NCBI RefSeq assembly: GCF_900111935.1
Contig: NZ_FOYN01000004.1
Span: 1-64,000 of the forward strand
Source: Halorubrum sodomense
Lineage (GTDB): Archaea > Halobacteriota > Halobacteria > Halobacteriales > Haloferacaceae
Length of the DNA: 64,000 bases
Direction of reading: 5' to 3'
Shown here: in pieces, positions 1 to 64,000 of the stretch
Layout of the letters: each line of letters starts with the position of its first letter
Numbering within the stretch: the stretch's first letter is position 1
Position numbers and translations under genes: made by a program
The notes under the pieces: model-generated
What the model saw: only the letters and a program-made list of their open reading frames with translations
Databases searched by the model: none
Told to the model about the DNA's origin: nothing

Positions 1-1869
1 TCTCGTCATACCTCGGATGGCGTAGATTGCCGGATCGTTGCGCCCGTTCTCAATCTCTTCTGTGAGAGACTCGATAGCGAAGTTGAACTTTTCAGTCGCT
101 TTTTTTGTTTCTCCCTGATTCTTGAGATGGCGACCAAAGAATATCCGAGTTGCAGTGTCATCAGAGTCGATGGATTGTAGAATGTATTGGTAGTGTACCG
201 TCGCAATCTCTGATGACTCTTCTGTGCCTAGTTCTGAAACTTGATTCGCAAATTGCCGGTGTGTTGATACTCTTCGTTCATTCTCTGCCTCAGGGAGATC
301 CGCCCGTAACTCGCTGAGGAGGTAGTTTGAAAAAGGTTCTAGAGCGTTGTCGACTGGATGCTGAATAGCTTCGATCTGAATATCGTGTACGCGGTATTCA
401 GTTTCACCTTTGAATGGATCTGTGTCTGAGTCACTGAGCGTAATCCACTGTTGGTTCAGTAATGGTTCAACGGGGTCTCGAAATCCATATTCCGGTGCAG
501 GACGGTTGAATACCTTCCTATACGCACCTTCCACGAGGGACTTATAGAATGGACTACCCGTGAGGGACAGAAGTTCAATAGTGCGCAGTATCCTTTGCGG
601 TTCCTCCCTGAGCTGCCCGTACTGATATTCCCACACTTCGAGAGCCGTCTCCGGAAGCCTCTCAATGTCTTCTTCTGTCAATTCATTATCTGCGAGACCG
701 ACGACAGACACCACGTAGAATGGTGAAGGGTCGGTCTGTAGGGCCTTCGCCACGAACTCTCGCACTACATCTTCACTCGCTTCTACTTCGTAGTGTTCCA
801 ACGTTCGACGCAGTATTTCGACGAGAACCTTTGGATCAAGCGGGGGAAGTTCGATTTGTTCAAACTCATACCAGAATGAATCTGGGTCGTTAAGACTTCC
901 AGGTAACTGATCAAGACGTTCTGATCGACTCGCGACAAGCACCCGAAGACTATACCCCTGGTTGTCAAGAATATTCTCTAGTTTCTTTACCAAACTTAGA
1001 ACCGTTGCGTCTTCTCCCTCTTCAGATATCTTATGTATGTCATCCCACAAGAGTAGTACATCCCCTGAAAAGGACTCCTGTTCAATCGCTCCAATATCCT
1101 CTCTCGAATCGAACCCTTCACTCGGAATAATAATATGTGAAATTTCGTCACTATCGATGCGTCGCGTTAATTCTGCGAGTGTCCGCGACTTGCCAACCCC
1201 TTTTCGTCCGATAAGCAGCAAACGATATGCTTCGATATCTTCGGGGAGAATTTCCCGGTCAACGAATTCAATATTTTCTGACGTTAACTCTCGTCGAGCT
1301 TGTTCAAAACCCTCAGGAGTCCCATCGAACAAAGTGTAGTACTGTCGCCGCTGGAGTAACTGTAGGATGTTGCCGATCTTTGCCTCAATTGCGCTACACT
1401 GCTCCAACAACTCTTCATCGTTTGCGAACCCAAGTAAGTCGGCGCGATCAGTACCAGCGATCCGCTGTTTGAAGTCCTGTACTGCCTCAGTATATGTTTC
1501 GGCAACAGCTTCTTTCACACTCCGGCGAATCCAGGAGCGAACCCTTGCCTCAGGGCCTACGGCATATAATATAGCATCGGTGATCTCTTCGATCGCCGCG
1601 TCTTCGTCGGAGAAGTCCAACTGCGTTTCTGCGCCCAACCTACGTTCAACTACTGTCCATTGCTCACCTATACCTGATATTTGTTCGATGTTTTGGTTTT
1701 CAATCCTTTCGGTGACACTATCGCGGAGCGAGCGATTAAAATCTTCACCAATTTCGCTGAGATCTTCAGAGAAATCTTCTGAAAGGGCATCTTCATAGTA
1801 TTCTTTACCGTGTGAGCCAGCCTTGGCTAAGCCAGTGGCGATTAGGCTGCTCACGACAGACTCAATCAT
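1..1869 (-). CDS. P-loop NTPase with helical-repeat C-terminus, partial (3' end beyond the window)
   Basis: An open frame runs from an ATG at 1869 to the left edge with no stop, at least 623 codons, so the C-terminus is missing. I translated it codon by codon. A helical N-terminus begins MIESVVSSLIATGLAKAG. A Walker A, GRKGVGKS, lies near residues 220-227, a Walker B-like stretch, DVLLLWDDIH, near 265-275, and a sensor-like VLVASRSERLDQLP near 310. The final visible part (NQGETKKATEKFNFAIESL and repeats before it) looks like TPR-type alpha-helical repeats. This order (NTPase, then a winged-helix-like segment, then repeats) resembles STAND/NACHT-type signalling ATPases, many of which serve in defence. 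The family assignment is inference. The DNA is AT-richer than the later parts of the window, which suggests transfer. No effector domain is visible. Confidence 0.8.
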   Translation of the reverse strand, partial: MIESVVSSLIATGLAKAGSHGKEYYEDALSEDFSEDLSEIGEDFNRSLRDSVTERIENQNIEQISGIGEQWTVVERRLGAETQLDFSDEDAAIEEITDAILYAVGPEARVRSWIRRSVKEAVAETYTEAVQDFKQRIAGTDRADLLGFANDEELLEQCSAIEAKIGNILQLLQRRQYYTLFDGTPEGFEQARRELTSENIEFVDREILPEDIEAYRLLLIGRKGVGKSRTLAELTRRIDSDEISHIIIPSEGFDSREDIGAIEQESFSGDVLLLWDDIHKISEEGEDATVLSLVKKLENILDNQGYSLRVLVASRSERLDQLPGSLNDPDSFWYEFEQIELPPLDPKVLVEILRRTLEHYEVEASEDVVREFVAKALQTDPSPFYVVSVVGLADNELTEEDIERLPETALEVWEYQYGQLREEPQRILRTIELLSLTGSPFYKSLVEGAYRKVFNRPAPEYGFRDPVEPLLNQQWITLSDSDTDPFKGETEYRVHDIQIEAIQHPVDNALEPFSNYLLSELRADLPEAENERRVSTHRQFANQVSELGTEESSEIATVHYQYILQSIDSDDTATRIFFGRHLKNQGETKKATEKFNFAIESLTEEIENGRNDPAIYAIRGMTR

Positions 1870-2296
1870 ACTGGCTGATACATGTATTCTATAAAACTAA
1901 ATATCTTTATTATGTGTGAATATCTATAATTAATGAACACTATTAGAATCGGGACTGGATGCTGTATCTGGTTTGGCAACTTTGATAATGATTTACTCAT
2001 CCCGAGCTGATATTCTGAGGTCGACTAAAACTACTCTACCACCACTCAAGTTCCTCATCTCACAGCCTGTGGGTAGCCCCATTTTGATGTTTGAAGAGCG
2101 TTTCCAAGTCCCATTCAGATACATACCACTCCAAAAGCGTCGGCCTCAACTACAGGACAATGTTGAGGATGTTTGCTGAACGGTGCTTCACGTTTCTATA
2201 CAAACGCGAAGAACAGCCGCCGAATCCGCCCCGATCACTCCCGAAACCCCGTCCGTCGCAACCTTCATATTTCATGGACATGCGGAGAAGCACGAA
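1870..2296. other. Intergenic stretch, no supported gene
   Basis: This gap of about 430 bases is AT-rich just upstream of the NTPase gene (1870-1935) and should hold its promoter. On the minus strand the 1890-1915 part reads as an A/T-run TATA-like region. Short open frames here (for example 1973-2179) have no codon bias or recognisable motif. The last 110 bases form an unlikely in-frame extension of the recombinase that follows. Confidence 0.5.
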
Positions 2297-2902
2297 ATGA
2301 GAACAGAGCGAAACCGCGACGGCTCCTGGAACGTCTGGATGTCCCGCGAGGAGTACCAGTCACTACCCCGAGCCGCTGGATCCTTCCAGCACGAGATCGC
2401 GATTCGGTTGATGGGTGACTGCGGACTCCGTGTCGGTGAGGTACTCGACGTCGAGCCTCGGCACATCTCCCGGATGACCGACGGCCGGCACTACGAGCTC
2501 GAAGTCGTCGGCGGGAAAGACACGACCGGCGAGTTCGTCGACGGGAAGCAGCGCGAGACGTGGCTCCCTGTCGACGTCGAGGCGACCATCAACCGCTACG
2601 TCCAGACCGAGGAGATCGCGCGGGACGAGTCGCTCGTCGACGTGACGAAGCGCACCGTTCAGAACTGGGTCGAGAAAGCCGCCGTCGGCGCTGCCGAAGA
2701 GAGCGGTGACTCGGACTTCGAGCGGGTGAGTACCCACGACCTCCGTCGCTGCTGGGCGAACCACTTGCTCGTCGAGGAACACGTCTCCCCGCGGATCGTG
2801 ATGGCGCTCGGCGGCTGGAGTTCCTATGACGCGATCGAGCCCTACCTCGCGGCGCCGACAGAGGAGAACATCATCGACTCGATGAGCGGGGTAGCGCTGT
2901 GA
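2297..2902 (+). CDS. Short tyrosine recombinase / integrase-family protein (catalytic domain only)
   Basis: This 201-residue protein carries the catalytic half of a tyrosine recombinase. It has GLRVGEV with the first arginine near residue 43, HDLRR as the H-x-x-R box, GGW, and a terminal EPYL tyrosine. The N-terminal SAM-like core-binding domain of XerC/phage integrases is absent. I start it at the ATG at 2297 (MRTERNRDGSWNVW) rather than at the upstream in-frame ATG at 2183, because the extra 38 residues show no conserved features. Short recombinases of this type are common in haloarchaea. It may act on an unlinked site or on dimers, or be a remnant of a larger element. Its GC content is higher than that of the flanking accessory genes. 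Confidence 0.8.
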   Translation: MRTERNRDGSWNVWMSREEYQSLPRAAGSFQHEIAIRLMGDCGLRVGEVLDVEPRHISRMTDGRHYELEVVGGKDTTGEFVDGKQRETWLPVDVEATINRYVQTEEIARDESLVDVTKRTVQNWVEKAAVGAAEESGDSDFERVSTHDLRRCWANHLLVEEHVSPRIVMALGGWSSYDAIEPYLAAPTEENIIDSMSGVAL

Positions 2903-3159
2903 GCAACGGTCGTGCGGAGCTCACGTCTTCCGGTTTTGGTTGAGCGGCGTTGTTTGTGATCTTCTCCGGAACCCTAGTGTTCGCTCACGACGACGGGATC
3001 TCCCGTTCTAATCGGTTCGCAGAAGAGCCGCTCGTGTCCGACTCTCCATGACTTCCTTGACAACAATATGAGTAGATTGCCCGACTCTCTACCCGAAGTA
3101 CACCAGCATTAGAAACACACTCTTAGTAGCACTATCGACCGATGCTGGTTCTCATGTCG

Positions 3160-4167
3160 CTACTTTTCAGTCCATTGCTCGTAGTAGTCCAGTACGGTGT
3201 CTATGCCTTCGTGTATGCTGTACTGTACCTCCTGATATGGGTACTCTTCAACTGCTCCTTCCTCACTCGGTGTCGGTGGTCCACTGTTGGTGTCACGACT
3301 GCCACTCGCGTATGTGAGCCCTACAACGGTCCCGTCAAGTGTAATGAGTGGTGACCCACTATTTCCAGATGTAGACGGCATCTCTGTATGTAGTCCATTC
3401 CCGAATTCCTGATCTTTAAGGAATTCACCGAGACTGATGACCCAATTCCCAATCATTGCTGGATGCCCGACCTGGACAAGTGGTTGACCAGCAGTCAGTG
3501 AAGACGCAGTCCCGAGTGGTGGGATATAGGGGGCTGTCACGTCGGTCTCAACCAGTGCTATATCATCATCTTCCGCTGTGTGACTAACCGAAAAATCAAA
3601 TTCTGTGCCGTCAAGGAGATATCCAGTCTTCGAAGTAGCAGTACCCGCGTCCTGAACAACGTGTCTATTCGTGATGATGTGATTCTGGTCGATGAACCAC
3701 CCTGTTCCACTTGAACCAAAATTGCCTTCGTACTCGAATTCGAACAAGACGACAGCTTCTCGAAGCTTCCGACCGGCGTCAGTCGCAGATTGTCTCACTT
3801 CAGCACTGTACTGATACTCTACAGACTGTTCTAGTTCCTCAATTCGGGCCTCGGCTTCCCTGAGATCAGACCTTAGAGACCTAGCAGTTTGATCCTTCTC
3901 GTTGGACCTCTCTTGAAGTTCCTCCAGATCCTGACGTAGCGACACGATCTCCTCGTCCTTTGACGAAATGTCATCCTGAAGAGACTCAACCCTGCTCTGT
4001 AACTCCGCAATACGATTCTGAAGCTCAGCTCTAGACTTTCCCGAAGTATTCGATGACGGTGCGGTTGTTGATCCCGAACTACCTAGGATATTAGAGCACC
4101 CAGCTGTCCCTGTAACGGCCCCAACTGAGGTAAGTTCCAAGAGACGCCGTCGAGAGATTGAATCCAT
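3160..4167 (-). CDS. Tat-exported lipoprotein: coiled coil plus trypsin-like serine protease
   Basis: A predicted 335-residue exported protease. The N-terminus has a twin-arginine signal (ISRRRLLELTSVGAV) ending in a TAGC lipobox with Cys24, so it is probably tethered to the outer membrane face. A Ser/Gly linker leads into a heptad-rich coiled coil at about 45-118. A trypsin-fold (PA clan, DegP/HtrA-like) domain follows. The triad is visible as His169 in TNRHV, Asp202 in DDDIAL and Ser270 in GNSGSP. There is no PDZ domain. The start at 4167 places the signal peptide at the N-terminus; an in-frame ATG at 4290 would bury it. The gene is divergent from the HNH/beta-propeller gene across 277 bases. 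The substrate is unknown. The neighbour's extracellular domain is an attractive but unproven target. Confidence 0.88.
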   Translation of the reverse strand: MDSISRRRLLELTSVGAVTGTAGCSNILGSSGSTTAPSSNTSGKSRAELQNRIAELQSRVESLQDDISSKDEEIVSLRQDLEELQERSNEKDQTARSLRSDLREAEARIEELEQSVEYQYSAEVRQSATDAGRKLREAVVLFEFEYEGNFGSSGTGWFIDQNHIITNRHVVQDAGTATSKTGYLLDGTEFDFSVSHTAEDDDIALVETDVTAPYIPPLGTASSLTAGQPLVQVGHPAMIGNWVISLGEFLKDQEFGNGLHTEMPSTSGNSGSPLITLDGTVVGLTYASGSRDTNSGPPTPSEEGAVEEYPYQEVQYSIHEGIDTVLDYYEQWTEK

Positions 4168-4444
4168 ATATGTGTTCTGTAGCCTACATGTAAATATGTA
4201 TTTATTTCTGGGTTTTTGATGACAGGGATAGCCAACGTTTTGACACACCGGTCTTTTCCAACTTCCCTCTAGTTTTAGATACGTGAACACTATTGGCCTC
4301 CGTGAAAAAACTCAGACTTGGCCCACTCTCAAACGACTCAAGATCGAGTAGTGCTATTGGCATGCTCAAAATCTGATTGAGATACATATACCTATATCAG
4401 ACCAGATATCTATACGATAAGATAGACTTAGTGTTCATTCTGTA
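4168..4444. promoter_or_regulatory. Divergent promoter region between protease and HNH/beta-propeller genes
   Basis: A 277-base AT-rich spacer between two divergently read genes. On the minus strand an A/T-run element at about 4190-4203 lies 25-35 bases before the protease start, suitable for an archaeal TATA box. On the plus strand a TATA-like run near 4407-4420 sits about 30 bases before the nuclease ATG. A shared control region fits joint regulation of the pair. No clear operator palindrome was seen. Confidence 0.45.
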
Positions 4445-6541
4445 ATGTCCTCAGACAAAACCACATCTACCACCCGAGAGATGTACGAGAAATACGGAAT
4501 TGACCGAAAGTACGACCATCCTTCTAACGTATCCGAAGAGAACTCCCACTTCGGAAACGGAAATTACCCCCCAGACTGGACTGACCGCCGCGAAGCTGTT
4601 CTCGAACATCAGAATGGTCGATGTGCCCGTTGCCGTATTTCACTATCTGGTGAATATTATTTTAATTGTCATCACTACCGACCAGTTAGCAAAAATGGAC
4701 AACACAGCCTCAGCAATCTGGTTAATCTCTGTGCTGACTGTCATAAGCTCATCCACCCAGATGTAGAGAACCTCGATGGTGAGTGGAGAGATGCGCCGAT
4801 CTTCCCGCACCCCGATGCGGATCCTCGAATGGCGACAGTTCGGAGACCTGTGACTGACGGCGAAAAACAAGAGTTCCAGCCTGAAATTTCACTAATTGCC
4901 GACAAGAGCCCGGTTGGCGAAAACGAATTTGCGAACTCTGCTGTAACGATTCCGGTCAGCCCAGGTGATGCTTTACGGATGCGAAATGAATTCGACCAAC
5001 TTCTCGAAGATATGGGGCTCGCAAAATCTACCGCTCTGACCATTCGTACTGTCAATAGCGAGCACTCCCCGCTGCGAGACAGTTTAGTCGAGGTTGCGTT
5101 CCCGACGAGTGGTACCAAAATGAGCTCTCGAACCGACAAACACGGAGAAGTGGAATTCTCGATCCCGTCTGGGACACAGGTGGAAGTGGGTATTACGAAA
5201 GATGGATTTGATCAAGCTACCAGCTCTTTCGATGTCGGTGGGGACGAGGACTACCAGGAAATCACACTGGAAACCAGTGGTCAGGCTGGAGCGGCAGGTT
5301 CGACCCCGAGTACTGATAGCGCGACATCAGGAGGAGGTGGAGACGAGTCACGTCGCCCTATCCTGAAAACTCTTGGACTCGTTGGGGTAGGCGGAATTGC
5401 CGGGTACTTTTTTAGCGGTGACAGTAACCAGCCCAGTTCCGCATCGGAAGACGATGTGTCGGGTGGAGACGGAACTGGCACAACACAGAGTGACTCTCCA
5501 ACTTCGACTGATACCCCGGTGAAAGGATTCACAGAAGAATGGACGGATGCTATCGACACTTACGAAACGATTACCACTCTCGAAAGGGGCGACTCAGCCA
5601 TCTATGCGGGGACCGATTCGTCACTTGTACGGAGCCTTTCTCCAGAAGGAAAAGAAAACTGGACACAAGGTTTTGACGGGAAGCTGATTCATCTTGGGAC
5701 AACTAATGATAGTCTAATACTAGTCACTACAAGTCTCGTAACCTCCCTCAGAAAGGATTCAGGTGAAACACAGTGGAGTGTCAGCCACAACGCGACTGGC
5801 TACAATTCGAGGCCTGATGCTGCTAATAATGAAGATGTAGTCGTGCTGGCTTCCAGTGGTCAAGAGAAATTTCTCCAAGCATTCTCAACTAGTGCTGGGG
5901 ACACAATCTGGGAAATGACAGATGACTATTTTTATTATCCAGTCTTTCTCAATGGCTCGCTATTCTATAGTGGAGGCGAACTAAAGTCCATAAAAGAACC
6001 AGGACAATCTGGCGAGAAATCACAGGTAACTATCCCTGAGACTGATTATTCAGGCGGTCTCGCAGTGGGAGAGTCACTAGCCTACTACATTACTGGCGGG
6101 GGTGAACGCGGGGGAGCTTACAGTGGGAGCGAGCCTATTGAACTCCACGCGATCGAACTCGAACGTGAGGAAGTGGTCTGGAAAGAGACCGTCGCAAGTG
6201 AGATCAACTCAGAAGATACGGGGGTTAGTCCTTCAATTAGTGGTCCGACAATCAACTCGGGAGTTTTTATATATACTACAGGCGGCATCTGGCATGGTGA
6301 TTTTTCCGGAGAAGAAATATGGACGCACGGAGACTATGAAGCGAGGTTTACAGAACCAGTATGGCTGGGAGATACACTATTTTATTACTCCAATGATGGA
6401 CTGACTGGCTGTGGAAAGTCGGATGGAGCGGTGACACATAGAATGGAGATCGACGAAGAAGTCGTGACGCTCAGTAGTTTTGCTGAGTCCGTGATTATTG
6501 GGACCGAATCTGGAAAAACACGAATGTTAACTCCAGACTGA
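4445..6541 (+). CDS. HNH endonuclease - internal Tat-like anchor - beta-propeller fusion
   Basis: This is a 698-residue protein with an unusual domain order. Residues 45-105 form a zinc-bound HNH nuclease: Cys60-x2-Cys63, His76-His77, Asn91/Asn94, Cys96-x2-Cys99-His100 and His104. Residues about 200-275 look like a beta-sandwich of the carboxypeptidase-regulatory type (LVEVAFPTSG... GEVEFSIPSG). A Gly-rich linker leads to residues 302-324 (SRRPILKTLGLVGVGGIAG), one hydrophobic helix preceded by twin arginines that looks like a Tat signal but sits mid-protein. A Ser/Thr/Asp-rich linker follows, then PQQ-like beta-propeller repeats from about 362 to the end (for example GKENWTQGF, GETQWSVS, GDTIWEM). 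The expected topology is nuclease inside and propeller outside. The gene is AT-richer than the background. Domain calls rest on motifs; the function is unknown. Confidence 0.85.
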   Translation: MSSDKTTSTTREMYEKYGIDRKYDHPSNVSEENSHFGNGNYPPDWTDRREAVLEHQNGRCARCRISLSGEYYFNCHHYRPVSKNGQHSLSNLVNLCADCHKLIHPDVENLDGEWRDAPIFPHPDADPRMATVRRPVTDGEKQEFQPEISLIADKSPVGENEFANSAVTIPVSPGDALRMRNEFDQLLEDMGLAKSTALTIRTVNSEHSPLRDSLVEVAFPTSGTKMSSRTDKHGEVEFSIPSGTQVEVGITKDGFDQATSSFDVGGDEDYQEITLETSGQAGAAGSTPSTDSATSGGGGDESRRPILKTLGLVGVGGIAGYFFSGDSNQPSSASEDDVSGGDGTGTTQSDSPTSTDTPVKGFTEEWTDAIDTYETITTLERGDSAIYAGTDSSLVRSLSPEGKENWTQGFDGKLIHLGTTNDSLILVTTSLVTSLRKDSGETQWSVSHNATGYNSRPDAANNEDVVVLASSGQEKFLQAFSTSAGDTIWEMTDDYFYYPVFLNGSLFYSGGELKSIKEPGQSGEKSQVTIPETDYSGGLAVGESLAYYITGGGERGGAYSGSEPIELHAIELEREEVVWKETVASEINSEDTGVSPSISGPTINSGVFIYTTGGIWHGDFSGEEIWTHGDYEARFTEPVWLGDTLFYYSNDGLTGCGKSDGAVTHRMEIDEEVVTLSSFAESVIIGTESGKTRMLTPD

Positions 6542-6744
6542 TCTGAGAGATTATCGCATCGGCGAAGACGTAGACAGACTATTCTTGTCTAGCGCGTAAT
6601 CCAGAGCGGTCAAGTGACCACAACTGGAGGATTGATAAAATAGATCGGCAACTCGCCAGTTGGGCGAAAAGGATGTGCTTCTCGCCATGTGCTAGTAGCA
6701 TCTGACCCAGTCAGAGACACCGCTCTTATCCGGACAAATTGTGA

Positions 6745-7215
6745 ATGAGTATACACATGAAGTGGACACAAGTGCTTGACAGAGTTGTTCTGACGTATCC
6801 AGTTGTACTGATATCCGTGGTATCTATCCTTATCACCGTGGTAATACAGTACACGCTTCCATTAGCAGAGCTTCAAACTCTGTTTTGGGGTATACTTGGT
6901 ATTGGATTACTGGGAGATTCAATCACTACAGGCTATTTGAGTAAATTTGGTCTCAATGAGCAAGATAGAGGCTACACTCGCTGGGCTTGTGGTGCTGAGC
7001 CTACATTACTTTGTGCGGGTGGTACAAGGCTAGTCGTCTTCGGTGCGATACTAATACCGTACCTTCTAATATTCAGCTACGAACCTCTTCAAGAATATTA
7101 TATTATACATCTAACCGGATTGCTGATACCTGTAGCCTTTGGATTAATGGCTGTTGGAGCAACACTCGTCAACTGGTACGCAATGTGGCGACATAGAGGT
7201 AGGACAGCGACCTAA
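6745..7215 (+). CDS. Four-helix integral membrane protein, unknown function
   Basis: A 156-residue protein with about four hydrophobic segments: roughly residues 14-36, 42-60, 95-112 and 122-146. It has short charged loops and a basic C-terminus (MWRHRGRTAT). There are two cysteines, in RWACGAEPTLLCAGG between helices 2 and 3. No family was recognised. The gene follows the HNH/beta-propeller gene by about 200 bases on the same strand and has the same low GC content. It could belong to the same accessory unit, perhaps as a membrane partner, but only adjacency supports this. Confidence 0.65.
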   Translation: MSIHMKWTQVLDRVVLTYPVVLISVVSILITVVIQYTLPLAELQTLFWGILGIGLLGDSITTGYLSKFGLNEQDRGYTRWACGAEPTLLCAGGTRLVVFGAILIPYLLIFSYEPLQEYYIIHLTGLLIPVAFGLMAVGATLVNWYAMWRHRGRTAT

Positions 7216-7254
7216 TTGAGTGAAGCTGTTTGACTCTCCACCAGTCCCAGACAC

Positions 7255-7680
7255 CTATACAGTCAGTGAATGTTCGTCAGCGGTGTACGCAACTGTAGTG
7301 ATTGTATCTAGATCTTCGTCAGGCAGTATATACTCATCATCAAAAGCATCAGCGTCCACCTTGCGGATGTCGATTATATCCATTTGGGCTAGAGGTCGGA
7401 TCATTGTGTAGAACTGCCGGGTAGCATCAATCTCTGAATTCGGCGTCGGATGATTGTCTTCAACAGGGTATTTTTTATCAAATTCCGACTTCTCCATCCT
7501 CATTTGATCCTCGGAGACTTTTTTCGCCTTATCCCAATCTGCGACTCCGAGCTCGTTCGCGAGTTCCCGGAGGTTATAGGCTTTGTTTGGGTGGTTGCTG
7601 AGAAAATCAACGACTATGGATTCGGCCGTCGGCGATTCATCCCCAGTCCTCCAATCCCCAGAATCTCGTTCAATCGGCAT
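7255..7680 (-). CDS. Winged-helix DNA-binding protein (probable regulator)
   Basis: A 141-residue acidic protein. Residues 18-50 (ESIVVDFLSNHPNKAYNLRE, then LANELG) look like the first helices of a winged helix-turn-helix. A long middle helix (KKVSEDQMRMEKSEFDKK) and a C-terminal segment (FYTMIRPLAQMDIIDIRKV) follow, similar to a second DNA-binding or dimer region. No metal or ligand site is evident. It converges with the membrane protein gene and is divergent from the orc gene, so it may regulate the intervening repeat-bearing promoter. The regulator call is moderately secure; the target is unknown. Confidence 0.65.
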   Translation of the reverse strand: MPIERDSGDWRTGDESPTAESIVVDFLSNHPNKAYNLRELANELGVADWDKAKKVSEDQMRMEKSEFDKKYPVEDNHPTPNSEIDATRQFYTMIRPLAQMDIIDIRKVDADAFDDEYILPDEDLDTITTVAYTADEHSLTV

Positions 7681-7741
7681 ACATCATCATATCAACCCGT
7701 CTAATAAAGTCTTGAGTGACCGTAGTGAAAGTGATTCCAGC

Positions 7742-7784
7742 ACCATCCGGAACCATCCGGAACACCGAGGGTTTCGCTTAAATC
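7742..7784 (+). promoter_or_regulatory. Tandem 10-bp repeats with BRE/TATA-like element upstream of orc gene
   Basis: Two perfect copies of ACCATCCGGA (7742-7751 and 7752-7761) are followed by ACACC, a short G-run (GAGGG, 7767-7771), and a CTTAAAT TATA-like box at 7777-7783. The box lies about 28 bases before the GTG start at 7808, which fits a leaderless transcript. The repeat plus G-run loosely resembles haloarchaeal origin recognition boxes (dyad, then G-string), so it may be an Orc1 binding site, an operator, or both. The same repeat recurs at 14749-14830. Confidence 0.55.
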
Positions 7785-7807
7785 CCGGTACTGTCTCCTG
7801 GTGAGAC

Positions 7808-8839
7808 GTGATAAGCGACGGAGCAGTTTTCGAAGACGACCACCTTCCAGATCCGATCGTCGGCCGGAACAGCCACATGAACGAAGTCACCGACGCCCTT
7901 GCCCCGATCGAAGACGGCCAGCGCGCCGAGAACTGCTTTCTCTTCGGTCCCTCCGGCGCCGGGAAGACAACCGTCGCGAGGGCCGCTGTTCGCGAGCTCC
8001 GACGGGAGGTCCTCGACGTCCCGTACGCCTACGTAAACTGCTGGCGGGACTACACCCGGAACGCCGTGCTCGAACGACTCTCTCGCGACCTCGTCGGCGC
8101 CGCGGTTCCACGCTCGGCGTCGACGTCGACGCTCCTCGATCGCGTCCATCGTGACTTCAACGGCCCGGGCGTCGTCATCCTCGACGAGGTCGACCAGCTG
8201 CGCGAGACCGAGCTGCTCTACGACCTCCACGAGTTCCGCGGGCTCTCGTGGATCGGCATCGCGAACGACGAGGTCGACCTGCTCGCCGATCTCGACGAGC
8301 GCGTTCGCTCTCGCGTCTCAGTCGGCTACCGGGTCCGGTTCGACCGGTACGGCGAGGATACGATCGCGGAGATTCTAGAGCGACGGGCTCGTGAGGGGCT
8401 GGGGCCGAACGCCGCGAGCGACGAGGTGTTCGAGACGATCGCGCGGCTCGCCGACGGCGACGCTCGCATGGGGATCACGACGCTCCGGGCGGCGGCGCGG
8501 AAGGCGAGCAGCGAGGGCCTGTCGAACATTCCGAGGCGGCTCGTCGAGGACTCGATCTCCGAGGCGGAGCAGGAGATCGCGCGGAAGACGTACTCGAAGC
8601 TGAACGATCACCAGCGGGTTGTCGTCGACGTGCTTCAGGAGGAAGGACCGTTGATCCAGCGCGAGCTCCACGAGCGGTACTCCGAGCGTCACGATGACCC
8701 GGTTAGTCTGCGGTATTTCCGGGACGCACACCTGGCGAAGCTAGAACACTACGAACTCGTCGAGACAGAAAGTCGGGCCGGAAAGAAGCTCTATAGCCTC
8801 TCAGAGCCCGCTAGTATCGGCCGTGTAGCGCAGCCTTAG
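7808..8839 (+). CDS. Orc1/Cdc6 family replication initiator ATPase
   Basis: The product has 343 residues and is an Orc1/Cdc6-type AAA+ ATPase, the archaeal origin-binding initiator that recruits MCM. It has VGRNSHMNEV at the N-terminus, Walker A GPSGAGKTT (47-55), Walker B VVILDEVDQL (about 122-131), an arginine-bearing ERVRSRV segment, and a C-terminal winged helix (about 265-335, LNDHQRVVVDVLQEEGPL). It is shorter than typical chromosomal Orc1 proteins (about 400), as is common on plasmids and integrated replicons. The start is the GTG at 7808, placed about 28 bases after a TATA-like box. It sits beside restriction genes, so this block may derive from a plasmid-like element. An alternative ATG at residue 24 would remove the VGR motif. 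Confidence 0.9.
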   Translation: MISDGAVFEDDHLPDPIVGRNSHMNEVTDALAPIEDGQRAENCFLFGPSGAGKTTVARAAVRELRREVLDVPYAYVNCWRDYTRNAVLERLSRDLVGAAVPRSASTSTLLDRVHRDFNGPGVVILDEVDQLRETELLYDLHEFRGLSWIGIANDEVDLLADLDERVRSRVSVGYRVRFDRYGEDTIAEILERRAREGLGPNAASDEVFETIARLADGDARMGITTLRAAARKASSEGLSNIPRRLVEDSISEAEQEIARKTYSKLNDHQRVVVDVLQEEGPLIQRELHERYSERHDDPVSLRYFRDAHLAKLEHYELVETESRAGKKLYSLSEPASIGRVAQP

Positions 8840-8965
8840 CCGATTACTCAGGTTATTTTAGAATCAAGATATCGTCTTGAACTCCCGACTAGATGTTCCA
8901 GGGTACCCACCGGGCTGGCTAACCCACAGCCAGTTTCTTATCGGCGCACGTGAAAGTCGGGCGTA

Positions 8966-11900
8966 ATGTCGGCCTCCGGCTCACAAACTGAGTTCGATTT
9001 TGACGACTTCGACACCGACGTCTCCCGAAAGGATGAGGATGCTGTCATCGAGGCGATCGCCGAGTCGATCGGCAGGATGCGCGATCAGATCGACGACGAC
9101 GATCTCGATGGGATTCTGCGATCAACGCCTGCTCCGTACAATTTCAAGTCCAAGTACACCACTGACCAGCTGGATCCCGAGCCATTCACGAAGGCGCGTG
9201 TAATCGAGCCCCTGCTTAAGACACTCGGCTACGATGACTACGGATACGAAGCGGGAGATTTCTCTGACACACGTGGCGAACAGGCGGACTACGCGATCTC
9301 GCTTCGTGACGTCGCCAGCGTCGACTCCTCGCGGCTCCTGATCGAAGCGGAACCGCTCAACAAGCCCCTCGAAGATCGCGGGCATGGACTGGACCAAGTG
9401 AAGTCGTGGCTCAGCCAGCGCGAGTTCGAGTCTGACTACGGGTTCGCGACGGACGGGATCCGCTGGATCTTCGTCCGGTACGACGCCGACTCGTACACGC
9501 ACAACGTCATCTCCGACGTCAATCTCCGTCCTGTTTTCCAGAGACTCCACCAGAACGCGTCGACGACGAACGACCCCGCGACCGAGGTCGTCACCGACGA
9601 TGAACGCGAGCTCGTCGCGGAGCTGGTGCGGACGTTCGCAAACACGAATTTCCGGTCGATTATCGACGACGCGCAGGATGTCATTAAAGAGAAGCAGGAG
9701 GCCGTCACCGACGAGTTCTACGACGACTACATCAAGTACGTGTTCGGCGTCGCGGAGGGGGAAGACGAGCGCCGGGCTCGGAGCCTCGTCGGCGACGGCG
9801 TCATGCCACCGGACGATGCCGACGGAGACGACACACGGCTGTTCTCCGTCGACTTGATGAATCGGCTCATCTTCATCAAGTTCCTCGAAGACAAGCGCAT
9901 CGTCCGACCCGACTTACTGCGCACCATCCTCGATACCTACGAGAGCGGCGTGTACCCGCAGACGATGTACAAGTCGTTCTTCGACCCGCTGTTCTACGAC
10001 GTATTCAACGAGAAGGAAGACCAGCGGGAGTCGCACATTGAGGACATCGACCTCTACAGCGAGATTCCGTATCTCAACGGTGGCCTGTTCCGGCCGGAAC
10101 TCAGCAACGACTCCGACGTCGACGAGCGCGGATTCAACGTCCGAGACAGCGTCCTCGAATCGATCATCGAGCTCTTAGAGCGCTACCAGTTCTCTGTCGA
10201 CGGCGGACCGACAGACATCGACCCGAGCGTCCTCGGTTCGGTGTTCGAGAAGACGATCAACTACCTCACCACCGATCCCGCCGATCAGAACGCCGACCTG
10301 GGCGCCTACTACACTCCAAAGGAAATCACCCGGTTCAGCGCCGAGCAGACGGTTCGTCCCGCACTAAAGGAACGATTCGAGCGCATCTTGATCGAGGATC
10401 GGGGTTGGCCCGAGGCCGAGATCAAACAGTACGACACGCTCTACGAGCTCATCGATGGACTCGCTGCGTCTAAGGACATGATTTTGACGCTACTCGACGA
10501 CGTCGACGATTTCTATGTCGTGGATCCGTCGATGGGTTCGGGGCACTTCCTCACGTCCGTCGTAGAGGAGATCACCAACGTCCGCCAAGAACTGTGGGCG
10601 ACGCTCGACAAGACACCGAGCCGGCACCGCGTGAAACAGACAACGGTACAGGAGAACATCTACGGTGTCGACATCATGGAGCCCGCCGTCGAGATCGGGA
10701 AGCTACGATTGTGGCTCTCGATTGTCTCCGAGCTGGAGGCAGAAGACGTCGATGACTTGAGTACCGAGCAGCTGGCGTTGCCGAATATCACGTTCAACGT
10801 CCGTCAGGGGAACTCGCTGATTGGCTACGTTGGGTTCCAAGAAGAGACAGAAGATGGATTAGCAACATTTGAGCAGTGGACAGAAGACAGTGTCCGCTCG
10901 CGATATGATGATGTCATTGAGGAAATCGAACTCCATGAGGAGTACAGTGCTTTCCCGGAGAAAGCTGAAAAGCATCGGGAGAATGCGCTCAAATTATTAG
11001 ACGAATACCGAGAAGATCTTAATGAAGACATACTCGCTGACTTCCGTGATATTGTTGATGATGTTTCTGAGAGCGATTTACAGAACTATGATCCCTTCCA
11101 CTGGGTGCTAGAATTTGCTGAGGTGTTCAATGCAGGCGGATTTGATGTTATTGTTGGAAATCCTCCATGGGATGTGTTAACAACAGATCGCGAGGAGTTC
11201 TTTGCTCGCTATGATCCGCGATTTAGAACCCGAACGCAGAGTGAGAAAGATGAGATAGAAAATGAACTATTGGAGGATGAGGAGATCCAGACTGATTTCA
11301 ATGCGTATAAGGAAAGCATGCGACACAGGGCAGATTATTTTAATGGCTCAGAGGTTTATCAACTCCAAACACCCAAAATAGCAGGAAAGACGGCCTCAAA
11401 TAACCAAAACGAATTGTCTGCCTTATTCCTTGAGAGAATATATTCACTTGCTGCAGACGAGGGTTACGTCTCGCAGGTATTACCTGGAACCATCTTTTCT
11501 GGATCAAATACAAAGGATATTCGCCTTCATCTACTTGATGAAACAGATGTACAATCAATAGTTGGATTTGAGAACCATGGAATATTCGAATCAATTGATA
11601 ATCGATATAAGTTTGCTGTCACCACCTTCAAAAACTCTGGAAGTACCGATGTTCTTCAGGGCACATTTCAGCAACGAGATCTGGCTATACTCAAAAACTT
11701 CAGACATCATACAATTGAGATTCCGAGAACCGTTCTTAGAGAATTTTCACCACAGTCGGGGGTGTTCCCTTTCGTAACAAAACAAGAGGAGGTAGACACC
11801 TTACATAGAATTCTTCAAAATCCGTCCATTGGTGAGGAAATAGAGGGAACCTGGAAAATAGATCCGTACTCAGAGGTACATCGTTCAAAAGATTCTGAAT

Positions 11901-12814
11901 ATCTATTTGAGGATGAATTGCGTGGTGACTATCCAATCTATGAGGGAAAGAATGTATATCAATTTTCATATAACAGCGAGTACTTTGATATTGGCGACAT
12001 ATCTCTCTGGGGAATTTCGGAGGAGAAAGATCAGGACAAGAGCGCTAAAGCAATGATTCGAGGAAAGGGAGTACGCAATCTGAAACGTTCTATTTATGAT
12101 GAAATGGGAGGTAATAAAACAAGCAAATCCCAAGTTCAATTTGTAAATGACCTTCTAGAGCGTGAGCGTGGAGAACCGCTATCCGATAAAGATGTTCTAC
12201 TTGACTGTACTACATATCGGATTGCAGTTCGGGAGGTAGCAAGGGCGAATGATGAAAGAACGCTCATTGCGTCGGTGATACCCAAAGGTTCAGTCGCTGT
12301 CCATACTGTTCACACTATTCGTCCCTACGATATTGAACCTGAGAAAGAAGATTTGGAAGCTGTACCACTACACAGTGTATACGAACGTAGATTCTCCGAC
12401 AAAGAGCTGTTTGTGGCCCTTGGATTGTTGAACAGTATTCCGTTTGACTTCCTGATGAGAACAAAAGTTGAGAGCCATATTGTCATGTACAAGCTCAGAG
12501 AATCACAGATGCCACGTCTAACTGAGGGTGACAACTGGTTCGAACACATCTGGACACGAGCTGCGAAACTCAACTGCTACGGTGATTCGTTCGCCGAGAT
12601 GCGCGATCGCCTTGACCTCGAAGCTGCGACGTCATCGGATGAGCGCGAACGGATTCAGGCAGAACTCGACGCTGGTGCGTTCCACGCATATGGCCTCGAT
12701 CGTGAGCAAACCGAGTTCGTGCTCGACGATTTCTACCAGGTACAAAATCCGCGCCGGATGACAGACGAGTACTTTGATCTTGTCCTCAAGAAGTACGACG
12801 AGTTCGCGCCTTAG
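8966..12814 (+). CDS. Type IIG restriction-modification enzyme (Eco57I-like adenine methylase/nuclease)
   Basis: A 1282-residue single-chain restriction-modification protein. The N-terminal part (about 60-200) resembles a PD-(D/E)XK nuclease (ADYAIS...LLIEAEPLNK). The usual ExK lysine is a glutamate here, so cleavage activity is uncertain. The N6-adenine methyltransferase has motif I DPSMGSGHFL at 520 and motif IV NPPW at 732, separated by a helical insertion. The C-terminal half should contain the target-recognition region. The gene begins and ends GC-rich, but about 10840-12520 is distinctly AT-rich, suggesting replacement of the specificity module. A GmrSD-like nuclease gene lies 102 bases downstream on the same strand. 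A hairpin (TCAAGA/TCTTGA) between the orc gene and this gene, near 8872-8888, may be an orc terminator. Confidence 0.88.
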   Translation: MSASGSQTEFDFDDFDTDVSRKDEDAVIEAIAESIGRMRDQIDDDDLDGILRSTPAPYNFKSKYTTDQLDPEPFTKARVIEPLLKTLGYDDYGYEAGDFSDTRGEQADYAISLRDVASVDSSRLLIEAEPLNKPLEDRGHGLDQVKSWLSQREFESDYGFATDGIRWIFVRYDADSYTHNVISDVNLRPVFQRLHQNASTTNDPATEVVTDDERELVAELVRTFANTNFRSIIDDAQDVIKEKQEAVTDEFYDDYIKYVFGVAEGEDERRARSLVGDGVMPPDDADGDDTRLFSVDLMNRLIFIKFLEDKRIVRPDLLRTILDTYESGVYPQTMYKSFFDPLFYDVFNEKEDQRESHIEDIDLYSEIPYLNGGLFRPELSNDSDVDERGFNVRDSVLESIIELLERYQFSVDGGPTDIDPSVLGSVFEKTINYLTTDPADQNADLGAYYTPKEITRFSAEQTVRPALKERFERILIEDRGWPEAEIKQYDTLYELIDGLAASKDMILTLLDDVDDFYVVDPSMGSGHFLTSVVEEITNVRQELWATLDKTPSRHRVKQTTVQENIYGVDIMEPAVEIGKLRLWLSIVSELEAEDVDDLSTEQLALPNITFNVRQGNSLIGYVGFQEETEDGLATFEQWTEDSVRSRYDDVIEEIELHEEYSAFPEKAEKHRENALKLLDEYREDLNEDILADFRDIVDDVSESDLQNYDPFHWVLEFAEVFNAGGFDVIVGNPPWDVLTTDREEFFARYDPRFRTRTQSEKDEIENELLEDEEIQTDFNAYKESMRHRADYFNGSEVYQLQTPKIAGKTASNNQNELSALFLERIYSLAADEGYVSQVLPGTIFSGSNTKDIRLHLLDETDVQSIVGFENHGIFESIDNRYKFAVTTFKNSGSTDVLQGTFQQRDLAILKNFRHHTIEIPRTVLREFSPQSGVFPFVTKQEEVDTLHRILQNPSIGEEIEGTWKIDPYSEVHRSKDSEYLFEDELRGDYPIYEGKNVYQFSYNSEYFDIGDISLWGISEEKDQDKSAKAMIRGKGVRNLKRSIYDEMGGNKTSKSQVQFVNDLLERERGEPLSDKDVLLDCTTYRIAVREVARANDERTLIASVIPKGSVAVHTVHTIRPYDIEPEKEDLEAVPLHSVYERRFSDKELFVALGLLNSIPFDFLMRTKVESHIVMYKLRESQMPRLTEGDNWFEHIWTRAAKLNCYGDSFAEMRDRLDLEAATSSDERERIQAELDAGAFHAYGLDREQTEFVLDDFYQVQNPRRMTDEYFDLVLKKYDEFAP

Positions 12815-12915
12815 GTACTTAGTAAAAACTCCCTACTGTCTTCATCCCAATTGGACGGGAATCGCCGAGGAATTTTCTTTGTGTTTTATTTATACTCGAA
12901 TGATACATTTCGGAC

Positions 12916-14622
12916 ATGCCGAACGGGATTGGACTCTCTGCGACTGAAGATACAGTCGAACAGGTTCTCACCCGGAACTACCGTTATACTGTTCCGGACT
13001 ACCAGCGTCGCTACTCGTGGCAGGAAGAACAGTGGGGGGCGTTGTGGGCTGATCTAAACTCAATCCGGCCTGACTCAACGCACTTTTTGGGTTCGGTTGT
13101 CCTCATCGAGCGCTCAAGTGGCCTGAATGAACTGAACAAACTGGAAATTGTTGACGGCCAGCAGCGGATCGCAACGATCACTGTCCTTCTGTCGTTGATG
13201 CGGGAGAAGTACTACGAGTTGGGAGAGCCAGGGCAGGCTGAGGATATCGAGAACAAGTATCTCAAGAAGCAAGATCTTGATCTGAACGAGTACCAGAATC
13301 TCACTCTCAGCACGTTCGACAACCCCAACCTAGAGAAGGTGATCGAGCGGAAATACGAGAAGATGGATGAAGGACAGCTGCGTGAAGCTGTCCAGTTCTA
13401 CGCGAGCAAGCTCGATGACTTGGACACTCAAGAACTAGATGAGTTGAGAAAGCGACTCTTAGCGTCAGTTACGCTTGTATCGATCCGCTGTGAGGGAGAA
13501 CAGTCTGCGTTCCGCCTGTTCGAGACACTGAACGATCGGGGTATGGAACTATCATCAGTCGATCTGATGAAGAACTACACGTTTAGTAAGGCTGCGAGTG
13601 CTCCTGATTCGGAGATCGACTACGAGCAGGTACAGAACGACTGGGAGCGACTCATTAAGACACTCATGCCGAACATGAGTCAACCGAGTCGATTCTTCCG
13701 ACATTACATCATGTCTGCGTCAGAGCCGAATTATGATGGCGACGTCTCTGACTACAAACTATACGATGAGTACCAGAAGATTGTCGATTCCAAGCTCCCT
13801 GAAGCAGGGATCTCGCTGAATGAGTACGTTTCTGAGGTGGCTGACAAGGCAGAGCTCTACGCAAAGATTCTCTGCCACGAAATCGACATGTACGACGATG
13901 CGGGCAACAAGGCAATTAATTCCAAGCTTGAAGATTTAGAGATCATCAATTCTGTCCAAGCGAGGACACTCATTCTGCGTGTCTTTGAAGAATATAATAC
14001 GGCAAATAAGGTAATGGAGAGTCTACTTCTCCTCGAAAGCTTCCTGATGCGCTGGAAGGTATCCAGCTATCCGACTGGTGGGGAACTTGATCGGATTTAC
14101 TCCCGGATTTGCTCTGAAGCCTTTGAGAAAGAAAACTCGATCCGCGAGATCTACAGTGGACTTTCAGATCGGTGCCCCAGCGACGAGGAGTTCATTGCGT
14201 CGATTGAAAATAAACGAGTGCGGCTAAACGACCGTACGAGCTATATCCTCAAACGGCTTGAGATGGACTACTACGACGGCGCAAAAGTGAATCTTGACGA
14301 GCTAGATCGCGAGCACATCGCGCCAAGAGCCTCCTTCACAGCCAAAAAATACAGTGCGTGGCCCTCTACACTCGGTACTACGGAAGCTCAATTTGAACAG
14401 TTCCGAGATAAACTCGGGAACCTCACGTTACTTGAGACAGACAAGAACATATCCATCGGTGCCGATCCATTTGAAAAGAAGAAAGAGGCATACGCTGAGT
14501 CAAAACTCAGTATGAACCAGCAACTTTGTGAGGATTACGACAACTGGAGTACTGATGAGATCGAACAGCGGACTTCTGAATTAGCGAATGCGATGGTTCA
14601 AATTTGGAATCTAGATGCCTAA
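12916..14622 (+). CDS. DUF262/DUF1524 protein (GmrSD-like modification-dependent nuclease)
   Basis: The 568-residue product joins an N-terminal DUF262 ParB-like NTP-binding domain to a C-terminal HNH-type DUF1524 nuclease. The DUF262 part has the YTVPDYQRRYSW segment and the hallmark VDGQQRIATI near residues 80-90. The C-terminal part (about 455-540) has REHIAPR, LGNLTLLE and a downstream Asn, which match the H-N-H arrangement. GmrSD-type enzymes are NTP-stimulated nucleases cutting modified (for example glucosylated) DNA. The architecture fits but the substrate is inferred. A TATA-like run (about 12886-12896) lies close before the ATG, so the gene probably has its own leaderless promoter. 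Confidence 0.88.
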   Translation: MPNGIGLSATEDTVEQVLTRNYRYTVPDYQRRYSWQEEQWGALWADLNSIRPDSTHFLGSVVLIERSSGLNELNKLEIVDGQQRIATITVLLSLMREKYYELGEPGQAEDIENKYLKKQDLDLNEYQNLTLSTFDNPNLEKVIERKYEKMDEGQLREAVQFYASKLDDLDTQELDELRKRLLASVTLVSIRCEGEQSAFRLFETLNDRGMELSSVDLMKNYTFSKAASAPDSEIDYEQVQNDWERLIKTLMPNMSQPSRFFRHYIMSASEPNYDGDVSDYKLYDEYQKIVDSKLPEAGISLNEYVSEVADKAELYAKILCHEIDMYDDAGNKAINSKLEDLEIINSVQARTLILRVFEEYNTANKVMESLLLLESFLMRWKVSSYPTGGELDRIYSRICSEAFEKENSIREIYSGLSDRCPSDEEFIASIENKRVRLNDRTSYILKRLEMDYYDGAKVNLDELDREHIAPRASFTAKKYSAWPSTLGTTEAQFEQFRDKLGNLTLLETDKNISIGADPFEKKKEAYAESKLSMNQQLCEDYDNWSTDEIEQRTSELANAMVQIWNLDA

Positions 14623-14748
14623 TCTTTAGCTGAGGAATATAAGCGGCTTAGAACCAATTTCCACGACCGGCAGCTATTGTGTCCGCGACAGCGACCTTCG
14701 CGCTGTATATTCAGCATGGGAGCTGTAAAATCTCATCTAGGGGGACTG

Positions 14749-14830
14749 ACCATCCGGAACAACATCCGGAATTCGTCTAACCGCGTCACGTCTTCGGGTT
14801 TCGAACCATCTGGAACCATCTGGAACACCC
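14749..14830 (+). repeat. Four copies of the orc-type 10-bp repeat, in two pairs
   Basis: ACCATCCGGA occurs at 14749-14758 with a shortened ACATCCGGA at 14762-14770. ACCATCTGGA occurs twice in tandem at 14805-14814 and 14815-14824, followed by ACACCC and a G-bearing stretch. The tandem pair matches the pair before the orc gene (7742-7766) except for one C/T change per unit. The repeats precede the gene at 14864. They could be initiator binding sites of a second half-origin, operators for a shared regulator, or repeats marking the ends of the 7.7-14.8 kb segment. Confidence 0.6.
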
Positions 14831-14863
14831 TGTGGGACTCTCAAGAGGTAGTCCTGACCACGG

Positions 14864-15190
14864 ATGGGTATGGCCTCGAAGCCACCTGTCCACGGCAGTA
14901 GCGCACACACGAAAGAGTTCACCGTCGACCTCGTCGCCGAGGGTATCGAGACCGGCACCGGCCCCTACAGCGCGAGCGTCGTCGTCAGCGTCGACGCGAA
15001 CTCCACGCTCCGCATCGAGATCGAGGCGGCCAACGAACTGAACTGGGAGCTCGACGCCCGGATCGCCAGCGGCTCGCTGGAGATCGTCCGCGCGTTCAAC
15101 GACGGCGACGGCGTTCCCGAGGACGTGATCCCCAACTGGGTCGAGCGCGTCGCCGATGTCGTCGGCGAGCGCCTGGAAGGGGATCGGTGA
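14864..15190 (+). CDS. Small acidic provirus-type protein, unknown function
   Basis: This is a 108-residue protein, mostly beta-strand-like (EFTVDLVAEGIET, ASVVVSVDANSTLRIEIEA) with a helical C-terminus (VIPNWVERVADVVGERLEGD). No catalytic motif is visible. It overlaps the start of the adenine methylase gene (TGATG), so the two are translationally coupled, and it is the first gene after the repeat cluster. The start may be ATG 14864 or 14870. Its role is unknown. Confidence 0.6.
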   Translation: MGMASKPPVHGSSAHTKEFTVDLVAEGIETGTGPYSASVVVSVDANSTLRIEIEAANELNWELDARIASGSLEIVRAFNDGDGVPEDVIPNWVERVADVVGERLEGDR

Positions 15191-15978
15191 TGGCGGACGC
15201 CGTCTTCCCCTATCCCGGCGGGAAGAGTCGCTTCGCATCGTGGATCCTCGACCAGACGCCTGAGCACACCTGCTTCGTGGAAGTGTTCGGAGGCGCGGCT
15301 GGCGTCCTCGCGAACAAGGACCCGGACACGAGCGACGTCGAGGTGTACAACGACCGCGACGGCGACCTCGTCCAGTTCTTCGAGGTTCTCCGCGACCGCT
15401 GCGAGGAGCTGGTCGAGTGGCTCGATCGGACGCCGTACTCGCGCGAAATCTATGACGAGTGGGCCCACAAGTTCTTCCACGGCTATCGGCCAGCCGACCC
15501 GATCGAGCGGGCCGGACAGTTCTTCTACCTCCGCTACACGCAGTGGGGAGGGAAGTACGACTCTCGGTCCGGGTTCGGGACCTCGAAGGTCCGAAATCTG
15601 GCTCTATCGTATGCGAACAAGGTCGACCGCCTCGACGAGTTCGCCGAGCGGTTCGGGGACGTGGTCGTCGAGAACCTCGACTGGGCTGATGTCTTCGAGA
15701 AGTACGACAGCGCGGATACCGTGTTCTACTGCGACCCGCCGTACGTCGGCTACGAGGATTACTACCTCGTGAACACGATCGACCACGAGGCGCTCGTCGA
15801 GGGGCTCGCGCGGCTGGAGGGCGACTGGATCTGTTCGTACGAGGACCTACCGGAGGGCTTCGAGGACGTGTACGTGCTCGACCGCGAAGAGAAACGGTTC
15901 ATCAACAACGGGAAGCGCGGGTCATCGAAGGACGCCAAAGAGCGGCTCGTGATGAACTTCGATCCGGAGGAGGTGTGA
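15190..15978 (+). CDS. D12-class (Dam-like) N6-adenine DNA methyltransferase
   Basis: A 262-residue solitary adenine methylase of the D12/Dam class (alpha group). Motif X/I appears as FPYPGGKSRFA near residues 5-15, with VEVFGGAAGV near 30, and motif IV as DPPY near 180. It transfers methyl from SAM to adenine in a short recognition site; the site cannot be read from sequence. Such orphan methylases are common in haloviruses and integrated elements, where they protect element DNA from host restriction. The type IIG genes on both sides make that role plausible. The ATG at 15190 overlaps the preceding stop and is preferred over the GTG at 15187. Confidence 0.92.
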   Translation: MADAVFPYPGGKSRFASWILDQTPEHTCFVEVFGGAAGVLANKDPDTSDVEVYNDRDGDLVQFFEVLRDRCEELVEWLDRTPYSREIYDEWAHKFFHGYRPADPIERAGQFFYLRYTQWGGKYDSRSGFGTSKVRNLALSYANKVDRLDEFAERFGDVVVENLDWADVFEKYDSADTVFYCDPPYVGYEDYYLVNTIDHEALVEGLARLEGDWICSYEDLPEGFEDVYVLDREEKRFINNGKRGSSKDAKERLVMNFDPEEV

Positions 15979-16040
15979 CCGCGTCAGCGATGCTCGTCGA
16001 TCCAGCTACACTACGTGTGGAGGTCGTCGGCGCCGAACTA

Positions 16041-16241
16041 CTACCAAGCCGGTCGGCTCGCCATGATGAGAATCACGAACGCGATTCCAATGGTTATGTA
16101 GCCGACGGCATTCACCGCGCTGGTCCCAGTAAACGCCCCAATTGCGAGGAGTACAACGCCGCCTGCGAGAATCGCCATAGCCCAGACTACCGACTTAAAC
16201 AGGTCGTCGATATCCCGCGGGTTGAGCGTTTTTATCGCCAT
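16041..16241 (-). CDS. Small two-helix membrane protein
   Basis: A 66-residue protein with two hydrophobic segments, about residues 18-38 (VVWAMAILAGGVVLLAIGAF) and 43-62 (AVNAVGYITIGIAFVILIM). I start it at the ATG at 16241 (MAIKTLNPRDID). It is the last of three minus-strand genes beginning with a phiH1-like repressor. Small membrane proteins beside the repressor are usual in haloarchaeal proviruses; the function is unknown (possibly exclusion or holin-like). Confidence 0.6.
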   Translation of the reverse strand: MAIKTLNPRDIDDLFKSVVWAMAILAGGVVLLAIGAFTGTSAVNAVGYITIGIAFVILIMASRPAW

Positions 16242-16267
16242 GGGCGGTCTCCGCAACCGGCCCGGAT

Positions 16268-16708
16268 CTACGTCTCTTTTTCCGAGTCGGCTGTCTTCTC
16301 AGTTGATCCTTCTTTCCGCTGGGGTGGTAAATCTTCCTCACCATCTTCCGATTCGCTGGTCGTCTCGGAGAGCGTCGCTTGTTCCGTATTTTCGCCGAAG
16401 AGCGTCAGTGCCACCAGCGGGAAAAAAAGCACCACGATCGCTAGGAGAGCCAAACCCATCCCGAGGAACGTCACGCTCGCCAGCCCCCACAGAGAGAGCC
16501 CGGACTCAAAAGCGAGACTCATCGATGAGACGATCGCGAGTACGAACAGCAAGCTCGTCGCGATAAGGAGTCGGTTCACATACCTCAGTAGATCGTCAGG
16601 GACGAACTCGTTCAGTTTGTCCGTTCGGAGGATCTGGATCACCAGAATCGCGACTAGCGGAACGGAAATTGCGGTGATCTCTAGGACTGCGAGGGCGAGG
16701 CTGGTCAT
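16268..16708 (-). CDS. Three-helix membrane protein with acidic cytoplasmic tail
   Basis: The product has 146 residues and three hydrophobic helices (about 5-28, 45-66 and 74-104). A highly charged, disordered C-terminal tail follows (TSESEDGEEDLPPQRKEGST). It lies 26 bases before the next small membrane gene on the same strand and 97 bases after the repressor gene, suggesting one lysogeny-type operon. No family is recognised. Confidence 0.65.
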   Translation of the reverse strand: MTSLALAVLEITAISVPLVAILVIQILRTDKLNEFVPDDLLRYVNRLLIATSLLFVLAIVSSMSLAFESGLSLWGLASVTFLGMGLALLAIVVLFFPLVALTLFGENTEQATLSETTSESEDGEEDLPPQRKEGSTEKTADSEKET

Positions 16709-16805
16709 TCAGGCACTCTCCCCCACATTCCTGACAGACATATCTCCGCCTACCACGCTGTCACACAAAAAGGCTTCAGTCGATCCGGGTCTGGTGTCCG
16801 AATTA

Positions 16806-17093
16806 TTACTCGCCAGCTTCTTCGATGACCTCTGCTTCAACATCCCCAGCGAGGAAATCACGACCGAGGTCAGAGAGTCGGTAAAGACCGTCTTCGGGCT
16901 GCTCCAACAGTCCGCTGCTGAGGAGGGTCTGACACCGTTTACTCACGTACTGCCGGTCGTAGTCGATGTTGGCTGCGAGTACCTTCGGCGAGGTCACGAT
17001 GTCGTGGCTCTCGAAAAATTCGAGAACCTCGTAATCTACCGGAGAGAGCCACGATACGCGTTCAACCATTTCTCGAATCACATCACTGACCAT
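16806..17093 (-). CDS. phiH1-type winged-helix repressor
   Basis: This 95-residue winged-helix protein resembles the repressor family of halovirus phiH1. It has a helical lead-in (RVSWLSPVDYEVLEFFESH), a recognition helix region (SPKVLAANIDYDRQYVSKRC) and a wing with conserved LYRLSDLGRDFLAGD. Such repressors keep viral or element promoters silent. It reads away from the plus-strand operon starting at 17315 across a 221-base region with dyads and a strong foldable element, the likely operator zone. Confidence 0.82.
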   Translation of the reverse strand: MVSDVIREMVERVSWLSPVDYEVLEFFESHDIVTSPKVLAANIDYDRQYVSKRCQTLLSSGLLEQPEDGLYRLSDLGRDFLAGDVEAEVIEEAGE

Positions 17094-17314
17094 GAAAGTA
17101 AAGTCTCGCCTATATCATTTCAGTCTACCCATGTATGTAGTGAATTTTCAACTACGTACGTCGTTAGATTGATAACCCCTGCCTTCAGAAAGTGTAGCTA
17201 CGGAAGCAATCTCGCGGACCCGTCGCTCGGCGGTGGGTCCCTCAGAAACGATGCGGACCCCGCTGGTGATGACAGCGGGTCCGCGTGGGCTTCCGTGTCG
17301 ACCCCACGAAAGCC
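17094..17314. promoter_or_regulatory. Divergent control region with operator-like dyad and a multi-stem foldable element
   Basis: This is the spacer between the repressor and the main operon of the element. Near 17137-17157 an inverted repeat (GTAGT...ACTAC around GAATTTTC) is a plausible operator. From 17200 to 17296 arms ACGGAAGC (17200-17207) and GCTTCCGT (17289-17296) enclose two inner hairpins. One is GGACCC/GGGTCC (17216-17221 with 17235-17240). The other is a long stem, GCGGACCCCGCT (17253-17264) with AGCGGGTCCGC (17274-17284), with one bulge. The three stems form a three-way junction 18 bases before the ATG at 17315. It could be a structured leader or non-coding RNA, a replication or recombination site, or a bidirectional terminator. 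Confidence 0.6.
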
Positions 17315-17557
17315 ATGTCAGCAAACCCGTCCGGGCATCTTCAAACTCCCGGGACAGACCACGGCGGTATCGTTCTCACTGGCGACAGCGACGCTTGTCC
17401 GGGGTGCGGTCGCCCGCTCTCGACGCACGGCTACTCGTTCGAGGGCTTCGGCGGTCGCGCCACGCTGTCACCGTGCGGCCTCGACGTCAGCGGCGTTCCC
17501 CTTCGGGAGCTGCTCGACGCGATCGGCCGAGACACCTCGCAGTTCACAGATTCATGA
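17315..17557 (+). CDS. Small zinc-ribbon-like provirus protein
   Basis: This 80-residue protein has a CPGCGRPL half-ribbon and a later single cysteine (LSPCGLDV) within the stretch THGYSFEGFGGRATLSPCG. It is the first gene of a chain of overlapping plus-strand genes; its stop overlaps the ATG of the next gene (ATGA). The start at 17315 follows the folded element directly. Its function is unknown; zinc binding is likely from the cysteines. Confidence 0.65.
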   Translation: MSANPSGHLQTPGTDHGGIVLTGDSDACPGCGRPLSTHGYSFEGFGGRATLSPCGLDVSGVPLRELLDAIGRDTSQFTDS

Positions 17558-17901
17558 GTTCCGACTCCACCACGCCGACGACCGACCCCGAGACGCACCG
17601 CATCCGCCACACCGACCTCACGATGTTCCAGATCGACCTCCTCGCCGTCTGCGCGCGGCTGGAGTCCTCGCTGGGCGAGGTGAAGGGCCTCGCCATCAAG
17701 GACGGCCTCGAAGACGTCATCGAGAAGCCGGTGAACCACGGCCGCCTGTACCCGAACCTCGACGAGCTCGCCACGAAGGGGCTCATCGAGAAGGGGAAGA
17801 TCGACGACCGGTCGAACTTCTACCGCGTCACCGAGGAGGGGTTCCGCGTCCTCGACGAGCGCCGCGACCACATCGCGCGAGCGATCGACGGAGGCGCGTG
17901 A
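17554..17901 (+). CDS. PadR-like winged-helix regulator
   Basis: The 115-residue protein matches the PadR-type winged helix. TMFQIDLLAVCARLESS begins the domain, GLAIKDGLED follows, then NHGRLYPNLDELATKGLIEKG as recognition helix and hinge, and a wing DRSNFYRVTEEGFRVLDERR. PadR proteins bind operator DNA as dimers. The start at 17554 overlaps the upstream stop by four bases; its own stop overlaps the next ATG. It probably controls element genes opposite to the phiH1-type repressor, which is inference from position. Confidence 0.85.
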   Translation: MSSDSTTPTTDPETHRIRHTDLTMFQIDLLAVCARLESSLGEVKGLAIKDGLEDVIEKPVNHGRLYPNLDELATKGLIEKGKIDDRSNFYRVTEEGFRVLDERRDHIARAIDGGA

Positions 17902-18299
17902 TGTCGGAGAACTCGCACGCCGGCACCGTCGCGGAGCAGTTGGCGATCGCCGAGGCCGACGGCGACGAACCGACCGTCATCGAGGTGCCGATCAAGCTCC
18001 ACCGGAACGATCAGGGACTCCACGCGTGGGTCGACGAGAGCGCGGTCGGTGACGAGGTCGCGAAGGCGATCGACATCGAGGAGATCGAGCGCCGGCTGTT
18101 CAACCGTTTCCCCGAGGTCCTCCTCCAGAACGCGGAGGAGAACCTGACGCCGGAGTGGTGCCGGAAGCCGGACGAGGCGCCACAGGTCGCGGTCGCGGAG
18201 TACTACCCGGACATCGAGCGGCTCGGCGGCGTCACGGTGTCGATGGACCAGCGCGCGCAGTGGGCGATGATCCCGCGGGACGACGGAGGGGATGCGTGA
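17901..18299 (+). CDS. Provirus-type hypothetical protein
   Basis: A 132-residue acidic protein. Visible features are a beta-rich N-terminal part (TVIEVPIKLHRNDQGLHAWV) and a helical middle (EEIERRLFNRFPEVLLQNAE) containing one cysteine (EWCRKP). No known domain was recognised. It overlaps both neighbours by one base (TGATG patterns), so it is part of a tightly coupled operon. Confidence 0.65.
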   Translation: MSENSHAGTVAEQLAIAEADGDEPTVIEVPIKLHRNDQGLHAWVDESAVGDEVAKAIDIEEIERRLFNRFPEVLLQNAEENLTPEWCRKPDEAPQVAVAEYYPDIERLGGVTVSMDQRAQWAMIPRDDGGDA

Positions 18300-18778
18300 T
18301 GCCGGAAGTCGTCGAACGCGAGACGGAGCGGACGTTCGAGATCACCGACCACACGGTCCGGCGGATCGCGGTCGAGACCGGAATGTCGGTCTTGGCGAAG
18401 TACGAATGCGTCGACTGTGGCGCCAGCGCGAACTCAGTGCTGGTCTTCGATCAGTTGGACTGCGAGACTGGCGAGTTCGACCGACCCGAGGAGCTCGGCG
18501 AGTCGCCGCCGCCGGTGGACATGCGCGCCCATCGCGACGTCGAGGCGATCGTCGACGACCTCGATTCGATCGAGGAAGTGATCGACTTCGAGCGCGGCCC
18601 AGAGGACAGAGAGATCACGAAGTACCTGCGCGTCGAGGTGGAGGGCTCGCCGGGGACGTACTACCTGAGCCCCGTCATCCGAGACCACGATCTTCGGATC
18701 GTTTCAGCGGGCGTCCATCCGCTCGGTCACCTGAAGGTGAAGCTGGTTCCGTTCGAGCGGGGTGGTCGGAATGCGTAG
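18299..18778 (+). CDS. Hypothetical protein with single CxxC
   Basis: A 159-residue protein with one CVDCG motif near residue 38 followed by beta-strands, an acidic middle (VEAIVDDLDSIEEVIDFERG) and a C-terminal beta-rich part (KYLRVEVEGSPGTYYLSPV). It may bind metal through the CxxC with another partner cysteine (LDCETGEF). Family and function are unknown. It starts at the ATG overlapping the upstream stop; a minus-strand gene begins immediately after it. Confidence 0.65.
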   Translation: MPEVVERETERTFEITDHTVRRIAVETGMSVLAKYECVDCGASANSVLVFDQLDCETGEFDRPEELGESPPPVDMRAHRDVEAIVDDLDSIEEVIDFERGPEDREITKYLRVEVEGSPGTYYLSPVIRDHDLRIVSAGVHPLGHLKVKLVPFERGGRNA

Positions 18779-18779
18779 C

Positions 18780-19088
18780 TCAGATCTCGCCCTCGTCGAC
18801 GATGCGGTCGAGAGTGAGGTCGTCGAGCACGTCGAAGACTTCACCCTCGATTTCGTCGACATCGCTGTCTGTTCCGTACGCTCGAAGCTCGGAGTGGCTG
18901 TTCTTCAGCTCTTTCAGGTCGTGGTAGCACTCGAAGCAGGTGACGACGACGGGAGCCAGCGGGAACCACCCGAGGTCCCGCTCGTCTTCGAGATACATCC
19001 GCCACTCGGTGGGGAGTCGGAAGTGGCGCGGACGACCTTCGATGGCCTCGTCGCAACTGGCGCACGTCTCGGAGGTAGACTCGCTCAT
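18780..19088 (-). CDS. Zinc-ribbon protein read against the operon
   Basis: A 102-residue protein with two cysteine pairs, CASC near residue 9 and CFEC near 51, spaced as a zinc ribbon, and an acidic helical C-terminus (VDEIEGEVFDVLDDLTLDRI). It is the only minus-strand gene inside the 17.3-21.5 kb operon, ending two bases after the preceding plus-strand stop. I start it at 19088 (MSESTSETCASC). A much longer frame extending to 19988 is only the antisense of the next genes. Function unknown; possibly a small DNA- or RNA-binding protein. Confidence 0.65.
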   Translation of the reverse strand: MSESTSETCASCDEAIEGRPRHFRLPTEWRMYLEDERDLGWFPLAPVVVTCFECYHDLKELKNSHSELRAYGTDSDVDEIEGEVFDVLDDLTLDRIVDEGEI

Positions 19089-19144
19089 CGATCTACCGGT
19101 GTGGTCGCTCACCAGCGACAAGAGCGTTCGGGAGGTGTCTCGGC

Positions 19145-19744
19145 GTGAGCGGACTCGACTGGCCCGCCGGCTTCGAGCGGACGGCCGCCGCAGAGCGCGA
19201 ACGGAACCGGAGCTTCGAAGCGACGCTCGGCGCGACGACGAAGGCGCTCGCGACGGAGATGGACCGGATGGACGTCGACGCGTGGCGTGGCGAAATCGCG
19301 AACGCGCACACCAAGTCGAACGGTCTCCCGCTCCACAACGCGAACCCGGACGATCCGGGATTCGTGCTGCGGTGGACCGACGACGAAGAGCAGTTCGCAG
19401 TGGCGTGCGACGCCTCTCCGAAGATCCGGGACAACGTCCGGACGGTCTACAAGTGGGTCCGCGAGACGCGGATGCGCGGGACCCGTCCCGTGAAGACGGG
19501 AGACACGGAGTTCGCGGCGGCGCGGCTCCCGCCGGGAGACGGTGAGGGAGCGGTCGTCGCGGCGTCTGCCACGAGCCAACCGCCGCACGATGTTCTGGGG
19601 GTCGCCCCGGACGCGCCGGCGGATGTCGTGGAGGCGGCCGCACGAGCGCGGAAGGCGGACACGCACCCGGACAACGGCGGGAGTACGGCCGAGTTTCAGC
19701 GTGTCGTCGAGGCCGAGAAGGCGATGCTGGAGGGCGATCGATGA
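19145..19744 (+). CDS. Provirus J-domain protein
   Basis: A 199-residue protein with a C-terminal DnaJ-like domain. Residues about 148-195 show HDVLGVAPDAPADVVEAAAR, then the key HPD motif in THPDNGGSTAEFQRVVEA. J domains stimulate the ATPase of DnaK/Hsp70. The N-terminal 140 residues, with a WTDDEEQFAVACDASP segment and helices, could bind DNA or a client. J proteins occur in many haloarchaeal viruses and may recruit host chaperone for replication or assembly. The start is the GTG at 19145. Confidence 0.85.
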   Translation: MSGLDWPAGFERTAAAERERNRSFEATLGATTKALATEMDRMDVDAWRGEIANAHTKSNGLPLHNANPDDPGFVLRWTDDEEQFAVACDASPKIRDNVRTVYKWVRETRMRGTRPVKTGDTEFAAARLPPGDGEGAVVAASATSQPPHDVLGVAPDAPADVVEAAARARKADTHPDNGGSTAEFQRVVEAEKAMLEGDR

Positions 19745-20013
19745 GCGCTGACGACGAGTACAGCGACCCGTACGAAGAACGGCTCGCTGGCGAGACCACT
19801 GTCGAGTGGCAGTGTGGCGTCGCGGCGTACGACCGGTTCGAGCCGGACGATCCGGAGTACTGCGACCACGAGCCGGAGACGATCGAACTCGATGAGCCGG
19901 CTGGAGTCGGCGCCGATGGGGAGATCTCCCTCCCCGGCTTCCCCGGTGAGTGTCCGGTGTGTGGGAACCCGAAGGAGTTCGAGATCAACGGCCTCGGGGT
20001 GTTCCTTCGATGA
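19741..20013 (+). CDS. Small zinc-binding hypothetical protein
   Basis: A 90-residue acidic protein with a C-terminal CPVCG motif and upstream cysteines (WQCGV, EYCDHEP), giving enough ligands for one zinc. It overlaps its neighbours by four bases at both ends (ATGA). Function unknown. Confidence 0.65.
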   Translation: MSADDEYSDPYEERLAGETTVEWQCGVAAYDRFEPDDPEYCDHEPETIELDEPAGVGADGEISLPGFPGECPVCGNPKEFEINGLGVFLR

Positions 20014-20318
20014 GCGAGAGCAACGTCGAGCGCCGCGTCGTCGACGCCGAGCGCCCACTTACGGGGGTAACGTACGGGCCTGCGGTCGACGCCGACGGCT
20101 ACGTTCTCACGCTGATCACGGCGGACGGCCCGCTCGAAGTCGAGTTCGACCAGGAGGCGATGTACCTGCTCTGGACCGAGGTCAAGGGCACGCCGTGGCC
20201 GGACCCGCCGACGTCGACCGAGCGGGACCTGCTGGTGAAGCGCCTCGTCGAGCTCGCGAACGGCGCCGATGAGGAGATGCTGCGGGACGCGATCCGCGCA
20301 CTCGGAGGTAAGCGGTGA
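20010..20318 (+). CDS. Provirus-type hypothetical protein
   Basis: A 102-residue protein. The N-terminal half is predicted beta-rich (GYVLTLITADGPLEVEFDQE), with a helical C-terminus (RDLLVKRLVELANGADEEML). It starts at an ATG overlapping the preceding stop and ends overlapping the integrase GTG. No family is recognised. Confidence 0.6.
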   Translation: MSESNVERRVVDAERPLTGVTYGPAVDADGYVLTLITADGPLEVEFDQEAMYLLWTEVKGTPWPDPPTSTERDLLVKRLVELANGADEEMLRDAIRALGGKR

Positions 20319-21463
20319 GGGACGACTCGTACGAGGCGCCGGCGGGCGGTGAGGAGTTGATCCCGATGGCGCCGCAGGAGGCGCTCGACATCTGGCTCGA
20401 ACGCCAGGAGATGGACAAGGCGGAGAGCACGGTCCAGAGCTATCGCTACCGGGTCAAGCCGTTCGTCGAGTACCTCGAGGATGAGGAGGGTATCGAGAAC
20501 CTGAACGACCTGAACGGCCGTCACCTGCTCCGGTTCGATTCGATGCGCCGGTCGAGCGGCGACATTCAGAAGAACACGCTGAACAACCAACTCGGGACGA
20601 TCCGGCAGTTCCTCGAGTTCGGGATCAAGGCGAACGCGGTCAAGCCTACGGTCGCCAGTCAGGTCGACATCCCGCACGTTTCGAAGGACGAGCGGATCAA
20701 CCGCGAGAAGCTCCCGACGCAGCGCGCGAAGGACATCCTCGCGTTCCTCGACCGCTACGAGTACGCGAGCCGTGACCACGTCATCGCGTTCCTGCTCTGG
20801 GAGACCGGCGCCCGTGCGGGTTCGCTCCGAGCGCTCGACCTGGAAGACGTCTACCTCGAGGAGGACGACCTCGACCGGCTACGGTACCAGGAGGATCTTG
20901 ACGTCGGGGAGTCCGTCCTAGAGGACATCCTCACGGGCGTCGAGCTCCCATTCATCTACTTCCGACACCGGCCGGAGACCGACACGCCGCTGAAAAAGAA
21001 GGACAGCGGCGCGCGGCCGGTGAACATCTCGGAGGAACTCGGCGACGTGCTCGGCGCGTACATCCGAGTCCGCCGAGCGGCGGGGACCGACGAGCACGGA
21101 CGGAAGCCGTTGCTCTCCTCGAAGAAGGCGCCGGGCCGGATCACCGTCTCTGGAATCCGGATTCGGTCGTACGAGATTACTCAGCCGTGCCAGGTCGGGA
21201 AGGAGTGCCCTCACGATCGCGACCCCGAGGAATGCGAGGCACGGGTGCCCGGACAGAAGTCGCGTTGCCCGTCGGTTCGGTCACCGCACAAGTGGCGGAC
21301 GGGCTCGGTGACGTGGCATCGCGACCGAGGGTGGCCGCCGGAGGAGATTGCGACGAAGATGGCGACCTCTGTGGAGCTGGTGAACAGCGTCTACGACCAA
21401 CCCGAGCAGCTGAAGCGGATGGCGATCCGCCGCGAGAACCTCGACAAACTGTACGAACAATGA
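20315..21463 (+). CDS. Tyrosine integrase of an integrative element, with Cys-rich insertion
   Basis: A complete 382-residue tyrosine recombinase. The N-terminal core-binding domain (about 20-115) is followed by the catalytic domain with Arg167 (GARAGSL), His325-x2-Arg328 (HKWR) and nucleophile Tyr360 (NSVYDQP). A cysteine-rich insertion (QPCQVGKECPHDRDPEEC to SRCP) lies just before the HxxR box and probably forms a zinc knuckle, as in many haloarchaeal integrases. Integrases join circular element DNA to a host att site, often a tRNA gene; no tRNA was recognised nearby. It starts at a GTG coupled to the preceding gene and is the last gene of the operon, so one element end should lie downstream within a few hundred bases. 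Confidence 0.92.
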   Translation: MRDDSYEAPAGGEELIPMAPQEALDIWLERQEMDKAESTVQSYRYRVKPFVEYLEDEEGIENLNDLNGRHLLRFDSMRRSSGDIQKNTLNNQLGTIRQFLEFGIKANAVKPTVASQVDIPHVSKDERINREKLPTQRAKDILAFLDRYEYASRDHVIAFLLWETGARAGSLRALDLEDVYLEEDDLDRLRYQEDLDVGESVLEDILTGVELPFIYFRHRPETDTPLKKKDSGARPVNISEELGDVLGAYIRVRRAAGTDEHGRKPLLSSKKAPGRITVSGIRIRSYEITQPCQVGKECPHDRDPEECEARVPGQKSRCPSVRSPHKWRTGSVTWHRDRGWPPEEIATKMATSVELVNSVYDQPEQLKRMAIRRENLDKLYEQ

Positions 21464-21759
21464 TACACTCAAACGACACTCTCGATTCGGATGAAGCGCA
21501 GCAAAAACCGTGTTTGTGTCCTCAGCGGTCCCATCAGATTCTTTACAGATTGCCGTTATCGGCAGTCTCAACGCCTTCTAACGCCCGAAAAACGCATTCG
21601 AGGGTGCGCTATGAACCGCCAAATCGGCGGTTCCGACGAAACCGCGCAGTGCCGGTACTGTGATGATGATATCTCTGACATAGACCGAATAGTACTCGCT
21701 GAAGCCAGCGATGGCCGCTAGAGCGACGTTGTATGTTTTCTCGGCTAATACGCGCGGGT
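21464..21759. other. Possible element end: intergenic region with hairpins and a doubtful 36-codon ORF
   Basis: This is the spacer after the integrase. It contains two short dyads: TGCCG/CGGCA around 21550-21563, and GAACCGCC (21613-21620) with GGCGGTTC (21626-21633). An ORF at 21611-21721 (36 codons, with one CRYC motif) begins at the ATG just before the second dyad. It may be a tiny zinc-binding protein or chance. A junction (att) site is expected hereabouts from the integrase position, but I could not identify a matching direct repeat. Confidence 0.4.
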
Positions 21760-22056
21760 ATGGCACAGTCGTCGGTTCGGATCGTGACCGAGGTCCACGA
21801 CGAGCCGCATATCGAGGGACGGCGCGTGACCGTCCGGCGGATTCAGGGGCTCGTCGAGGGGGCCGGAAAGTCGGCCGAGGAGGTGGCCGAGCAGCTCGAC
21901 CTCGACGTGGCGGACGTGTACGGCGCGCTCCAGTACTACCACAGTCACCCCGACGAGATGGCGGCGGTCGAAGGTCAACGGGCGGAACGCGAGGCCGCGG
22001 CGCGGGAGGCGGGCGCGGTGTCGTTCTCGGAGCTGAAAGACGACGAGAGCGCGTAA
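21760..22056 (+). CDS. DUF433 antitoxin-like protein
   Basis: This 98-residue protein contains a DUF433-type helix-turn-helix: HIEGRRVTVRRIQGLVEGAG, then SAEEVAEQLDLDVADVYGAL and QYYHSHPDEM. DUF433 proteins are usually paired with DUF5615 PIN-like proteins in toxin-antitoxin-like modules, and that partner follows directly. I start it at the ATG at 21760, not the upstream in-frame ATG at 21733. It probably binds its own promoter and neutralises the partner. Confidence 0.85.
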   Translation: MAQSSVRIVTEVHDEPHIEGRRVTVRRIQGLVEGAGKSAEEVAEQLDLDVADVYGALQYYHSHPDEMAAVEGQRAEREAAAREAGAVSFSELKDDESA

Positions 22057-22060
22057 CTGG

Positions 22061-22396
22061 CTGGAGTATCGGGTCCTCGTCGACGAGAACACGAGTCCGC
22101 GGGTCGCGGAGTCACTCCGGGGAAAGGGCGTCGCCGCGGAACACGTCCACGAGGCGCTTTCTGAAGGCGTCGACGACGAGTCGATCGCGGCGTTCGCTCG
22201 CGAGGGCGGCCACGTCGTCCTCACGCACGACACCGATTTTCTCGACGCGGAGACGCGAGGGGACGTGCCGGTGCTCTACTACGCCGACGATACGACGGAC
22301 ACCTACGCGATCGCCGACCGCGTCGCGGCGGTGGTCGAGTCGATGCCGGACCCGACCGACCTGCGCCCGATCGTGAAGCTCAACGAGCGGGGCTGA
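22061..22396 (+). CDS. DUF5615 PIN-like protein (toxin candidate) without a normal start codon
   Basis: The frame reads LEYRVLVDENTSPRVAESLR, then VVLTHDTDFLD and VPVLYYADDTT. This matches DUF5615/PIN-like ribonucleases with acidic residues in VLVDEN and HDTDF. Between the upstream in-frame stop (22034-22036) and the conserved VLVDEN there is no ATG, GTG or TTG. A CTG at 22061 occupies the place where relatives usually have methionine, five bases after the DUF433 stop. Either CTG is used, perhaps by coupling, or the gene is silenced at its start. 111 residues to the TGA at 22394-22396. The rest of the frame is intact. Confidence 0.7.
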   Translation: MEYRVLVDENTSPRVAESLRGKGVAAEHVHEALSEGVDDESIAAFAREGGHVVLTHDTDFLDAETRGDVPVLYYADDTTDTYAIADRVAAVVESMPDPTDLRPIVKLNERG

Positions 22397-22601
22397 ACGT
22401 CGTGATCGAAACGGGCGGGCAGGTCGAGACGGAGCTGTTCGGCAGGCGCTGGGCGGCGACCGAGGTGGCGGAAGCGGCGCCGCGCGACCAGTTCTAATCG
22501 CGACACGAGAGCGTCGTCTCCGTGTCGACCCGCGACCGTTCGGAATCCGTGAGTTCCTCCGTCATCTATTTAATCGCGCTGACGTGTGGGTTTGATATTC
22601 A

Positions 22602-25600
22602 ATGAGCCAAGCGACGCTCGGAAGCGGTCCCTACCGGAACTCCAGCCTCTTCTCTGGCTACTATCTCGACGAACGCGTTGCCGACCTCGACGACTGGGAG
22701 TCCGACGACGAGGCGGAAGCGGCGTTCGAGGACCTTCGCGAACTCTGGGAACTGGAGGGAGAGTACGTCGCCACGCACGGGGAAGACGAACTGATCGACC
22801 AGTGGATCGGTGAGGTCCTCGATATCCTCGGGTTCGACACGATCTCCGAGGGGACGCTTCCGGGCGGCGGCGGGTACGTCGACCGACTGCTCTACGAGTC
22901 GAGAGACGACCGATACGCGGCCGTCGACCGGAAGGAGAACGACGACCGAGAGGGGATGTTCTCCGGAGCGTCCGCGCTGCTCGAAGCCAAACAGTGGGGC
23001 CACGACTTCGAGCAGCGGTTCAGCGACGAGCGACCCTATCGCGACGCGTCGCACCAGGTAAAGTACTACCTCGAACGGACGCCGCCCGACCTCAAGTGGG
23101 GAATTCTCACGGACGGGAAGAAGTGGCGGCTCTACGGGACGAAGGACTACGAGACACAGACGTACTACGAGGTCGACCTGCCGGAACTGCTCGAATCCGG
23201 GGACCTCCAGCAGTTCAAGTACTTCTACTGTTTCTTCCGGCCCGAGGCGTTCGTCGAGGTCGCGGGTAGCTCGTTCCTCGAAACCGTCTGGTCGGAGTCC
23301 GAGACCGCCGCACAGGAGCTCGGGGAGGACCTCCAAGACAACGTGTTCACCGCGCTACGGGTCCTCGGGAAGGGGTTCGTCGAGAACAACGACCTCGCGA
23401 TCGACCCGGAGGACGAGTCGGCGCGGAGCGAACTGAAAGAACAGTCGCTCGTGCTGCTGTACCGGCTGATGTTCGTTCTCTACGCGGAGTCGCGCGGGCT
23501 GATCGACCCGGAGGAGCCGAGCGCGAACGCGGAGTACCACGAGAACTTCAGCCTCGAAGCGGTGCGGAGCGACATCATCGAGACGGTCGAGGGCGGCGAC
23601 GTCGAGTCGGGCGCCGCGTTCCGCGAGGAGTACAGCACCTTCTCCACGACGATCTGGAACCGGCTCTCGCGGCTGTTCGAGCTGATCGACGAGGGCGAAG
23701 AGGAGCTCGACATCCCGCCGTACAACGGCGGGCTGTTCGACCACGACGACCACGAGTTCCTCGCGGAAAACTCGGTCTCGGACCCGGCGATCGCCGAGGT
23801 CATCTTCCGGCTGTCGACCACGGAGAACGACGAGGGCGAGTACGTCCCGGCGGACTACGCCGACCTCGACACGCGGCACCTCGGCTCGATCTACGAGGGC
23901 CTGCTGGAACACGAGTTCCGGATCGCGCCGGAGGCGGGCATGGCCGCGGTCGCGGAGGACGGCGGACAAGTGTGGAAGCCCGGCGACGAGGTCTCCGTCG
24001 CGGACGCGGTCGAGGTCGTCGACGAGGGCGGGCTGTACGTCGTCAACGACGAGGGCGAGCGCAAGGCCACGGGGGCGTACTACACGCCGGACTACGTGGT
24101 CACCTACATCGTCGAGGAGACGATCGACCCGCTGATAGACGAGATTCACGCGGACCTCGAAGCCGACGGGCTCTCCCGGAGCGACGGGGAGTACTTCCGG
24201 CGGTTCTACGACCGCGTGACGGATCTGACGGTCCTCGATCCCGCGATGGGCTCGGGGCACTTCCTGACGAAGGCGACGGGCTACCTGACCGAGCACGTCA
24301 TGAGCGTCGTTCGCGAGCAGGAGATTCAGTCGTACGACGAACAGGACATCCGGCGGACGATCTCGAAGGAGGTCATCTACGGCGTCGACCTGAACGGGAT
24401 GGCGGTCGAACTCGCGAAGCTCTCGATGTGGTTGGAGACGCTCGCGGCGGACCAGCCGCTCGCGTTCCTCGACCACCACCTGAAGGACGGGAACTCGCTC
24501 GTCGGCAGCGACATCACGGAGGTCCTCTCCGACGACACCGAGGAGAACGACGGCCAGTTGACGCTCACACAGGCGTTCGCACGCGTTCGGCAGGACACCC
24601 TCGGGCACGTGATGGACCTGATGGCGGACCTGCTGGCGTACGACAACGACTCGCTGGAGAGCGTGAAATCGATGGAGGAGCTGTACGACGAGATCCGCGA
24701 CGACCCGCTGTACACGCGCCTCTTCGAGTTGGCGAACGTCCACACCGCCGAGGAGTTCGGCTGTGACGTGCCCGAGGACGCCTACGAGCAGATGGCGGGG
24801 GCGATCGAGGACGAAGCCGACTGGGCGGAGATCCGCGAGGAGGACTGGTTTACCGCGGCACAGGTGACGGCCGACGAGCAGGACTTCTTCCACTGGGAAC
24901 TGGAGTTCCCCGAGGTGTTCTTCGACGCCGACGGTGAGCGGATGCCTGAAGCCGGTTTCGACACCGTGATCGGGAATCCGCCTTATGTGCGAATCCAAGA
25001 GCTACAGACAAATGTGCCAGAACAGGCGGAGTATCTCTCTAGATATCGATCCTCCGAGCAGAATTTCGATCTCTATGTAAACTTCACCGAGAAGGGGTAC
25101 GAATTGTTATCCCCGAGGGGGCTACTCGGGTTTATTGAGCCTCACAAATTCTTCCAAAATGAATTTGGAAGAGGTATCCGCGAGTTCCTCGCAGACAATG
25201 ATTCCCTCGATAAGATCCTCTCATTCGGTCACAAGCAGGTGTTTGGGAACGCCTCTGTCTATACCTGCGTCCTTATATTGAGCAAATATGACGAGGACGG
25301 ACTCGAATATGCTGAAGTCGATCCTGCGGATCTAGCAACTGGGAAAGATCCTAATTTCCGTCACATCAATCCTGAACTTGACGGAGATGCTTGGGTATTC
25401 CAATCGCCAGAAGTTCTAGAGATTATTCAGGAAATCGAGGATAACCCACTAAGTCTAGCTGATGCTACGAAGAAAATATATCAGGGAATCATAACGAGTG
25501 CTGATAGTATTTTCTTGGTGGAAATCACCGAACAGATGGGAGATCTGACAGTTGTAGAAAACGGACATGGTGAGCAATTTAAGGTAGAATCAGAGCTTCT

Positions 25601-26861
25601 ACACCCCTTTTTGAAAGGAAAAGACGTGAAACGATATGCTCCCTTAGATCCGCCTCTACAAATCATCTTACCATACCGGGTTGATGACAACGAACTAGAC
25701 TTCATACCAGAAGAATCCCTTCGTTCAGAGTTCCCACGAGCATTTGAGTACTTCAAGAGTCACGAGTCGAAGCTTCGATCGCGTGACAGTGGTAGTATGG
25801 ACACGGAACGGTGGTATGACTTCACTCGGGCCCAGAATATGGGTGAATTTCTGAATGACAAAATAGTCACTCCCGAGATCAGCTACGGGGGTAACTTCAC
25901 GTTAGACGAGACTGGTGTACTCCATAAGTCGAAAGTTTACGGCATCGTGTCGGAAGAAAACATCGACAATGAATACCTTCTGACTTTACTGAACAGTAAG
26001 CTGTTCTGGTTCTACCTAAGGAGTACTGGATACGTACTCCGCGGCGGCTACTTTACCTTCAAAACGGACTACTTGGAACCGTTCTGTATCCCGTCGATCG
26101 GAGCGGCGAGCAAAAAGCTGAATTCAGAACGCCTTGTTGAAAGAGCGAATAATCTGTTCGCTACCGGAAACTCAGTGGATTCTGGAGATGGCCCGTCTTA
26201 TCAGGAAATTCTCCGAGCTCTGGCTGCGGAACGGATTACTCAAGAAAAAGAGCAGTCAGTACTCAATACAAATCTTACAGACCATCTTGGGACCTATACG
26301 AATGGGCCTGAGCTAGGAGATATTGGTTTTGAACAACCTCCAGAAGGCTCGACGCCGACAATACTCCAGCAGACATCTGACGAGAAGACAAACCTGCGGA
26401 CCGGTGACTCGACGATTAAGCGGGTCTCAAGAAACACGGTTGAAATCCACCTCACTGCTCGCTACAAGCCCGACGATGAGGACGCACACGAGACGGACCA
26501 GTGGGGCTACACGGAGACGGAGTACCTGCCGGCGTTCCGTATCACGGACCTCACGGAGCGCGAGGCGGACCTGATCGAGCACTTCGTCCCGGTCGCGGTC
26601 GACGAGGCGGGCGGCTTCGCGAACTTCCGCGAGACGGCGACGAAGACGAACTCGCTGATCGACCGGCTGAAGGCGATCGAGGTGCCGGACGTCGACGACG
26701 TGGCCGACGACTTGGAGAACTACCTGGACACGAAGGAACGCGCCGCGGAGCTCGACGCGAAGATCGAACAGACGGACCGGCTTATCGACGAGATCGTGTA
26801 TGAGCTGTACGGGCTGACCGACGAGGAGATCGAGATCGTTGAGGAGGCTGTTGAAGACTAG
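22602..26861 (+). CDS. Type IIG restriction-modification enzyme with mosaic specificity region
   Basis: A 1419-residue single-chain restriction-modification enzyme. The N-terminal nuclease region (about 90-135) has RLLYESRDDRYAAVDRKE and ALLEAKQWG with an intact ExK. The helical linker (200-450) is followed by an N6-adenine methyltransferase with motif I DPAMGSGHFL at 546 and motif IV NPPY at 792. The TaqI/Eco57I-like target-recognition region follows. The C-terminal 180 residues include a long coiled coil (EVPDVDDVADDLENYLDTKE). From about 24980 (right at NPPY) to about 26400 the DNA becomes AT-rich, unlike the flanks. A TATA-like element (about 22567-22575) lies about 30 bases before the ATG. 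It probably methylates and cuts at one asymmetric site. Confidence 0.9.
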   Translation: MSQATLGSGPYRNSSLFSGYYLDERVADLDDWESDDEAEAAFEDLRELWELEGEYVATHGEDELIDQWIGEVLDILGFDTISEGTLPGGGGYVDRLLYESRDDRYAAVDRKENDDREGMFSGASALLEAKQWGHDFEQRFSDERPYRDASHQVKYYLERTPPDLKWGILTDGKKWRLYGTKDYETQTYYEVDLPELLESGDLQQFKYFYCFFRPEAFVEVAGSSFLETVWSESETAAQELGEDLQDNVFTALRVLGKGFVENNDLAIDPEDESARSELKEQSLVLLYRLMFVLYAESRGLIDPEEPSANAEYHENFSLEAVRSDIIETVEGGDVESGAAFREEYSTFSTTIWNRLSRLFELIDEGEEELDIPPYNGGLFDHDDHEFLAENSVSDPAIAEVIFRLSTTENDEGEYVPADYADLDTRHLGSIYEGLLEHEFRIAPEAGMAAVAEDGGQVWKPGDEVSVADAVEVVDEGGLYVVNDEGERKATGAYYTPDYVVTYIVEETIDPLIDEIHADLEADGLSRSDGEYFRRFYDRVTDLTVLDPAMGSGHFLTKATGYLTEHVMSVVREQEIQSYDEQDIRRTISKEVIYGVDLNGMAVELAKLSMWLETLAADQPLAFLDHHLKDGNSLVGSDITEVLSDDTEENDGQLTLTQAFARVRQDTLGHVMDLMADLLAYDNDSLESVKSMEELYDEIRDDPLYTRLFELANVHTAEEFGCDVPEDAYEQMAGAIEDEADWAEIREEDWFTAAQVTADEQDFFHWELEFPEVFFDADGERMPEAGFDTVIGNPPYVRIQELQTNVPEQAEYLSRYRSSEQNFDLYVNFTEKGYELLSPRGLLGFIEPHKFFQNEFGRGIREFLADNDSLDKILSFGHKQVFGNASVYTCVLILSKYDEDGLEYAEVDPADLATGKDPNFRHINPELDGDAWVFQSPEVLEIIQEIEDNPLSLADATKKIYQGIITSADSIFLVEITEQMGDLTVVENGHGEQFKVESELLHPFLKGKDVKRYAPLDPPLQIILPYRVDDNELDFIPEESLRSEFPRAFEYFKSHESKLRSRDSGSMDTERWYDFTRAQNMGEFLNDKIVTPEISYGGNFTLDETGVLHKSKVYGIVSEENIDNEYLLTLLNSKLFWFYLRSTGYVLRGGYFTFKTDYLEPFCIPSIGAASKKLNSERLVERANNLFATGNSVDSGDGPSYQEILRALAAERITQEKEQSVLNTNLTDHLGTYTNGPELGDIGFEQPPEGSTPTILQQTSDEKTNLRTGDSTIKRVSRNTVEIHLTARYKPDDEDAHETDQWGYTETEYLPAFRITDLTEREADLIEHFVPVAVDEAGGFANFRETATKTNSLIDRLKAIEVPDVDDVADDLENYLDTKERAAELDAKIEQTDRLIDEIVYELYGLTDEEIEIVEEAVED

Positions 26862-26960
26862 ATCTACGAAACGAAGTGCGGACTACCGGACGTAGTGACC
26901 GAATCAGGACGTTTCGGACGGCCGACTCTGCGACTTCGGGGCCGATACCGGACGGGACCG

Positions 26961-27146
26961 CTACGGACTGGCGCGGAACTCGCCGTGCTTCATCCCGAAG
27001 AAGTACGCGACCACCGAGAACGCGATCATCGAGGGGAGGACCATCATGAAGACGGTCGAGGGTGTCATCACCGCGGTCAGCGCGACCGTTGCGACGGCGA
27101 CGATCGCGGCGAGCGGAACCACCGAGCGCGTGAAGTCGAATTCCAT
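26961..27146 (-). CDS. Small two-helix membrane protein
   Basis: A 61-residue protein, MEFDFTRSVVPLAAIVAVAT onward, with two hydrophobic helices (about 9-30 and 33-52) and a short polar tail (GMKHGEFRASP). Haloarchaeal genomes often carry such proteins of unknown function. The ATG at 27146 is chosen because the longer frame upstream is Ser/Arg-rich and not membrane-like. It lies between the type IIG gene and the P-type ATPase gene and could accompany the latter. Confidence 0.7.
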   Translation of the reverse strand: MEFDFTRSVVPLAAIVAVATVALTAVMTPSTVFMMVLPSMIAFSVVAYFFGMKHGEFRASP

Positions 27147-27258
27147 GGGTGTGGTTGTGCCTAGACAAGGATAGTCCTTTAGAAACGAACGCGATGCGGA
27201 TCCGGACGACGACCTCAACGATCGGATCGACGATGCTCGAGTGACAGATAGCGACTCT

Positions 27259-29751
27259 TCACCCGAGCAGCTTCCGCCGAGTATTCGCGGCGATCACCCC
27301 GCCGCCGGCGATGACCGCAGCCGCTGCTGTCAGCGGATTGAAAAACCCGACGGCCAGCGCCGCGAGGGCGATGCCGTTGTAGGAGAACGCGAGGAGGTTG
27401 TTCTGTTTCACGCGACGACGGGCCGCTCCCGCGAGGTCGAAGGCGGTTTCGACGGATCGGATGTCGTTGTCGACGATCGCGATGTCGGCGGCGTCGGCGG
27501 CCAACGCCGTCCCGCCGCCCAGCGAGATGCCGAGGTCGGCGGCGGCGAGCGCCGGCGCGTCGTTGGTGCCGTCACCCACCATCGCGACCCGGCCGTCGGA
27601 TCCGAGCCGCCGGATCGTCGCCGTCTTCCCCTCCGGCGGAACCGTCGCAAAGACGTGCGTCACGGCGTCGTGTCGCTTGAAGAAGTCCGTCGCCTCCTCG
27701 TCGTCGCCCGTCAGGACGACGACCTCCGTGCCCCGTTCCCCGAGCCGAGAGACGGTGTCGTCCCAGCCGTCCCGCGGCTCGTCGCCGACGACGATCAGCC
27801 CCTCCGCCGTCCCGTCGCGACCGATCACGACCGGCAGCTGACCGAACCCCCGAGCGTCGGCGACCCGAGACCTGATGTCGTCGTCGACGGTCCATCCCCG
27901 TTCCGCGAACAGGTCGAGGTTCCCGACGAGATATGACGTGTCGCCGATCACGCCTTCGATACCGGACCGATGGGTCGTGAACTCGCGTATCCGATCGCCG
28001 CCTTCCGTTCCGGTGGCGTCGTCCGCCGAGTCCGACTGATCCCCCGTGTCGTCGCCCCCGTCCCTGCCGGCGAACGCCGTCGCGATCGCGTTCGCAGCGG
28101 GGTGTGACGCCCGTCGTTCGAGCGCGGCGACGGCGTCGAGCAGCTCGGGGGGCGCGTCCGCTTCGATCACCTCCATCTCTCCGGTCGTGAGCGTCCCCGT
28201 CTTGTCGAAGACGACGACGTCGACCTCGCGGAGCCGTTCGAAGACCGTCTCGTCGAAGATGATGATCCCGCGACGGAGCGCACTGGAGAGGCTCTTCGCG
28301 ACCGACAGCGGCGTCGCGAGTCCGAGGGCCCACGGCGAACCGGCGAGGAGGACCACCAGCGCGAGGCGGACGGCGTCCGCCGGGCCCATCCCGAACGCGA
28401 GCGCACCGACGCCGCCGACCGCGACGGCGGCTCCGGCGACGACGAACACGGCGTACGACGCGAGCCGGTCGGCGTGCCGCTGGACCCCGTGCGTCGCGCT
28501 CTGTAGGTCCCGGACGGCGGTCGTTATCCGGTCGATGCTACTCGTCACGTCCGGGCCGACGCGGACCAACGCCGCGCCGTCCGTCACGATCGACCCCCCG
28601 ATCACGTCGTCGCCGGCGCGTTTCGACACCGGAAGCGACTCACCGGTCACGATCGCTTCGTCGACGGTACAGCCGTCTTCGACCAGTTCGCCGTCGACCG
28701 GCACGCGCTCCCCCCGTCGAACGAGGACGACGTCGCCCGCCTCGAGGTCCTCGACGCGAACGTCCCGAGTGGTTCCGTCCGAGTCGTACGTCCGCGCCCG
28801 CTCGACCTGCGATATCGTGAGCTCGGTGAGCCGGTCGAGCGCGCGCTGTTTGATCGACGACTCGTAGAACACCGACGCGGTGACCGCAGCCGTTACGACG
28901 ATCGCGAGGTCGTAGAAGATGTCGTTCTGTCCGAGGACGACGGCCGCCGTACTGTACAGATACGCGCTCACCGCGGTGATCGCGACCAACAGGTCGGTGT
29001 TCGGGCGCCGCATTTTGAGACTGATGTACGCACCCCGCAACACCGGAAGCCCGGTGAACACCAGGATGAGTCCGGTCATCACGAAGTACAGCCGGAGGAA
29101 CACGAACGCGCCCTCGCTGTTCAACTGAAACGCGCCCTCGAATATCGCGAGCGCTTGCCAGTCGAATATCGACGCGAGGTGTGCGGGATACAGGATCGCG
29201 ACGTACGGGACCAACAGAAACGCACCGAAGAGGAACCCGAGCGAGTACCGCATCCCCAGGAGCTGGTCGTCCCGCCGCTTCCGAATGCCACCCATCTCCC
29301 GTGACCGGCGCGTCGTCCCGCCGGCTGTGTCCGCCTCTGTCGAGGCGTCGTCACGGAGGTACGCCGTGTACCCGAGCGTACTCAACGCGTCACGCAGCGC
29401 GCCCTTCGAGACGGTTCCTGGGTCGTGGTCGACGCGGATCGTCTCCGTGACGTAACTCGCCTCAGCGGCGGTCACTCCCGCCCGGTTCTCGGCGAGCGAC
29501 TCGAGATACGCTTCACACGTCGCGGAGTACATCCCGTCGATCCGCAAGAACGTCCGGGAGTCATCCGAGTCGGGCAGACCGTGTCCGTCCGGTGTCCGCT
29601 CAGGTGTGGACCGGTCGACGTCGGGCGGGTCGGCAACTCCGAGCGTCGCATACACGTCGTGACACCCGCTCGAGCAGAACGCGCGCTCACCGGGTGCTTC
29701 AAAAGAGGACGACTGAATCGATCGACCGCACAAGGAACACTCGTTGCTCAT
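27259..29751 (-). CDS. P1B-type heavy-metal ATPase with altered metal-site motifs
   Basis: An 830-residue P-type ATPase. In order it has an N-terminal treble-clef metal-binding motif (CSLCGRS...FCSSGCHDVY), an HMA-like domain (about 66-135) in which the usual MxCxxC is GMYSATC, and membrane helices from about 168. Then come the actuator loop TGESLPVSK, phosphorylation site DKTGTLTTGE, HP motif (RRASHPAAN) and hinge GDGTNDAPAL. The transmembrane CPC signature that binds the metal is SPW (LAGSPWALGLATP), and the last helices (FFNPLTAAAAVIAGGGV) lack the usual Met/Ser ligands. Catalytic residues are intact, so ATP hydrolysis is likely, but the ion is unclear. No partner gene is fused. Confidence 0.9.
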   Translation of the reverse strand: MSNECSLCGRSIQSSSFEAPGERAFCSSGCHDVYATLGVADPPDVDRSTPERTPDGHGLPDSDDSRTFLRIDGMYSATCEAYLESLAENRAGVTAAEASYVTETIRVDHDPGTVSKGALRDALSTLGYTAYLRDDASTEADTAGGTTRRSREMGGIRKRRDDQLLGMRYSLGFLFGAFLLVPYVAILYPAHLASIFDWQALAIFEGAFQLNSEGAFVFLRLYFVMTGLILVFTGLPVLRGAYISLKMRRPNTDLLVAITAVSAYLYSTAAVVLGQNDIFYDLAIVVTAAVTASVFYESSIKQRALDRLTELTISQVERARTYDSDGTTRDVRVEDLEAGDVVLVRRGERVPVDGELVEDGCTVDEAIVTGESLPVSKRAGDDVIGGSIVTDGAALVRVGPDVTSSIDRITTAVRDLQSATHGVQRHADRLASYAVFVVAGAAVAVGGVGALAFGMGPADAVRLALVVLLAGSPWALGLATPLSVAKSLSSALRRGIIIFDETVFERLREVDVVVFDKTGTLTTGEMEVIEADAPPELLDAVAALERRASHPAANAIATAFAGRDGGDDTGDQSDSADDATGTEGGDRIREFTTHRSGIEGVIGDTSYLVGNLDLFAERGWTVDDDIRSRVADARGFGQLPVVIGRDGTAEGLIVVGDEPRDGWDDTVSRLGERGTEVVVLTGDDEEATDFFKRHDAVTHVFATVPPEGKTATIRRLGSDGRVAMVGDGTNDAPALAAADLGISLGGGTALAADAADIAIVDNDIRSVETAFDLAGAARRRVKQNNLLAFSYNGIALAALAVGFFNPLTAAAAVIAGGGVIAANTRRKLLG

Positions 29752-30052
29752 ACTGCGACGGGCGCGACTCGTTTCCTCAGTCGGACAGCGCGCAGACTCG
29801 AGCGAGCATCACGGCACATGCTTCTTTCATACAGTAGTAGTGAACTTGTAATGAGACGGTTGATCGTACCCACGTACGAGGCTCACGTTTATGTGACCAT
29901 CGCTCTCTATCGAACGGCACTCCGTCCGGAGATCGATGCGAAATCAACGGGTCATATATCCGATCTCGTCGTGCGCCTGGGAGCGTGCGACCACGTCTCG
30001 TCTCGACTGCTCGTCCCGGGGTTCGTCCGTCGCACCGCTCGCAACGGCGTAT
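29752..30052. other. Intergenic region upstream of the P-type ATPase
   Basis: About 300 bases with no supported gene. It should contain the ATPase promoter at its left end. The rest shows no clear repeats, and the open frames in it lack coding character. The right edge abuts a decayed DUF3179 C-terminus. Confidence 0.45.
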
Positions 30053-30190
30053 TCACGACGAGTGGAACGAACGGGCCCCGTGGTCGTCCTGCCACGCAAA
30101 CGCGTGGAGACGGCGGGTTTCGACGCGCCGGAGCCGGCGGCCGTCGTCACTTTCGCCCGTCGTGAGCGTCCACGCCGCACCGTCACATAC
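30053..30190 (-). pseudogene. DUF3179 C-terminal remnant
   Basis: On the minus strand, about 45 codons ending at a TGA (30053-30055) read TTGESDDGRRLRRVETRRLH, then AFAWQDDHGARSFHSS. This is nearly the same as the C-terminus of the intact DUF3179 protein at 62929-63903 (TTGESNDGRRLRRVETRRLY). Nothing of the first 280 residues is present upstream, so the gene is truncated. High DNA identity over about 130 bases to the other copy suggests duplication or recombination between the two loci. Confidence 0.82.
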
Positions 30191-30221
30191 CCACTCGTAC
30201 TAGGCTACTATATGTATCTGT

Positions 30222-30600
30222 GAGCGAACTCGAAATCGACGCCGACACCACGGCCGTCCCGATCGCCGGTCCGCAGATCGACTTCCCGAAGCCCGAGAGC
30301 GAGGCGTGAGACGAGGTCGGCGAGACCGTCGTGGAGAACGCCGTCGTCGACGAGTTTCGTCGGATCCGCGACGCCGCTCCCGACCCTCGTCTCGGCTCGC
30401 TCGTCGGTCACCTCCTCCGGGGCGGACTCGTCGGCGCGCTCTCGGCGACGCCGCCGCCGCTTCCGGATCGGCAGACGATCCGAGACCAGGTGTCGGGAGC
30501 CATCGTCGATAGCGGATCGATCGCCGCTCGCCGGTCGAGCACGTTCTCGGTTCGGTCGAACCGCCTGTGCGCTCTCGACGCACGATCTGAACGCTGTTAA
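30222..30600 (+). other. Possible decayed coding sequence, unrecognised
   Basis: From a GTG at 30222 the frame reads SELEIDADTTAVPIAGPQID, then PKPESEA and a TGA (30307-30309). It continues in the same frame as DEVGETVVENAVVDEFRRIR for another 95 codons to 30600. Acidic haloarchaeal-like composition on both sides of the stop suggests a gene broken by one stop codon, but no family is recognised and GC-rich DNA can mimic this. The intergenic stretch 30191-30624 otherwise holds only the promoter of the lipoprotein gene that follows. Confidence 0.3.
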
Positions 30601-30624
30601 CATCCGTCGACCCCGACTCATTGT

Positions 30625-31764
30625 ATGGTACAGATTGGCAGACGGTCCCTCCTCGGCGCCCTCGGGGTCGGGATGTCGTCGGTTTCGGGGTGTCTCGGCT
30701 CCTCCGACGCCGGCGCCGAATCGGGGTCGATCGACGGCGGCTCCGACGGATCGACCGGTTCGGTTGCCGAGGGGCCACCGACGGTCGAGCGGTCGCTCCC
30801 GGCGGCGTACACCGCCGAGGAGCTCGCGGCGGCGAGCCGGTCCGGCGGGCCGCCGCCCGACGGCATTCCCGCGATCGAGGACCCGCAGTTCGCCGAGGCG
30901 ACGGACCCGCCGGCGTTGCTCGACGACGGCGATCCGGTGTTCGGCGTCGTCCTCGACGGCGAGGCGAAGGCGTACCCGCAGTCCGTCCTCGTGTGGCACG
31001 AGATCGCCAACGACGTTATCGCCGGGACGCCCGTCTCCGTGACGTACTGTCCGCTCACCGGCACCGCACAGGGCTTCCACCGCGGGGAGACGACGTTCGG
31101 GGTCTCGGGACAGCTGATCAACGCGAACCTCGTCATGTTCGACCGGGCGACGGGGGCCCGGTGGCCGCAGATGCTCGCGACGCGGATCACCGGCGACGAC
31201 CCCGGAGACCACCTGAAGGAGTTCCGGGTCGTCTGGACGACCTGGGAACGGTGGCGGTCGGCTCATCCCGAGACGGTCGTGCTCACCGACGACACCGGAT
31301 TCGCCCGGAATTACGGGAGCGATCCGTACGGCGGGTACAACCCCCGGAGCGGGTACTACGCCGATGACTCCCTCCTGTTTCCGCCGCTCGCGGAGGACGA
31401 TCGGCTCGCCCCGAAGACCGTCGTGATCGGGATGCGGTCGGCGAACGGCGCCGTCGCCGTCCGCAAGGAGACGCTCCGCGAAGAGCGGATCATCGAGTTC
31501 GACCTCGACGCCGTCCGCCACGCGGCCGTCTACGACGGATCGCTCGACACCGGGTACGTGTACCGGCCCAGAGACGGCGCCGAGAGCGACGGGACCGACG
31601 GTGCCGACCTCGAAACCGCGACGCTCTCGTGGGAGGACGGAGACGTCGTCGTCGACGGTTCCGTTCACGCTCCCGACTCGCTGCCGTTCGAGCGGGAGAT
31701 CGCCTTCGACGCCATGTGGTTCGCTTGGTACGGCTACTACCCCATGACCGACCTCCACCGATGA
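30625..31764 (+). CDS. Tat lipoprotein with DUF3179 domain
   Basis: A 379-residue exported lipoprotein. The signal has twin arginines at 6-7 (GRRSLLGALGVG) and a lipobox ending in Cys23 (SVSGC), followed by an acidic linker. The DUF3179 domain runs from about 65 to 375. Its signature segments are KAYPQSVLVWHEIANDVIAG, VTYCPLTGTAQGF and FGVSGQLINANLVMFDR, plus a histidine-bearing region. DUF3179 has no established activity. This copy has CPLTG where the two other copies in the window have CPLCG or CPICG. Its stop overlaps the ATG of the MerT-like membrane gene, so the two are co-expressed. Confidence 0.9.
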   Translation: MVQIGRRSLLGALGVGMSSVSGCLGSSDAGAESGSIDGGSDGSTGSVAEGPPTVERSLPAAYTAEELAAASRSGGPPPDGIPAIEDPQFAEATDPPALLDDGDPVFGVVLDGEAKAYPQSVLVWHEIANDVIAGTPVSVTYCPLTGTAQGFHRGETTFGVSGQLINANLVMFDRATGARWPQMLATRITGDDPGDHLKEFRVVWTTWERWRSAHPETVVLTDDTGFARNYGSDPYGGYNPRSGYYADDSLLFPPLAEDDRLAPKTVVIGMRSANGAVAVRKETLREERIIEFDLDAVRHAAVYDGSLDTGYVYRPRDGAESDGTDGADLETATLSWEDGDVVVDGSVHAPDSLPFEREIAFDAMWFAWYGYYPMTDLHR

Positions 31765-32363
31765 CCGCTCGCGGCGCACGTGCGACGGTTTCCGGTGTCC
31801 TCGGGGACGTCGACGGGGCGGTGCGACTGGCTCTCGGCCGCCGCGATAGCGCGGCGGTCGTCGCCGCCGTGACGGTCGGCTACCTGCTGGCGTACCTCTG
31901 GGCGACGGGCGATCTGTCCCTTCGCACGGGGGTCGCTCCCGGCGTACTCGTGATCGACGACCCGCTCGGTCGCCTGTTCGCCCGGACCGGGCCGGCGTCG
32001 TTCGGCGCGATCGCCACGGTCGACACCGGCGTCGTTCGGCTACTGCTCTCACCGGTCGACGTCGCGATCGGCGCCGTCGTCGCCGGGCTCGTCGGGATCA
32101 ACCTCGGGACGACGTATCTCGCGGTTCGGCGGCCCGCGGAATGCGGGATCGGAGCCGTTTCGGGCCTGGTCGCGTCCGTTCCCGCCCTCCTCTCCGGGAC
32201 GGTCTGTTGCGGCCCGGTCGTGCTGCTCGCGGTCGGCGTCCAGGCGACCGCCGTCGTCCTGACGGCGTTCGTCTGGCTGTTACCGATCGGGATCGCGCTG
32301 CTCCTCGCCAGCCTCGCGTACGTCGCGACGAAGATCGATCCGGGGCGGCCGATCGAACCTTGA
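31761..32363 (+). CDS. Membrane protein with MerT-like CCGP motif
   Basis: A 200-residue membrane protein with about five hydrophobic segments. The C-terminal half has LLSGTVCCGPVVLLAVGV followed by two helices (about 150-190), resembling the vicinal-cysteine Hg(II)-binding helix of MerT (CC-x-GP-x-VL). That similarity is a motif-level observation. It is translationally coupled to the DUF3179 lipoprotein (ATGA) and lies upstream of DUF547 and a second CC-bearing membrane gene. Uptake or handling of a soft metal is a reasonable hypothesis. Confidence 0.8.
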   Translation: MTARGARATVSGVLGDVDGAVRLALGRRDSAAVVAAVTVGYLLAYLWATGDLSLRTGVAPGVLVIDDPLGRLFARTGPASFGAIATVDTGVVRLLLSPVDVAIGAVVAGLVGINLGTTYLAVRRPAECGIGAVSGLVASVPALLSGTVCCGPVVLLAVGVQATAVVLTAFVWLLPIGIALLLASLAYVATKIDPGRPIEP

Positions 32364-32501
32364 TCACCGATCGGGCCCGGGACGACCGAGAGAGTCGCTC
32401 ATGGACGGGGTAGACGAGGCCACGGCATAACGCCGGGTCGGTCTGGCGCCTCGCGCACCAGACCGCGTCACCTATTCGCACGGGGTGATCGATGTCCGTT
32501 C

Positions 32502-33290
32502 ATGGTCGCTCCAGAGTCGACGCCCGCACCGGACTCCGACCGGTCGCCACCTGACGACTCCGACTCTGCGTCCGCCGCCGCCCCCGCTCTCGTCGCGGAC
32601 TCGCAGCGGTTCCTCCGCGCGGTCCGAACTCCCGACGACCGCGGGCCCGCGCTCGATACCGTCAGAAACCGGATCGCGGACGCCTCGCCCGACGAACTGG
32701 ACGCGCTCGCACCCGACGAGCGGATCGCGTTCTGGCTCAACGTCTACAACGCCGCGACGGGGGCCGCGCTGCTCGCTGACCCGGACCGCTTCGAGGACCG
32801 TCGTCGGCTCTTCGGCGAGCCGATCGTCACCGTCGCCGGGACTGAGCTGAGCCTCGATCAGATAGAACACGGGATTCTCCGCGGCTCGCAGTGGAAGTAC
32901 GGGCTGGGCTACGTCCCGAATCCCTTCCCCTCGGCGTTCGTCCGGCGGCACCGGGTCGCCGACCCCGACGCGCGCGTCCACTTCGCGCTCAACTGCGGCG
33001 CGGCCTCCTGTCCCGCCGTCGCCGCGTACGACGCGACCGACGTAGACGACCAGCTCAACCGCGCCGCCGGCTCGTATCTGCGAAGCGAGACGGTCGTCGA
33101 GGAGGGGACCGCCAGCGTGCCGCGCCTCCTCCTGTGGTACCGCGGCGACTTCGGCGGACGGTCGGGCATCCGCGCGCTCCTCCGCGAGCACGACGCGATC
33201 GACCCCGACGCGGTCTCACGGATACGCTACCGCGAGTACGACTGGTCGCTCGCGCTCGACGCGTTCCGGACCGAGGAGGAAGGCCGATGA
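32502..33290 (+). CDS. DUF547 domain protein
   Basis: The product has 262 residues. After a low-complexity acidic N-terminus, a DUF547 domain (about 60-235) shows AFWLNVYNAATGAAL, DQIEHGILRG and the cysteine pair in FALNCGAASCPAV. DUF547 is a family of unknown function, often exported in bacteria; no signal peptide is visible here. Its ATG is about 140 bases after the MerT-like gene, and its stop overlaps the next small membrane gene. The two cysteines may be redox- or metal-active. Confidence 0.88.
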   Translation: MVAPESTPAPDSDRSPPDDSDSASAAAPALVADSQRFLRAVRTPDDRGPALDTVRNRIADASPDELDALAPDERIAFWLNVYNAATGAALLADPDRFEDRRRLFGEPIVTVAGTELSLDQIEHGILRGSQWKYGLGYVPNPFPSAFVRRHRVADPDARVHFALNCGAASCPAVAAYDATDVDDQLNRAAGSYLRSETVVEEGTASVPRLLLWYRGDFGGRSGIRALLREHDAIDPDAVSRIRYREYDWSLALDAFRTEEEGR

Positions 33291-33517
33291 GCGACGACGG
33301 CCTGCTGGAGTCGCTGTCGGTCGTCGGCCTCTTGAGCCTCTGTTGTATCGGGTTCGGCGGGGTCGCGGGCGGTGCGCTCCTCGCCGGGGGCGGCGCCTCC
33401 GCGACCGTCCTCACCACGGGCGCGTCCAGCGCTCGCGGCGCGTTGATCTCGGGCGGCGTCACGTTCGCGGCCGTGTTCGTCGCGGCCGTCGCGATCCGCT
33501 GGCGGCTTGACCGGTGA
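33287..33517 (+). CDS. Small membrane protein with MerF-like double cysteine
   Basis: A 76-residue protein with two hydrophobic helices, about 8-35 and 48-70. The first helix contains vicinal cysteines (LLSLCCIGFGGVAGG), the second ends in a basic tail (RWRLDR). This layout resembles MerF, a small mercuric ion importer with CC in helix one. The ATGA overlap with DUF547 indicates coupling. The mercury role is inference from motif and context. Confidence 0.75.
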   Translation: MSDDGLLESLSVVGLLSLCCIGFGGVAGGALLAGGGASATVLTTGASSARGALISGGVTFAAVFVAAVAIRWRLDR

Positions 33518-33549
33518 GGGGATGGAAGGCGCGGTATCGCTACCGGCGG

Positions 33550-34335
33550 TCAGAGGACTCCCGCGCCGCCGAGGATCAGCCGGACACCGATGACCGTCAA
33601 CAGTCCGAGGACGACCCCGCGCCGGAGGCGTTCGCTCACGCGCTCGCGGAGGCGTTTTCCGACCGCGACCCCCGCGACGGCGGGGACCGCGGCGGCGACC
33701 GACGCGAGGACGAGCCCGAGATCCGGGTACAGCCCCAGTGCCGCGGCAGCGCCGACTCGCAGGCCGTTGATGCCGACGAACACGAGCGCGACGACGCCGA
33801 CGAACAGCCCGTGCGAGAGGTCGAAGCTCCGCACGTACGCGACGAGCTGGACCCCGACGTTCGTCGCGCCGAACAGGACGCCGGAGACGGCGCCGACGGT
33901 CGCCATGACGAGCGGCGTCTCGGCGACATCCGGGTCGCTCACGACCGGGAGGGACGGGAGAGCGAAGAGACGCTGATTCGCCGCGACGAACCCGAGCGAG
34001 ACGAGCCCGAGCAGGACCCGGAGCGGGGCGCCCGGGATCCGGTCGAGGAGCGCCATCCCGACGACCGTTCCGACGAGCGCGGCGACGAGCAGGGGTGCGA
34101 ACCGAGTTCCACACGTTCGCAGCTCCTCGCGGGTGAGGTCGCCCACGAGCGCGACGTTCACGGCGAACATCGGGACGATCATGAACGCGACGGCGGTCGC
34201 GGGATCGAGCGTCGCGGCGAGCACCATCGTCCCGACGACGGCGAAGCCGAACCCCGCGACCCCGTTGACGGCGCCCGCGACCGCGACGACGACGGCGATC
34301 GCCGCCGCCAGTTCGACCGAGAGCGCGAGCGTCAT
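33550..34335 (-). CDS. TauE/SafE-type membrane permease
   Basis: A 261-residue membrane protein with about eight hydrophobic helices and the family's repeated N-terminal half (AGAVNGVAGFGFAVVGTMVL; VSGVLFGATNVGVQLVAYV). TauE/SafE proteins export sulfite, sulfoacetate or related anions. The start is the ATG at 34335; a very long frame continuing to 35982 is antisense to the reductase gene. It converges on the DUF3179-DUF547 cluster and reads away from the flavin reductase, which supports a sulfur or thiol context. Confidence 0.85.
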   Translation of the reverse strand: MTLALSVELAAAIAVVVAVAGAVNGVAGFGFAVVGTMVLAATLDPATAVAFMIVPMFAVNVALVGDLTREELRTCGTRFAPLLVAALVGTVVGMALLDRIPGAPLRVLLGLVSLGFVAANQRLFALPSLPVVSDPDVAETPLVMATVGAVSGVLFGATNVGVQLVAYVRSFDLSHGLFVGVVALVFVGINGLRVGAAAALGLYPDLGLVLASVAAAVPAVAGVAVGKRLRERVSERLRRGVVLGLLTVIGVRLILGGAGVL

Positions 34336-34605
34336 ACCGCCGCGACGCGGCGAGCGGTCATAAATGACCGCTGCGCGTGCGGGACGAAAACACAGTCGGG
34401 CGGTCGGCCCGGCCCGCGCGGCCTCGGGCGGGGTCGTTTTCGGACGTGGTCGATCGCCGAGGCCGGAGCGGTGATATCCCGTCGCCGAACGGCTCGGAAC
34501 CGCGAATCCGCCGCCCCGCCTCTCCCGCTGGCCTGCCCCGCGGTCGTGTGCGGCGCGTGCCACGGCGGACGGGACTTGATGACCGCGGGTCCCGTCGACC
34601 GGGAC

Positions 34606-36072
34606 ATGCAGGAGTTCGACTTCCTCGTGATCGGGTCGGGGTCGGGACTGGACGTGGCGAACGCGATGGCCGGCCGGGGGAACTCGGTCGCGGTCGTCGA
34701 GGAGGGGCGGCTCGGCGGGACCTGTCTCAACCGCGGCTGTATCCCCTCGAAACAGCTCCTCTATCACGCCGAGGTGCTGGAGACGATCGAGGGCGCGGAC
34801 GCGTTCGAGATCGACGCCGAGGTGACCGATATCGACTTCGCGGAGATCGTCCGGAAGGTGAACGAGGACGTCGCCGGGAGCTCGGAGTCGATCCGCCGCG
34901 GGCTCGAGTCCTCGAACAGCCACGATCTGTTCTCGGGAACCGGACGGTTCGTCGATGACCGCACGGTCGAGATCGTCGACGGCGACGACGCGGGCGCCAC
35001 GCTGCGGGCCGACACCGTCCTCGTCGCCACCGGCACGCGCCCCTCGATCCCGCCGATCGACGGGATCGACGGCCTCAACTACCTCACGAGCACGGAGGCG
35101 CTCCAGTTGGAGACGGCGCCGGACCGCCTCGTGATCGTCGGCGGCGGGTACATCGCGGCCGAACTCGGCCACTTCTTCGGGACGTTCGGCACCGACGTGA
35201 GGATCGTCGGCCGGCGCGAGCACCTCCTGCCGGAGGCGGACGCGGAGGTCGGCGAGGCGTTCACCGACCGCTACGCCGACCGGTTCGACGTGTACACGGG
35301 CTACGAGGCCGTCGCCGCCGAGGAGGCCGACGGCGAGGTGACCGTCGAGGCTCGCCCGTACCCCGAGGCGGATTCGGTCCGCGCGGGCGACGAGCCGGTC
35401 GGCGCGCCCGAGGAGGCCGAGCCGGTGACCGTCGCGGGCGACGAACTGCTCGTGGCCGCGGGCCGCCGCCCGAACACCGACTCGCTGAACCTCGACGCGA
35501 CGGGCGTCGAGACCGACGCGAACGGCTTCGTCGAGACGGACGAGTACCTCCGGACCGACGCGGAGGGGGTGTGGGCGCTCGGCGACGTGGTCGGCGAGTA
35601 CCTGCTGAAACACAGCGCGAACCACGAGGCGAAGGCGGTGGTCCGGAACCTGCTGGGCGACGAGCCAGAGCCGGTTGACTACTCGGCGATGCCGTTCGCG
35701 GTGTTCGCCTCGCCCGAGGTCGCCGGCGTCGGGGCACGTGAGCAAGACCTCCGCGAGGCCGACGCCGAGTACGCCATGAACACGTACGCATACGACGACA
35801 CGGCCCGCGGCAGCGCGATGCACGCTGAGGGGTTCGTGAAGGTCCTCATCGACCTCGACGGGAACATCGAGGGGTGCCATATCATCGGGCCTGAGGCGTC
35901 GAACCTGATCGAGGAGGTCGTCGTCGCGATGACCGCCGGCTCGGGGACCGTTGCGGACATCCGCGACGCGGTCCACATCCACCCCGCGCTCTCCGAGGTC
36001 GTCGACCGGGCCTTCTCCGGGCAGTTCTCACGCGGCGGCGGACACGACTACGGACATCATCACCACGGATAG
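34606..36072 (+). CDS. Dihydrolipoamide dehydrogenase / mercuric-reductase-like flavoprotein
   Basis: The 488-residue product is a class I pyridine-nucleotide disulfide oxidoreductase. The FAD-binding start is FLVIGSGSG, followed by redox-active Cys pair CLNRGCIPSK (about 40-49), the NAD-binding VIVGGGYIAAELGHFFG and the C-terminal HIHPALSE His-Glu pair of the partner active site. It ends in a histidine-rich tail (GGGHDYGHHHHG) that could bind metal. There are no C-terminal vicinal cysteines, so it is not a classical MerA. It may reduce lipoamide, mycothiol-like or other disulfides. ATG 34606 is preferred; an in-frame ATG at 34579 adds nine residues. Confidence 0.9.
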   Translation: MQEFDFLVIGSGSGLDVANAMAGRGNSVAVVEEGRLGGTCLNRGCIPSKQLLYHAEVLETIEGADAFEIDAEVTDIDFAEIVRKVNEDVAGSSESIRRGLESSNSHDLFSGTGRFVDDRTVEIVDGDDAGATLRADTVLVATGTRPSIPPIDGIDGLNYLTSTEALQLETAPDRLVIVGGGYIAAELGHFFGTFGTDVRIVGRREHLLPEADAEVGEAFTDRYADRFDVYTGYEAVAAEEADGEVTVEARPYPEADSVRAGDEPVGAPEEAEPVTVAGDELLVAAGRRPNTDSLNLDATGVETDANGFVETDEYLRTDAEGVWALGDVVGEYLLKHSANHEAKAVVRNLLGDEPEPVDYSAMPFAVFASPEVAGVGAREQDLREADAEYAMNTYAYDDTARGSAMHAEGFVKVLIDLDGNIEGCHIIGPEASNLIEEVVVAMTAGSGTVADIRDAVHIHPALSEVVDRAFSGQFSRGGGHDYGHHHHG

Positions 36073-36153
36073 CCGTCAAGGCAGCGCTGCGGCCGAACAC
36101 GGCGACTTCCCGGTCAGCCGAGTGGTTTTGTCGCTTCCCACCAAACACCCACT

Positions 36154-36723
36154 ATGAACGACCGCGGTCATCTCTCTCGGCGTCGACTGTTGGCCGGCCT
36201 CATGGGCGGCGGCGCACTGGGAGCGCTGGCCGGCTGTACCGAGAGGGACACCGGTACCGACGGCGATGCTGACGCCGAAGGCGGCGCCGATACCGGCTCT
36301 GGGGGCGACACCGACACCGCAGGCGAAACCGGATCGGAACCGCCCGCTGCCGACGACCTCGACCTCCGGGAGGCGAACGTCGTTGACGTCGCGTTCGAGG
36401 CGACGGACGGCGGCTACGTGTTCGACGTGACGCTCCATCACGACGACGGCGAGGAGGGGTACGCGAACTGGTGGCAGGTCGAGCGGCTCGACGGGACGCG
36501 GCTCGGCCGCCGGGAGCTGCTCCACGCCCACTCCGAGCAGCCGTTCACGCGGTCAGCGACGGTCGCGGTTCCCGAGGACGTCGCCCGCGTCGTCGTCCGC
36601 GGTCACGACCAGACGCACGGGTACGGCGGGGTGGCGGCCCTCGTTGCCATCGACGACGGGTCGGTTCGGTTCACCGATCAGGGACCCGAGCCGCAATCGT
36701 TCGACGCCGATCACTTCTCGTAA
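36154..36723 (+). CDS. Tat lipoprotein, unknown function
   Basis: A 189-residue exported lipoprotein: SRRRLLAGLMGGGALGALAG leads into a GC lipobox (Cys28). A Gly/Asp/Thr-rich linker follows, then a beta-rich domain (about 65-185) with VDVAFEATDGGYVFDVTLHH and several histidines. This exported domain resembles small immunoglobulin-like folds in haloarchaeal surface proteins. No specific ligand is evident. Confidence 0.8.
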   Translation: MNDRGHLSRRRLLAGLMGGGALGALAGCTERDTGTDGDADAEGGADTGSGGDTDTAGETGSEPPAADDLDLREANVVDVAFEATDGGYVFDVTLHHDDGEEGYANWWQVERLDGTRLGRRELLHAHSEQPFTRSATVAVPEDVARVVVRGHDQTHGYGGVAALVAIDDGSVRFTDQGPEPQSFDADHFS

Positions 36724-36815
36724 CGCGCTCCGACGAGTATGATACGCGATCACATGCCGAGATGACGTTCCGAACACACACCCGCGGACGGGTTTTGTAT
36801 GTATGCGTCTTATAA

Positions 36816-37181
36816 ATGAACACGATGGCAAAAGCAGCAATCGTGATTCTCGCCGGCAACGAATCGCACTCCGACTACGGTCGCCTCGCGAACGCGCTCG
36901 AAGCGGCCAAGGAGTTCGCCGAGAACGACGACGACGAGCTCGAGCTCATCTTCGACGGCGCTGGGACACAGTGGATCCCGGAGCTGGAAGACGAGGAGAG
37001 CGACTACCACGAGCTCTACCAGGCGGTTCGCGACGAAGCAGCCGTCTGTGATTTCTGTTCCGGGGCGTTCGGCGTTGAGGACGCCGTCGCCGACTCCGGG
37101 CTCGTCACCCTCGACGAGTACGACGGCCACCCGAGCATCCGCTCGCTCGTCGACGACGACTACGAAATTATCACGTTCTAA
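36816..37181 (+). CDS. DsrE-family sulfur-relay-like protein
   Basis: A 121-residue cytosolic protein with the DsrE/DsrF fold pattern: AAIVILAGNESHSDYGRLAN, LELIFDGAGTQWIPEL, a CDFCSGAFG pair and a C-terminal DDDYEIITF. DsrE proteins pass sulfane sulfur or sense redox state; the CxxC-type pair is the likely active part. A second member with CAFCAAAFD is encoded at 51168-51533. The ATG may be 36816 or 36825. A TATA-like run lies just before it. Confidence 0.85.
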   Translation: MNTMAKAAIVILAGNESHSDYGRLANALEAAKEFAENDDDELELIFDGAGTQWIPELEDEESDYHELYQAVRDEAAVCDFCSGAFGVEDAVADSGLVTLDEYDGHPSIRSLVDDDYEIITF

Positions 37182-37249
37182 GGCGCCGAAAGGACCTCAC
37201 ACCTCCCGGACGACCTCCGTTTTTTGAATCCCGCCTCGAACAACAACGT

Positions 37250-37990
37250 ATGGACGCGTCTGCATTCGTTGCTCCCGACGATCGGCCCGTCACGGCGGTC
37301 ACGGCCGCAGAGATGCGGGCGGTCGACCGAGTCGCCGTGGAGGATATCGGCCTCGACCTCCCCCGGATGATGGAACACGCCGGTCGGGGGCTCGCCGACG
37401 CCGTTCTCGCCGCTCGACCGGCCGATCTCCCCGTCACGGTGCTCGCCGGCAACGGCGGAAACGGCGGCGGCGGACTGGCGTGTGCTCGACATCTGGCGAA
37501 CCGGGACCACCCCGTCCGGGTCGTTCTCGACCGCGCGCCGACCGAAGTCGACGGCGTCACCGCGGAACAGCTACGAATACTGAAAGCGATGGACGTACCA
37601 ATCGAATGGGTCGACGCCGACGCAGACATCGACGCGGCGCTCGACGGTCTCGTCGTCGACGCGCTGATCGGCTACGGACTGACCGGGGCGCCCCGCGGCG
37701 CCGCGGCGGAACTGATCGAAGCCGTCGACGGCGCGGCGGAAACAATCGTGTCGCTCGACGTTCCCTCCGGCACAAACGCGACGACCGGAGAGGCGCCCGG
37801 GGTCGCGGTCGAACCGGACCGCACGGTCACGCTCGCGCTGCCGAAGACCGGGCTCGCGGCCGTCGGCGGTGACCTCCTACTCGTCGACCTCTCGATTCCG
37901 GCGATGGTGTACGACCGCCTCGATATTGAGTACGACAACCCGTTCGGCGACGAATTCGCCGTCCCGTTGTCGCGGACGGACGCCGAGTAG
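37250..37990 (+). CDS. nnrE: NAD(P)H-hydrate epimerase (YjeF N-terminal domain)
   Basis: A 246-residue NAD(P)HX epimerase that repairs damaged hydrated nicotinamide cofactors together with a separate dehydratase. Motifs: MMEHAGRGLADAV (about 40-52), VLAGNGGNGGGGLACARHL (nucleotide-binding), DALIGYGLTGAPRG, and SLDVPSG with the catalytic aspartate. It has only the epimerase half; the dehydratase NnrD is not fused or nearby. Confidence 0.92.
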   Translation: MDASAFVAPDDRPVTAVTAAEMRAVDRVAVEDIGLDLPRMMEHAGRGLADAVLAARPADLPVTVLAGNGGNGGGGLACARHLANRDHPVRVVLDRAPTEVDGVTAEQLRILKAMDVPIEWVDADADIDAALDGLVVDALIGYGLTGAPRGAAAELIEAVDGAAETIVSLDVPSGTNATTGEAPGVAVEPDRTVTLALPKTGLAAVGGDLLLVDLSIPAMVYDRLDIEYDNPFGDEFAVPLSRTDAE

Positions 37991-38169
37991 AACGGCCCGT
38001 CGGTTCACGCGGGTTACCTCGGACTCACCGGAGCGTTATACGGTTCGGTGTAGTGTGTCCGTTTATCAATGACGCCAGCGATCGGTGACGCGGCTGAACT
38101 GACGGACGCGGACGCGGGGCTAGAGGCGAGGAGAGAGCGACCCGAACCGACGAGGCGGCGAACGGGCCG

Positions 38170-39861
38170 ATGAGCGCCGAGAGCGCACGCGACCCCGAGC
38201 GGGTCGCGACGTGGAGCGACCTCGGAGACCGGGAGCCGACGCACGCCCGGGCGGCCGGCGTCGACCTCGTCGTGGTCCGGTACGACGACGAGGTGTCGGT
38301 GCTGTACGGCCGGTGTCTCCACCGCGGCGTGCTCCTCGGCGACGGCCACGTCGAAGGCGAGGACCTCATCTGCGGGGTCCACGGCTGGGACTACCGGTAC
38401 GACACCGGCGTGAGCGAGTACGACAACTCGGAGCGGTTAGAGAAGTTCCCGGCATGGATCGAAGCCGACGGCGACGGCGAGGAGGCGGTGTACGTCGACG
38501 CGGCGGCGGTCGCCGAGTGGGCCGACGACCACCCGGAGCCGTACGACCTACCGGAGAACGCCGACGAGGCAGACGACGTGGACGCCGCGGTGAACCCCGA
38601 GTTCTACGGCGAACCGGAGGCCGAGACCGAGCCGCACACCCACTACATCCAGACGCTCGCCCGCGAGGGTCCGGAAGGGATCGGCGAGCACGGGAGCGTC
38701 TCCGCGATGGGCGTCCCGCGGACGGAGCTGCCGAGCTGGGACGACCTCCAGATCCTCACCGCCCAGCTCGACCGGACGCCCCTCGACGACGAGGCGCCGG
38801 TCGATTCCGGGCTCGTGATCGGCCCGAACGCCGAGAACCCGCTCGAACTGGAGATCCCGGTGTTCGTCAGCGACATGAGCTTCGGCGCGTTGAGCGAGGA
38901 GGCGAAGGTCGCGATCTCGAAGGGCGCGGACGCGGCCGGGACGGGGGTCTGCTCCGGCGAGGGGGGCATGCTCCCTGAGGAGCAGGCGGTTAATTCGCGG
39001 TACTTCTACGAGTACGCCACCGGGAAGTTCGGCTGGGACATCGAGAAGGTCGCTGACGTCCAGGCGTTCCACTTCAAGGCGGGCCAGGGCGCCAAGACTG
39101 GCACCGGCGGCCACCTCCCGGGCGAGAAGGTCCAGGGGAAGATCGCGGAGGTCCGGGACCTCGAACCGGGCACCGACGCCGTCAGCCCCGCGCGGTTCGA
39201 CGACTTAGAAGCCCCAGACGACTTCGCGGCGATGGCCGACCGCGTCCGCGAGGTCGGCGGCGGCATCCCGGTCGGGTTCAAGCTCTCCGCCCAGCACATC
39301 GAGGACGACATCGATTTTGCGCTGGAGGCCGGGGCGGACTACCTGATCTTAGACGGCCGCGGCGGGGGGACGGGCGCCGCGCCGGACGTGTTCAAAGACA
39401 ACATCTCGGTGCCGACGATCGCGGCGATCCCCCGGGCGCGTCGCCACCTCGACGCCCGCGGCGCCGACGACGTGACGCTGATCGCGACCGGAGGGCTTCG
39501 CACCGAGTCGGACTTCATCAAGGCGCTGGCGCTCGGCGCCGACGGCGTCGCGGTCGCGAACGCCGCGATGCAGGCGATCGGCTGTCTCGGGATGCGCGCC
39601 TGCGACTCGAACAACTGCCCGGTCGGGATCGCGACGCAGAAGGAGGGACTTCGCGACCGGCTCGTGGTCGACTCGGCCGCCGAGGGGCTCGCGAACTACT
39701 TCGCCGCGACGGTGAAGCTGATGAAGGTGATGGCCCGCGCCTGCGGCCACGACGCGCTGACCGAGTTCGAGCGCCGCGACCTGACGACGTGGAAACGGGA
39801 CGTCGCCGACCTCACCGGCGTCGAGTACGGGGGCGTGGGCGCGGAGGGGCGTCGGCGGTGA
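38170..39861 (+). CDS. Rieske [2Fe-2S] - glutamate-synthase-like FMN domain fusion
   Basis: A 563-residue fusion. Residues 10-110 form a Rieske domain with Cys49-x-His51 (CLH) and Cys68-x2-His71 (CGVHGW). From about 200 an FMN-binding GltB-type barrel follows: SDMSFGALSEEAKVAISKGA, FKAGQGAKTGTGGHLPG, DGRGGGTGAAPDV, and the 3Fe-4S cysteines CLGMRACDSNNCPVGIATQ. No glutaminase domain is present, so it is not a complete glutamate synthase; it may be an alternative electron-fed oxidoreductase. Rieske fusion suggests ferredoxin-like electron entry. A second Rieske fusion is at 57631-59616. Confidence 0.9.
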   Translation: MSAESARDPERVATWSDLGDREPTHARAAGVDLVVVRYDDEVSVLYGRCLHRGVLLGDGHVEGEDLICGVHGWDYRYDTGVSEYDNSERLEKFPAWIEADGDGEEAVYVDAAAVAEWADDHPEPYDLPENADEADDVDAAVNPEFYGEPEAETEPHTHYIQTLAREGPEGIGEHGSVSAMGVPRTELPSWDDLQILTAQLDRTPLDDEAPVDSGLVIGPNAENPLELEIPVFVSDMSFGALSEEAKVAISKGADAAGTGVCSGEGGMLPEEQAVNSRYFYEYATGKFGWDIEKVADVQAFHFKAGQGAKTGTGGHLPGEKVQGKIAEVRDLEPGTDAVSPARFDDLEAPDDFAAMADRVREVGGGIPVGFKLSAQHIEDDIDFALEAGADYLILDGRGGGTGAAPDVFKDNISVPTIAAIPRARRHLDARGADDVTLIATGGLRTESDFIKALALGADGVAVANAAMQAIGCLGMRACDSNNCPVGIATQKEGLRDRLVVDSAAEGLANYFAATVKLMKVMARACGHDALTEFERRDLTTWKRDVADLTGVEYGGVGAEGRRR

Positions 39862-39906
39862 ACGGTCGGCTCGGCCGAGGGAGTCGGCTCGGCGAAGACC
39901 GGCGGC

Positions 39907-40881
39907 TCAGTCGAGCGAGTCGGGTCGGTGGAACGCGTCTGGACCGTGGTCGTCCAGCCAAGTGAACGCGTACAGTCGTCGCGCCGGAACCCAGTCGAGC
40001 CGGCGCCCGTCCGTCGCGGCGCCTGTGTGTGGATTCCACGTCGTCCCGTCGCTGACAACGCCGGCGTCGGTCATCTCGAATTCGTGACCGGGGTCCGCGT
40101 ACGCGTGAATACCGTCGTCCGTCGCGAAGGCGACGACATCCCGGTGGCCGACCGTCGTCCGCGCGACGCCGCCGGCCGCCCGCACCCGCGAAAAGGCGAA
40201 GCCGACCGCGTCCTCGTCGAACTCGACGCCGACAACGACGGTTTTGGGGTCGAGGTCCGCGGGTCCGTCCCACTCCCGAGTGTCGGCCGCGCCGCGGTGT
40301 GCTGCGAGCCCGAACCCCTCGCCCGCGGCGTACGCCTCGTACGGCGACTCGGCGTAGTCGATCGGGGCGGGCTCATTGTCGTCGCTCGCGGCCTCGCTCT
40401 CTCCCCCCGGCGGGTCGAGGACGACGCCGTCCGGGTACGACTCGCGGAACTCTCGGGCAGAGAGCATTGCCGCCGGGCGGACGGACAGCGAGTCGCCCTC
40501 GAACGCACCGTCGATACACTCGCCGGTGGACTGCTTCCACTCGCTGCCGGTCTCTCGATCGTACATCACGAGGTCGTCGTCCGCGAGCTTCCCGGAGACC
40601 CCGAACTCGAGCGTCCGCCCCGCGTGGCTCCGGTCGTATAGGACCGCGCTCCCGCAGAGGGGACACCACGTCACGGCGATCGGAATGCTGCCGGACGCGC
40701 CGTCAAGGGCGTCGTTGACGATCTCGTGGAACTGGAGGTACCGCACCGGATACGCGCGCGGCGGATCTGCGTCGGTCACGGCGATGACCGCGTCGTTGGC
40801 GTCTCCGTCGTACGCGCCGCTGAACCGAGGCTCGTCGACGCTCGGAATCGCGTCTCGGGGAAGGACTCGTCGGACGTTCAC
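39907..40881 (-). CDS. DUF3179 protein, cytosolic copy 1
   Basis: A 324-residue protein without signal peptide. It begins MNVRRVLPRDAIPSVDEP and has DUF3179 landmarks: RAYPVRYLQFHEIVNDAL, VTWCPLCGSAVLYDR, FGVSGKLADDDLVMYDRETG and SEWKQSTGECIDG, plus a C-terminal RRLYAFTWLDDHGPDAFH. The CPLCG motif, with another cysteine in GECIDG, suggests metal or thiol chemistry. It is about 50% similar by eye to the copy at 62929-63903. Function unknown. Confidence 0.9.
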   Translation of the reverse strand: MNVRRVLPRDAIPSVDEPRFSGAYDGDANDAVIAVTDADPPRAYPVRYLQFHEIVNDALDGASGSIPIAVTWCPLCGSAVLYDRSHAGRTLEFGVSGKLADDDLVMYDRETGSEWKQSTGECIDGAFEGDSLSVRPAAMLSAREFRESYPDGVVLDPPGGESEAASDDNEPAPIDYAESPYEAYAAGEGFGLAAHRGAADTREWDGPADLDPKTVVVGVEFDEDAVGFAFSRVRAAGGVARTTVGHRDVVAFATDDGIHAYADPGHEFEMTDAGVVSDGTTWNPHTGAATDGRRLDWVPARRLYAFTWLDDHGPDAFHRPDSLD

Positions 40882-40984
40882 GTCGGCGACTGGCGCTCGC
40901 TAGACATAACTCGGTCGTCCGCGGGTTGGGGCCGCCACCGCACAGCGCCGCGTCGCTTATTCGACTGGCCGCGCACTGGCGGGT

Positions 40985-41506
40985 ATGAAACGCGTCCGCG
41001 TCGACGACGTGGAGAACTCGCTTCAGCCGGCCGCGGTGATGCGACCGCTCACTGACGCGCTCGGGCTGACGGACATGGCCGTGAACTACTACGAGCTCGA
41101 ACCGGGCGACAGCTTCGCGTTCGCGTACCACAGCCACGAGGTCCAAGAGGAGGCGTTCTACGTCATCTCCGGCACCGCGACGTTCGAGACCGAGGAGGGG
41201 CCGGTCGAGGTGGGGAAAAACGAGATCGTGCGGTTCGACCGCGGCGAACTCCAGCGCGGCTGGAACCGCGGCGACGAGCCGGTCCGTGCGCTCGCGCTCG
41301 GCGCCCCCCTAGAGTACGGCGAGATGCCGCGGCTCCGGTACTGTCCCGACTGCGACGCCGAGCGGGACAGCGAGTTCGACCGCGTCACCGAACCGGGCGC
41401 CGACGGCGCGGCGTCGGGTCGCGAGGCTGTCGTCACCCGCTGCGCAGAGTGCGGGACCGAGACGGGGCGCTGGTACCGCGGGTCGATGGACGGAGAGGTG
41501 CCGTGA
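40985..41506 (+). CDS. Cupin with C-terminal zinc ribbon
   Basis: A 173-residue protein. Residues about 30-110 are a cupin barrel with metal ligands in HSHEVQEEAFYVISG, then ETEEGPVEVGKNEIVRFDRG. Residues 118-165 carry CPDC and CAECG, forming a zinc ribbon. Cupin-ribbon combinations of this sort occur in haloarchaea without known substrate. It is followed within five bases by an M20 peptidase gene and may share its transcript. Confidence 0.85.
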   Translation: MKRVRVDDVENSLQPAAVMRPLTDALGLTDMAVNYYELEPGDSFAFAYHSHEVQEEAFYVISGTATFETEEGPVEVGKNEIVRFDRGELQRGWNRGDEPVRALALGAPLEYGEMPRLRYCPDCDAERDSEFDRVTEPGADGAASGREAVVTRCAECGTETGRWYRGSMDGEVP

Positions 41507-41510
41507 GGCG

Positions 41511-42791
41511 ATGACGCAGCAACGCCTCCCGGACTCGGTCGAGCGATTCCTCGCCGAGAACCGGACGAACCTCGTCTCGACCGCAGAGACCCTTCTGAGC
41601 CACGACACGGCCAACCCGCCGGGTCACACCGCGACGGCGGTCTCGTGGATCGCGTCGCGGCTGGAGACGGCGGGTGTCGACTTCGAGCGGATTGCGGTCG
41701 ACCCGGAGAAGCCCAATCTCGTCGCGACGCTGCCCGGAGCGTCGGACCGGACGCTGTGTTTCGTCGGCCACGTCGACACGGTCCCGTTCGACGGGACCGA
41801 GTGGTCGCGCGACCCGCTCGGCGAGCGCGAGGGCGACCGGCTCTACGGCCGCGGCGCGACGGACATGAAGGGGGCCGTCGCCGCGATGCTCCAGGTCGCG
41901 CTCGCGTACGCGGAGTCCGACGCGGCGCCGCCGGTCGACCTACGGTTCGCGTTCGTGAGCGACGAGGAGACCGGCGGCGACGCCGGCCTCCCGAGCGTCA
42001 GGGAGGCGATCGAGTTCGCTCCCGACGCCTGCGTCATCGGGGAGACGACCTCCCGGAACGGTCGCTTCGCGGTGTCGATCGCGGACCGCGGCGCTATTTG
42101 GCTGACGCTAGAGGCGACCGGCGAGGCCGCACACGGCTCGCGACCGATGCTCGGCGTCAACGCAATCGACCGACTGACGGCCGCGGTCGGCCGACTGAAA
42201 CAGGAATTCGGGACGCGTGAGCTGGACGTCGCCCCGGAGATGGGGCCGATCGTCGAGGAGTCGGTCGGCTTCCACGAGGGGGAACTCGACGCCGAGACCG
42301 TCCGCGATCTGTTCCGGTACCCGACGGTCAACCTCGGCGTGATCGAGGGCGGGAGCGCGGTCAACGCCGTCCCGGCGTCGGCGCGGGCGGAGGTCGACGT
42401 GCGGCTGACCGCGACCGTCGAGACTCGTGACGCGCTCGGATCGATCCGGCGCTGTCTCGGCGGGATCGAGGGGATATCTGTCGCGGACGCCTCGTGGAGT
42501 CGCGGGAGCTACGAGCCGATCGACTCGCCGCTGGTCGAGGCGAGCGCGGCCGCGGCGGGGGCCGCCGTCGACGAGCGGATCTACCGTCGGAGCGCGACCG
42601 GCGGCGGCGACGCGAAGGACCTGCGCCACGACGGCATTCCGACCGTGGAGTTCGGCTTCGGAACGGACACCGCCCACGCGGTCGACGAGTACACGACCGT
42701 CGACGCGCTCGCGCGGAACGCCGAGGCGTACGCGCGGCTGGTGGGGGAATACGCCGCGCGGGTGGGAGACGGCGACAGTACCGACCGCTGA
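41511..42791 (+). CDS. M20-family metallopeptidase / deacylase (ArgE/DapE type)
   Basis: A 426-residue di-zinc hydrolase of the M20 family (ArgE, DapE, CPG2 relatives), probably a deacylase or dipeptidase acting on N-acyl amino acids. Zinc and catalytic motifs: VGHVDTVPFDG (His, Asp), GRGATDMKGAVAAML, SDEETGGDAG (Glu-Glu pair) and a later VIGETTS. The dimerisation lid sits in the middle (about 175-300). The C-terminal His is in the TDTAHAVDEYT stretch. The exact substrate cannot be set from sequence. Confidence 0.9.
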   Translation: MTQQRLPDSVERFLAENRTNLVSTAETLLSHDTANPPGHTATAVSWIASRLETAGVDFERIAVDPEKPNLVATLPGASDRTLCFVGHVDTVPFDGTEWSRDPLGEREGDRLYGRGATDMKGAVAAMLQVALAYAESDAAPPVDLRFAFVSDEETGGDAGLPSVREAIEFAPDACVIGETTSRNGRFAVSIADRGAIWLTLEATGEAAHGSRPMLGVNAIDRLTAAVGRLKQEFGTRELDVAPEMGPIVEESVGFHEGELDAETVRDLFRYPTVNLGVIEGGSAVNAVPASARAEVDVRLTATVETRDALGSIRRCLGGIEGISVADASWSRGSYEPIDSPLVEASAAAAGAAVDERIYRRSATGGGDAKDLRHDGIPTVEFGFGTDTAHAVDEYTTVDALARNAEAYARLVGEYAARVGDGDSTDR

Positions 42792-42797
42792 TCGGTC

Positions 42798-43829
42798 CTA
42801 CTCGTCGCCGTACGTGTGGAAGTCGACCGCCTGTTCGAGCAGCTCGTCCGGAATTCCCGGGACCTCCTCGTCGCGGACGGGGCCGGCCTCCCGCAGCGCC
42901 TCGGGCGTCCGCGGGAACTCCCGGAGCGCGAAGTGGATCGAGATGCCCGCCTTCGCGCCGTCGGCGAGCGCGATCGGGAGCTGATTGTGGCCCGGCGTCA
43001 CGTCGCCGACCGCGTAGACGCCGTCGACCGACGTCTCGCCGTGGTCGCCGACGTCGACGGTCCCGTCGTCGTTGAGGTCGCAGCCGAGCTCGCGGGCGAG
43101 CCCGTTGTTGTACTCGGAGCCGTACATCGCGAACCCGCCCTTGTACTCGCGGGTCGTCCCGTCCTCGAACTCCAGCGCCTTCAGCCAGCCGTCCTCGCCG
43201 TTCTGGACGCCGGAGACGTCCGCGTGAATCACGTCGATCGGGTGGTCGTCGAGCATCGTGGCGGTGTCGTCGCTCCACTCCGGCTCGTGGCCTCGCGTGA
43301 GGATGTCGACGTCGTCGGTGAAGTTGAGCATGATCCCGGCGACGTGAGCGGTGCTCTCGGCGTGCCCCATCACGTACACCGGCTTGTCGACGAACATGTG
43401 CGCGTCGCAGTGCAGGCAGTAGTGGAGCCCGCGTCCCGTCCGCGGCAGCGGCGGATCGGGGCGCACGTCGTTGAAACCCGTCGCGAGGACGACGGCGTCG
43501 GTCTCGTACACCGCACTGTTCCCCTCTAGCGCGATGCGGTCGTCGTCGTCGCCTGCCCGATTACACGACGCGATCACGTCGCGGTGGAGGTCGCAGCCGT
43601 ACTCTTCTAGCTGTTCCTTCCCGACCCCGAGCAGCTCGTTCCCGCTCGTCTCCTCTCGCGTGCCGATCAGGTTGTGGACCTCCTGCATCATCGCTGCGCG
43701 ACCGCCGCCGCGGTCGACCAAAGCGGTCCGGTGACCTAATCGGGTGCTGTACAAAGCCGCGGTCTGGCCGGCGGGACCGCCGCCCACGACGACCACGTCG
43801 TACGACTCCGTCGGTAAATCCGCTGACAT
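42798..43829 (-). CDS. Thioredoxin-reductase-like flavoprotein
   Basis: A 343-residue NAD(P)/FAD oxidoreductase of the low-molecular-weight thioredoxin reductase class. FAD motif VVVVGGGPAGQTAALYSTRL, redox pair CLHC (HYCLHCDAH, about residue 137), and C-terminal VYAVGDVTPGHNQLPIALADG. It probably reduces thioredoxin or a similar disulfide protein; a thioredoxin gene lies 1.2 kb further on. I start it at the ATG at 43829 (MSADLPTES), since the 22 upstream residues are not conserved-looking. It converges on the M20 gene. Confidence 0.9.
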   Translation of the reverse strand: MSADLPTESYDVVVVGGGPAGQTAALYSTRLGHRTALVDRGGGRAAMMQEVHNLIGTREETSGNELLGVGKEQLEEYGCDLHRDVIASCNRAGDDDDRIALEGNSAVYETDAVVLATGFNDVRPDPPLPRTGRGLHYCLHCDAHMFVDKPVYVMGHAESTAHVAGIMLNFTDDVDILTRGHEPEWSDDTATMLDDHPIDVIHADVSGVQNGEDGWLKALEFEDGTTREYKGGFAMYGSEYNNGLARELGCDLNDDGTVDVGDHGETSVDGVYAVGDVTPGHNQLPIALADGAKAGISIHFALREFPRTPEALREAGPVRDEEVPGIPDELLEQAVDFHTYGDE

Positions 43830-43937
43830 ACGGCTCTCGTCGCGCGGGAGGAACAAAAGCGTGCGTTGTTGCCGAACCGCACAGACGCCGATCAATTATA
43901 ACCGGCCGACGCTTCCGCCGTCCGGTCGCCCGCCCCG

Positions 43938-44315
43938 CTATTCCCGGTACGCGCAGTGGAACCCGGCGGCATGCCGGTAGAACGTCGGGATCACCGTCCC
44001 GCGTAGGTCTGCGTCGGGTTCGTCCGCGAACTCCGCTCCAACCCAGGCGCGGGCGTCGTCGACCGCGGCCGCGACGTGCGGCGGGAGCTCGTAGGCGTCG
44101 GTTGCGGTGAGGTATGCCCGCGTGAACGCGTCCGCGAGGCGGTCGAGGAACCGCTCCGTCGGCTCGAACGCGTCCCGGTCGTCGGTGACCAGTCGGTAGT
44201 AGGTGCGCCGGATCAGTTCTGACCCGTCATCGATTCCGTGGTCGTCGAATGACCCCGTCGTCGTACAGTCGTCGGTCCCGTCGTCTCTGTTCGCGTGGTC
44301 TATGCTCTCGTCCAT
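43938..44315 (-). CDS. Haloarchaeal hypothetical protein
   Basis: A 125-residue acidic, mainly helical protein. The first 35 residues are low-complexity; the rest (ELIRRTYYRLVTDDRDAF... TFYRHAAGFHCAYRE) is a helical bundle with a C-terminal His/Cys motif. No family was recognised. Codon use and composition match the background, so it is probably real. Confidence 0.65.
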   Translation of the reverse strand: MDESIDHANRDDGTDDCTTTGSFDDHGIDDGSELIRRTYYRLVTDDRDAFEPTERFLDRLADAFTRAYLTATDAYELPPHVAAAVDDARAWVGAEFADEPDADLRGTVIPTFYRHAAGFHCAYRE

Positions 44316-44594
44316 ACGAATGAAGACGTGCGGTTACTATAAGTAACCATAACGGGCGTGTGCCTCTGTCGCACACGCGAGCCGATCTCATTCACGAAGC
44401 GTGTCACACACCGCTGGAAAAGCCGTCGTCCCCGCCGTAATCCCGTGATCGATACGAGAAACTCGCTCGCACCGAGAGCGACGTCGGCGAGCCGTCGCAG
44501 TTCACCGCCTCTCAGTCAAAAGAAACCCGGTGAGAACGCGAGGTATTGTCGAGAATTGCTAACTTTTGTGTAGGAGCCGTCCCGAGCCTGAACA

Positions 44595-45017
44595 ATGAGG
44601 CTTCGTGGCCGTCCGACCTCGTTCTGACTCCTACTTCTACTGCTTGGACAGCTATCGGTTCGCGCGCTCGCCGGTGGCACAGCGCTACTCGTGACCCCGT
44701 CCGGCGAACTCGTGGGACCGCCGACCGGACCGCTCGACAACGCACCGATCGAGAACTTTCTCCTTCCCGGTTTCGTGTTGCGTCTGGTGTTCGGTCTGGT
44801 GTCATCGATCGTCTGTTACAAGCTCTACACGCGGCGACGGTGGGCCCGGCCGGGAGCGATCGGCGTCGCGCTGGCGCTCCTCGTCTGGGTGGCCGTCGAG
44901 GTCTCCGTCGGGTTCACCCGACCGACAGTCTCCCTGAACGTTGCGACTGCGATCGGTGTCGCGGGGGCCGCTCTATCCTCGGCAGTTCGTGCCGATCAAT
45001 GGAACGAGAGCGCGTAG
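44595..45017 (+). pseudogene. Small membrane protein gene with early in-frame TGA
   Basis: The frame begins ATG 44595 and hits TGA at 44625-44627 after ten codons. It continues with a hydrophobic helix (LLLLLLGQLSVRALAGGTAL) and two or three further membrane segments (FVLRLVFGLVSSIVCYKLYT; GAIGVALALLVWVAVEVSV) to 45017. Either the gene is inactivated by a nonsense codon, or translation starts again at the GTG at 44691 (108 residues), which would omit the first helix. The segment after the stop looks like a normal haloarchaeal membrane protein of unknown function. Confidence 0.55.
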
Positions 45018-45073
45018 GCCTTTGCGGTCTCTCCGCTGCCGTCCAGCACGGTCGGTCCGGTGACCTCCAGTCC

Positions 45074-45418
45074 TCACTCCAACGCGGCCCGGATCTCGTC
45101 GGCGCCCGTGACGCCGACGAACCGCTCGACCTCCTCGCCGCCGCGGTAGACCGCGACCGTGGGGATCGACCGGACGCCCGCCTCCGCGGCGAGCCCGTTG
45201 TATTCGTCAGTGTCGACGCCGAGGACCGGGGCGTCGATCGTCCCGGACAACTCCTCGAGGATGGGCGTTTGCTGCTTACAGGGGCCGCACCAGTCCGCGA
45301 AGTAGTCGACGACGACCTGATCGTTCTCCGCGATCGCCTCGTCGAACGACTCGGTGCTCTCCACGTCGATGATCCCGCCGACCTGTGCGTCGTCGCTGGA
45401 AGCCGCGTCGGATGACAT
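45074..45418 (-). CDS. trxA: Thioredoxin
   Basis: A 114-residue thioredoxin with a short acidic N-terminal extension. Active site WCGPCK (about residue 43), cis-proline region SIPTVAVYRGG and DTDEYNGLA match the family. It reduces protein disulfides using electrons from a thioredoxin reductase; a suitable flavoprotein is encoded at 42798-43829. Confidence 0.95.
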   Translation of the reverse strand: MSSDAASSDDAQVGGIIDVESTESFDEAIAENDQVVVDYFADWCGPCKQQTPILEELSGTIDAPVLGVDTDEYNGLAAEAGVRSIPTVAVYRGGEEVERFVGVTGADEIRAALE

Positions 45419-45577
45419 ACCCGAACGGAGGGCTCGAAACGGGATATTCTTTCCCGAACCGCGCGGTAAGCGGGTTACCCTCGGCTCACCGCGAGACGCG
45501 CTCGCCCTTCCGTGTCGAATGGTAACGCGGACACATTTTCGCCTCGTCCTTATCCGCTCGTCGGCCGTCTATCGGCC

Positions 45578-47632
45578 ATGCCAGTCGAGTCGAACGCGCC
45601 ATCGGTACCGAGCGACAAGGACGCGATCCTCAGCGCGCCGCGCGAGGAGGGTGCGAACGTGCTGCTGACCGCGAACCGATACGACGACCCCGACCGCGGC
45701 CGTCACGGGGCGATCATCGAGGAGACCTCGGCGTTCCGTTCGGACATCGAGCTGTTCTACGACCTCCACGCGCTCGCGTGGAACGCCGACGAGGGGCACA
45801 CGCTGGACGCCCGCGACGACGCCGTCGAGAGTGACGTCTCGTACGCTTCGAGCAAAGTCCCGGAGATCACTCTCGAGAATCGCTTCGACGAGGAGGGATC
45901 GACCGGGACGCTCACGCAGCGCGTCGTCGCGAGCGTCGACACCTGCGGCCTGCTGATCGAGACCGACGCCGAGTTCGAAACCGTCGCGGAGCGGACGTTC
46001 TACACCGTCGCCGACCTCGGGATCCACGGCCACGATCACGAGGACCCGAACGCGGTCCAGGAGGCGTACGTCACGGAGCGCGACGGCGCGGAGCTGGTGG
46101 TCGCGACCGACGGCGACCGGTGGCTGGCGTTCGCACAGGACCGCGACGGGGATCGCGAGTTTGACGGCCGCCGGATCGGCCACACGGGCGTCGCGGCGGG
46201 GCCGGACCGGAGCGCATGGGCCGATATCTACGAGGGCAACGACGGGTTCGTCGACGATGCCGAGCGCGGCGAAGGGAACCTCGACGCGGGCGTCGGGCTG
46301 TACGTCGGCGAGACGGACGCCGCGTCGTGGCTCACGGGCGTCGGCTTCGGCTACGGCGAAGACGCTGCGGTCGAGCACGCCCTCCGACTCCTCGACCGCG
46401 GCTACGAGTCGGAGCGGGAATCGTTCGCGACGGCGTGGAAGGAGTGGCACGAGACGGTCTCGGACGGCCCGACCGACGACCCCGCGGTCAACGGCCTGTA
46501 CGAGCGGTCGCTGACGGCGATGAAGTGCGCTCAGGACGGCTGTTGCGGGGTCATCGCGGGCGCGTTCAAGCCGAGCGACATGACGTACAAGTTCATCTGG
46601 CCGCGCGATCAGGTGATCATCACCCAGGCGCTGATCGCGGCCGGAGCCGAGCGCGAGGCGCGGCTCGCGCTCCGGTGGTTCGACGAGAACCAGATCACCG
46701 GCGACGTCGTCGACGACCGGGGGATCGACCGGCACGGGACGTGGTGGCAGAACTACTACGTCACCGGCGAGGCCCACTGGCGGGCGCTCCAGCTCGACCA
46801 GGTCGGCGGCCCGATATACGCCCACTGGCTCGTCTGGCGGGAGACGGGCGACGACGACTTGCTGGACGAACACTACAACATGTCACGCCGCGCCGCGGAG
46901 TTCCTCCTCTCGTACGACAACGGCTACGGCTTCCCGAAGAAGCACCAGGACCCGTGGGAGGAAATTTGGGGCCACAGCACGGAGGGCACCGCGGCCGCGA
47001 TCGCGGGGCTGCGCGCCATGAGCGAACTCGCCGACGCGCGCGGCGACGAGGGATTCGCAGATGAGTGCCGCGAGCAGGCGACCGTCTGGGCGGAGAACTT
47101 CGAAAAGTACTGTTTCAAATCCACGCCGTACGGCGACGCCCTCGTCACGGCGGACAGCCCGGAGACGCCGTCCGACCCGTCGGCCGACGCTCGGCCCGAC
47201 GCGGCGGCGTTCATGGCCGTCTGGCCCTGGAACGTCGTCGACGCGGACAGCGATTCCGTCGCCGCGACGCTCGCGGCTGCTGCCGACGAGGCGTGGGTCG
47301 CAGGCGATTCCCCCTGTCTCGGCCGGTACCCCGGGGACCGTTACACTCCGACTGGCACCGTCGAGGACGGCGGCTGGCCGCTCTGTGAGGCGTACGCCGA
47401 TACCGCGCGCTGGCTCGGCGGGAGCGATCCCGACGCGGTCGCGGACCACGTGTTCGAGGACGCCCGCGAGTGGACGACGACCGCCGGGCTCCTGCCCGAG
47501 CGCGTCGACGGAAGCGGCCGGGTCAGGTGGAACTCGAACCTCCAATGGAGTCAGGCGACGTACCTGCTCCTCGTCGAGAACCACGTCCGCGACGAGGCGT
47601 TCGGACTGGCGCCCGACGGTGGAACTGACTGA
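45578..47632 (+). CDS. Glycoside hydrolase family 15 glucoamylase-like enzyme
   Basis: A 684-residue GH15-type (glucoamylase/glucodextranase) enzyme. The N-terminal beta-sandwich (about 20-250) precedes an (alpha/alpha)6 barrel. Segments include FIWPRDQVIITQALIAAGA, DPWEEIWGHSTEGTAAAIAG with the catalytic glutamates, and a C-terminal WNSNLQWSQATYLLLV. It cleaves terminal glucose from alpha-glucans or trehalose-like sugars. No signal peptide is visible, so it acts in the cytoplasm. The ATG at 45578 is preferred over one at 45512. A TrmB-like regulator gene converges on it. Confidence 0.9.
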   Translation: MPVESNAPSVPSDKDAILSAPREEGANVLLTANRYDDPDRGRHGAIIEETSAFRSDIELFYDLHALAWNADEGHTLDARDDAVESDVSYASSKVPEITLENRFDEEGSTGTLTQRVVASVDTCGLLIETDAEFETVAERTFYTVADLGIHGHDHEDPNAVQEAYVTERDGAELVVATDGDRWLAFAQDRDGDREFDGRRIGHTGVAAGPDRSAWADIYEGNDGFVDDAERGEGNLDAGVGLYVGETDAASWLTGVGFGYGEDAAVEHALRLLDRGYESERESFATAWKEWHETVSDGPTDDPAVNGLYERSLTAMKCAQDGCCGVIAGAFKPSDMTYKFIWPRDQVIITQALIAAGAEREARLALRWFDENQITGDVVDDRGIDRHGTWWQNYYVTGEAHWRALQLDQVGGPIYAHWLVWRETGDDDLLDEHYNMSRRAAEFLLSYDNGYGFPKKHQDPWEEIWGHSTEGTAAAIAGLRAMSELADARGDEGFADECREQATVWAENFEKYCFKSTPYGDALVTADSPETPSDPSADARPDAAAFMAVWPWNVVDADSDSVAATLAAAADEAWVAGDSPCLGRYPGDRYTPTGTVEDGGWPLCEAYADTARWLGGSDPDAVADHVFEDAREWTTTAGLLPERVDGSGRVRWNSNLQWSQATYLLLVENHVRDEAFGLAPDGGTD

Positions 47633-47671
47633 GTGATAGCAGGCGTCGGAACGCTCCGAGGAGACCGCGAG

Positions 47672-48097
47672 CTACTCCGGCGCGACGGCGTCGAGCGCCG
47701 CGGAGCGCCATCGATCGATCGCGTGAGCGACGGGGTCCTCGGACCTCTCCTTGTCGACGTAGTACTGGTAGACGTGACCACCCTCGTCGAGCAGCCGGCG
47801 GCCCCGCGTCACGAGACCGGTCTCGCGGAGCCGCTTCAACGAACGGTTCACGTTGCTGCGGTCGCGGTCGAGGCGGTCGCTCAGTTCGCTGGTCGTCGCT
47901 CCCGTGACCTCGACGACGGCGTCGTAGGTGCGAACGTCCTGTTCGCCGAGGTCGAACACCGTCTGGAACACCTCCTCGCGTGTGGGATTTTTCACCGAAA
48001 GCGCGCTCTCGTCGGCTCTCGTTCCCCGGTGGCTGACTCCGCGCTCGGCCCGCGCATCCGACGAGACGTCCGTCGACAAGTCCGTTCGACTACTCAT
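47672..48097 (-). CDS. TrmB-like HTH regulator
   Basis: A 141-residue protein. After a disordered N-terminus, NPTREEVFQTVFDLGEQDVR leads into YDAVVEVTGATTSELSDRLD and RDRSNVNRSLKRLRETGLVT, a winged helix of the TrmB type, followed by a wing and RWRSAALDAVAPE. It overlaps the upstream HxlR gene by eight bases, so both are co-expressed. It may control the convergent glucoamylase gene or the pair itself. Confidence 0.82.
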   Translation of the reverse strand: MSSRTDLSTDVSSDARAERGVSHRGTRADESALSVKNPTREEVFQTVFDLGEQDVRTYDAVVEVTGATTSELSDRLDRDRSNVNRSLKRLRETGLVTRGRRLLDEGGHVYQYYVDKERSEDPVAHAIDRWRSAALDAVAPE

Positions 48098-48518
48098 CGT
48101 CCGGCACCTCCCCGCCGGCGCGACCCGGAAGACGCGGGCCGGTCGGCTTCTGCGTCCCCTCGACTCCGTCGACGGACAGGTGTTCCCGACCCCACCTGAG
48201 CATCGGATCGAGGACCGCCTCTAATTCTCGCCCCTGCTGAGTTAGCGTGTACTTGACTCGGACCGGCTTCTCGCTCACCACCTCGCGGTCGACGAGCCCC
48301 TCCGCTTCGAGCGTCGAGAGGCTGTCCGAGAGCATCTTGTTCGACACGTCGTCGATGGCCGCGCCGAGTTCGCTGAACGTGTGCTCTCCGTTCAGTAACT
48401 GCGTGAGGATGATCGGGTGCCACTTGTGGCCCAGCACGTCTGCGACCTCGATGAGGAGGCGCTGCGTGCGCTCGTGCGAGCCGTCGAGTCGGGACAGCGG
48501 GATCGGTTCGGTGCTCAT
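48090..48518 (-). CDS. HxlR-family regulator
   Basis: A 142-residue HxlR-type winged-helix dimer. Diagnostic text: GHKWHPIILTQLLNGEHTFS, ELGAAIDDVSNKMLSDSLSTLEAEGLVDREV, and VKYTLTQQGRELEAVLDPML. There are no cysteines, so it is probably not thiol-sensing, unlike the HxlR protein at 60382-60726. The C-terminal tail is Gly/Arg/Pro-rich and probably disordered. Confidence 0.9.
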   Translation of the reverse strand: MSTEPIPLSRLDGSHERTQRLLIEVADVLGHKWHPIILTQLLNGEHTFSELGAAIDDVSNKMLSDSLSTLEAEGLVDREVVSEKPVRVKYTLTQQGRELEAVLDPMLRWGREHLSVDGVEGTQKPTGPRLPGRAGGEVPDDE

Positions 48519-48615
48519 ACACTATGCGTCACGCGCCGCCGGTATGATCACCCACGCTACGTGTCTCGGGCGAGGGATACCGAGACACGTAGGTACCCGG
48601 TTCGGTCCGCGGCCC

Positions 48616-51036
48616 TCACTCGTCGTCGACGAACGACGAGACGAGCGCGTGCTCCGCCGCCCGGAGGTGTTGATGGAGCGTCGCCGAGGCGATATCGAGG
48701 CTCTCGGCGATCTCCTCGGCAGTGTGGTCGCGAGGCCAGTCGTAGTACCCCTTCTCGTAGGCCGTCTCCAAGACCGACCGTTGCCTGTCGGTGAGCCCCG
48801 CCGCGCCGTCCGTCGGAACAGGGAGGTCCGCCCCGCGGGTCGGGGTCTGGCGCTTGGCGACCAGCTCGACGTCGTCCCAGTACTCCGAGAGCGCGTCGAG
48901 CACGCGCGTGATGTCTTCGTCGTTCGGAACCTCGGCGATCAGCCTCGTGTCGCCGTCGCTCGCGTGGAGCGACACCAGTCCGAACCCGGCCTCGGCGAGC
49001 AGCCCCGGGGGCGCGCCCGCGACCGTGATTTCGACGGTACACGTCTCGCCGCGACATTCGACGAGTCGACACTCGCGAATTTCGGGGTACTCGTCGAGGA
49101 AGGCTCGGATCTCGTCGAAGTCCCCGTGCGTAATCCGCGTCTCGTACGCGTGCGTGTCGTCGCCGTCGGCGACGCTCCCGAGGTGATCACACCGGCAGTC
49201 GAACGCCGCGGAGAGGTCGCCAAGCGGGCTCGCGAAGGAGAACTCCAACTCGACCGCGTCGCTCTCGATCAGCGTGTTCCGGCGTTGGTCGGCGATGATC
49301 GCGAACCCAAGCGTCTCTCCGAGCAATTCGAGCCCGCTCTGTGTCGTCTCGGCGAACCCGCTCTCCTCGGTCCCGGCCACGGCGAGCACGCCGAACCGCT
49401 GTCGGCCGCAGGCCACGGGGACTGCGGCGGCGATAGGATCGGCTTCAGCGTCTGTATCGGTATCGTTCTCGGATTCGAACCGTCGCCGCTGGACGACCGC
49501 GGCGTCCAGTTCGTTGGCTTGCCGAACCAGTTGCCGCGCGAACGGCGACGTGAGGAACGACTCCGCGTCGGTCTCGCTGAACGGGTCCGTCGCGACCGCG
49601 CTAGAATCGATCGTCACGGCGTCGGCGTCGCCTCCCGTCCCGACGGTCGCGATCCACGCAGCGTCGTACAGCGACGAGTCGGCGAGTTCGTCACAGACTG
49701 ACTGTCTGACCGCCGCGCCGCTCGTCGTCCGCAGCACCGACCGAATCACTTCGGTGACGAGGGTGTTGAACCGGTCGGCCGCCGCCAGCTCCTCCTGGCG
49801 ACGCTCCAGTTCCTCCTGCCGAGACCGGAGCCGCTCGTCGCGCTCGGCGCGGGTCAACGCCGAGCGGACGACGCCGGCGAACAGTTCGATCAGCCGAATG
49901 TCCTCCTCCGTCAGCGGTGCCTCGCGGTCGAAGACGCTCAACACCCCGAAATCGCCGAGCGGAACGTGGACCTCGGCCCGACACGGGTCGTCGGTGTACG
50001 CGTCGTTCGCGCTCGACTCGTTCTGGACCGTCTCCTCGCTTCGGTAGGCCGCACCGGCGTTCGACGACTTGAGGTCGTACGCGACCGCCTCTCGGACGAG
50101 CGCTGCGGCCGCGTCCGACGTCGCAGTCCGCACCAGCTCATTCGCATCGGGGTCGTACAGTCGAACGCAGGCGAGCTCGTGGCCCAAGGCGTCGACGACG
50201 GTCCGGATCGCGATTCGGCTTACATCATCACGGTCGGCGGCGGCGAGGAGCTCGCGGCTCGCCTCGGTTACCCCGGTAAGGCGCCGTTCCCGCCGACGCT
50301 CTTCGCTCACGTCGCGGGCGACGCAGACGAACTCGCCGCCTTCGAGGCCGGTCACCGACGCTCGAACGGGCAGGTCGTCGCCGTCCGTTCGGGAGATCGT
50401 CAGTTCGCCGCGCCACTCTCCCGAGTCGAGGACCGTCGGTCGACAGTCGAGTTCGAATCGGTCCGGGGTCGCGTACAGCTCGCCCCAGCTCGCGCCGGCG
50501 ATCGCGTCCGGGTCGTCGTACCCGAACAGCGAGGCGTACGCGGCGTTCGCGTGGACGACGACGCCGTCCGCGTCGAGCACGGCGATCCCGTCGTCGGCCG
50601 CGGCCATCGCCGCCGATCGGCGGCGCAGTTCGCGCTCGTGCTCCGTCCGCGCCGATGCGTCCCGCACGATCGCGAGTATCCGATTGGCCCCTCCGAACTG
50701 GACGGTCGTCGCGGTGACATCGACGGGAACGACCTCGCCGCCCCGCGTGTGACACGACAGCTCTGCGGTGAACCCGCTCCCCCTGTCGCGAACACGCTCG
50801 ACGAACGACTCGAAGACATCGTAGTCGTGCGGGTGGATATCCGGTGGGCCGAGCGAGAGGAGGCGCTCTCGATCGTACCCGAGCAGCTCGCACGCCTGGT
50901 CGTTACACCGCAGGATGCGGTTCGCCTCTGGGTCGATGACGAGGACCGCATCGGGGGTGTGCTCGAACAGCCGTTCGAAGATCGTCGACTCCGGGTCGTC
51001 GCCCGTCACAGAACCGGATTCGGGCACATCGCTCAT
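48616..51036 (-). CDS. Bacterio-opsin-activator-like PAS/GAF regulator
   Basis: An 806-residue sensor-regulator. Two PAS domains (about 20-130, FERLFEHTPDAVLVIDP; 135-250, DDGIAVLDADGVVVHANAAY) precede two GAF domains (about 265-400 and 440-590). Then comes the Bat-type region (LEFSFASPLGDLSAAF...) and a C-terminal HTH (LTDRQRSVLETAYEKGYYDW, then HTAEEIAESLDIASATLHQHL). The family regulates opsin and energy genes in response to oxygen or light, but targets vary; no bacterio-opsin gene is present here. No transmembrane segment. Confidence 0.92.
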   Translation of the reverse strand: MSDVPESGSVTGDDPESTIFERLFEHTPDAVLVIDPEANRILRCNDQACELLGYDRERLLSLGPPDIHPHDYDVFESFVERVRDRGSGFTAELSCHTRGGEVVPVDVTATTVQFGGANRILAIVRDASARTEHERELRRRSAAMAAADDGIAVLDADGVVVHANAAYASLFGYDDPDAIAGASWGELYATPDRFELDCRPTVLDSGEWRGELTISRTDGDDLPVRASVTGLEGGEFVCVARDVSEERRRERRLTGVTEASRELLAAADRDDVSRIAIRTVVDALGHELACVRLYDPDANELVRTATSDAAAALVREAVAYDLKSSNAGAAYRSEETVQNESSANDAYTDDPCRAEVHVPLGDFGVLSVFDREAPLTEEDIRLIELFAGVVRSALTRAERDERLRSRQEELERRQEELAAADRFNTLVTEVIRSVLRTTSGAAVRQSVCDELADSSLYDAAWIATVGTGGDADAVTIDSSAVATDPFSETDAESFLTSPFARQLVRQANELDAAVVQRRRFESENDTDTDAEADPIAAAVPVACGRQRFGVLAVAGTEESGFAETTQSGLELLGETLGFAIIADQRRNTLIESDAVELEFSFASPLGDLSAAFDCRCDHLGSVADGDDTHAYETRITHGDFDEIRAFLDEYPEIRECRLVECRGETCTVEITVAGAPPGLLAEAGFGLVSLHASDGDTRLIAEVPNDEDITRVLDALSEYWDDVELVAKRQTPTRGADLPVPTDGAAGLTDRQRSVLETAYEKGYYDWPRDHTAEEIAESLDIASATLHQHLRAAEHALVSSFVDDE

Positions 51037-51167
51037 GACGCCAGGCGAAGCGGGGAGTGTCCGTCGTTCATTCGGTGTGCCTCTCGACTAGTTCGTTCGG
51101 TACGCACGCTTAAGAAACCAATCGCGGAGTGGGGAATCAGACCAATTCGGCCTCGCCCGCGCACTCG

Positions 51168-51533
51168 TCAGGACATCGTGAGCAGTTCATAGCCGTCGGC
51201 GACGAGGGCCGCGACGTCCGGACCGTGCTCTTCGCCGGCCGTTCCGAGAAGCGGGATTCCTTCCCTTCGACAGCCCGCGGTCGCGTCGAACGCGGCCGCG
51301 CAGAAGGCGCAGGCGGCGACCTCGACCCCGCCGCCCACGGCCCGGTCGAGCCCGTCGCGGAGCGGGTGGTCGGCCCGCGTCGCCAGCTCTTCCGGCCATC
51401 GGGTCGCCTCCCCGTCGAGAAACACCCGTACGTCGTGGCCGCCGTCGGCGAGCCGGAGCGCGTACTCAACCCCGTTGAGCGCGCTCCCGGTCCTGTCCGG
51501 GCCCGCGCTGAGCAACACCGCGTACTTTCCCAT
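51168..51533 (-). CDS. DsrE-family protein, second copy
   Basis: A 121-residue DsrE-like protein: YAVLLSAGPDRTGSALNGVE, VRVFLDGEATRWPEEL, cysteine pair CAFCAAAFD plus one further cysteine (TAGCRRE), and ALVADGYELLTMS. It is a distant paralog of the protein at 36816-37181, sharing length and the CxFC-x3-F motif. Sulfur transfer or redox signalling is likely by family. Confidence 0.85.
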   Translation of the reverse strand: MGKYAVLLSAGPDRTGSALNGVEYALRLADGGHDVRVFLDGEATRWPEELATRADHPLRDGLDRAVGGGVEVAACAFCAAAFDATAGCRREGIPLLGTAGEEHGPDVAALVADGYELLTMS

Positions 51534-51651
51534 ACGGACTGGCGGTGGGAGCCGATATAAACGCTATCGGGGGACCCGGTTACGTCGTTACTCTGCGGTT
51601 ACCGGACAGAAGCGCCGACTGGAACTGGGCATTCGGATAACCGATTACCGG

Positions 51652-53283
51652 TCAGTCGTCGGCGGCCGAGGCCGTGCCGTCGGAGTCTCCTCCGATCCCC
51701 GTCGACTCCGTCCGGTCGTGGGTCCGGAACGTGGCGAGCGACTCTCGGAGGCGGGTCGTCCGCTCTGCTAGGCCCTCCACCTTCTCGGAGACACGGTCCG
51801 AGGAGACGGCCTGTTCTTCCGCCGCAGCCGCGACCGACGAGGCGTTCGTCGAGGTCCGCTGGCTGATCTCGGCGACGTCGTCGACCGATGTCGTTACGTC
51901 GTTGACCGCGCGGGCCTGCTCGTCCATCGCGTCGGATATCTCTTTGACACCGTCGTCCGCCTCGGTGATGCGGTCATCGATGTCGGCGAGCGCGGCCTCC
52001 GCAGCCTCCACGGTGTCGACGCCCGCGTCGATCCGCTCGCGAATCGCCGTCATCTCCGTCACACTCTCGTCGGTCCGGTCTTCGAGCTCCGCGATGAGCG
52101 ACTCGACCTCAGCGGCGGCCTCGCTCGTCTCCTCGGCGAGGCTCTTCACCTCGTCGGCGACGACGCCGAACCCGGAGCCCGCCTCGCCGGCCCGCGCCGC
52201 CTCGATCGAGGCGTTCAGCGCCAGCAGGTTCGTCTGGTCGGCGATCTCGGTGATCGTGTCGACGATGACGCCGATACGCTCCATCCCGGCTTCGAGCTGA
52301 CTGACTGCCTCCGTCGCGGACCGAGAGCGCTCTTCAACGGCGTGGAGCTCCTCGACGGCGCGCCGCGTCGCCGCCCGCCCCTCGTCGCTGAGCTCGGTCG
52401 CCCGCTCGGAGGTCGCCGCGACCTGTTCAGCCGAGACGGCGACCTCCTCGGTCGTCGAGGACATCGTCTCCATCTCGCCGGCGACCTCGACGAGCCGGTC
52501 GTTCTGTTTCTCCGCGCCGGCGGAGATCTCGTCTATCGACCCGCTCGTCTCCCGGGCGGCCGCGGCGACCTCCTCCGCGCTCGTCGTCATCGCGTCGCTC
52601 GCGTCCGCCACTTCGTCGGCGAAGCGGCGCACGTCGGAGACAGTAGTCTCGAGCTCCGACAGCGCTTCATTGTATGCGTCCGCGATCTCGCGGAGCGCCT
52701 CCGGGTCGTCGCGTTCGACCGAGAGCCGAGCGGTAAGGTCGCCATCTGCGGCCTCTCCCATCGTTCCCGCGAAGGCCTCGGCGCGCGTCTCGAGCGTGTC
52801 CGCAAATCGTTCCGTCTCGCGTTTGGCCTCGCGGGCGCGCTCCCGCTCTGCCTCCACGTCCTCGATGCGACCCTTGAGCGCGCTCCGCATCGCGTCGAAC
52901 GACTCGTAAAGCCGGCCGATCTCGTCGTTCGTCTTCGGCTCGAGGTCGACATCGAGATCGCCGTCTTCCAGTGCTTCCGCCCGTCGGCCGAGTTCGTCGA
53001 GTTCACGGATCGTCGGACGTGCGAGTCCCACCCCGACGGCCCCGAGGCCGACGATCGCGACGCCGATAATCAACAGAATGTTTCGCGTCACGGCAGCGTG
53101 GGCGGCCGGATCGACGACCCCGGCCGTCTGTCGGATAGTGAAGAGGCCCGTCACCGCGATCGCGGCGATGACGAAGGCGATCGAGAGTCCGAATTTGACG
53201 AGCCGATTCTGTTCCACCACTGCGGGGACGAGTCGACTTCGAACCCTTTCGCGGCGGCTTCGATCGGACGTCACGCTCTCCAC
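51652..53283 (-). CDS. Membrane transducer with HAMP but no ligand domain
   Basis: A 543-residue methyl-accepting transducer. Two membrane helices (about 28-50, [18 protein letters not shown]; 68-88, [20 protein letters not shown]) are separated by only about 18 residues, so there is no extracellular sensor. A HAMP domain (90-145), a second coiled region, and the signalling hairpin with [28 protein letters not shown] (about 350-380) follow. It probably senses membrane or cytoplasmic state, or works through a partner, and signals to CheA. No partner gene is adjacent. Confidence 0.9.
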
Positions 53284-53530
53284 CTCCAGCGACGGCCAAG
53301 CGGGACGCAGACCGTGATCTGTCGCGAATCCATGTGAGCGACTGTGACGGTCTCCGATTTAATTCGTCGGTACCGATTATCACGCACGGCTCTCACGGGT
53401 AACGCGGACGTAACAGGGTTTCTCTCGGCTCACGTCGGTGTTCTTCGCCCTCCGTCGCTCCCCACGTCTGCCCGAATCGCGCGCCCTCACGACCGAGGTT
53501 TATCCGTCGCGGCCGACGAGCGAGAATCGC

Positions 53531-53836
53531 ATGATCGTGTTACACGCAGTCTTTCCGCTCGATCCCGAGAAGCGCGACGAGGCGCTCGATCTGATCGCCG
53601 ACCTCGCTGAGAAATCCCGCGCCGAGCCGGGGATGATCGACTACCGGCCGGCGACGGACGTGGACGATCCGAACGTGGTCCGGTTCTTCGAGCAATACGA
53701 GGACGAGGCCGCGTTCGAGGCGCACTCGCAGACCGAACACTTCCAGGAGTTCGAGGCGGCGCTACCCGGCCTGCTCGCCGGCGAGCCGGAAGTCACCCGG
53801 TTTGAAGTCGACTCGGCAGCCGAAATGGATCTCTAA
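53531..53836 (+). CDS. Antibiotic-biosynthesis-monooxygenase (ABM) fold protein
   Basis: A 101-residue ferredoxin-like dimeric ABM protein: MIVLHAVFPLDPEKRDEALD, GMIDYRPATDVDDPNVVRFFEQYEDEAAFEAHSQTEHFQEFE. Such proteins act as small quinol or heme-type monooxygenases or as stress proteins. The start ATG at 53531 gives the family-typical N-terminus. Confidence 0.88.
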   Translation: MIVLHAVFPLDPEKRDEALDLIADLAEKSRAEPGMIDYRPATDVDDPNVVRFFEQYEDEAAFEAHSQTEHFQEFEAALPGLLAGEPEVTRFEVDSAAEMDL

Positions 53837-53870
53837 GCGGGGGTTGTGAGTCCGGCGGCTTCGACGCGAC

Positions 53871-54653
53871 TTACTGCTCCGCGGGGGAGTCCGTCCGTTC
53901 GTCGATCTCGTTGGCCTGACTGATCGCGTCGATCACGTCCCTGGCGATGTGGTCGAGGTCGTCCGCGTACGCCTGTGTCGTCTCGCTCACCTCGTCGACA
54001 TTCTCGGAGGTTCGAACCGCGCTGTCGGCGATTCCGTCGAGATCGTCGACCGCGTCCGTAATCGACGCTGCGGCAGTGTCAGTGCGCACGTCAACCGTCT
54101 CGATCTGGTCTATCGTCTCGTCCGCGGTCGAACGCACCTCCTCGACGGTCGCCTCGATCTCCGTCGCGCGCTCCTGAGCCTGTTCGGCGAGGTCCTTGAC
54201 TTCGTCCGCGACGACGGCGAAGCCCGAGCCCGCCTCGCCGACGCGGGCGGCCTCGATAGAGGCGTTCAACGCGAGCATGTTCGTCTGGTCGGCGATCTCG
54301 TTCAGCATCGCGACGATGTCGTCGATCTCGGTGACCGTCTCGCGGAGCGACTCCAGTTTCTCCTCGGCCGCGGCCGCCGCGGCCTTGGCTTCGTCGACGT
54401 CGGCGTTCGCCTCACGGGCCGACCCTCGGGCCGTCTCCGCCAGCGACGCTGTGTCGGAGCTTGATTCGTTCGCCTCCGCGGCACCGCGAGACAGCGACTC
54501 GATCGCGTCGCTCGACTCGCTCAGTTCCGTCCCGATCTCCGAGAGGAGCTTCGCGTGCTCGGCCGTGAGCGTCGAGAGGGGCGCCTTCCCCTCCGAATCG
54601 GCCGTTCCGTCCGACCCTCCGCTTCCGTTGCGATCGCGTGATTGTCGACTCAT
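53871..54653 (-). CDS. Soluble transducer-like signalling protein
   Basis: A 260-residue protein with no membrane segment. The transducer signalling core is intact ([40 protein letters not shown]), flanked by coiled coil. The N-terminus has no PAS, globin or other sensor. It resembles a stand-alone cytoplasmic transducer tip, shorter than usual. I start it at 54653 ([13 protein letters not shown]). It may sense through an unknown partner. Confidence 0.85.
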
Positions 54654-54731
54654 GAGTGTGCTCCCGCCGAGGCGGTTAGCGTACACTTCCGCGGGGGCTA
54701 TTTAATCGTGGTCCGCATATTATCAGAGACG

Positions 54732-54878
54732 ATGTCAGACCACGATCACGACCACGACGACGGCGATATCCACGCGTGTGACTGCGGCGCGACGTTCGAC
54801 ACGCTCGACGAACTGAAAGACCACGCCAAGGAGAATCACCCCGACGCCTACGAAGAGAACTTCGGGGACGAAGCGTAA
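54732..54878 (+). CDS. Small C2H2-type zinc-finger protein
   Basis: A 48-residue protein, MSDHDHDHDDGDIHACDCGATF, then DTLDELKDHAKENHPDAYEE. The C-x-C and H-x4-H spacing indicate one classical zinc finger, and the N-terminus is His/Asp-rich. Such mini-proteins are common in haloarchaea, with unknown targets. It is followed 18 bases later by another small cysteine protein. Confidence 0.78.
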   Translation: MSDHDHDHDDGDIHACDCGATFDTLDELKDHAKENHPDAYEENFGDEA

Positions 54879-54896
54879 ACCCATTCAGATCGAGTT

Positions 54897-55043
54897 ATGA
54901 GCGGGGACGCTACCTGTCCGACCTGCGGCGACGAGACGGAAAGCAGGCTCGCGATCATCGAGCCCTCGGAACTGAAAGCGGAGCGCGAGTACTGCCTCAC
55001 CTGTGAGACGTTCGTCGACGCGGACGCGCGGAAGCCAGAGTAA
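54897..55043 (+). CDS. Tiny zinc-ribbon protein
   Basis: A 48-codon ORF, MSGDATCPTCGDETESRLAI, then EREYCLTCETFVDADARKPE. Two CxxC pairs separated by about 25 residues form a zinc ribbon. The acidic composition and the position 18 bases after the zinc-finger gene on the same strand support a real gene. Its role is unknown. Confidence 0.72.
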   Translation: MSGDATCPTCGDETESRLAIIEPSELKAEREYCLTCETFVDADARKPE

Positions 55044-55278
55044 CCTGTCGTGTCTGCGTCGCCGCGGCGCGCGCCGAGGAAGACCGGCCCATCGCCGAGC
55101 GCACCGGCACACGAGAGCCGTCCGATGTCCCCTGCGTCCGACCAGTGAAATATTATATCATCGGAGCAGTAACTAACCATAGAGAGGCGGAAACGGACTT
55201 CGGCCGCAACTGTCCGACCGCCGTTTGGGTCCGACCGGTCGAACCGACCACCAGAATCGCAAACTGGACAGTCGACAC

Positions 55279-56364
55279 ATGGGCAACGAATCAACGGACG
55301 GTGGCGAAGGCATTGAGGCGAGCGGAACCGGTGGGGACCCCGCATCGGTCGAAGAGCGATATCAAAAGGTCTTCGAGTACAACAACGACGCCGTCATGAT
55401 CGTCGACTTCGAGACCGAGTCGTTCGTCGACGTCAATCCACGCGCGTGCGAACTGTTGGGGTACTCCCGCGAGGAGCTGCTCTCGATGGATCCCGAGGAC
55501 ATCCACCCGGACGATATCGACCGGGTTCGAGAGGAGTTCATCTCGCAGGTCAAAAGCGAGGGAACCGGCTTCACAGACGATCTCACGTGTCTGACGAAGG
55601 ACGGAGAGAAGGTCCCCACCGAAGTCTCCGGGGCGGCCTTGGAGTCGACGGCGGGTGCGGCGGACGCCGAACCGAGACGGATGATCGCGATGCTCCGAGA
55701 CATCTCGGGACGCGTTCAAACCCGGCGCCGGCTGGAGCAGAAGGTCGAACGGCTCGACCGGTTCGCCGGTATCGTTTCACACGACCTCCAAAACCCCCTT
55801 TCAATCATTCAAGGGCACGCGGAACTCGCCAGACAGACCGGCGACTCAGAACATTTCGACGCGGTCGAGGACGCCGCCGACCGCATGGAAGAGATGCTGT
55901 CGGAGCTCCTCCAGCTCACCCGAGAAGGCGATCTGATTCACGAGCGGGAGGATGTCGATTTAGACGCGATCGCGCGTAACGTCTGGGCCGACTGTGACAT
56001 GGCGCCGGCAAGCCTCGAGGTCGAATCGTCGACGACGCTCCGGGCCGACCGAGACCGCCTTCACGAACTGCTCGTGAACCTCTTCGAGAACGCCCGCGAC
56101 CACGGCGGACCGTCGGTGACCGTTCGGGTCGGTGTACTCGACGGGCCGGAACTGAACGGCTTCTACGTCGCGGACGACGGGGCGGGAGTCCCGACTGACG
56201 ACGAGGACGACGTCTTCGAATGGGGTCACACGACGACGGGGGACGGAACCGGGTTCGGGCTGGCCATCGTCGCCGAAATCGCGGAGGCACACGGCTGGGA
56301 GATCGGCGTCGAGGAGTCTGCGGACGGCGGCGCAAGGTTCGAGATCGACGGGATCGACCGCTAA
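55279..56364 (+). CDS. PAS-domain sensor histidine kinase
   Basis: A 361-residue soluble kinase. One PAS domain (about 25-150, YQKVFEYNNDAVMIVDFETE), then the dimerisation helix with phospho-His in FAGIVSHDLQNPLSIIQGHA. The ATPase domain has N-box LVNLFENARDHGG, G1 VADDGAGVP and G2 GTGFGLAIVAEIAEAHG. No membrane segment or receiver domain is present, and no response-regulator gene is adjacent. The start is at 55279 (MGNESTDGG). Confidence 0.92.
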   Translation: MGNESTDGGEGIEASGTGGDPASVEERYQKVFEYNNDAVMIVDFETESFVDVNPRACELLGYSREELLSMDPEDIHPDDIDRVREEFISQVKSEGTGFTDDLTCLTKDGEKVPTEVSGAALESTAGAADAEPRRMIAMLRDISGRVQTRRRLEQKVERLDRFAGIVSHDLQNPLSIIQGHAELARQTGDSEHFDAVEDAADRMEEMLSELLQLTREGDLIHEREDVDLDAIARNVWADCDMAPASLEVESSTTLRADRDRLHELLVNLFENARDHGGPSVTVRVGVLDGPELNGFYVADDGAGVPTDDEDDVFEWGHTTTGDGTGFGLAIVAEIAEAHGWEIGVEESADGGARFEIDGIDR

Positions 56365-56545
56365 TGCGAGAGCTCGCACGGCTCGACGCGGACCGGCGAG
56401 GCCGTCAACGACGTGGCCGGCGCCATTCACGCGCTTCCGATGCCGAGCAAGGTGGCCGAGACGGCATCCAAGAACGCGGCCCGGGAACCGCTTCCAGTGA
56501 CTGGTCGGCCATGGACTCAGAGACAGCGCCACAAAAACCGAGCGG

Positions 56546-57439
56546 GTGCCGACGGTGAGCGACGCCGACGCGTCGAGTCGAGCCGCTCGGTTCGTCGACA
56601 TCGGGCGGCGGCTCCGCTCGAGTCTCGACGACCTCCTCTCACAGGAGTTCTCGTATTCCTCGGGGCACCTCGCCGCGATCTTACACGGGTGTCTGTTTGC
56701 GCCGTCGATCCTGACTTTCTGGTTCGTCAACGGCGTGCTCGACTTCTCGACCGCGGCCGCCGTCGGCGCAGTCGCTACGACGGCCGGACTCCAGATTCGT
56801 CTCTTCGCGTACGTGCTTCTCGTGCCGGTGTTCTTGCTTACGAGACTGACCGTTCACCTCGCTCATCCCGTCCATCGGGCACAGGTGCTTTCGGGATCGT
56901 GTCCGACAACGGAGCTGATGAGTCTCGACTGGGTCAGTCTGGGTATCCTCGCGACTGGGCTTCCACTCGCGATTCAGAACTTCGGGCCGTGGGTCGGGAT
57001 GAACGCCGTCCTCCTCGTCGGGATTTTCGTGCTTCCGCGCGTACTGTCGCCGCGGTACCGCTCAGCCGCCAAACTCCTCGCGATCGCCGCCGGCGGGGCC
57101 GTGTTCATTTACGCGACTTACGGGGGCGCGATCTCCTTCCTCCCGGCCCCGGCATCGGTCCTCGGCCCCGTCGCGACGGTGTCGCTCACGGACGTGACCA
57201 CTGAATGGCTGCTCCGGCTCGCTAACAGCATCGCGTTCGGCCCGCCGCTGGTCGCCGCGTTCGGCGTCGCGATGAACCACATTCTGACCCGGCCGGAGCT
57301 CCGCGACCTGCCGGTCATCCGGCGGACGCTGCCACACCGCGACTCGGACCAGGTTGTCGCCGCAAGCGCGGCATTCGGGACGACGTTCTATCTTATAATC
57401 GTCGCGGCCGCGACCGGTGAGGTTGTTTTACTTCCCTGA
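56546..57439 (+). CDS. Multi-pass membrane protein, YIP1-like candidate
   Basis: A roughly 297-residue protein with about six hydrophobic segments starting near residue 45 (LAAILHGCLFAPSILTFWFV). It begins at a GTG (56546 or 56555). No charged transport motif or cofactor site is visible. The long hydrophilic N-terminal helix (SRAARFVDIGRRLRSSLDDL) is cytoplasmic. The family is uncertain. Confidence 0.65.
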   Translation: MPTVSDADASSRAARFVDIGRRLRSSLDDLLSQEFSYSSGHLAAILHGCLFAPSILTFWFVNGVLDFSTAAAVGAVATTAGLQIRLFAYVLLVPVFLLTRLTVHLAHPVHRAQVLSGSCPTTELMSLDWVSLGILATGLPLAIQNFGPWVGMNAVLLVGIFVLPRVLSPRYRSAAKLLAIAAGGAVFIYATYGGAISFLPAPASVLGPVATVSLTDVTTEWLLRLANSIAFGPPLVAAFGVAMNHILTRPELRDLPVIRRTLPHRDSDQVVAASAAFGTTFYLIIVAAATGEVVLLP

Positions 57440-57630
57440 ACCAGAGTCCTCCGGAAGCCCCGTACTGGCGGGAACGGCGGGAGGCGAATTAGAAACCTCC
57501 TCGGGGCGGTACGCCGCTGAAAACGACTTTTGTTCGGCCATTCGGCACATACAAATGATATACCGCGTGTGGATAATGGAACCGAACAGCCGCCGCACAC
57601 TTAATTTACTGCGGCGCGCCGGATGACGTC

Positions 57631-59616
57631 ATGAGTAGAGACTCGACTTCGACCGGGGCGGCAGGCGACACGAATTGGTACAAAGCGCTCGACCCGGACG
57701 AGCTGCCGGAGGGACGGGTGAAGGCGGTGAGCTGCGGCGACACGACAGTCGCGATGACGCACCAGAATGGTGAGTACGCCGCGCTCGACAATCGCTGTCC
57801 CCACCAAGGTGGGCCGTTGGGCGAAGGATCTATCGAGACTGGACTGCTCCGCTGTCCGTGGCACGGCTGGGACTTCGACCCGCTGACGGGGAAAACACCC
57901 GGATCCCACGACGACTGTGTCGAGACGTTCCCGGTAGAAGTGCGCGACGATGGGATCTACGTCGGATTCCCCGAAGAGGAGCCGCACGAGCGGACGGTGT
58001 CGGACGTGATCGCCGAGACGCTGGTCAACTGGGGGGTCCGGCAAGTGTGGGGGATCGTCGGACACTCGAATCTCGGGCTCGCCGACGCGCTCCGCCGCGA
58101 AGCGGCCGGGGGAAACCTCGCATATTATGGCGTCCGCCACGAGGGGGCTGCCGCGTTCGCTGCCTCCGCGTACGGGAAGCTCACCGGCCGCCCGGCGGCG
58201 TGCTTCTCCATCGCCGGCCCCGGTGCGACGAACATGCTCACCGGACTGTGGGACGCGAACGTTGACCGCTCGCCGACGATCGCGCTCACCGGACAGGTCG
58301 AGTCGCAGGTGCTCGGCACAGGGAACTTCCAGGAAGTCGATCTGGAGGCGGCCTACGGCGACGTCGCTGAGTTCGAGGCGACCGTCCTCCCCGACAGCGA
58401 CCACGCCGAACTCGCGACGCGGGCGGCCAAGACCGCGATTCTTGACCGTGGAGTCTCGCATCTGGTCTTCCCCGACGAGATCCAGACCCAGTCGGCCGAG
58501 GGCGTCGATCCCGGGGACCCGGAGGGACGGATCACGGACCGCGACATCACGCCACCGGAAAGCGCGCTCGCTGACGCGACCGATCTCCTCGCGAACGCCG
58601 AGCGGCCAGTGATTGTCGTCGGTCACGGGGCCCGATTCGAGATGGACGGGATCGTCGACCTGGCCGAGCGGCTACAGTGTCCCGTGCTGACGACGTTCAA
58701 AGCGAAGGGACAGATCCCCGACTCACATCCGCTTGCGGGTGGCGTCCTTGGCCGGAGTGGGACACCTATTGCGAGCCACTTCATGAACGAGGCGGATTTA
58801 CTGGCCGTCTTCGGCGCGAGCTTTTCGAACCACACCGGCATCGCGGAGTACAAGCCGACGATCCACGTCGACTACGACGCGATGACGCTCGGGAAGTTCC
58901 ACAGTATCGACGTGCCGGTGTGGGGCGAGATCGGCGTCACCGTCGACGAACTCCACGAGCGACTTGACGAAATTGAGGCGGAGAGCCAGCGCGAAGAGAT
59001 CACCGACCGCTGGGCAATTTGGCGTGAGGAGAAGGCCAGCCGGCGAGCGGGGATACCGGAACACGGCGTCAACTACGCCACGGCCTTCGAGGCGATGACC
59101 CGGCTCGTTCCCGACGACGCAATCATCCCCGTTGACGTGGGGAACAACACCTACGCGTTCGGCCGGTACTTCGAGCCGGAACACCAGTCCGTGCTCATGT
59201 CGGGGTACCTCGGATCGATCGGATTCGCGTTCCCAGCGGCCCTAGGCGCGTGGGCAGCCACCCAGGAGCCGGAGTCGGAGTTCAGCGGTCGTAAGGTGGT
59301 CTCGGTGTCCAGCGACGGCGGCTTCGGCCAGTACATGAGCGAGTTCACGACCGCGGTGAAGTACGATATGGACGTTACCCACGTCTTGTTGAACGACGAC
59401 GAACTCGGGAAAATCAGTAAGGAGCAGCGGACCGGGGGCTGGGATGTCTGGCAGACCGACCTCGTCAACCCCGAGTTCGCGGCGTTCGCGGAGAACTGCG
59501 GGGGCCTCGGTCTCTTCGTCGACGACCCCGCCGACCTCGACGACGCACTCGAAACCGCAATCGCCCACGACGGTCCCGCGCTCGTCGAGATCCTCACCGA
59601 TGCCGATCCGGTGTGA
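57631..59616 (+). CDS. Rieske [2Fe-2S] - ThDP enzyme fusion (pyruvate-oxidase-like)
   Basis: A 661-residue fusion. Residues 15-112 are a Rieske domain with Cys56-x-His58 (CPHQGG) and Cys75-x2-His78 (CPWHGW). From about 122 a complete three-domain ThDP enzyme of the acetolactate-synthase/pyruvate-oxidase type follows. RHEGAAAFAASAYGKLTG carries the catalytic Glu, then GPGATNM, a central FAD-type domain (VIVVGHGARF) and the ThDP motif SSDGGFGQYM...HVLLNDDELG. It may oxidatively decarboxylate a 2-oxoacid, passing electrons to the iron-sulfur centre. That is inference from the fusion. Confidence 0.9.
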   Translation: MSRDSTSTGAAGDTNWYKALDPDELPEGRVKAVSCGDTTVAMTHQNGEYAALDNRCPHQGGPLGEGSIETGLLRCPWHGWDFDPLTGKTPGSHDDCVETFPVEVRDDGIYVGFPEEEPHERTVSDVIAETLVNWGVRQVWGIVGHSNLGLADALRREAAGGNLAYYGVRHEGAAAFAASAYGKLTGRPAACFSIAGPGATNMLTGLWDANVDRSPTIALTGQVESQVLGTGNFQEVDLEAAYGDVAEFEATVLPDSDHAELATRAAKTAILDRGVSHLVFPDEIQTQSAEGVDPGDPEGRITDRDITPPESALADATDLLANAERPVIVVGHGARFEMDGIVDLAERLQCPVLTTFKAKGQIPDSHPLAGGVLGRSGTPIASHFMNEADLLAVFGASFSNHTGIAEYKPTIHVDYDAMTLGKFHSIDVPVWGEIGVTVDELHERLDEIEAESQREEITDRWAIWREEKASRRAGIPEHGVNYATAFEAMTRLVPDDAIIPVDVGNNTYAFGRYFEPEHQSVLMSGYLGSIGFAFPAALGAWAATQEPESEFSGRKVVSVSSDGGFGQYMSEFTTAVKYDMDVTHVLLNDDELGKISKEQRTGGWDVWQTDLVNPEFAAFAENCGGLGLFVDDPADLDDALETAIAHDGPALVEILTDADPV

Positions 59617-59742
59617 ACGCCCGTCTCGATACGTAGCTGCGGTCTCCGAGACGCCTGGATTCGATAAATAAATCCACCGCTCGCGTGTTCGGCCGGTGAC
59701 CGGACGCGATACGTATTAATTTTTAGTGAGAGAGTATCGGGC

Positions 59743-60015
59743 ATGGGAACTGACACTGCTCGGGAGAGGCCCGTCCCGAACCGCGACACCGCCGTCCCCG
59801 ATTCCTACGCGATCCACGTCGACGCTCGAGGCGTCGACGTGTGGCAGTATCGCGTCGATCTCGAGGAACCGGACGGCGCTTGGCGGTTCGTCGAGACGCA
59901 CGACGCCCCGGACGACCTCCGGGTGTCGCTCGATCTCGCGGCCCTGACGCCTCCGTCCGAGAGCGGATACTGGGTGTACAGCAGGACCTACGACTGCGAA
60001 ACCGACTGTAAATAG
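59743..60015 (+). CDS. Haloarchaeal hypothetical protein
   Basis: A 90-residue protein with predicted beta-strands (IHVDARGVDVWQYRVDLEEP) and a C-terminal tail with two cysteines (TYDCETDCK). A TATA-like run lies about 30 bases before the ATG. No family is recognised. Confidence 0.6.
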   Translation: MGTDTARERPVPNRDTAVPDSYAIHVDARGVDVWQYRVDLEEPDGAWRFVETHDAPDDLRVSLDLAALTPPSESGYWVYSRTYDCETDCK

Positions 60016-60037
60016 GGCGCGGCCGAATCGCTCAGGC

Positions 60038-60289
60038 CTATAGTTCGAGCGAGTAGATCCGCTTTCGGGCGTCGGCAAACGAGATTCGTGACGAAACGAT
60101 TTCGGCCTCTTCGAGCTGATCGAGCGCATACCGAACGGTCCGCGGGGGGAGAAGCGTCGACTCGGCAAGGGCCGACTGCGTGCTCTCGCCCTCGTACTCG
60201 AGGGTCTTCGCGACCAGCTTGGCGCTGGGCGAGAGGTCGAGGAGTTCCGGGGGCGCCGACCGCGCCGAAATCGTGGTGTCGTCCGGCAT
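60038..60289 (-). CDS. Winged-helix HTH protein
   Basis: An 83-residue winged helix: SPSAKLVAKTLEYEGESTQS, ALAESTLLPPRTVRYALDQLEEAEIV and SSRISFADARKRIYSLEL. It matches small MarR/TrmB-like regulators of haloarchaea. It starts at the ATG at 60289. It lies just before the cysteine-rich HxlR gene on the same strand. Confidence 0.82.
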   Translation of the reverse strand: MPDDTTISARSAPPELLDLSPSAKLVAKTLEYEGESTQSALAESTLLPPRTVRYALDQLEEAEIVSSRISFADARKRIYSLEL

Positions 60290-60381
60290 CACAGGTGGAG
60301 ATAGCCGGACGAACGTCTTAATCTTCGAGCGTTTGTGCGATCAATTCACACAGGTGAGCACCGCGACCGACGCGGTTTGTC

Positions 60382-60726
60382 TCACTCCGTCGACGCTGCC
60401 CACTCCAGGAGCGGTTCAAGCCGCGCCCGTAGCTCGTCACCGTCCTTAGTGAGGGCATACTCGACGCGAGGCGGGATCTCGTTATACTGGGTTCGAGAGA
60501 CGAGACCAGCCTCCTCGAATTCGTCGAGTCGTTTCGAGATGGTTGAAGTACTCGCCGTCGGAAGGTGTGCTTCGATCTCCGCGAAGCGAAGCGAATCGTG
60601 CGCCCCGATGATGCTGACGAGCTGTATCGCGTATTTCTGACTCAGTGTGCTGATAACACCCGTGAGCGGACAGTAGCACGTGCCGTCAACATCACAGGCG
60701 GGAGCGTCTGCGGTGGTATCTGCCAT
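60382..60726 (-). CDS. HxlR-type regulator with N-terminal cysteine cluster (mer control candidate)
   Basis: A 114-residue HxlR-family protein: VISTLSQKYAIQLVSIIGAH, TASTSTISKRLDEFEEAGLVS and VEYALTKDGDELRARLEPLL. Unlike most relatives, it has a cysteine cluster at the N-terminus (ACDVDGTCYCPLTG, Cys11, Cys17, Cys19), apt for binding a soft metal. It is divergent from the MerA gene with a 78-base spacer carrying a repeated motif. Mercury-responsive control of merA is the natural reading but needs proof. Confidence 0.88.
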   Translation of the reverse strand: MADTTADAPACDVDGTCYCPLTGVISTLSQKYAIQLVSIIGAHDSLRFAEIEAHLPTASTSTISKRLDEFEEAGLVSRTQYNEIPPRVEYALTKDGDELRARLEPLLEWAASTE

Positions 60727-60776
60727 AGCTTTGTAGCCTCCAACTTACTCCATAGCTTTGGACTCCGAAGTATAAA
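60723..60776. promoter_or_regulatory. merA/HxlR divergent promoter with 11-bp direct repeat
   Basis: CCATAGCTTTG occurs at 60723-60733 and again at 60750-60760, 27 bases apart, the first overlapping the HxlR start codon. A TATA-like GTATAAAC lies at about 60769-60776, some 30 bases before the MerA GTG at 60805. The repeats are a likely operator for the HxlR-type regulator. Confidence 0.6.
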
Positions 60777-60804
60777 CGCTTCCTGTTGTAAAGTAAGGGT
60801 ACAC

Positions 60805-62304
60805 GTGACTAGCGACCCCCAATACGACCTCGTGATTCTCGGCGGTGGCGCCGCAGCTTTCGCTGCGATCACCGAAGCGAGTCGACGGGACCTCACGACG
60901 GCAATGGTGAACACCGGCCTGCCTATCGGCGGGACCTGCGTGAACGTCGGCTGTGTCCCGAGTAAGCATCTGCTTGCCGTCGCTGAGAACGGTGCTGCCG
61001 CGGCAGAGAATCCCTTCGACGCCGTTCGATACCTTGAGGAGCCGACCGTCGACTGGGCCGACGCACTCGACGGCACCGACGCACTTGTCGAACGGTTCCG
61101 GCAGGAGAACTACGTCGATGTCGCCGAGCACTTCGAGACCGACATCTACGAGGGGTACGGCCAGTTAGTCGACAGCGAGGGACGCAGTCCCTCGGGCAAC
61201 CGGACGCAGTCCGGTGACGACACGACTATCGAGGTCGTCGACGGCGCCGACGAGGGCGCACGCATCACCGGAAAAAAGGCGCTCGTCGCGACCGGAAGCT
61301 CACCGTGGGCACCGCCCATCGATGGCCTCGACGACGTCGACTACTACACGAGCGAGACGATTCTCGAAGAGCGCGATCTCCCCGAGAGTATCGTAATACT
61401 CGGTGGCGGCTACATCGCGCTGGAGTGGGGCCAGATCCTCCACCGTGTCGGCGTCGGCGTGACCATCCTCCAGCGCTCCGAGCACGTCCTCTCCGGGATG
61501 GAAGGACAACTCGGGCGTGAGATGCTGCGCGCGTTCGAGGAGGAAGGCATCGAGGTAATTACTGGCAACGACTTCCAGCGCGTCCGGACGCCAGCAGCCG
61601 CCGGTGGAATCAAAACGAGACAGTCGGGCGTCGCCGTCGAGACGGCCGTCGACGGCACCGAACGAACGATCACTGGCGACGCGCTGTTCGTCGCGACCGG
61701 CGTCCAGCCCAACAGCGATGGGATCGGTCTCGCATCAGTAGGGGTGGAAACGGACAACAACGGAAGGATTCACGTCGACGAGCACTTCCAGACGACGAAT
61801 TCCCACATCTACGCGGCCGGCGACGTGATCGGCGAGCCTGAACTCGAGACAGTTGCTGCCAAGGAGGGCAATCACTCCGTCAGGAACGCGTTCGGTAACG
61901 AGGCCGTCAGCATCGACTATGACGCGGTTCCCGCAGTCGTCTTCACCAGCCCCGAGGTCGCTGCTGTCGGCACGACCGAACTGGAGCACACGGAGGAGCA
62001 CGGGACATGTTCGTGCCGGACTGTTCAGATGGAGGATGTACCACGGGCGAAAGCCGTCAAGGACACCGATGGTCTCGTTCAAGTAGTCAAGCACCACGAG
62101 ACCGACGAGATCGTCGGCGTCCACACGGTCGGCCCCCGTGCCGCCGACATGATCGTGGAAGCGACGCTGGCGGTGAAGTTCGGTCTCACCGTCGGCGACA
62201 TCATCGACACCGTCCACCCGTTCCCGACGTTCAGCGAAGCGTTCAAACAGGCCTGTCAGGCGTTCCGGAGAGATACGTCGAAGATGAGCTGTTGTATCGA
62301 GTAG
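60805..62304 (+). CDS. merA: Mercuric reductase MerA (without N-terminal HMA domain)
   Basis: A 499-residue NADPH-dependent Hg(II) reductase that converts Hg(II) to volatile Hg(0) in the cytoplasm. FAD motif VILGGGAAAFAAITEASRRD, redox pair GTCVNVGCVPSKHLL (about 43-48), NAD motif ILGGGYIALEWGQIL, YAAGDVIGEPEL, and the diagnostic C-terminal vicinal cysteines (KMSCCIE) that hand Hg(II) to the active site. The N-terminal MerP-like domain found in some bacterial enzymes is absent. The GTG at 60805 gives the natural N-terminus; a longer frame to 60565 is antisense to the regulator. A glutaredoxin gene and a DUF3179 gene follow. Confidence 0.94.
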   Translation: MTSDPQYDLVILGGGAAAFAAITEASRRDLTTAMVNTGLPIGGTCVNVGCVPSKHLLAVAENGAAAAENPFDAVRYLEEPTVDWADALDGTDALVERFRQENYVDVAEHFETDIYEGYGQLVDSEGRSPSGNRTQSGDDTTIEVVDGADEGARITGKKALVATGSSPWAPPIDGLDDVDYYTSETILEERDLPESIVILGGGYIALEWGQILHRVGVGVTILQRSEHVLSGMEGQLGREMLRAFEEEGIEVITGNDFQRVRTPAAAGGIKTRQSGVAVETAVDGTERTITGDALFVATGVQPNSDGIGLASVGVETDNNGRIHVDEHFQTTNSHIYAAGDVIGEPELETVAAKEGNHSVRNAFGNEAVSIDYDAVPAVVFTSPEVAAVGTTELEHTEEHGTCSCRTVQMEDVPRAKAVKDTDGLVQVVKHHETDEIVGVHTVGPRAADMIVEATLAVKFGLTVGDIIDTVHPFPTFSEAFKQACQAFRRDTSKMSCCIE

Positions 62305-62434
62305 CGATCTCCAAAACAAACGTCGAACACACCGTTCTGAGCTGTTTGTTCTGACAGCCGGAGCGCTCGTGCGAACTCGTTTCACATCCGCCAAGACTGT
62401 TTAAAACGCTGCGATCACTCTATACCAAGATCGA

Positions 62435-62674
62435 ATGTTGGAACTCTATCGGCTTCCCGGCTGTCCGTACTGTGCGAAGGTCGAAAACAAGCTCGACGAA
62501 CTAGATCTGGAATACGAGCCGCATAACGTACTCCCCTTTCGGTTTCTCCGATTCGAGGTGAAATCGGTGAGCGGTCAGTCCGGGGTACCGGTGCTCGTCG
62601 ACCCCGAACACGGAATCGAGGGGCTGGCAGAGAGCGACGACATCGTCGCCTATCTCGAGAACACGTACGCCTGA
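62435..62674 (+). CDS. Glutaredoxin-like protein
   Basis: A 79-residue thioredoxin-fold protein: MLELYRLPGCPYCAKVENKL with CPYC active site, SGQSGVPVLVDPEHG cis-proline region and DDIVAYLENTYA. It is a glutaredoxin or GST-N-domain-like protein, reducing disulfides with a small thiol. It lies 130 bases after merA and may be part of the mercury response. Confidence 0.9.
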   Translation: MLELYRLPGCPYCAKVENKLDELDLEYEPHNVLPFRFLRFEVKSVSGQSGVPVLVDPEHGIEGLAESDDIVAYLENTYA

Positions 62675-62928
62675 GGCGGTTTCAGCAGGCCGTCGGAAAC
62701 GGTGTTCCTCCAGGCGCCGTTTTCGGACACCACTACGATGAGCGGTTCAATCGTCGCATTCGGGTAGGTAGGACAATGACCAAGCGAGGGTGGATTATTG
62801 GTCATGGGGGAGAGGAGGGAAGCGTGTGCCCCTGATTCCTCTATCAAAAACTACGATTTAACCGATATTACATATGGCGTGTAAATGCGCCACCCGCGAC
62901 AGTCCGACGATTACGCATCGCGATACGC

Positions 62929-63903
62929 TCACAACGAGTAGAACGAACGCGGTCCATGGTCGTCCTGCCACGCAAACGCGTAGAGACGGCGGGTTTCGAC
63001 GCGCCGGAGCCGGCGACCGTCGTTACTTTCGCCCGTTGTGAGTGCCCACGTCACGCCATCACCGCTGACCGAGCCGTCTTCAAGTCGGAGTTCGAATTCC
63101 GGCTGCTCGAAGGCGTGGAGGCCGTCGTCGGTCGCAAGGACAACGACAGCAGCTTCACCCACCGTTGCCTCCACGACGCCGCCGGCCGCCTCAACGATCG
63201 GACGCGGAAAGCCAAGCGCGCCGCCGTCGGCCGGCGTCACGCCGAGAACGACCGTCTTCGGGTCGAGGTCATCCCGATTCCATTCGCGCTCCGGGCCCTC
63301 GCCACGCATCCCGCGGAGGCCGAACGCCTCGCGCTCTTCGTACGTCTCGTATCCGGAGGTGTCATACCCGTTCGCGGCGGCCGATCCCTCAGACTCCGGT
63401 TGGAGTACGACCCCGTCCGGATGCGCCTCGCGGAAGGCCGCGTACGTCGTCATCGGCCCCGGCCGAACGCGGAGTCGATCGCCGGCAAGTTCGCCCGCGA
63501 TACACTCGCCGGTGGACTGCTTCCACTCGGAGTCGGTCTCGCGGTCGTACAGCACGAGGTCGTCGTCGGCCAGCTTCCCCGAGACGCCGAAGGTGAGCCG
63601 GCGGCCGTCGACGGCCGCGTCGTAGACGACGCCGCTCCCGCAGATCGGGCACCAGGTGACGGCGATCGGATCGGCGTCGCCGTCGGCGGTCTCGACGGCG
63701 TCGTTGATGACCTCGTGGTAGTTGAGGATCCGAATCGGGTAGGCGCGGGCGGGCGCCCCCTTGTCGCCCGGCTCGACGACGAGTACCTCGTCGTCGGGCT
63801 CACCGAAGTACTCGTCGCCGAAGGTCGGGTCGTCGATGCTCGGGATCGCGTCCTTCGGAAGGACTGAAATCACGTTCATAACCGACTCGTTCGAGTCGTT
63901 CAC
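62929..63903 (-). CDS. DUF3179 protein, cytosolic copy 2
   Basis: A 324-residue DUF3179 protein without signal peptide: SVLPKDAIPSIDDP, RAYPIRILNYHEVINDAVET, VTWCPICGSGVVYD, FGVSGKLADDDLVLYDRETD and SEWKQSTGECIAG. It is clearly paralogous to 39907-40881, and its C-terminus is almost identical to the remnant at 30053-30190. A GTG at 63903 overlaps the stop of the HxlR gene by four bases, suggesting coupling. The ATG at 63879 (MNVISVLPKDAIP) aligns with the paralog start and may be the real one. Function unknown; the mer neighbourhood hints at metal or thiol handling. Confidence 0.9.
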   Translation of the reverse strand: MNDSNESVMNVISVLPKDAIPSIDDPTFGDEYFGEPDDEVLVVEPGDKGAPARAYPIRILNYHEVINDAVETADGDADPIAVTWCPICGSGVVYDAAVDGRRLTFGVSGKLADDDLVLYDRETDSEWKQSTGECIAGELAGDRLRVRPGPMTTYAAFREAHPDGVVLQPESEGSAAANGYDTSGYETYEEREAFGLRGMRGEGPEREWNRDDLDPKTVVLGVTPADGGALGFPRPIVEAAGGVVEATVGEAAVVVLATDDGLHAFEQPEFELRLEDGSVSGDGVTWALTTGESNDGRRLRRVETRRLYAFAWQDDHGPRSFYSL

Positions 63904-64000
63904 TGGTCTTCCGGAGCGGAGAGGTGTTCTCGCCCCCAGTCGCGCATGGCGATGATCACGGGTTCGAGCGACCGCCCGCGGTCCGTCAGAGAATACTCCA
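63900..64000 (-). CDS. HxlR-family regulator, C-terminal part only (cut by the window edge)
   Basis: The last 33 codons on the minus strand read EYSLTDRGRSLEPVIIAMRD, then WGREHLSAPEDQ and a stop at 63900-63902. This is the characteristic C-terminus of HxlR regulators (YxLTxxGxxLxPVIxAMxxWG). The gene continues beyond the right edge. It is probably co-transcribed with the DUF3179 gene, whose GTG overlaps its stop. Confidence 0.85.
   Translation of the reverse strand, partial: EYSLTDRGRSLEPVIIAMRDWGREHLSAPEDQ

Follow-up and report, generated by a model that had tools for sequence, protein, structure and literature searches.

A rare divergent gene pair of Halorubrum encoding a predicted lipid-anchored protease and an HNH-propeller protein with a putative internal Tat anchor

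The two genes and their predicted products

The window analyzed here is a stretch of 64,000 nucleotides of Halorubrum sodomense (contig NZ_FOYN01000004.1, positions 1 to 64,000), and all positions below without another locus name refer to it. The original prediction placed near its left end a secreted, lipid-anchored, coiled-coil serine protease, divergent from a gene whose product joins an HNH nuclease to an exported beta-propeller. Domain matches and motif reading uphold both parts of this description at the level of sequence (Table 1).

Table 1. Features of the gene pair and of the island edge (window positions; functions and locations of protein features are predicted)
Feature	Position	Strand	Basis
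Tat-lipoprotein coiled-coil trypsin-like serine protease, 335 aa	3160..4167	-	Trypsin_2 E=9e-19
Protease, trypsin-like domain, aa ~150-290, with H169, D202, S270	3298..3720	-	Trypsin_2 match
Protease, coiled coil, aa ~44-125	3793..4038	-	coiled-coil type matches
Protease, Tat signal and lipobox, aa 1-24, SRRRLLELTSVGAVTGTAGC	4096..4167	-	sequence reading; motif identical in H. xinjiangense orthologue
Divergent intergenic region	4168..4444	.	277 bp in H. sodomense and H. xinjiangense alike
HNH - Ig-like - internal Tat anchor - beta-propeller protein, 698 aa	4445..6541	+	Pfam/NCBIfam matches; orthologue 87% identical
HNH nuclease domain, aa ~41-105	4565..4759	+	PF01844 7.8e-10 (match aa 60-104)
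Ig-like CarboxypepD_reg match, aa 203-275	5051..5269	+	PF13620 6.6e-4 with whole protein, 6.2e-5 with stretch alone
Internal twin-arginine motif and weak TM helix, aa 302-323, SRRPILKTLGLVGVGGIAGYFF	5348..5413	+	aligned RR-TM in L042
Ser/Thr/Asp/Gly-rich linker, aa 324-362	5414..5530	+	sequence reading; fast-evolving
PQQ/BamB-like beta-propeller, aa 363-698	5531..6538	+	PF13360 3.6e-9, TIGR03300 5.5e-9
Tyrosine integrase gene, island edge	20315..21463	+	PF02899 1.9e-7
Copy of tRNA-Pro(GGG) 3' end and flank, att-like island boundary	21521..21663	+	just after integrase gene

The protease reading frame is open on the minus strand over 3160-4290, with candidate starts at GTG 4290 and ATG 4167. Because the orthologue in Halorubrum xinjiangense (90% identity) is conserved from the same ATG onward, the most likely start is the ATG at 4167 (MDSISRRRLLELTSVGAVTGTAGC, with Tat motif and lipobox) rather than the upstream GTG. 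The product is predicted to be exported and held by a lipid anchor on the outer face of the membrane. The Trypsin_2 match covers residues 154 to 284, and the catalytic triad (H169, D202, S270) is intact in sequence. The closest solved relatives of the protease domain are the HhoA/HtrA proteases, whose S1C-type trypsin-like domain it shares; the PDZ domain that follows the trypsin-like domain in HtrA/Deg proteases is absent from its listed domain matches, just 45 residues remaining after that domain.

The HNH-propeller gene is a single unbroken reading frame in both species. Its HNH match scores 39.2 bits, above the curated cut-off of 21.4, and the zinc and HNH residues (C60, C63, H76, H77, N91, C96, C99, H100, and H104) are invariant among seven aligned HNH relatives. 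Thus, the domain is apparently intact as a putative nuclease. The CarboxypepD_reg match falls under its curated cut-off. Within the predicted propeller, the PF13360 (PQQ_2) match at residues 387 to 490 scores 37.1 bits, above the curated 27.6, while the BamB equivalog model TIGR03300 scores 35.2 bits, below the 285.2 curated for BamB itself. An AlphaFold2 model of the propeller, made from a two-sequence alignment, reached a pLDDT of 27.

Tat signals carry a twin-arginine motif with the consensus (S/T)RRxFLK and are typically only weakly hydrophobic. The HNH-propeller protein has a near-consensus SRRPILK directly ahead of its sole internal hydrophobic stretch, a single weak TM segment (residues 306 to 322, Kyte-Doolittle value 1.5). 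All 25 residues from 301 to 325 are the same in both species, the codons differing by 8 synonymous and 0 non-synonymous changes. Because no ATG, GTG, or TTG start codon occurs between residues 249 and 301, the propeller lacks a start of its own near the Tat motif and is not made separately behind an N-terminal signal. The fusion and its layout, with HNH inside, propeller outside, and one membrane crossing between them, are well supported as a reading of the sequence; export and this topology in vivo are predicted. If the anchor functions in this way, the linker would lie outside.

Internal uncleaved Tat signals have been described in actinobacterial Rieske proteins (Sco2149 and others), where TM helices precede them (PMC5449189, PMC4383559). 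As proposed for the window protein, such a signal exports a folded C-terminal domain; however, the described dual Sec-Tat families have an even number of Sec-inserted TM helices first, two or more, whereas the window protein has zero before the motif, formally also an even number, and begins with a soluble nuclease region. A limited literature search turned up no precedent for such a signal placed after a soluble enzyme domain, or after a soluble region of 300 residues as in the window protein.

Among the fetched loci, an internal twin-arginine motif and TM segment behind a long N-terminal region were seen in three contexts: the window protein, a protein of genome G385 (L042:8282-10201), and a J-domain/beta-helix protein at L033. 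The L042 protein, of 639 residues, consists of a weakly J-like N-terminus in place of the HNH domain, an acidic Ser/Thr-rich linker, an internal STRRLLL TM segment, and a homologous propeller. Its anchor-plus-propeller aligns full-length with the window protein (BLASTP 4e-11), and among 292 genomes its only nearly full-length matches are that protein and its orthologue. No protease was found near the L042 gene. Two further candidates, at L066 and L108, seem to owe the pattern to wrongly assigned start codons. A J-domain search for additional internal-Tat proteins returned only ordinary DnaJ and J-multiTM proteins, and a stricter search gave none.

Conservation of the pair and its island setting

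The full two-gene architecture is present in 2 of 391 sampled genomes of the haloarchaeal class and in 2 of 52 of the genus, namely those of H. sodomense and H. xinjiangense. The DNA common to the two loci, window 3027-6688 at 88.7% identity, comprises exactly the two genes. Beyond this block, the next shared DNA is the first part of an Orc1/Cdc6-like gene (7752-8089), and the 1063 bp in between, which hold ORFs 6745-7215 and 7255-7680, are missing from the H. xinjiangense locus. The dN/dS ratio between the species is 0.26 for the HNH-propeller protein and 0.31 for the protease; both genes are under purifying selection. The expectation that the neighbors would stay paired therefore holds for one close relative, in different surroundings, and for none of the divergent relatives examined. 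The evidence for pairing comes from one lineage of two species, with one genome per species.

A membrane protein encoded just downstream had also been proposed as part of the system. ORF 6745-7215 does exist and encodes a membrane protein of 156 residues, in which three strong TM segments were counted rather than the four helices first described. Its membership was rejected, together with that of the wHTH-like ORF 7255-7680, as both lie in the segment missing from H. xinjiangense; neither has a family match.

The block is AT-rich, as first noted. Its GC content is 0.488, compared with 0.65-0.70 over most of the window; in H. xinjiangense it is likewise about 0.49, and the flanks there have 0.70. 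Between the two species, the core DNA next to the tRNA mostly shows 89.5-95.8% identity, and thus the pair, at 88.7%, has diverged about as much as the chromosome or slightly more. This fits an old acquisition retained since the common ancestor of the two species; parallel acquisition by each is conceivable.

The H. xinjiangense pair is located some 0.5 kb past the 3' end of tRNA-Pro(GGG). In the window, a copy of the 3' end of this tRNA gene marks the att-like island boundary, and the intact tRNA-Pro of the H. sodomense genome is at G000:C9:940156. From that gene, contig C9 continues downstream for 19 kb and stops in TPR repeats oriented like the truncated STAND gene of window 1-1869, and for this reason the window contig (C6) and C9 are probably joined through a split STAND-TPR NTPase gene, whose other part would be the C9 end (L224). 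The joined island would measure about 41 kb.

The restriction and NTPase neighbors noted originally are a type IIG restriction-modification (RM) enzyme, GmrSD, an Orc1/Cdc6-like AAA ATPase, and the truncated STAND-TPR protein; an adenine methyltransferase accompanies them. The tRNA-Pro island setting holds two integrase genes. The pair thus sits on a defence-rich mobile island, an address that is weak evidence of function. At the same tRNA-Pro site, other Halorubrum genomes carry varied cargo, which in some of them includes a large RM-type gene or gene sets that resemble a provirus. The region immediately downstream of the intact tRNA-Pro (L224:7060-18547) contains genes that, by appearance only, resemble a pleolipovirus-type provirus (a large spike-like protein, an NTPase, and small membrane proteins). 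Beyond the att-like site, window 22602-26861 encodes a type IIG/DrmMI-like methyltransferase of 1419 residues, and a close look-alike is found near the same tRNA-Pro in genome G012.

Separate relatives and known systems

The nuclease and propeller parts, whose separate occurrence would speak against the original prediction, do occur apart: the former at eight other haloarchaeal loci, and the Tat anchor and propeller behind a different domain in L042. The HNH N-terminal region, about 200 residues, defines a small haloarchaeal family found at L033-L037, L168, L169, and L170, with about 30-38% identity to the window protein where measured. In place of a propeller, these relatives carry one to three TM helices at the C-terminus, suggesting that the HNH domain of this family is habitually membrane-bound. 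At least one of them, L168, has an Ig-like CarboxypepD_reg match before the TM segment, as does the window protein. Most lie among ordinary chromosomal genes, and no protease was found near any of the eight. At L169:3309-5682 (genome G429), the HNH-TM gene is 215 bp downstream of, and on the same strand as, a gene for the haloarchaeal actin volactin (Pfam 1.8e-108), and L170:776-2454 of the same genome holds two tandem HNH-TM genes.

The protease group is common in haloarchaea, being present in 159 of 391 genomes at 1e-8, with varied neighbors. An HNH probe of the called genes beside 30 fetched protease-homologue loci revealed no HNH-TM-propeller partner outside the two known pairs, with genes in all fetched loci called by a simple composition score that may miss neighbors; the domain probes also covered loci L081 to L085. 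A Halorubrum genome (G343) contains a protease remnant of 58 residues (62% identity), and the partner is absent. The closest full-length coiled-coil homologues (L069, L070, and L073, all from one genus) have beside them a MaoC-like gene as well as a gene for a PQQ propeller that lacks a signal peptide. This PQQ gene, two genes away from each of the three, was considered as a conserved partner and rejected; with no signal, and in a single genus, its proximity is probably coincidental.

Pairs of an HNH-superfamily nuclease and a trypsin-like peptidase are known as NucA-trypsin conflict systems (System 3 of Kaur et al. 2020), for which proteolytic activation has been proposed (PMC7159879). They are mostly alphaproteobacterial, have TM segments in several cases, and sometimes include a STAND NTPase (PMC7159879). 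The window pair likewise combines a nuclease with a trypsin-like peptidase, as divergent neighbors in both species. However, its nuclease is a classic zinc HNH (PF01844), with no NucA (Endonuclease NS) model reported; the nuclease and protease are predicted on opposite faces of the membrane; a propeller is present; no EAD domain is seen; and the host is haloarchaeal.

In Zorya II, the HNH nickase ZorE is the effector of a membrane complex (PMC11890865), and the window protein similarly would place an HNH nuclease effector on the inner side of a component that spans the envelope. Its match to ZorE is confined to the HNH core (1.4e-6; NCBIfam 2.6e-4, 20 bits where the curated cut-off is 600). 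Neither the proteins of window 2183-14619 nor the truncated first ORF matched ZorA or ZorB, save for a chance coiled-coil match of the protease. By the features tested, the pair belongs to neither NucA-trypsin nor Zorya II and seems to be a rare variation on conflict modules that combine a nuclease with a protease.

Proposed mechanism and alternatives

We favor as most economical, at a probability of roughly 40%, the idea that the pair is a small mobile module of conflict or defence, in which an uncleaved internal Tat anchor links a propeller ectodomain at the surface to an HNH nuclease in the cytoplasm, with the protease on the same outer face as the propeller. The 4445-6541 protein would be made in the cytoplasm, and its twin-arginine signal anchor, internal and probably not cleaved, would let Tat thread the C-terminal propeller out, while the approximately 300 N-terminal residues with the HNH nuclease remain inside. 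The propeller may then bind or respond to something at the cell surface, virus attachment having been the example first suggested, with the protease as a possible trigger. The lipid-anchored protease could cut the linker or the ectodomain, or remove the ligand, upon which the inner nuclease would be released or activated to cut DNA. Sensing, the coupling of protease to propeller, DNA as the target, and a benefit against viruses or rival mobile elements are all steps that we infer. For the action of the protease on linker or ectodomain, the grounds are the shared compartment, the adjacency of the genes, and the NucA-trypsin precedent (PMC7159879). The module as a whole is proposed because of the domains and catalytic residues, the conservation of the pair as an exact block, the dN/dS values, the Tat segment, the lack of a separate propeller start, the comparable layouts in L042 and L033, the membrane-bound HNH relatives, the defence-rich tRNA-Pro island, and the published precedents. 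Against it stand the single pairing lineage, the approximately 30 divergent protease loci and eight HNH-TM loci without the partner, the mostly ordinary chromosomal surroundings of the HNH-TM relatives, the low weight of a defence-island address, and the weak TM segment (KD 1.5).

An unlikely alternative, though the one that survives best, is a membrane-tethered HNH nuclease that cuts incoming DNA (from a virus, a plasmid, or mating) without surface signaling, its propeller anchoring to or binding the surface layer and the protease being a chance HtrA-like neighbor. HNH-TM relatives that have neither propeller nor protease are consistent with such a tethered enzyme, as are the commonness of the protease homologues, their varied neighbors, and the HtrA type of the nearest solved relatives. 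A chance neighbor, however, does not account well for two genes that stay linked as an exact block next to a segment that is not shared, or for purifying selection on both of them within a mobile island.

Rather improbable is a selfish function, in which the module would serve the island rather than the host by excluding rival elements or guarding the island (superinfection exclusion or an addiction-like role). The low GC content, the tRNA-Pro site with its two integrase genes, and the provirus-like genes downstream of the intact tRNA-Pro argue for this. Yet no viral or plasmid relatives of the pair came to light: the pair has no match in phages or IMG/VR, the HNH profile hits only generic HNH fragments among viral sequences, and plasmids yield only generic HNH-domain matches; nor was an antitoxin-like partner identified.

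An envelope quality-control or signaling role, with a Deg/HtrA-like protease, a BamB-like propeller, and an HNH-type domain that regulates by binding DNA or RNA and does not cut, agrees with the profile resemblances to HtrA and BamB but is quite improbable for a pair whose HNH residues are all intact and whose rarity and AT-rich mobile location are unlike those of housekeeping genes. We similarly doubt that the hydrophobic stretch is no working Tat anchor, leaving the whole 4445-6541 protein cytoplasmic and apart from the protease: the weakness of the TM segment and the TM-first order of the described families (PMC5449189) speak for this, but the SRRxxLK is fully conserved, L042 has an aligned RR-TM and L033 another, the only such contexts among the fetched loci, and weak hydrophobicity is normal for Tat signals.

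More tentatively still than the proposed module itself, these proteins may exemplify an undescribed layout of haloarchaeal single-polypeptide transmembrane sensor-effectors. Such proteins would keep a soluble enzyme or chaperone-like domain inside and export a folded beta-propeller or beta-helix by Tat through an internal uncleaved anchor; here, the outer lipid-anchored protease would control the ectodomain and thereby the nuclease. If the topology is true, Tat can build bitopic signaling proteins, exporting a C-terminal half behind a folded cytoplasmic enzyme with no earlier TM helices. Archaea would gain a direct means of coupling what happens at the surface to an effector that cuts DNA, and nuclease-protease conflict modules would extend to a two-sided membrane arrangement in this domain of life. 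Haloarchaea have genetics and laboratory viruses, which makes the proposal testable. At L033:9799-14438, an HNH-TM gene of the family lies beside the gene for the protein with an N-terminal J domain, internal twin-arginine TM segment, and right-handed beta-helix, which is followed by a DnaK/Hsp70 gene.
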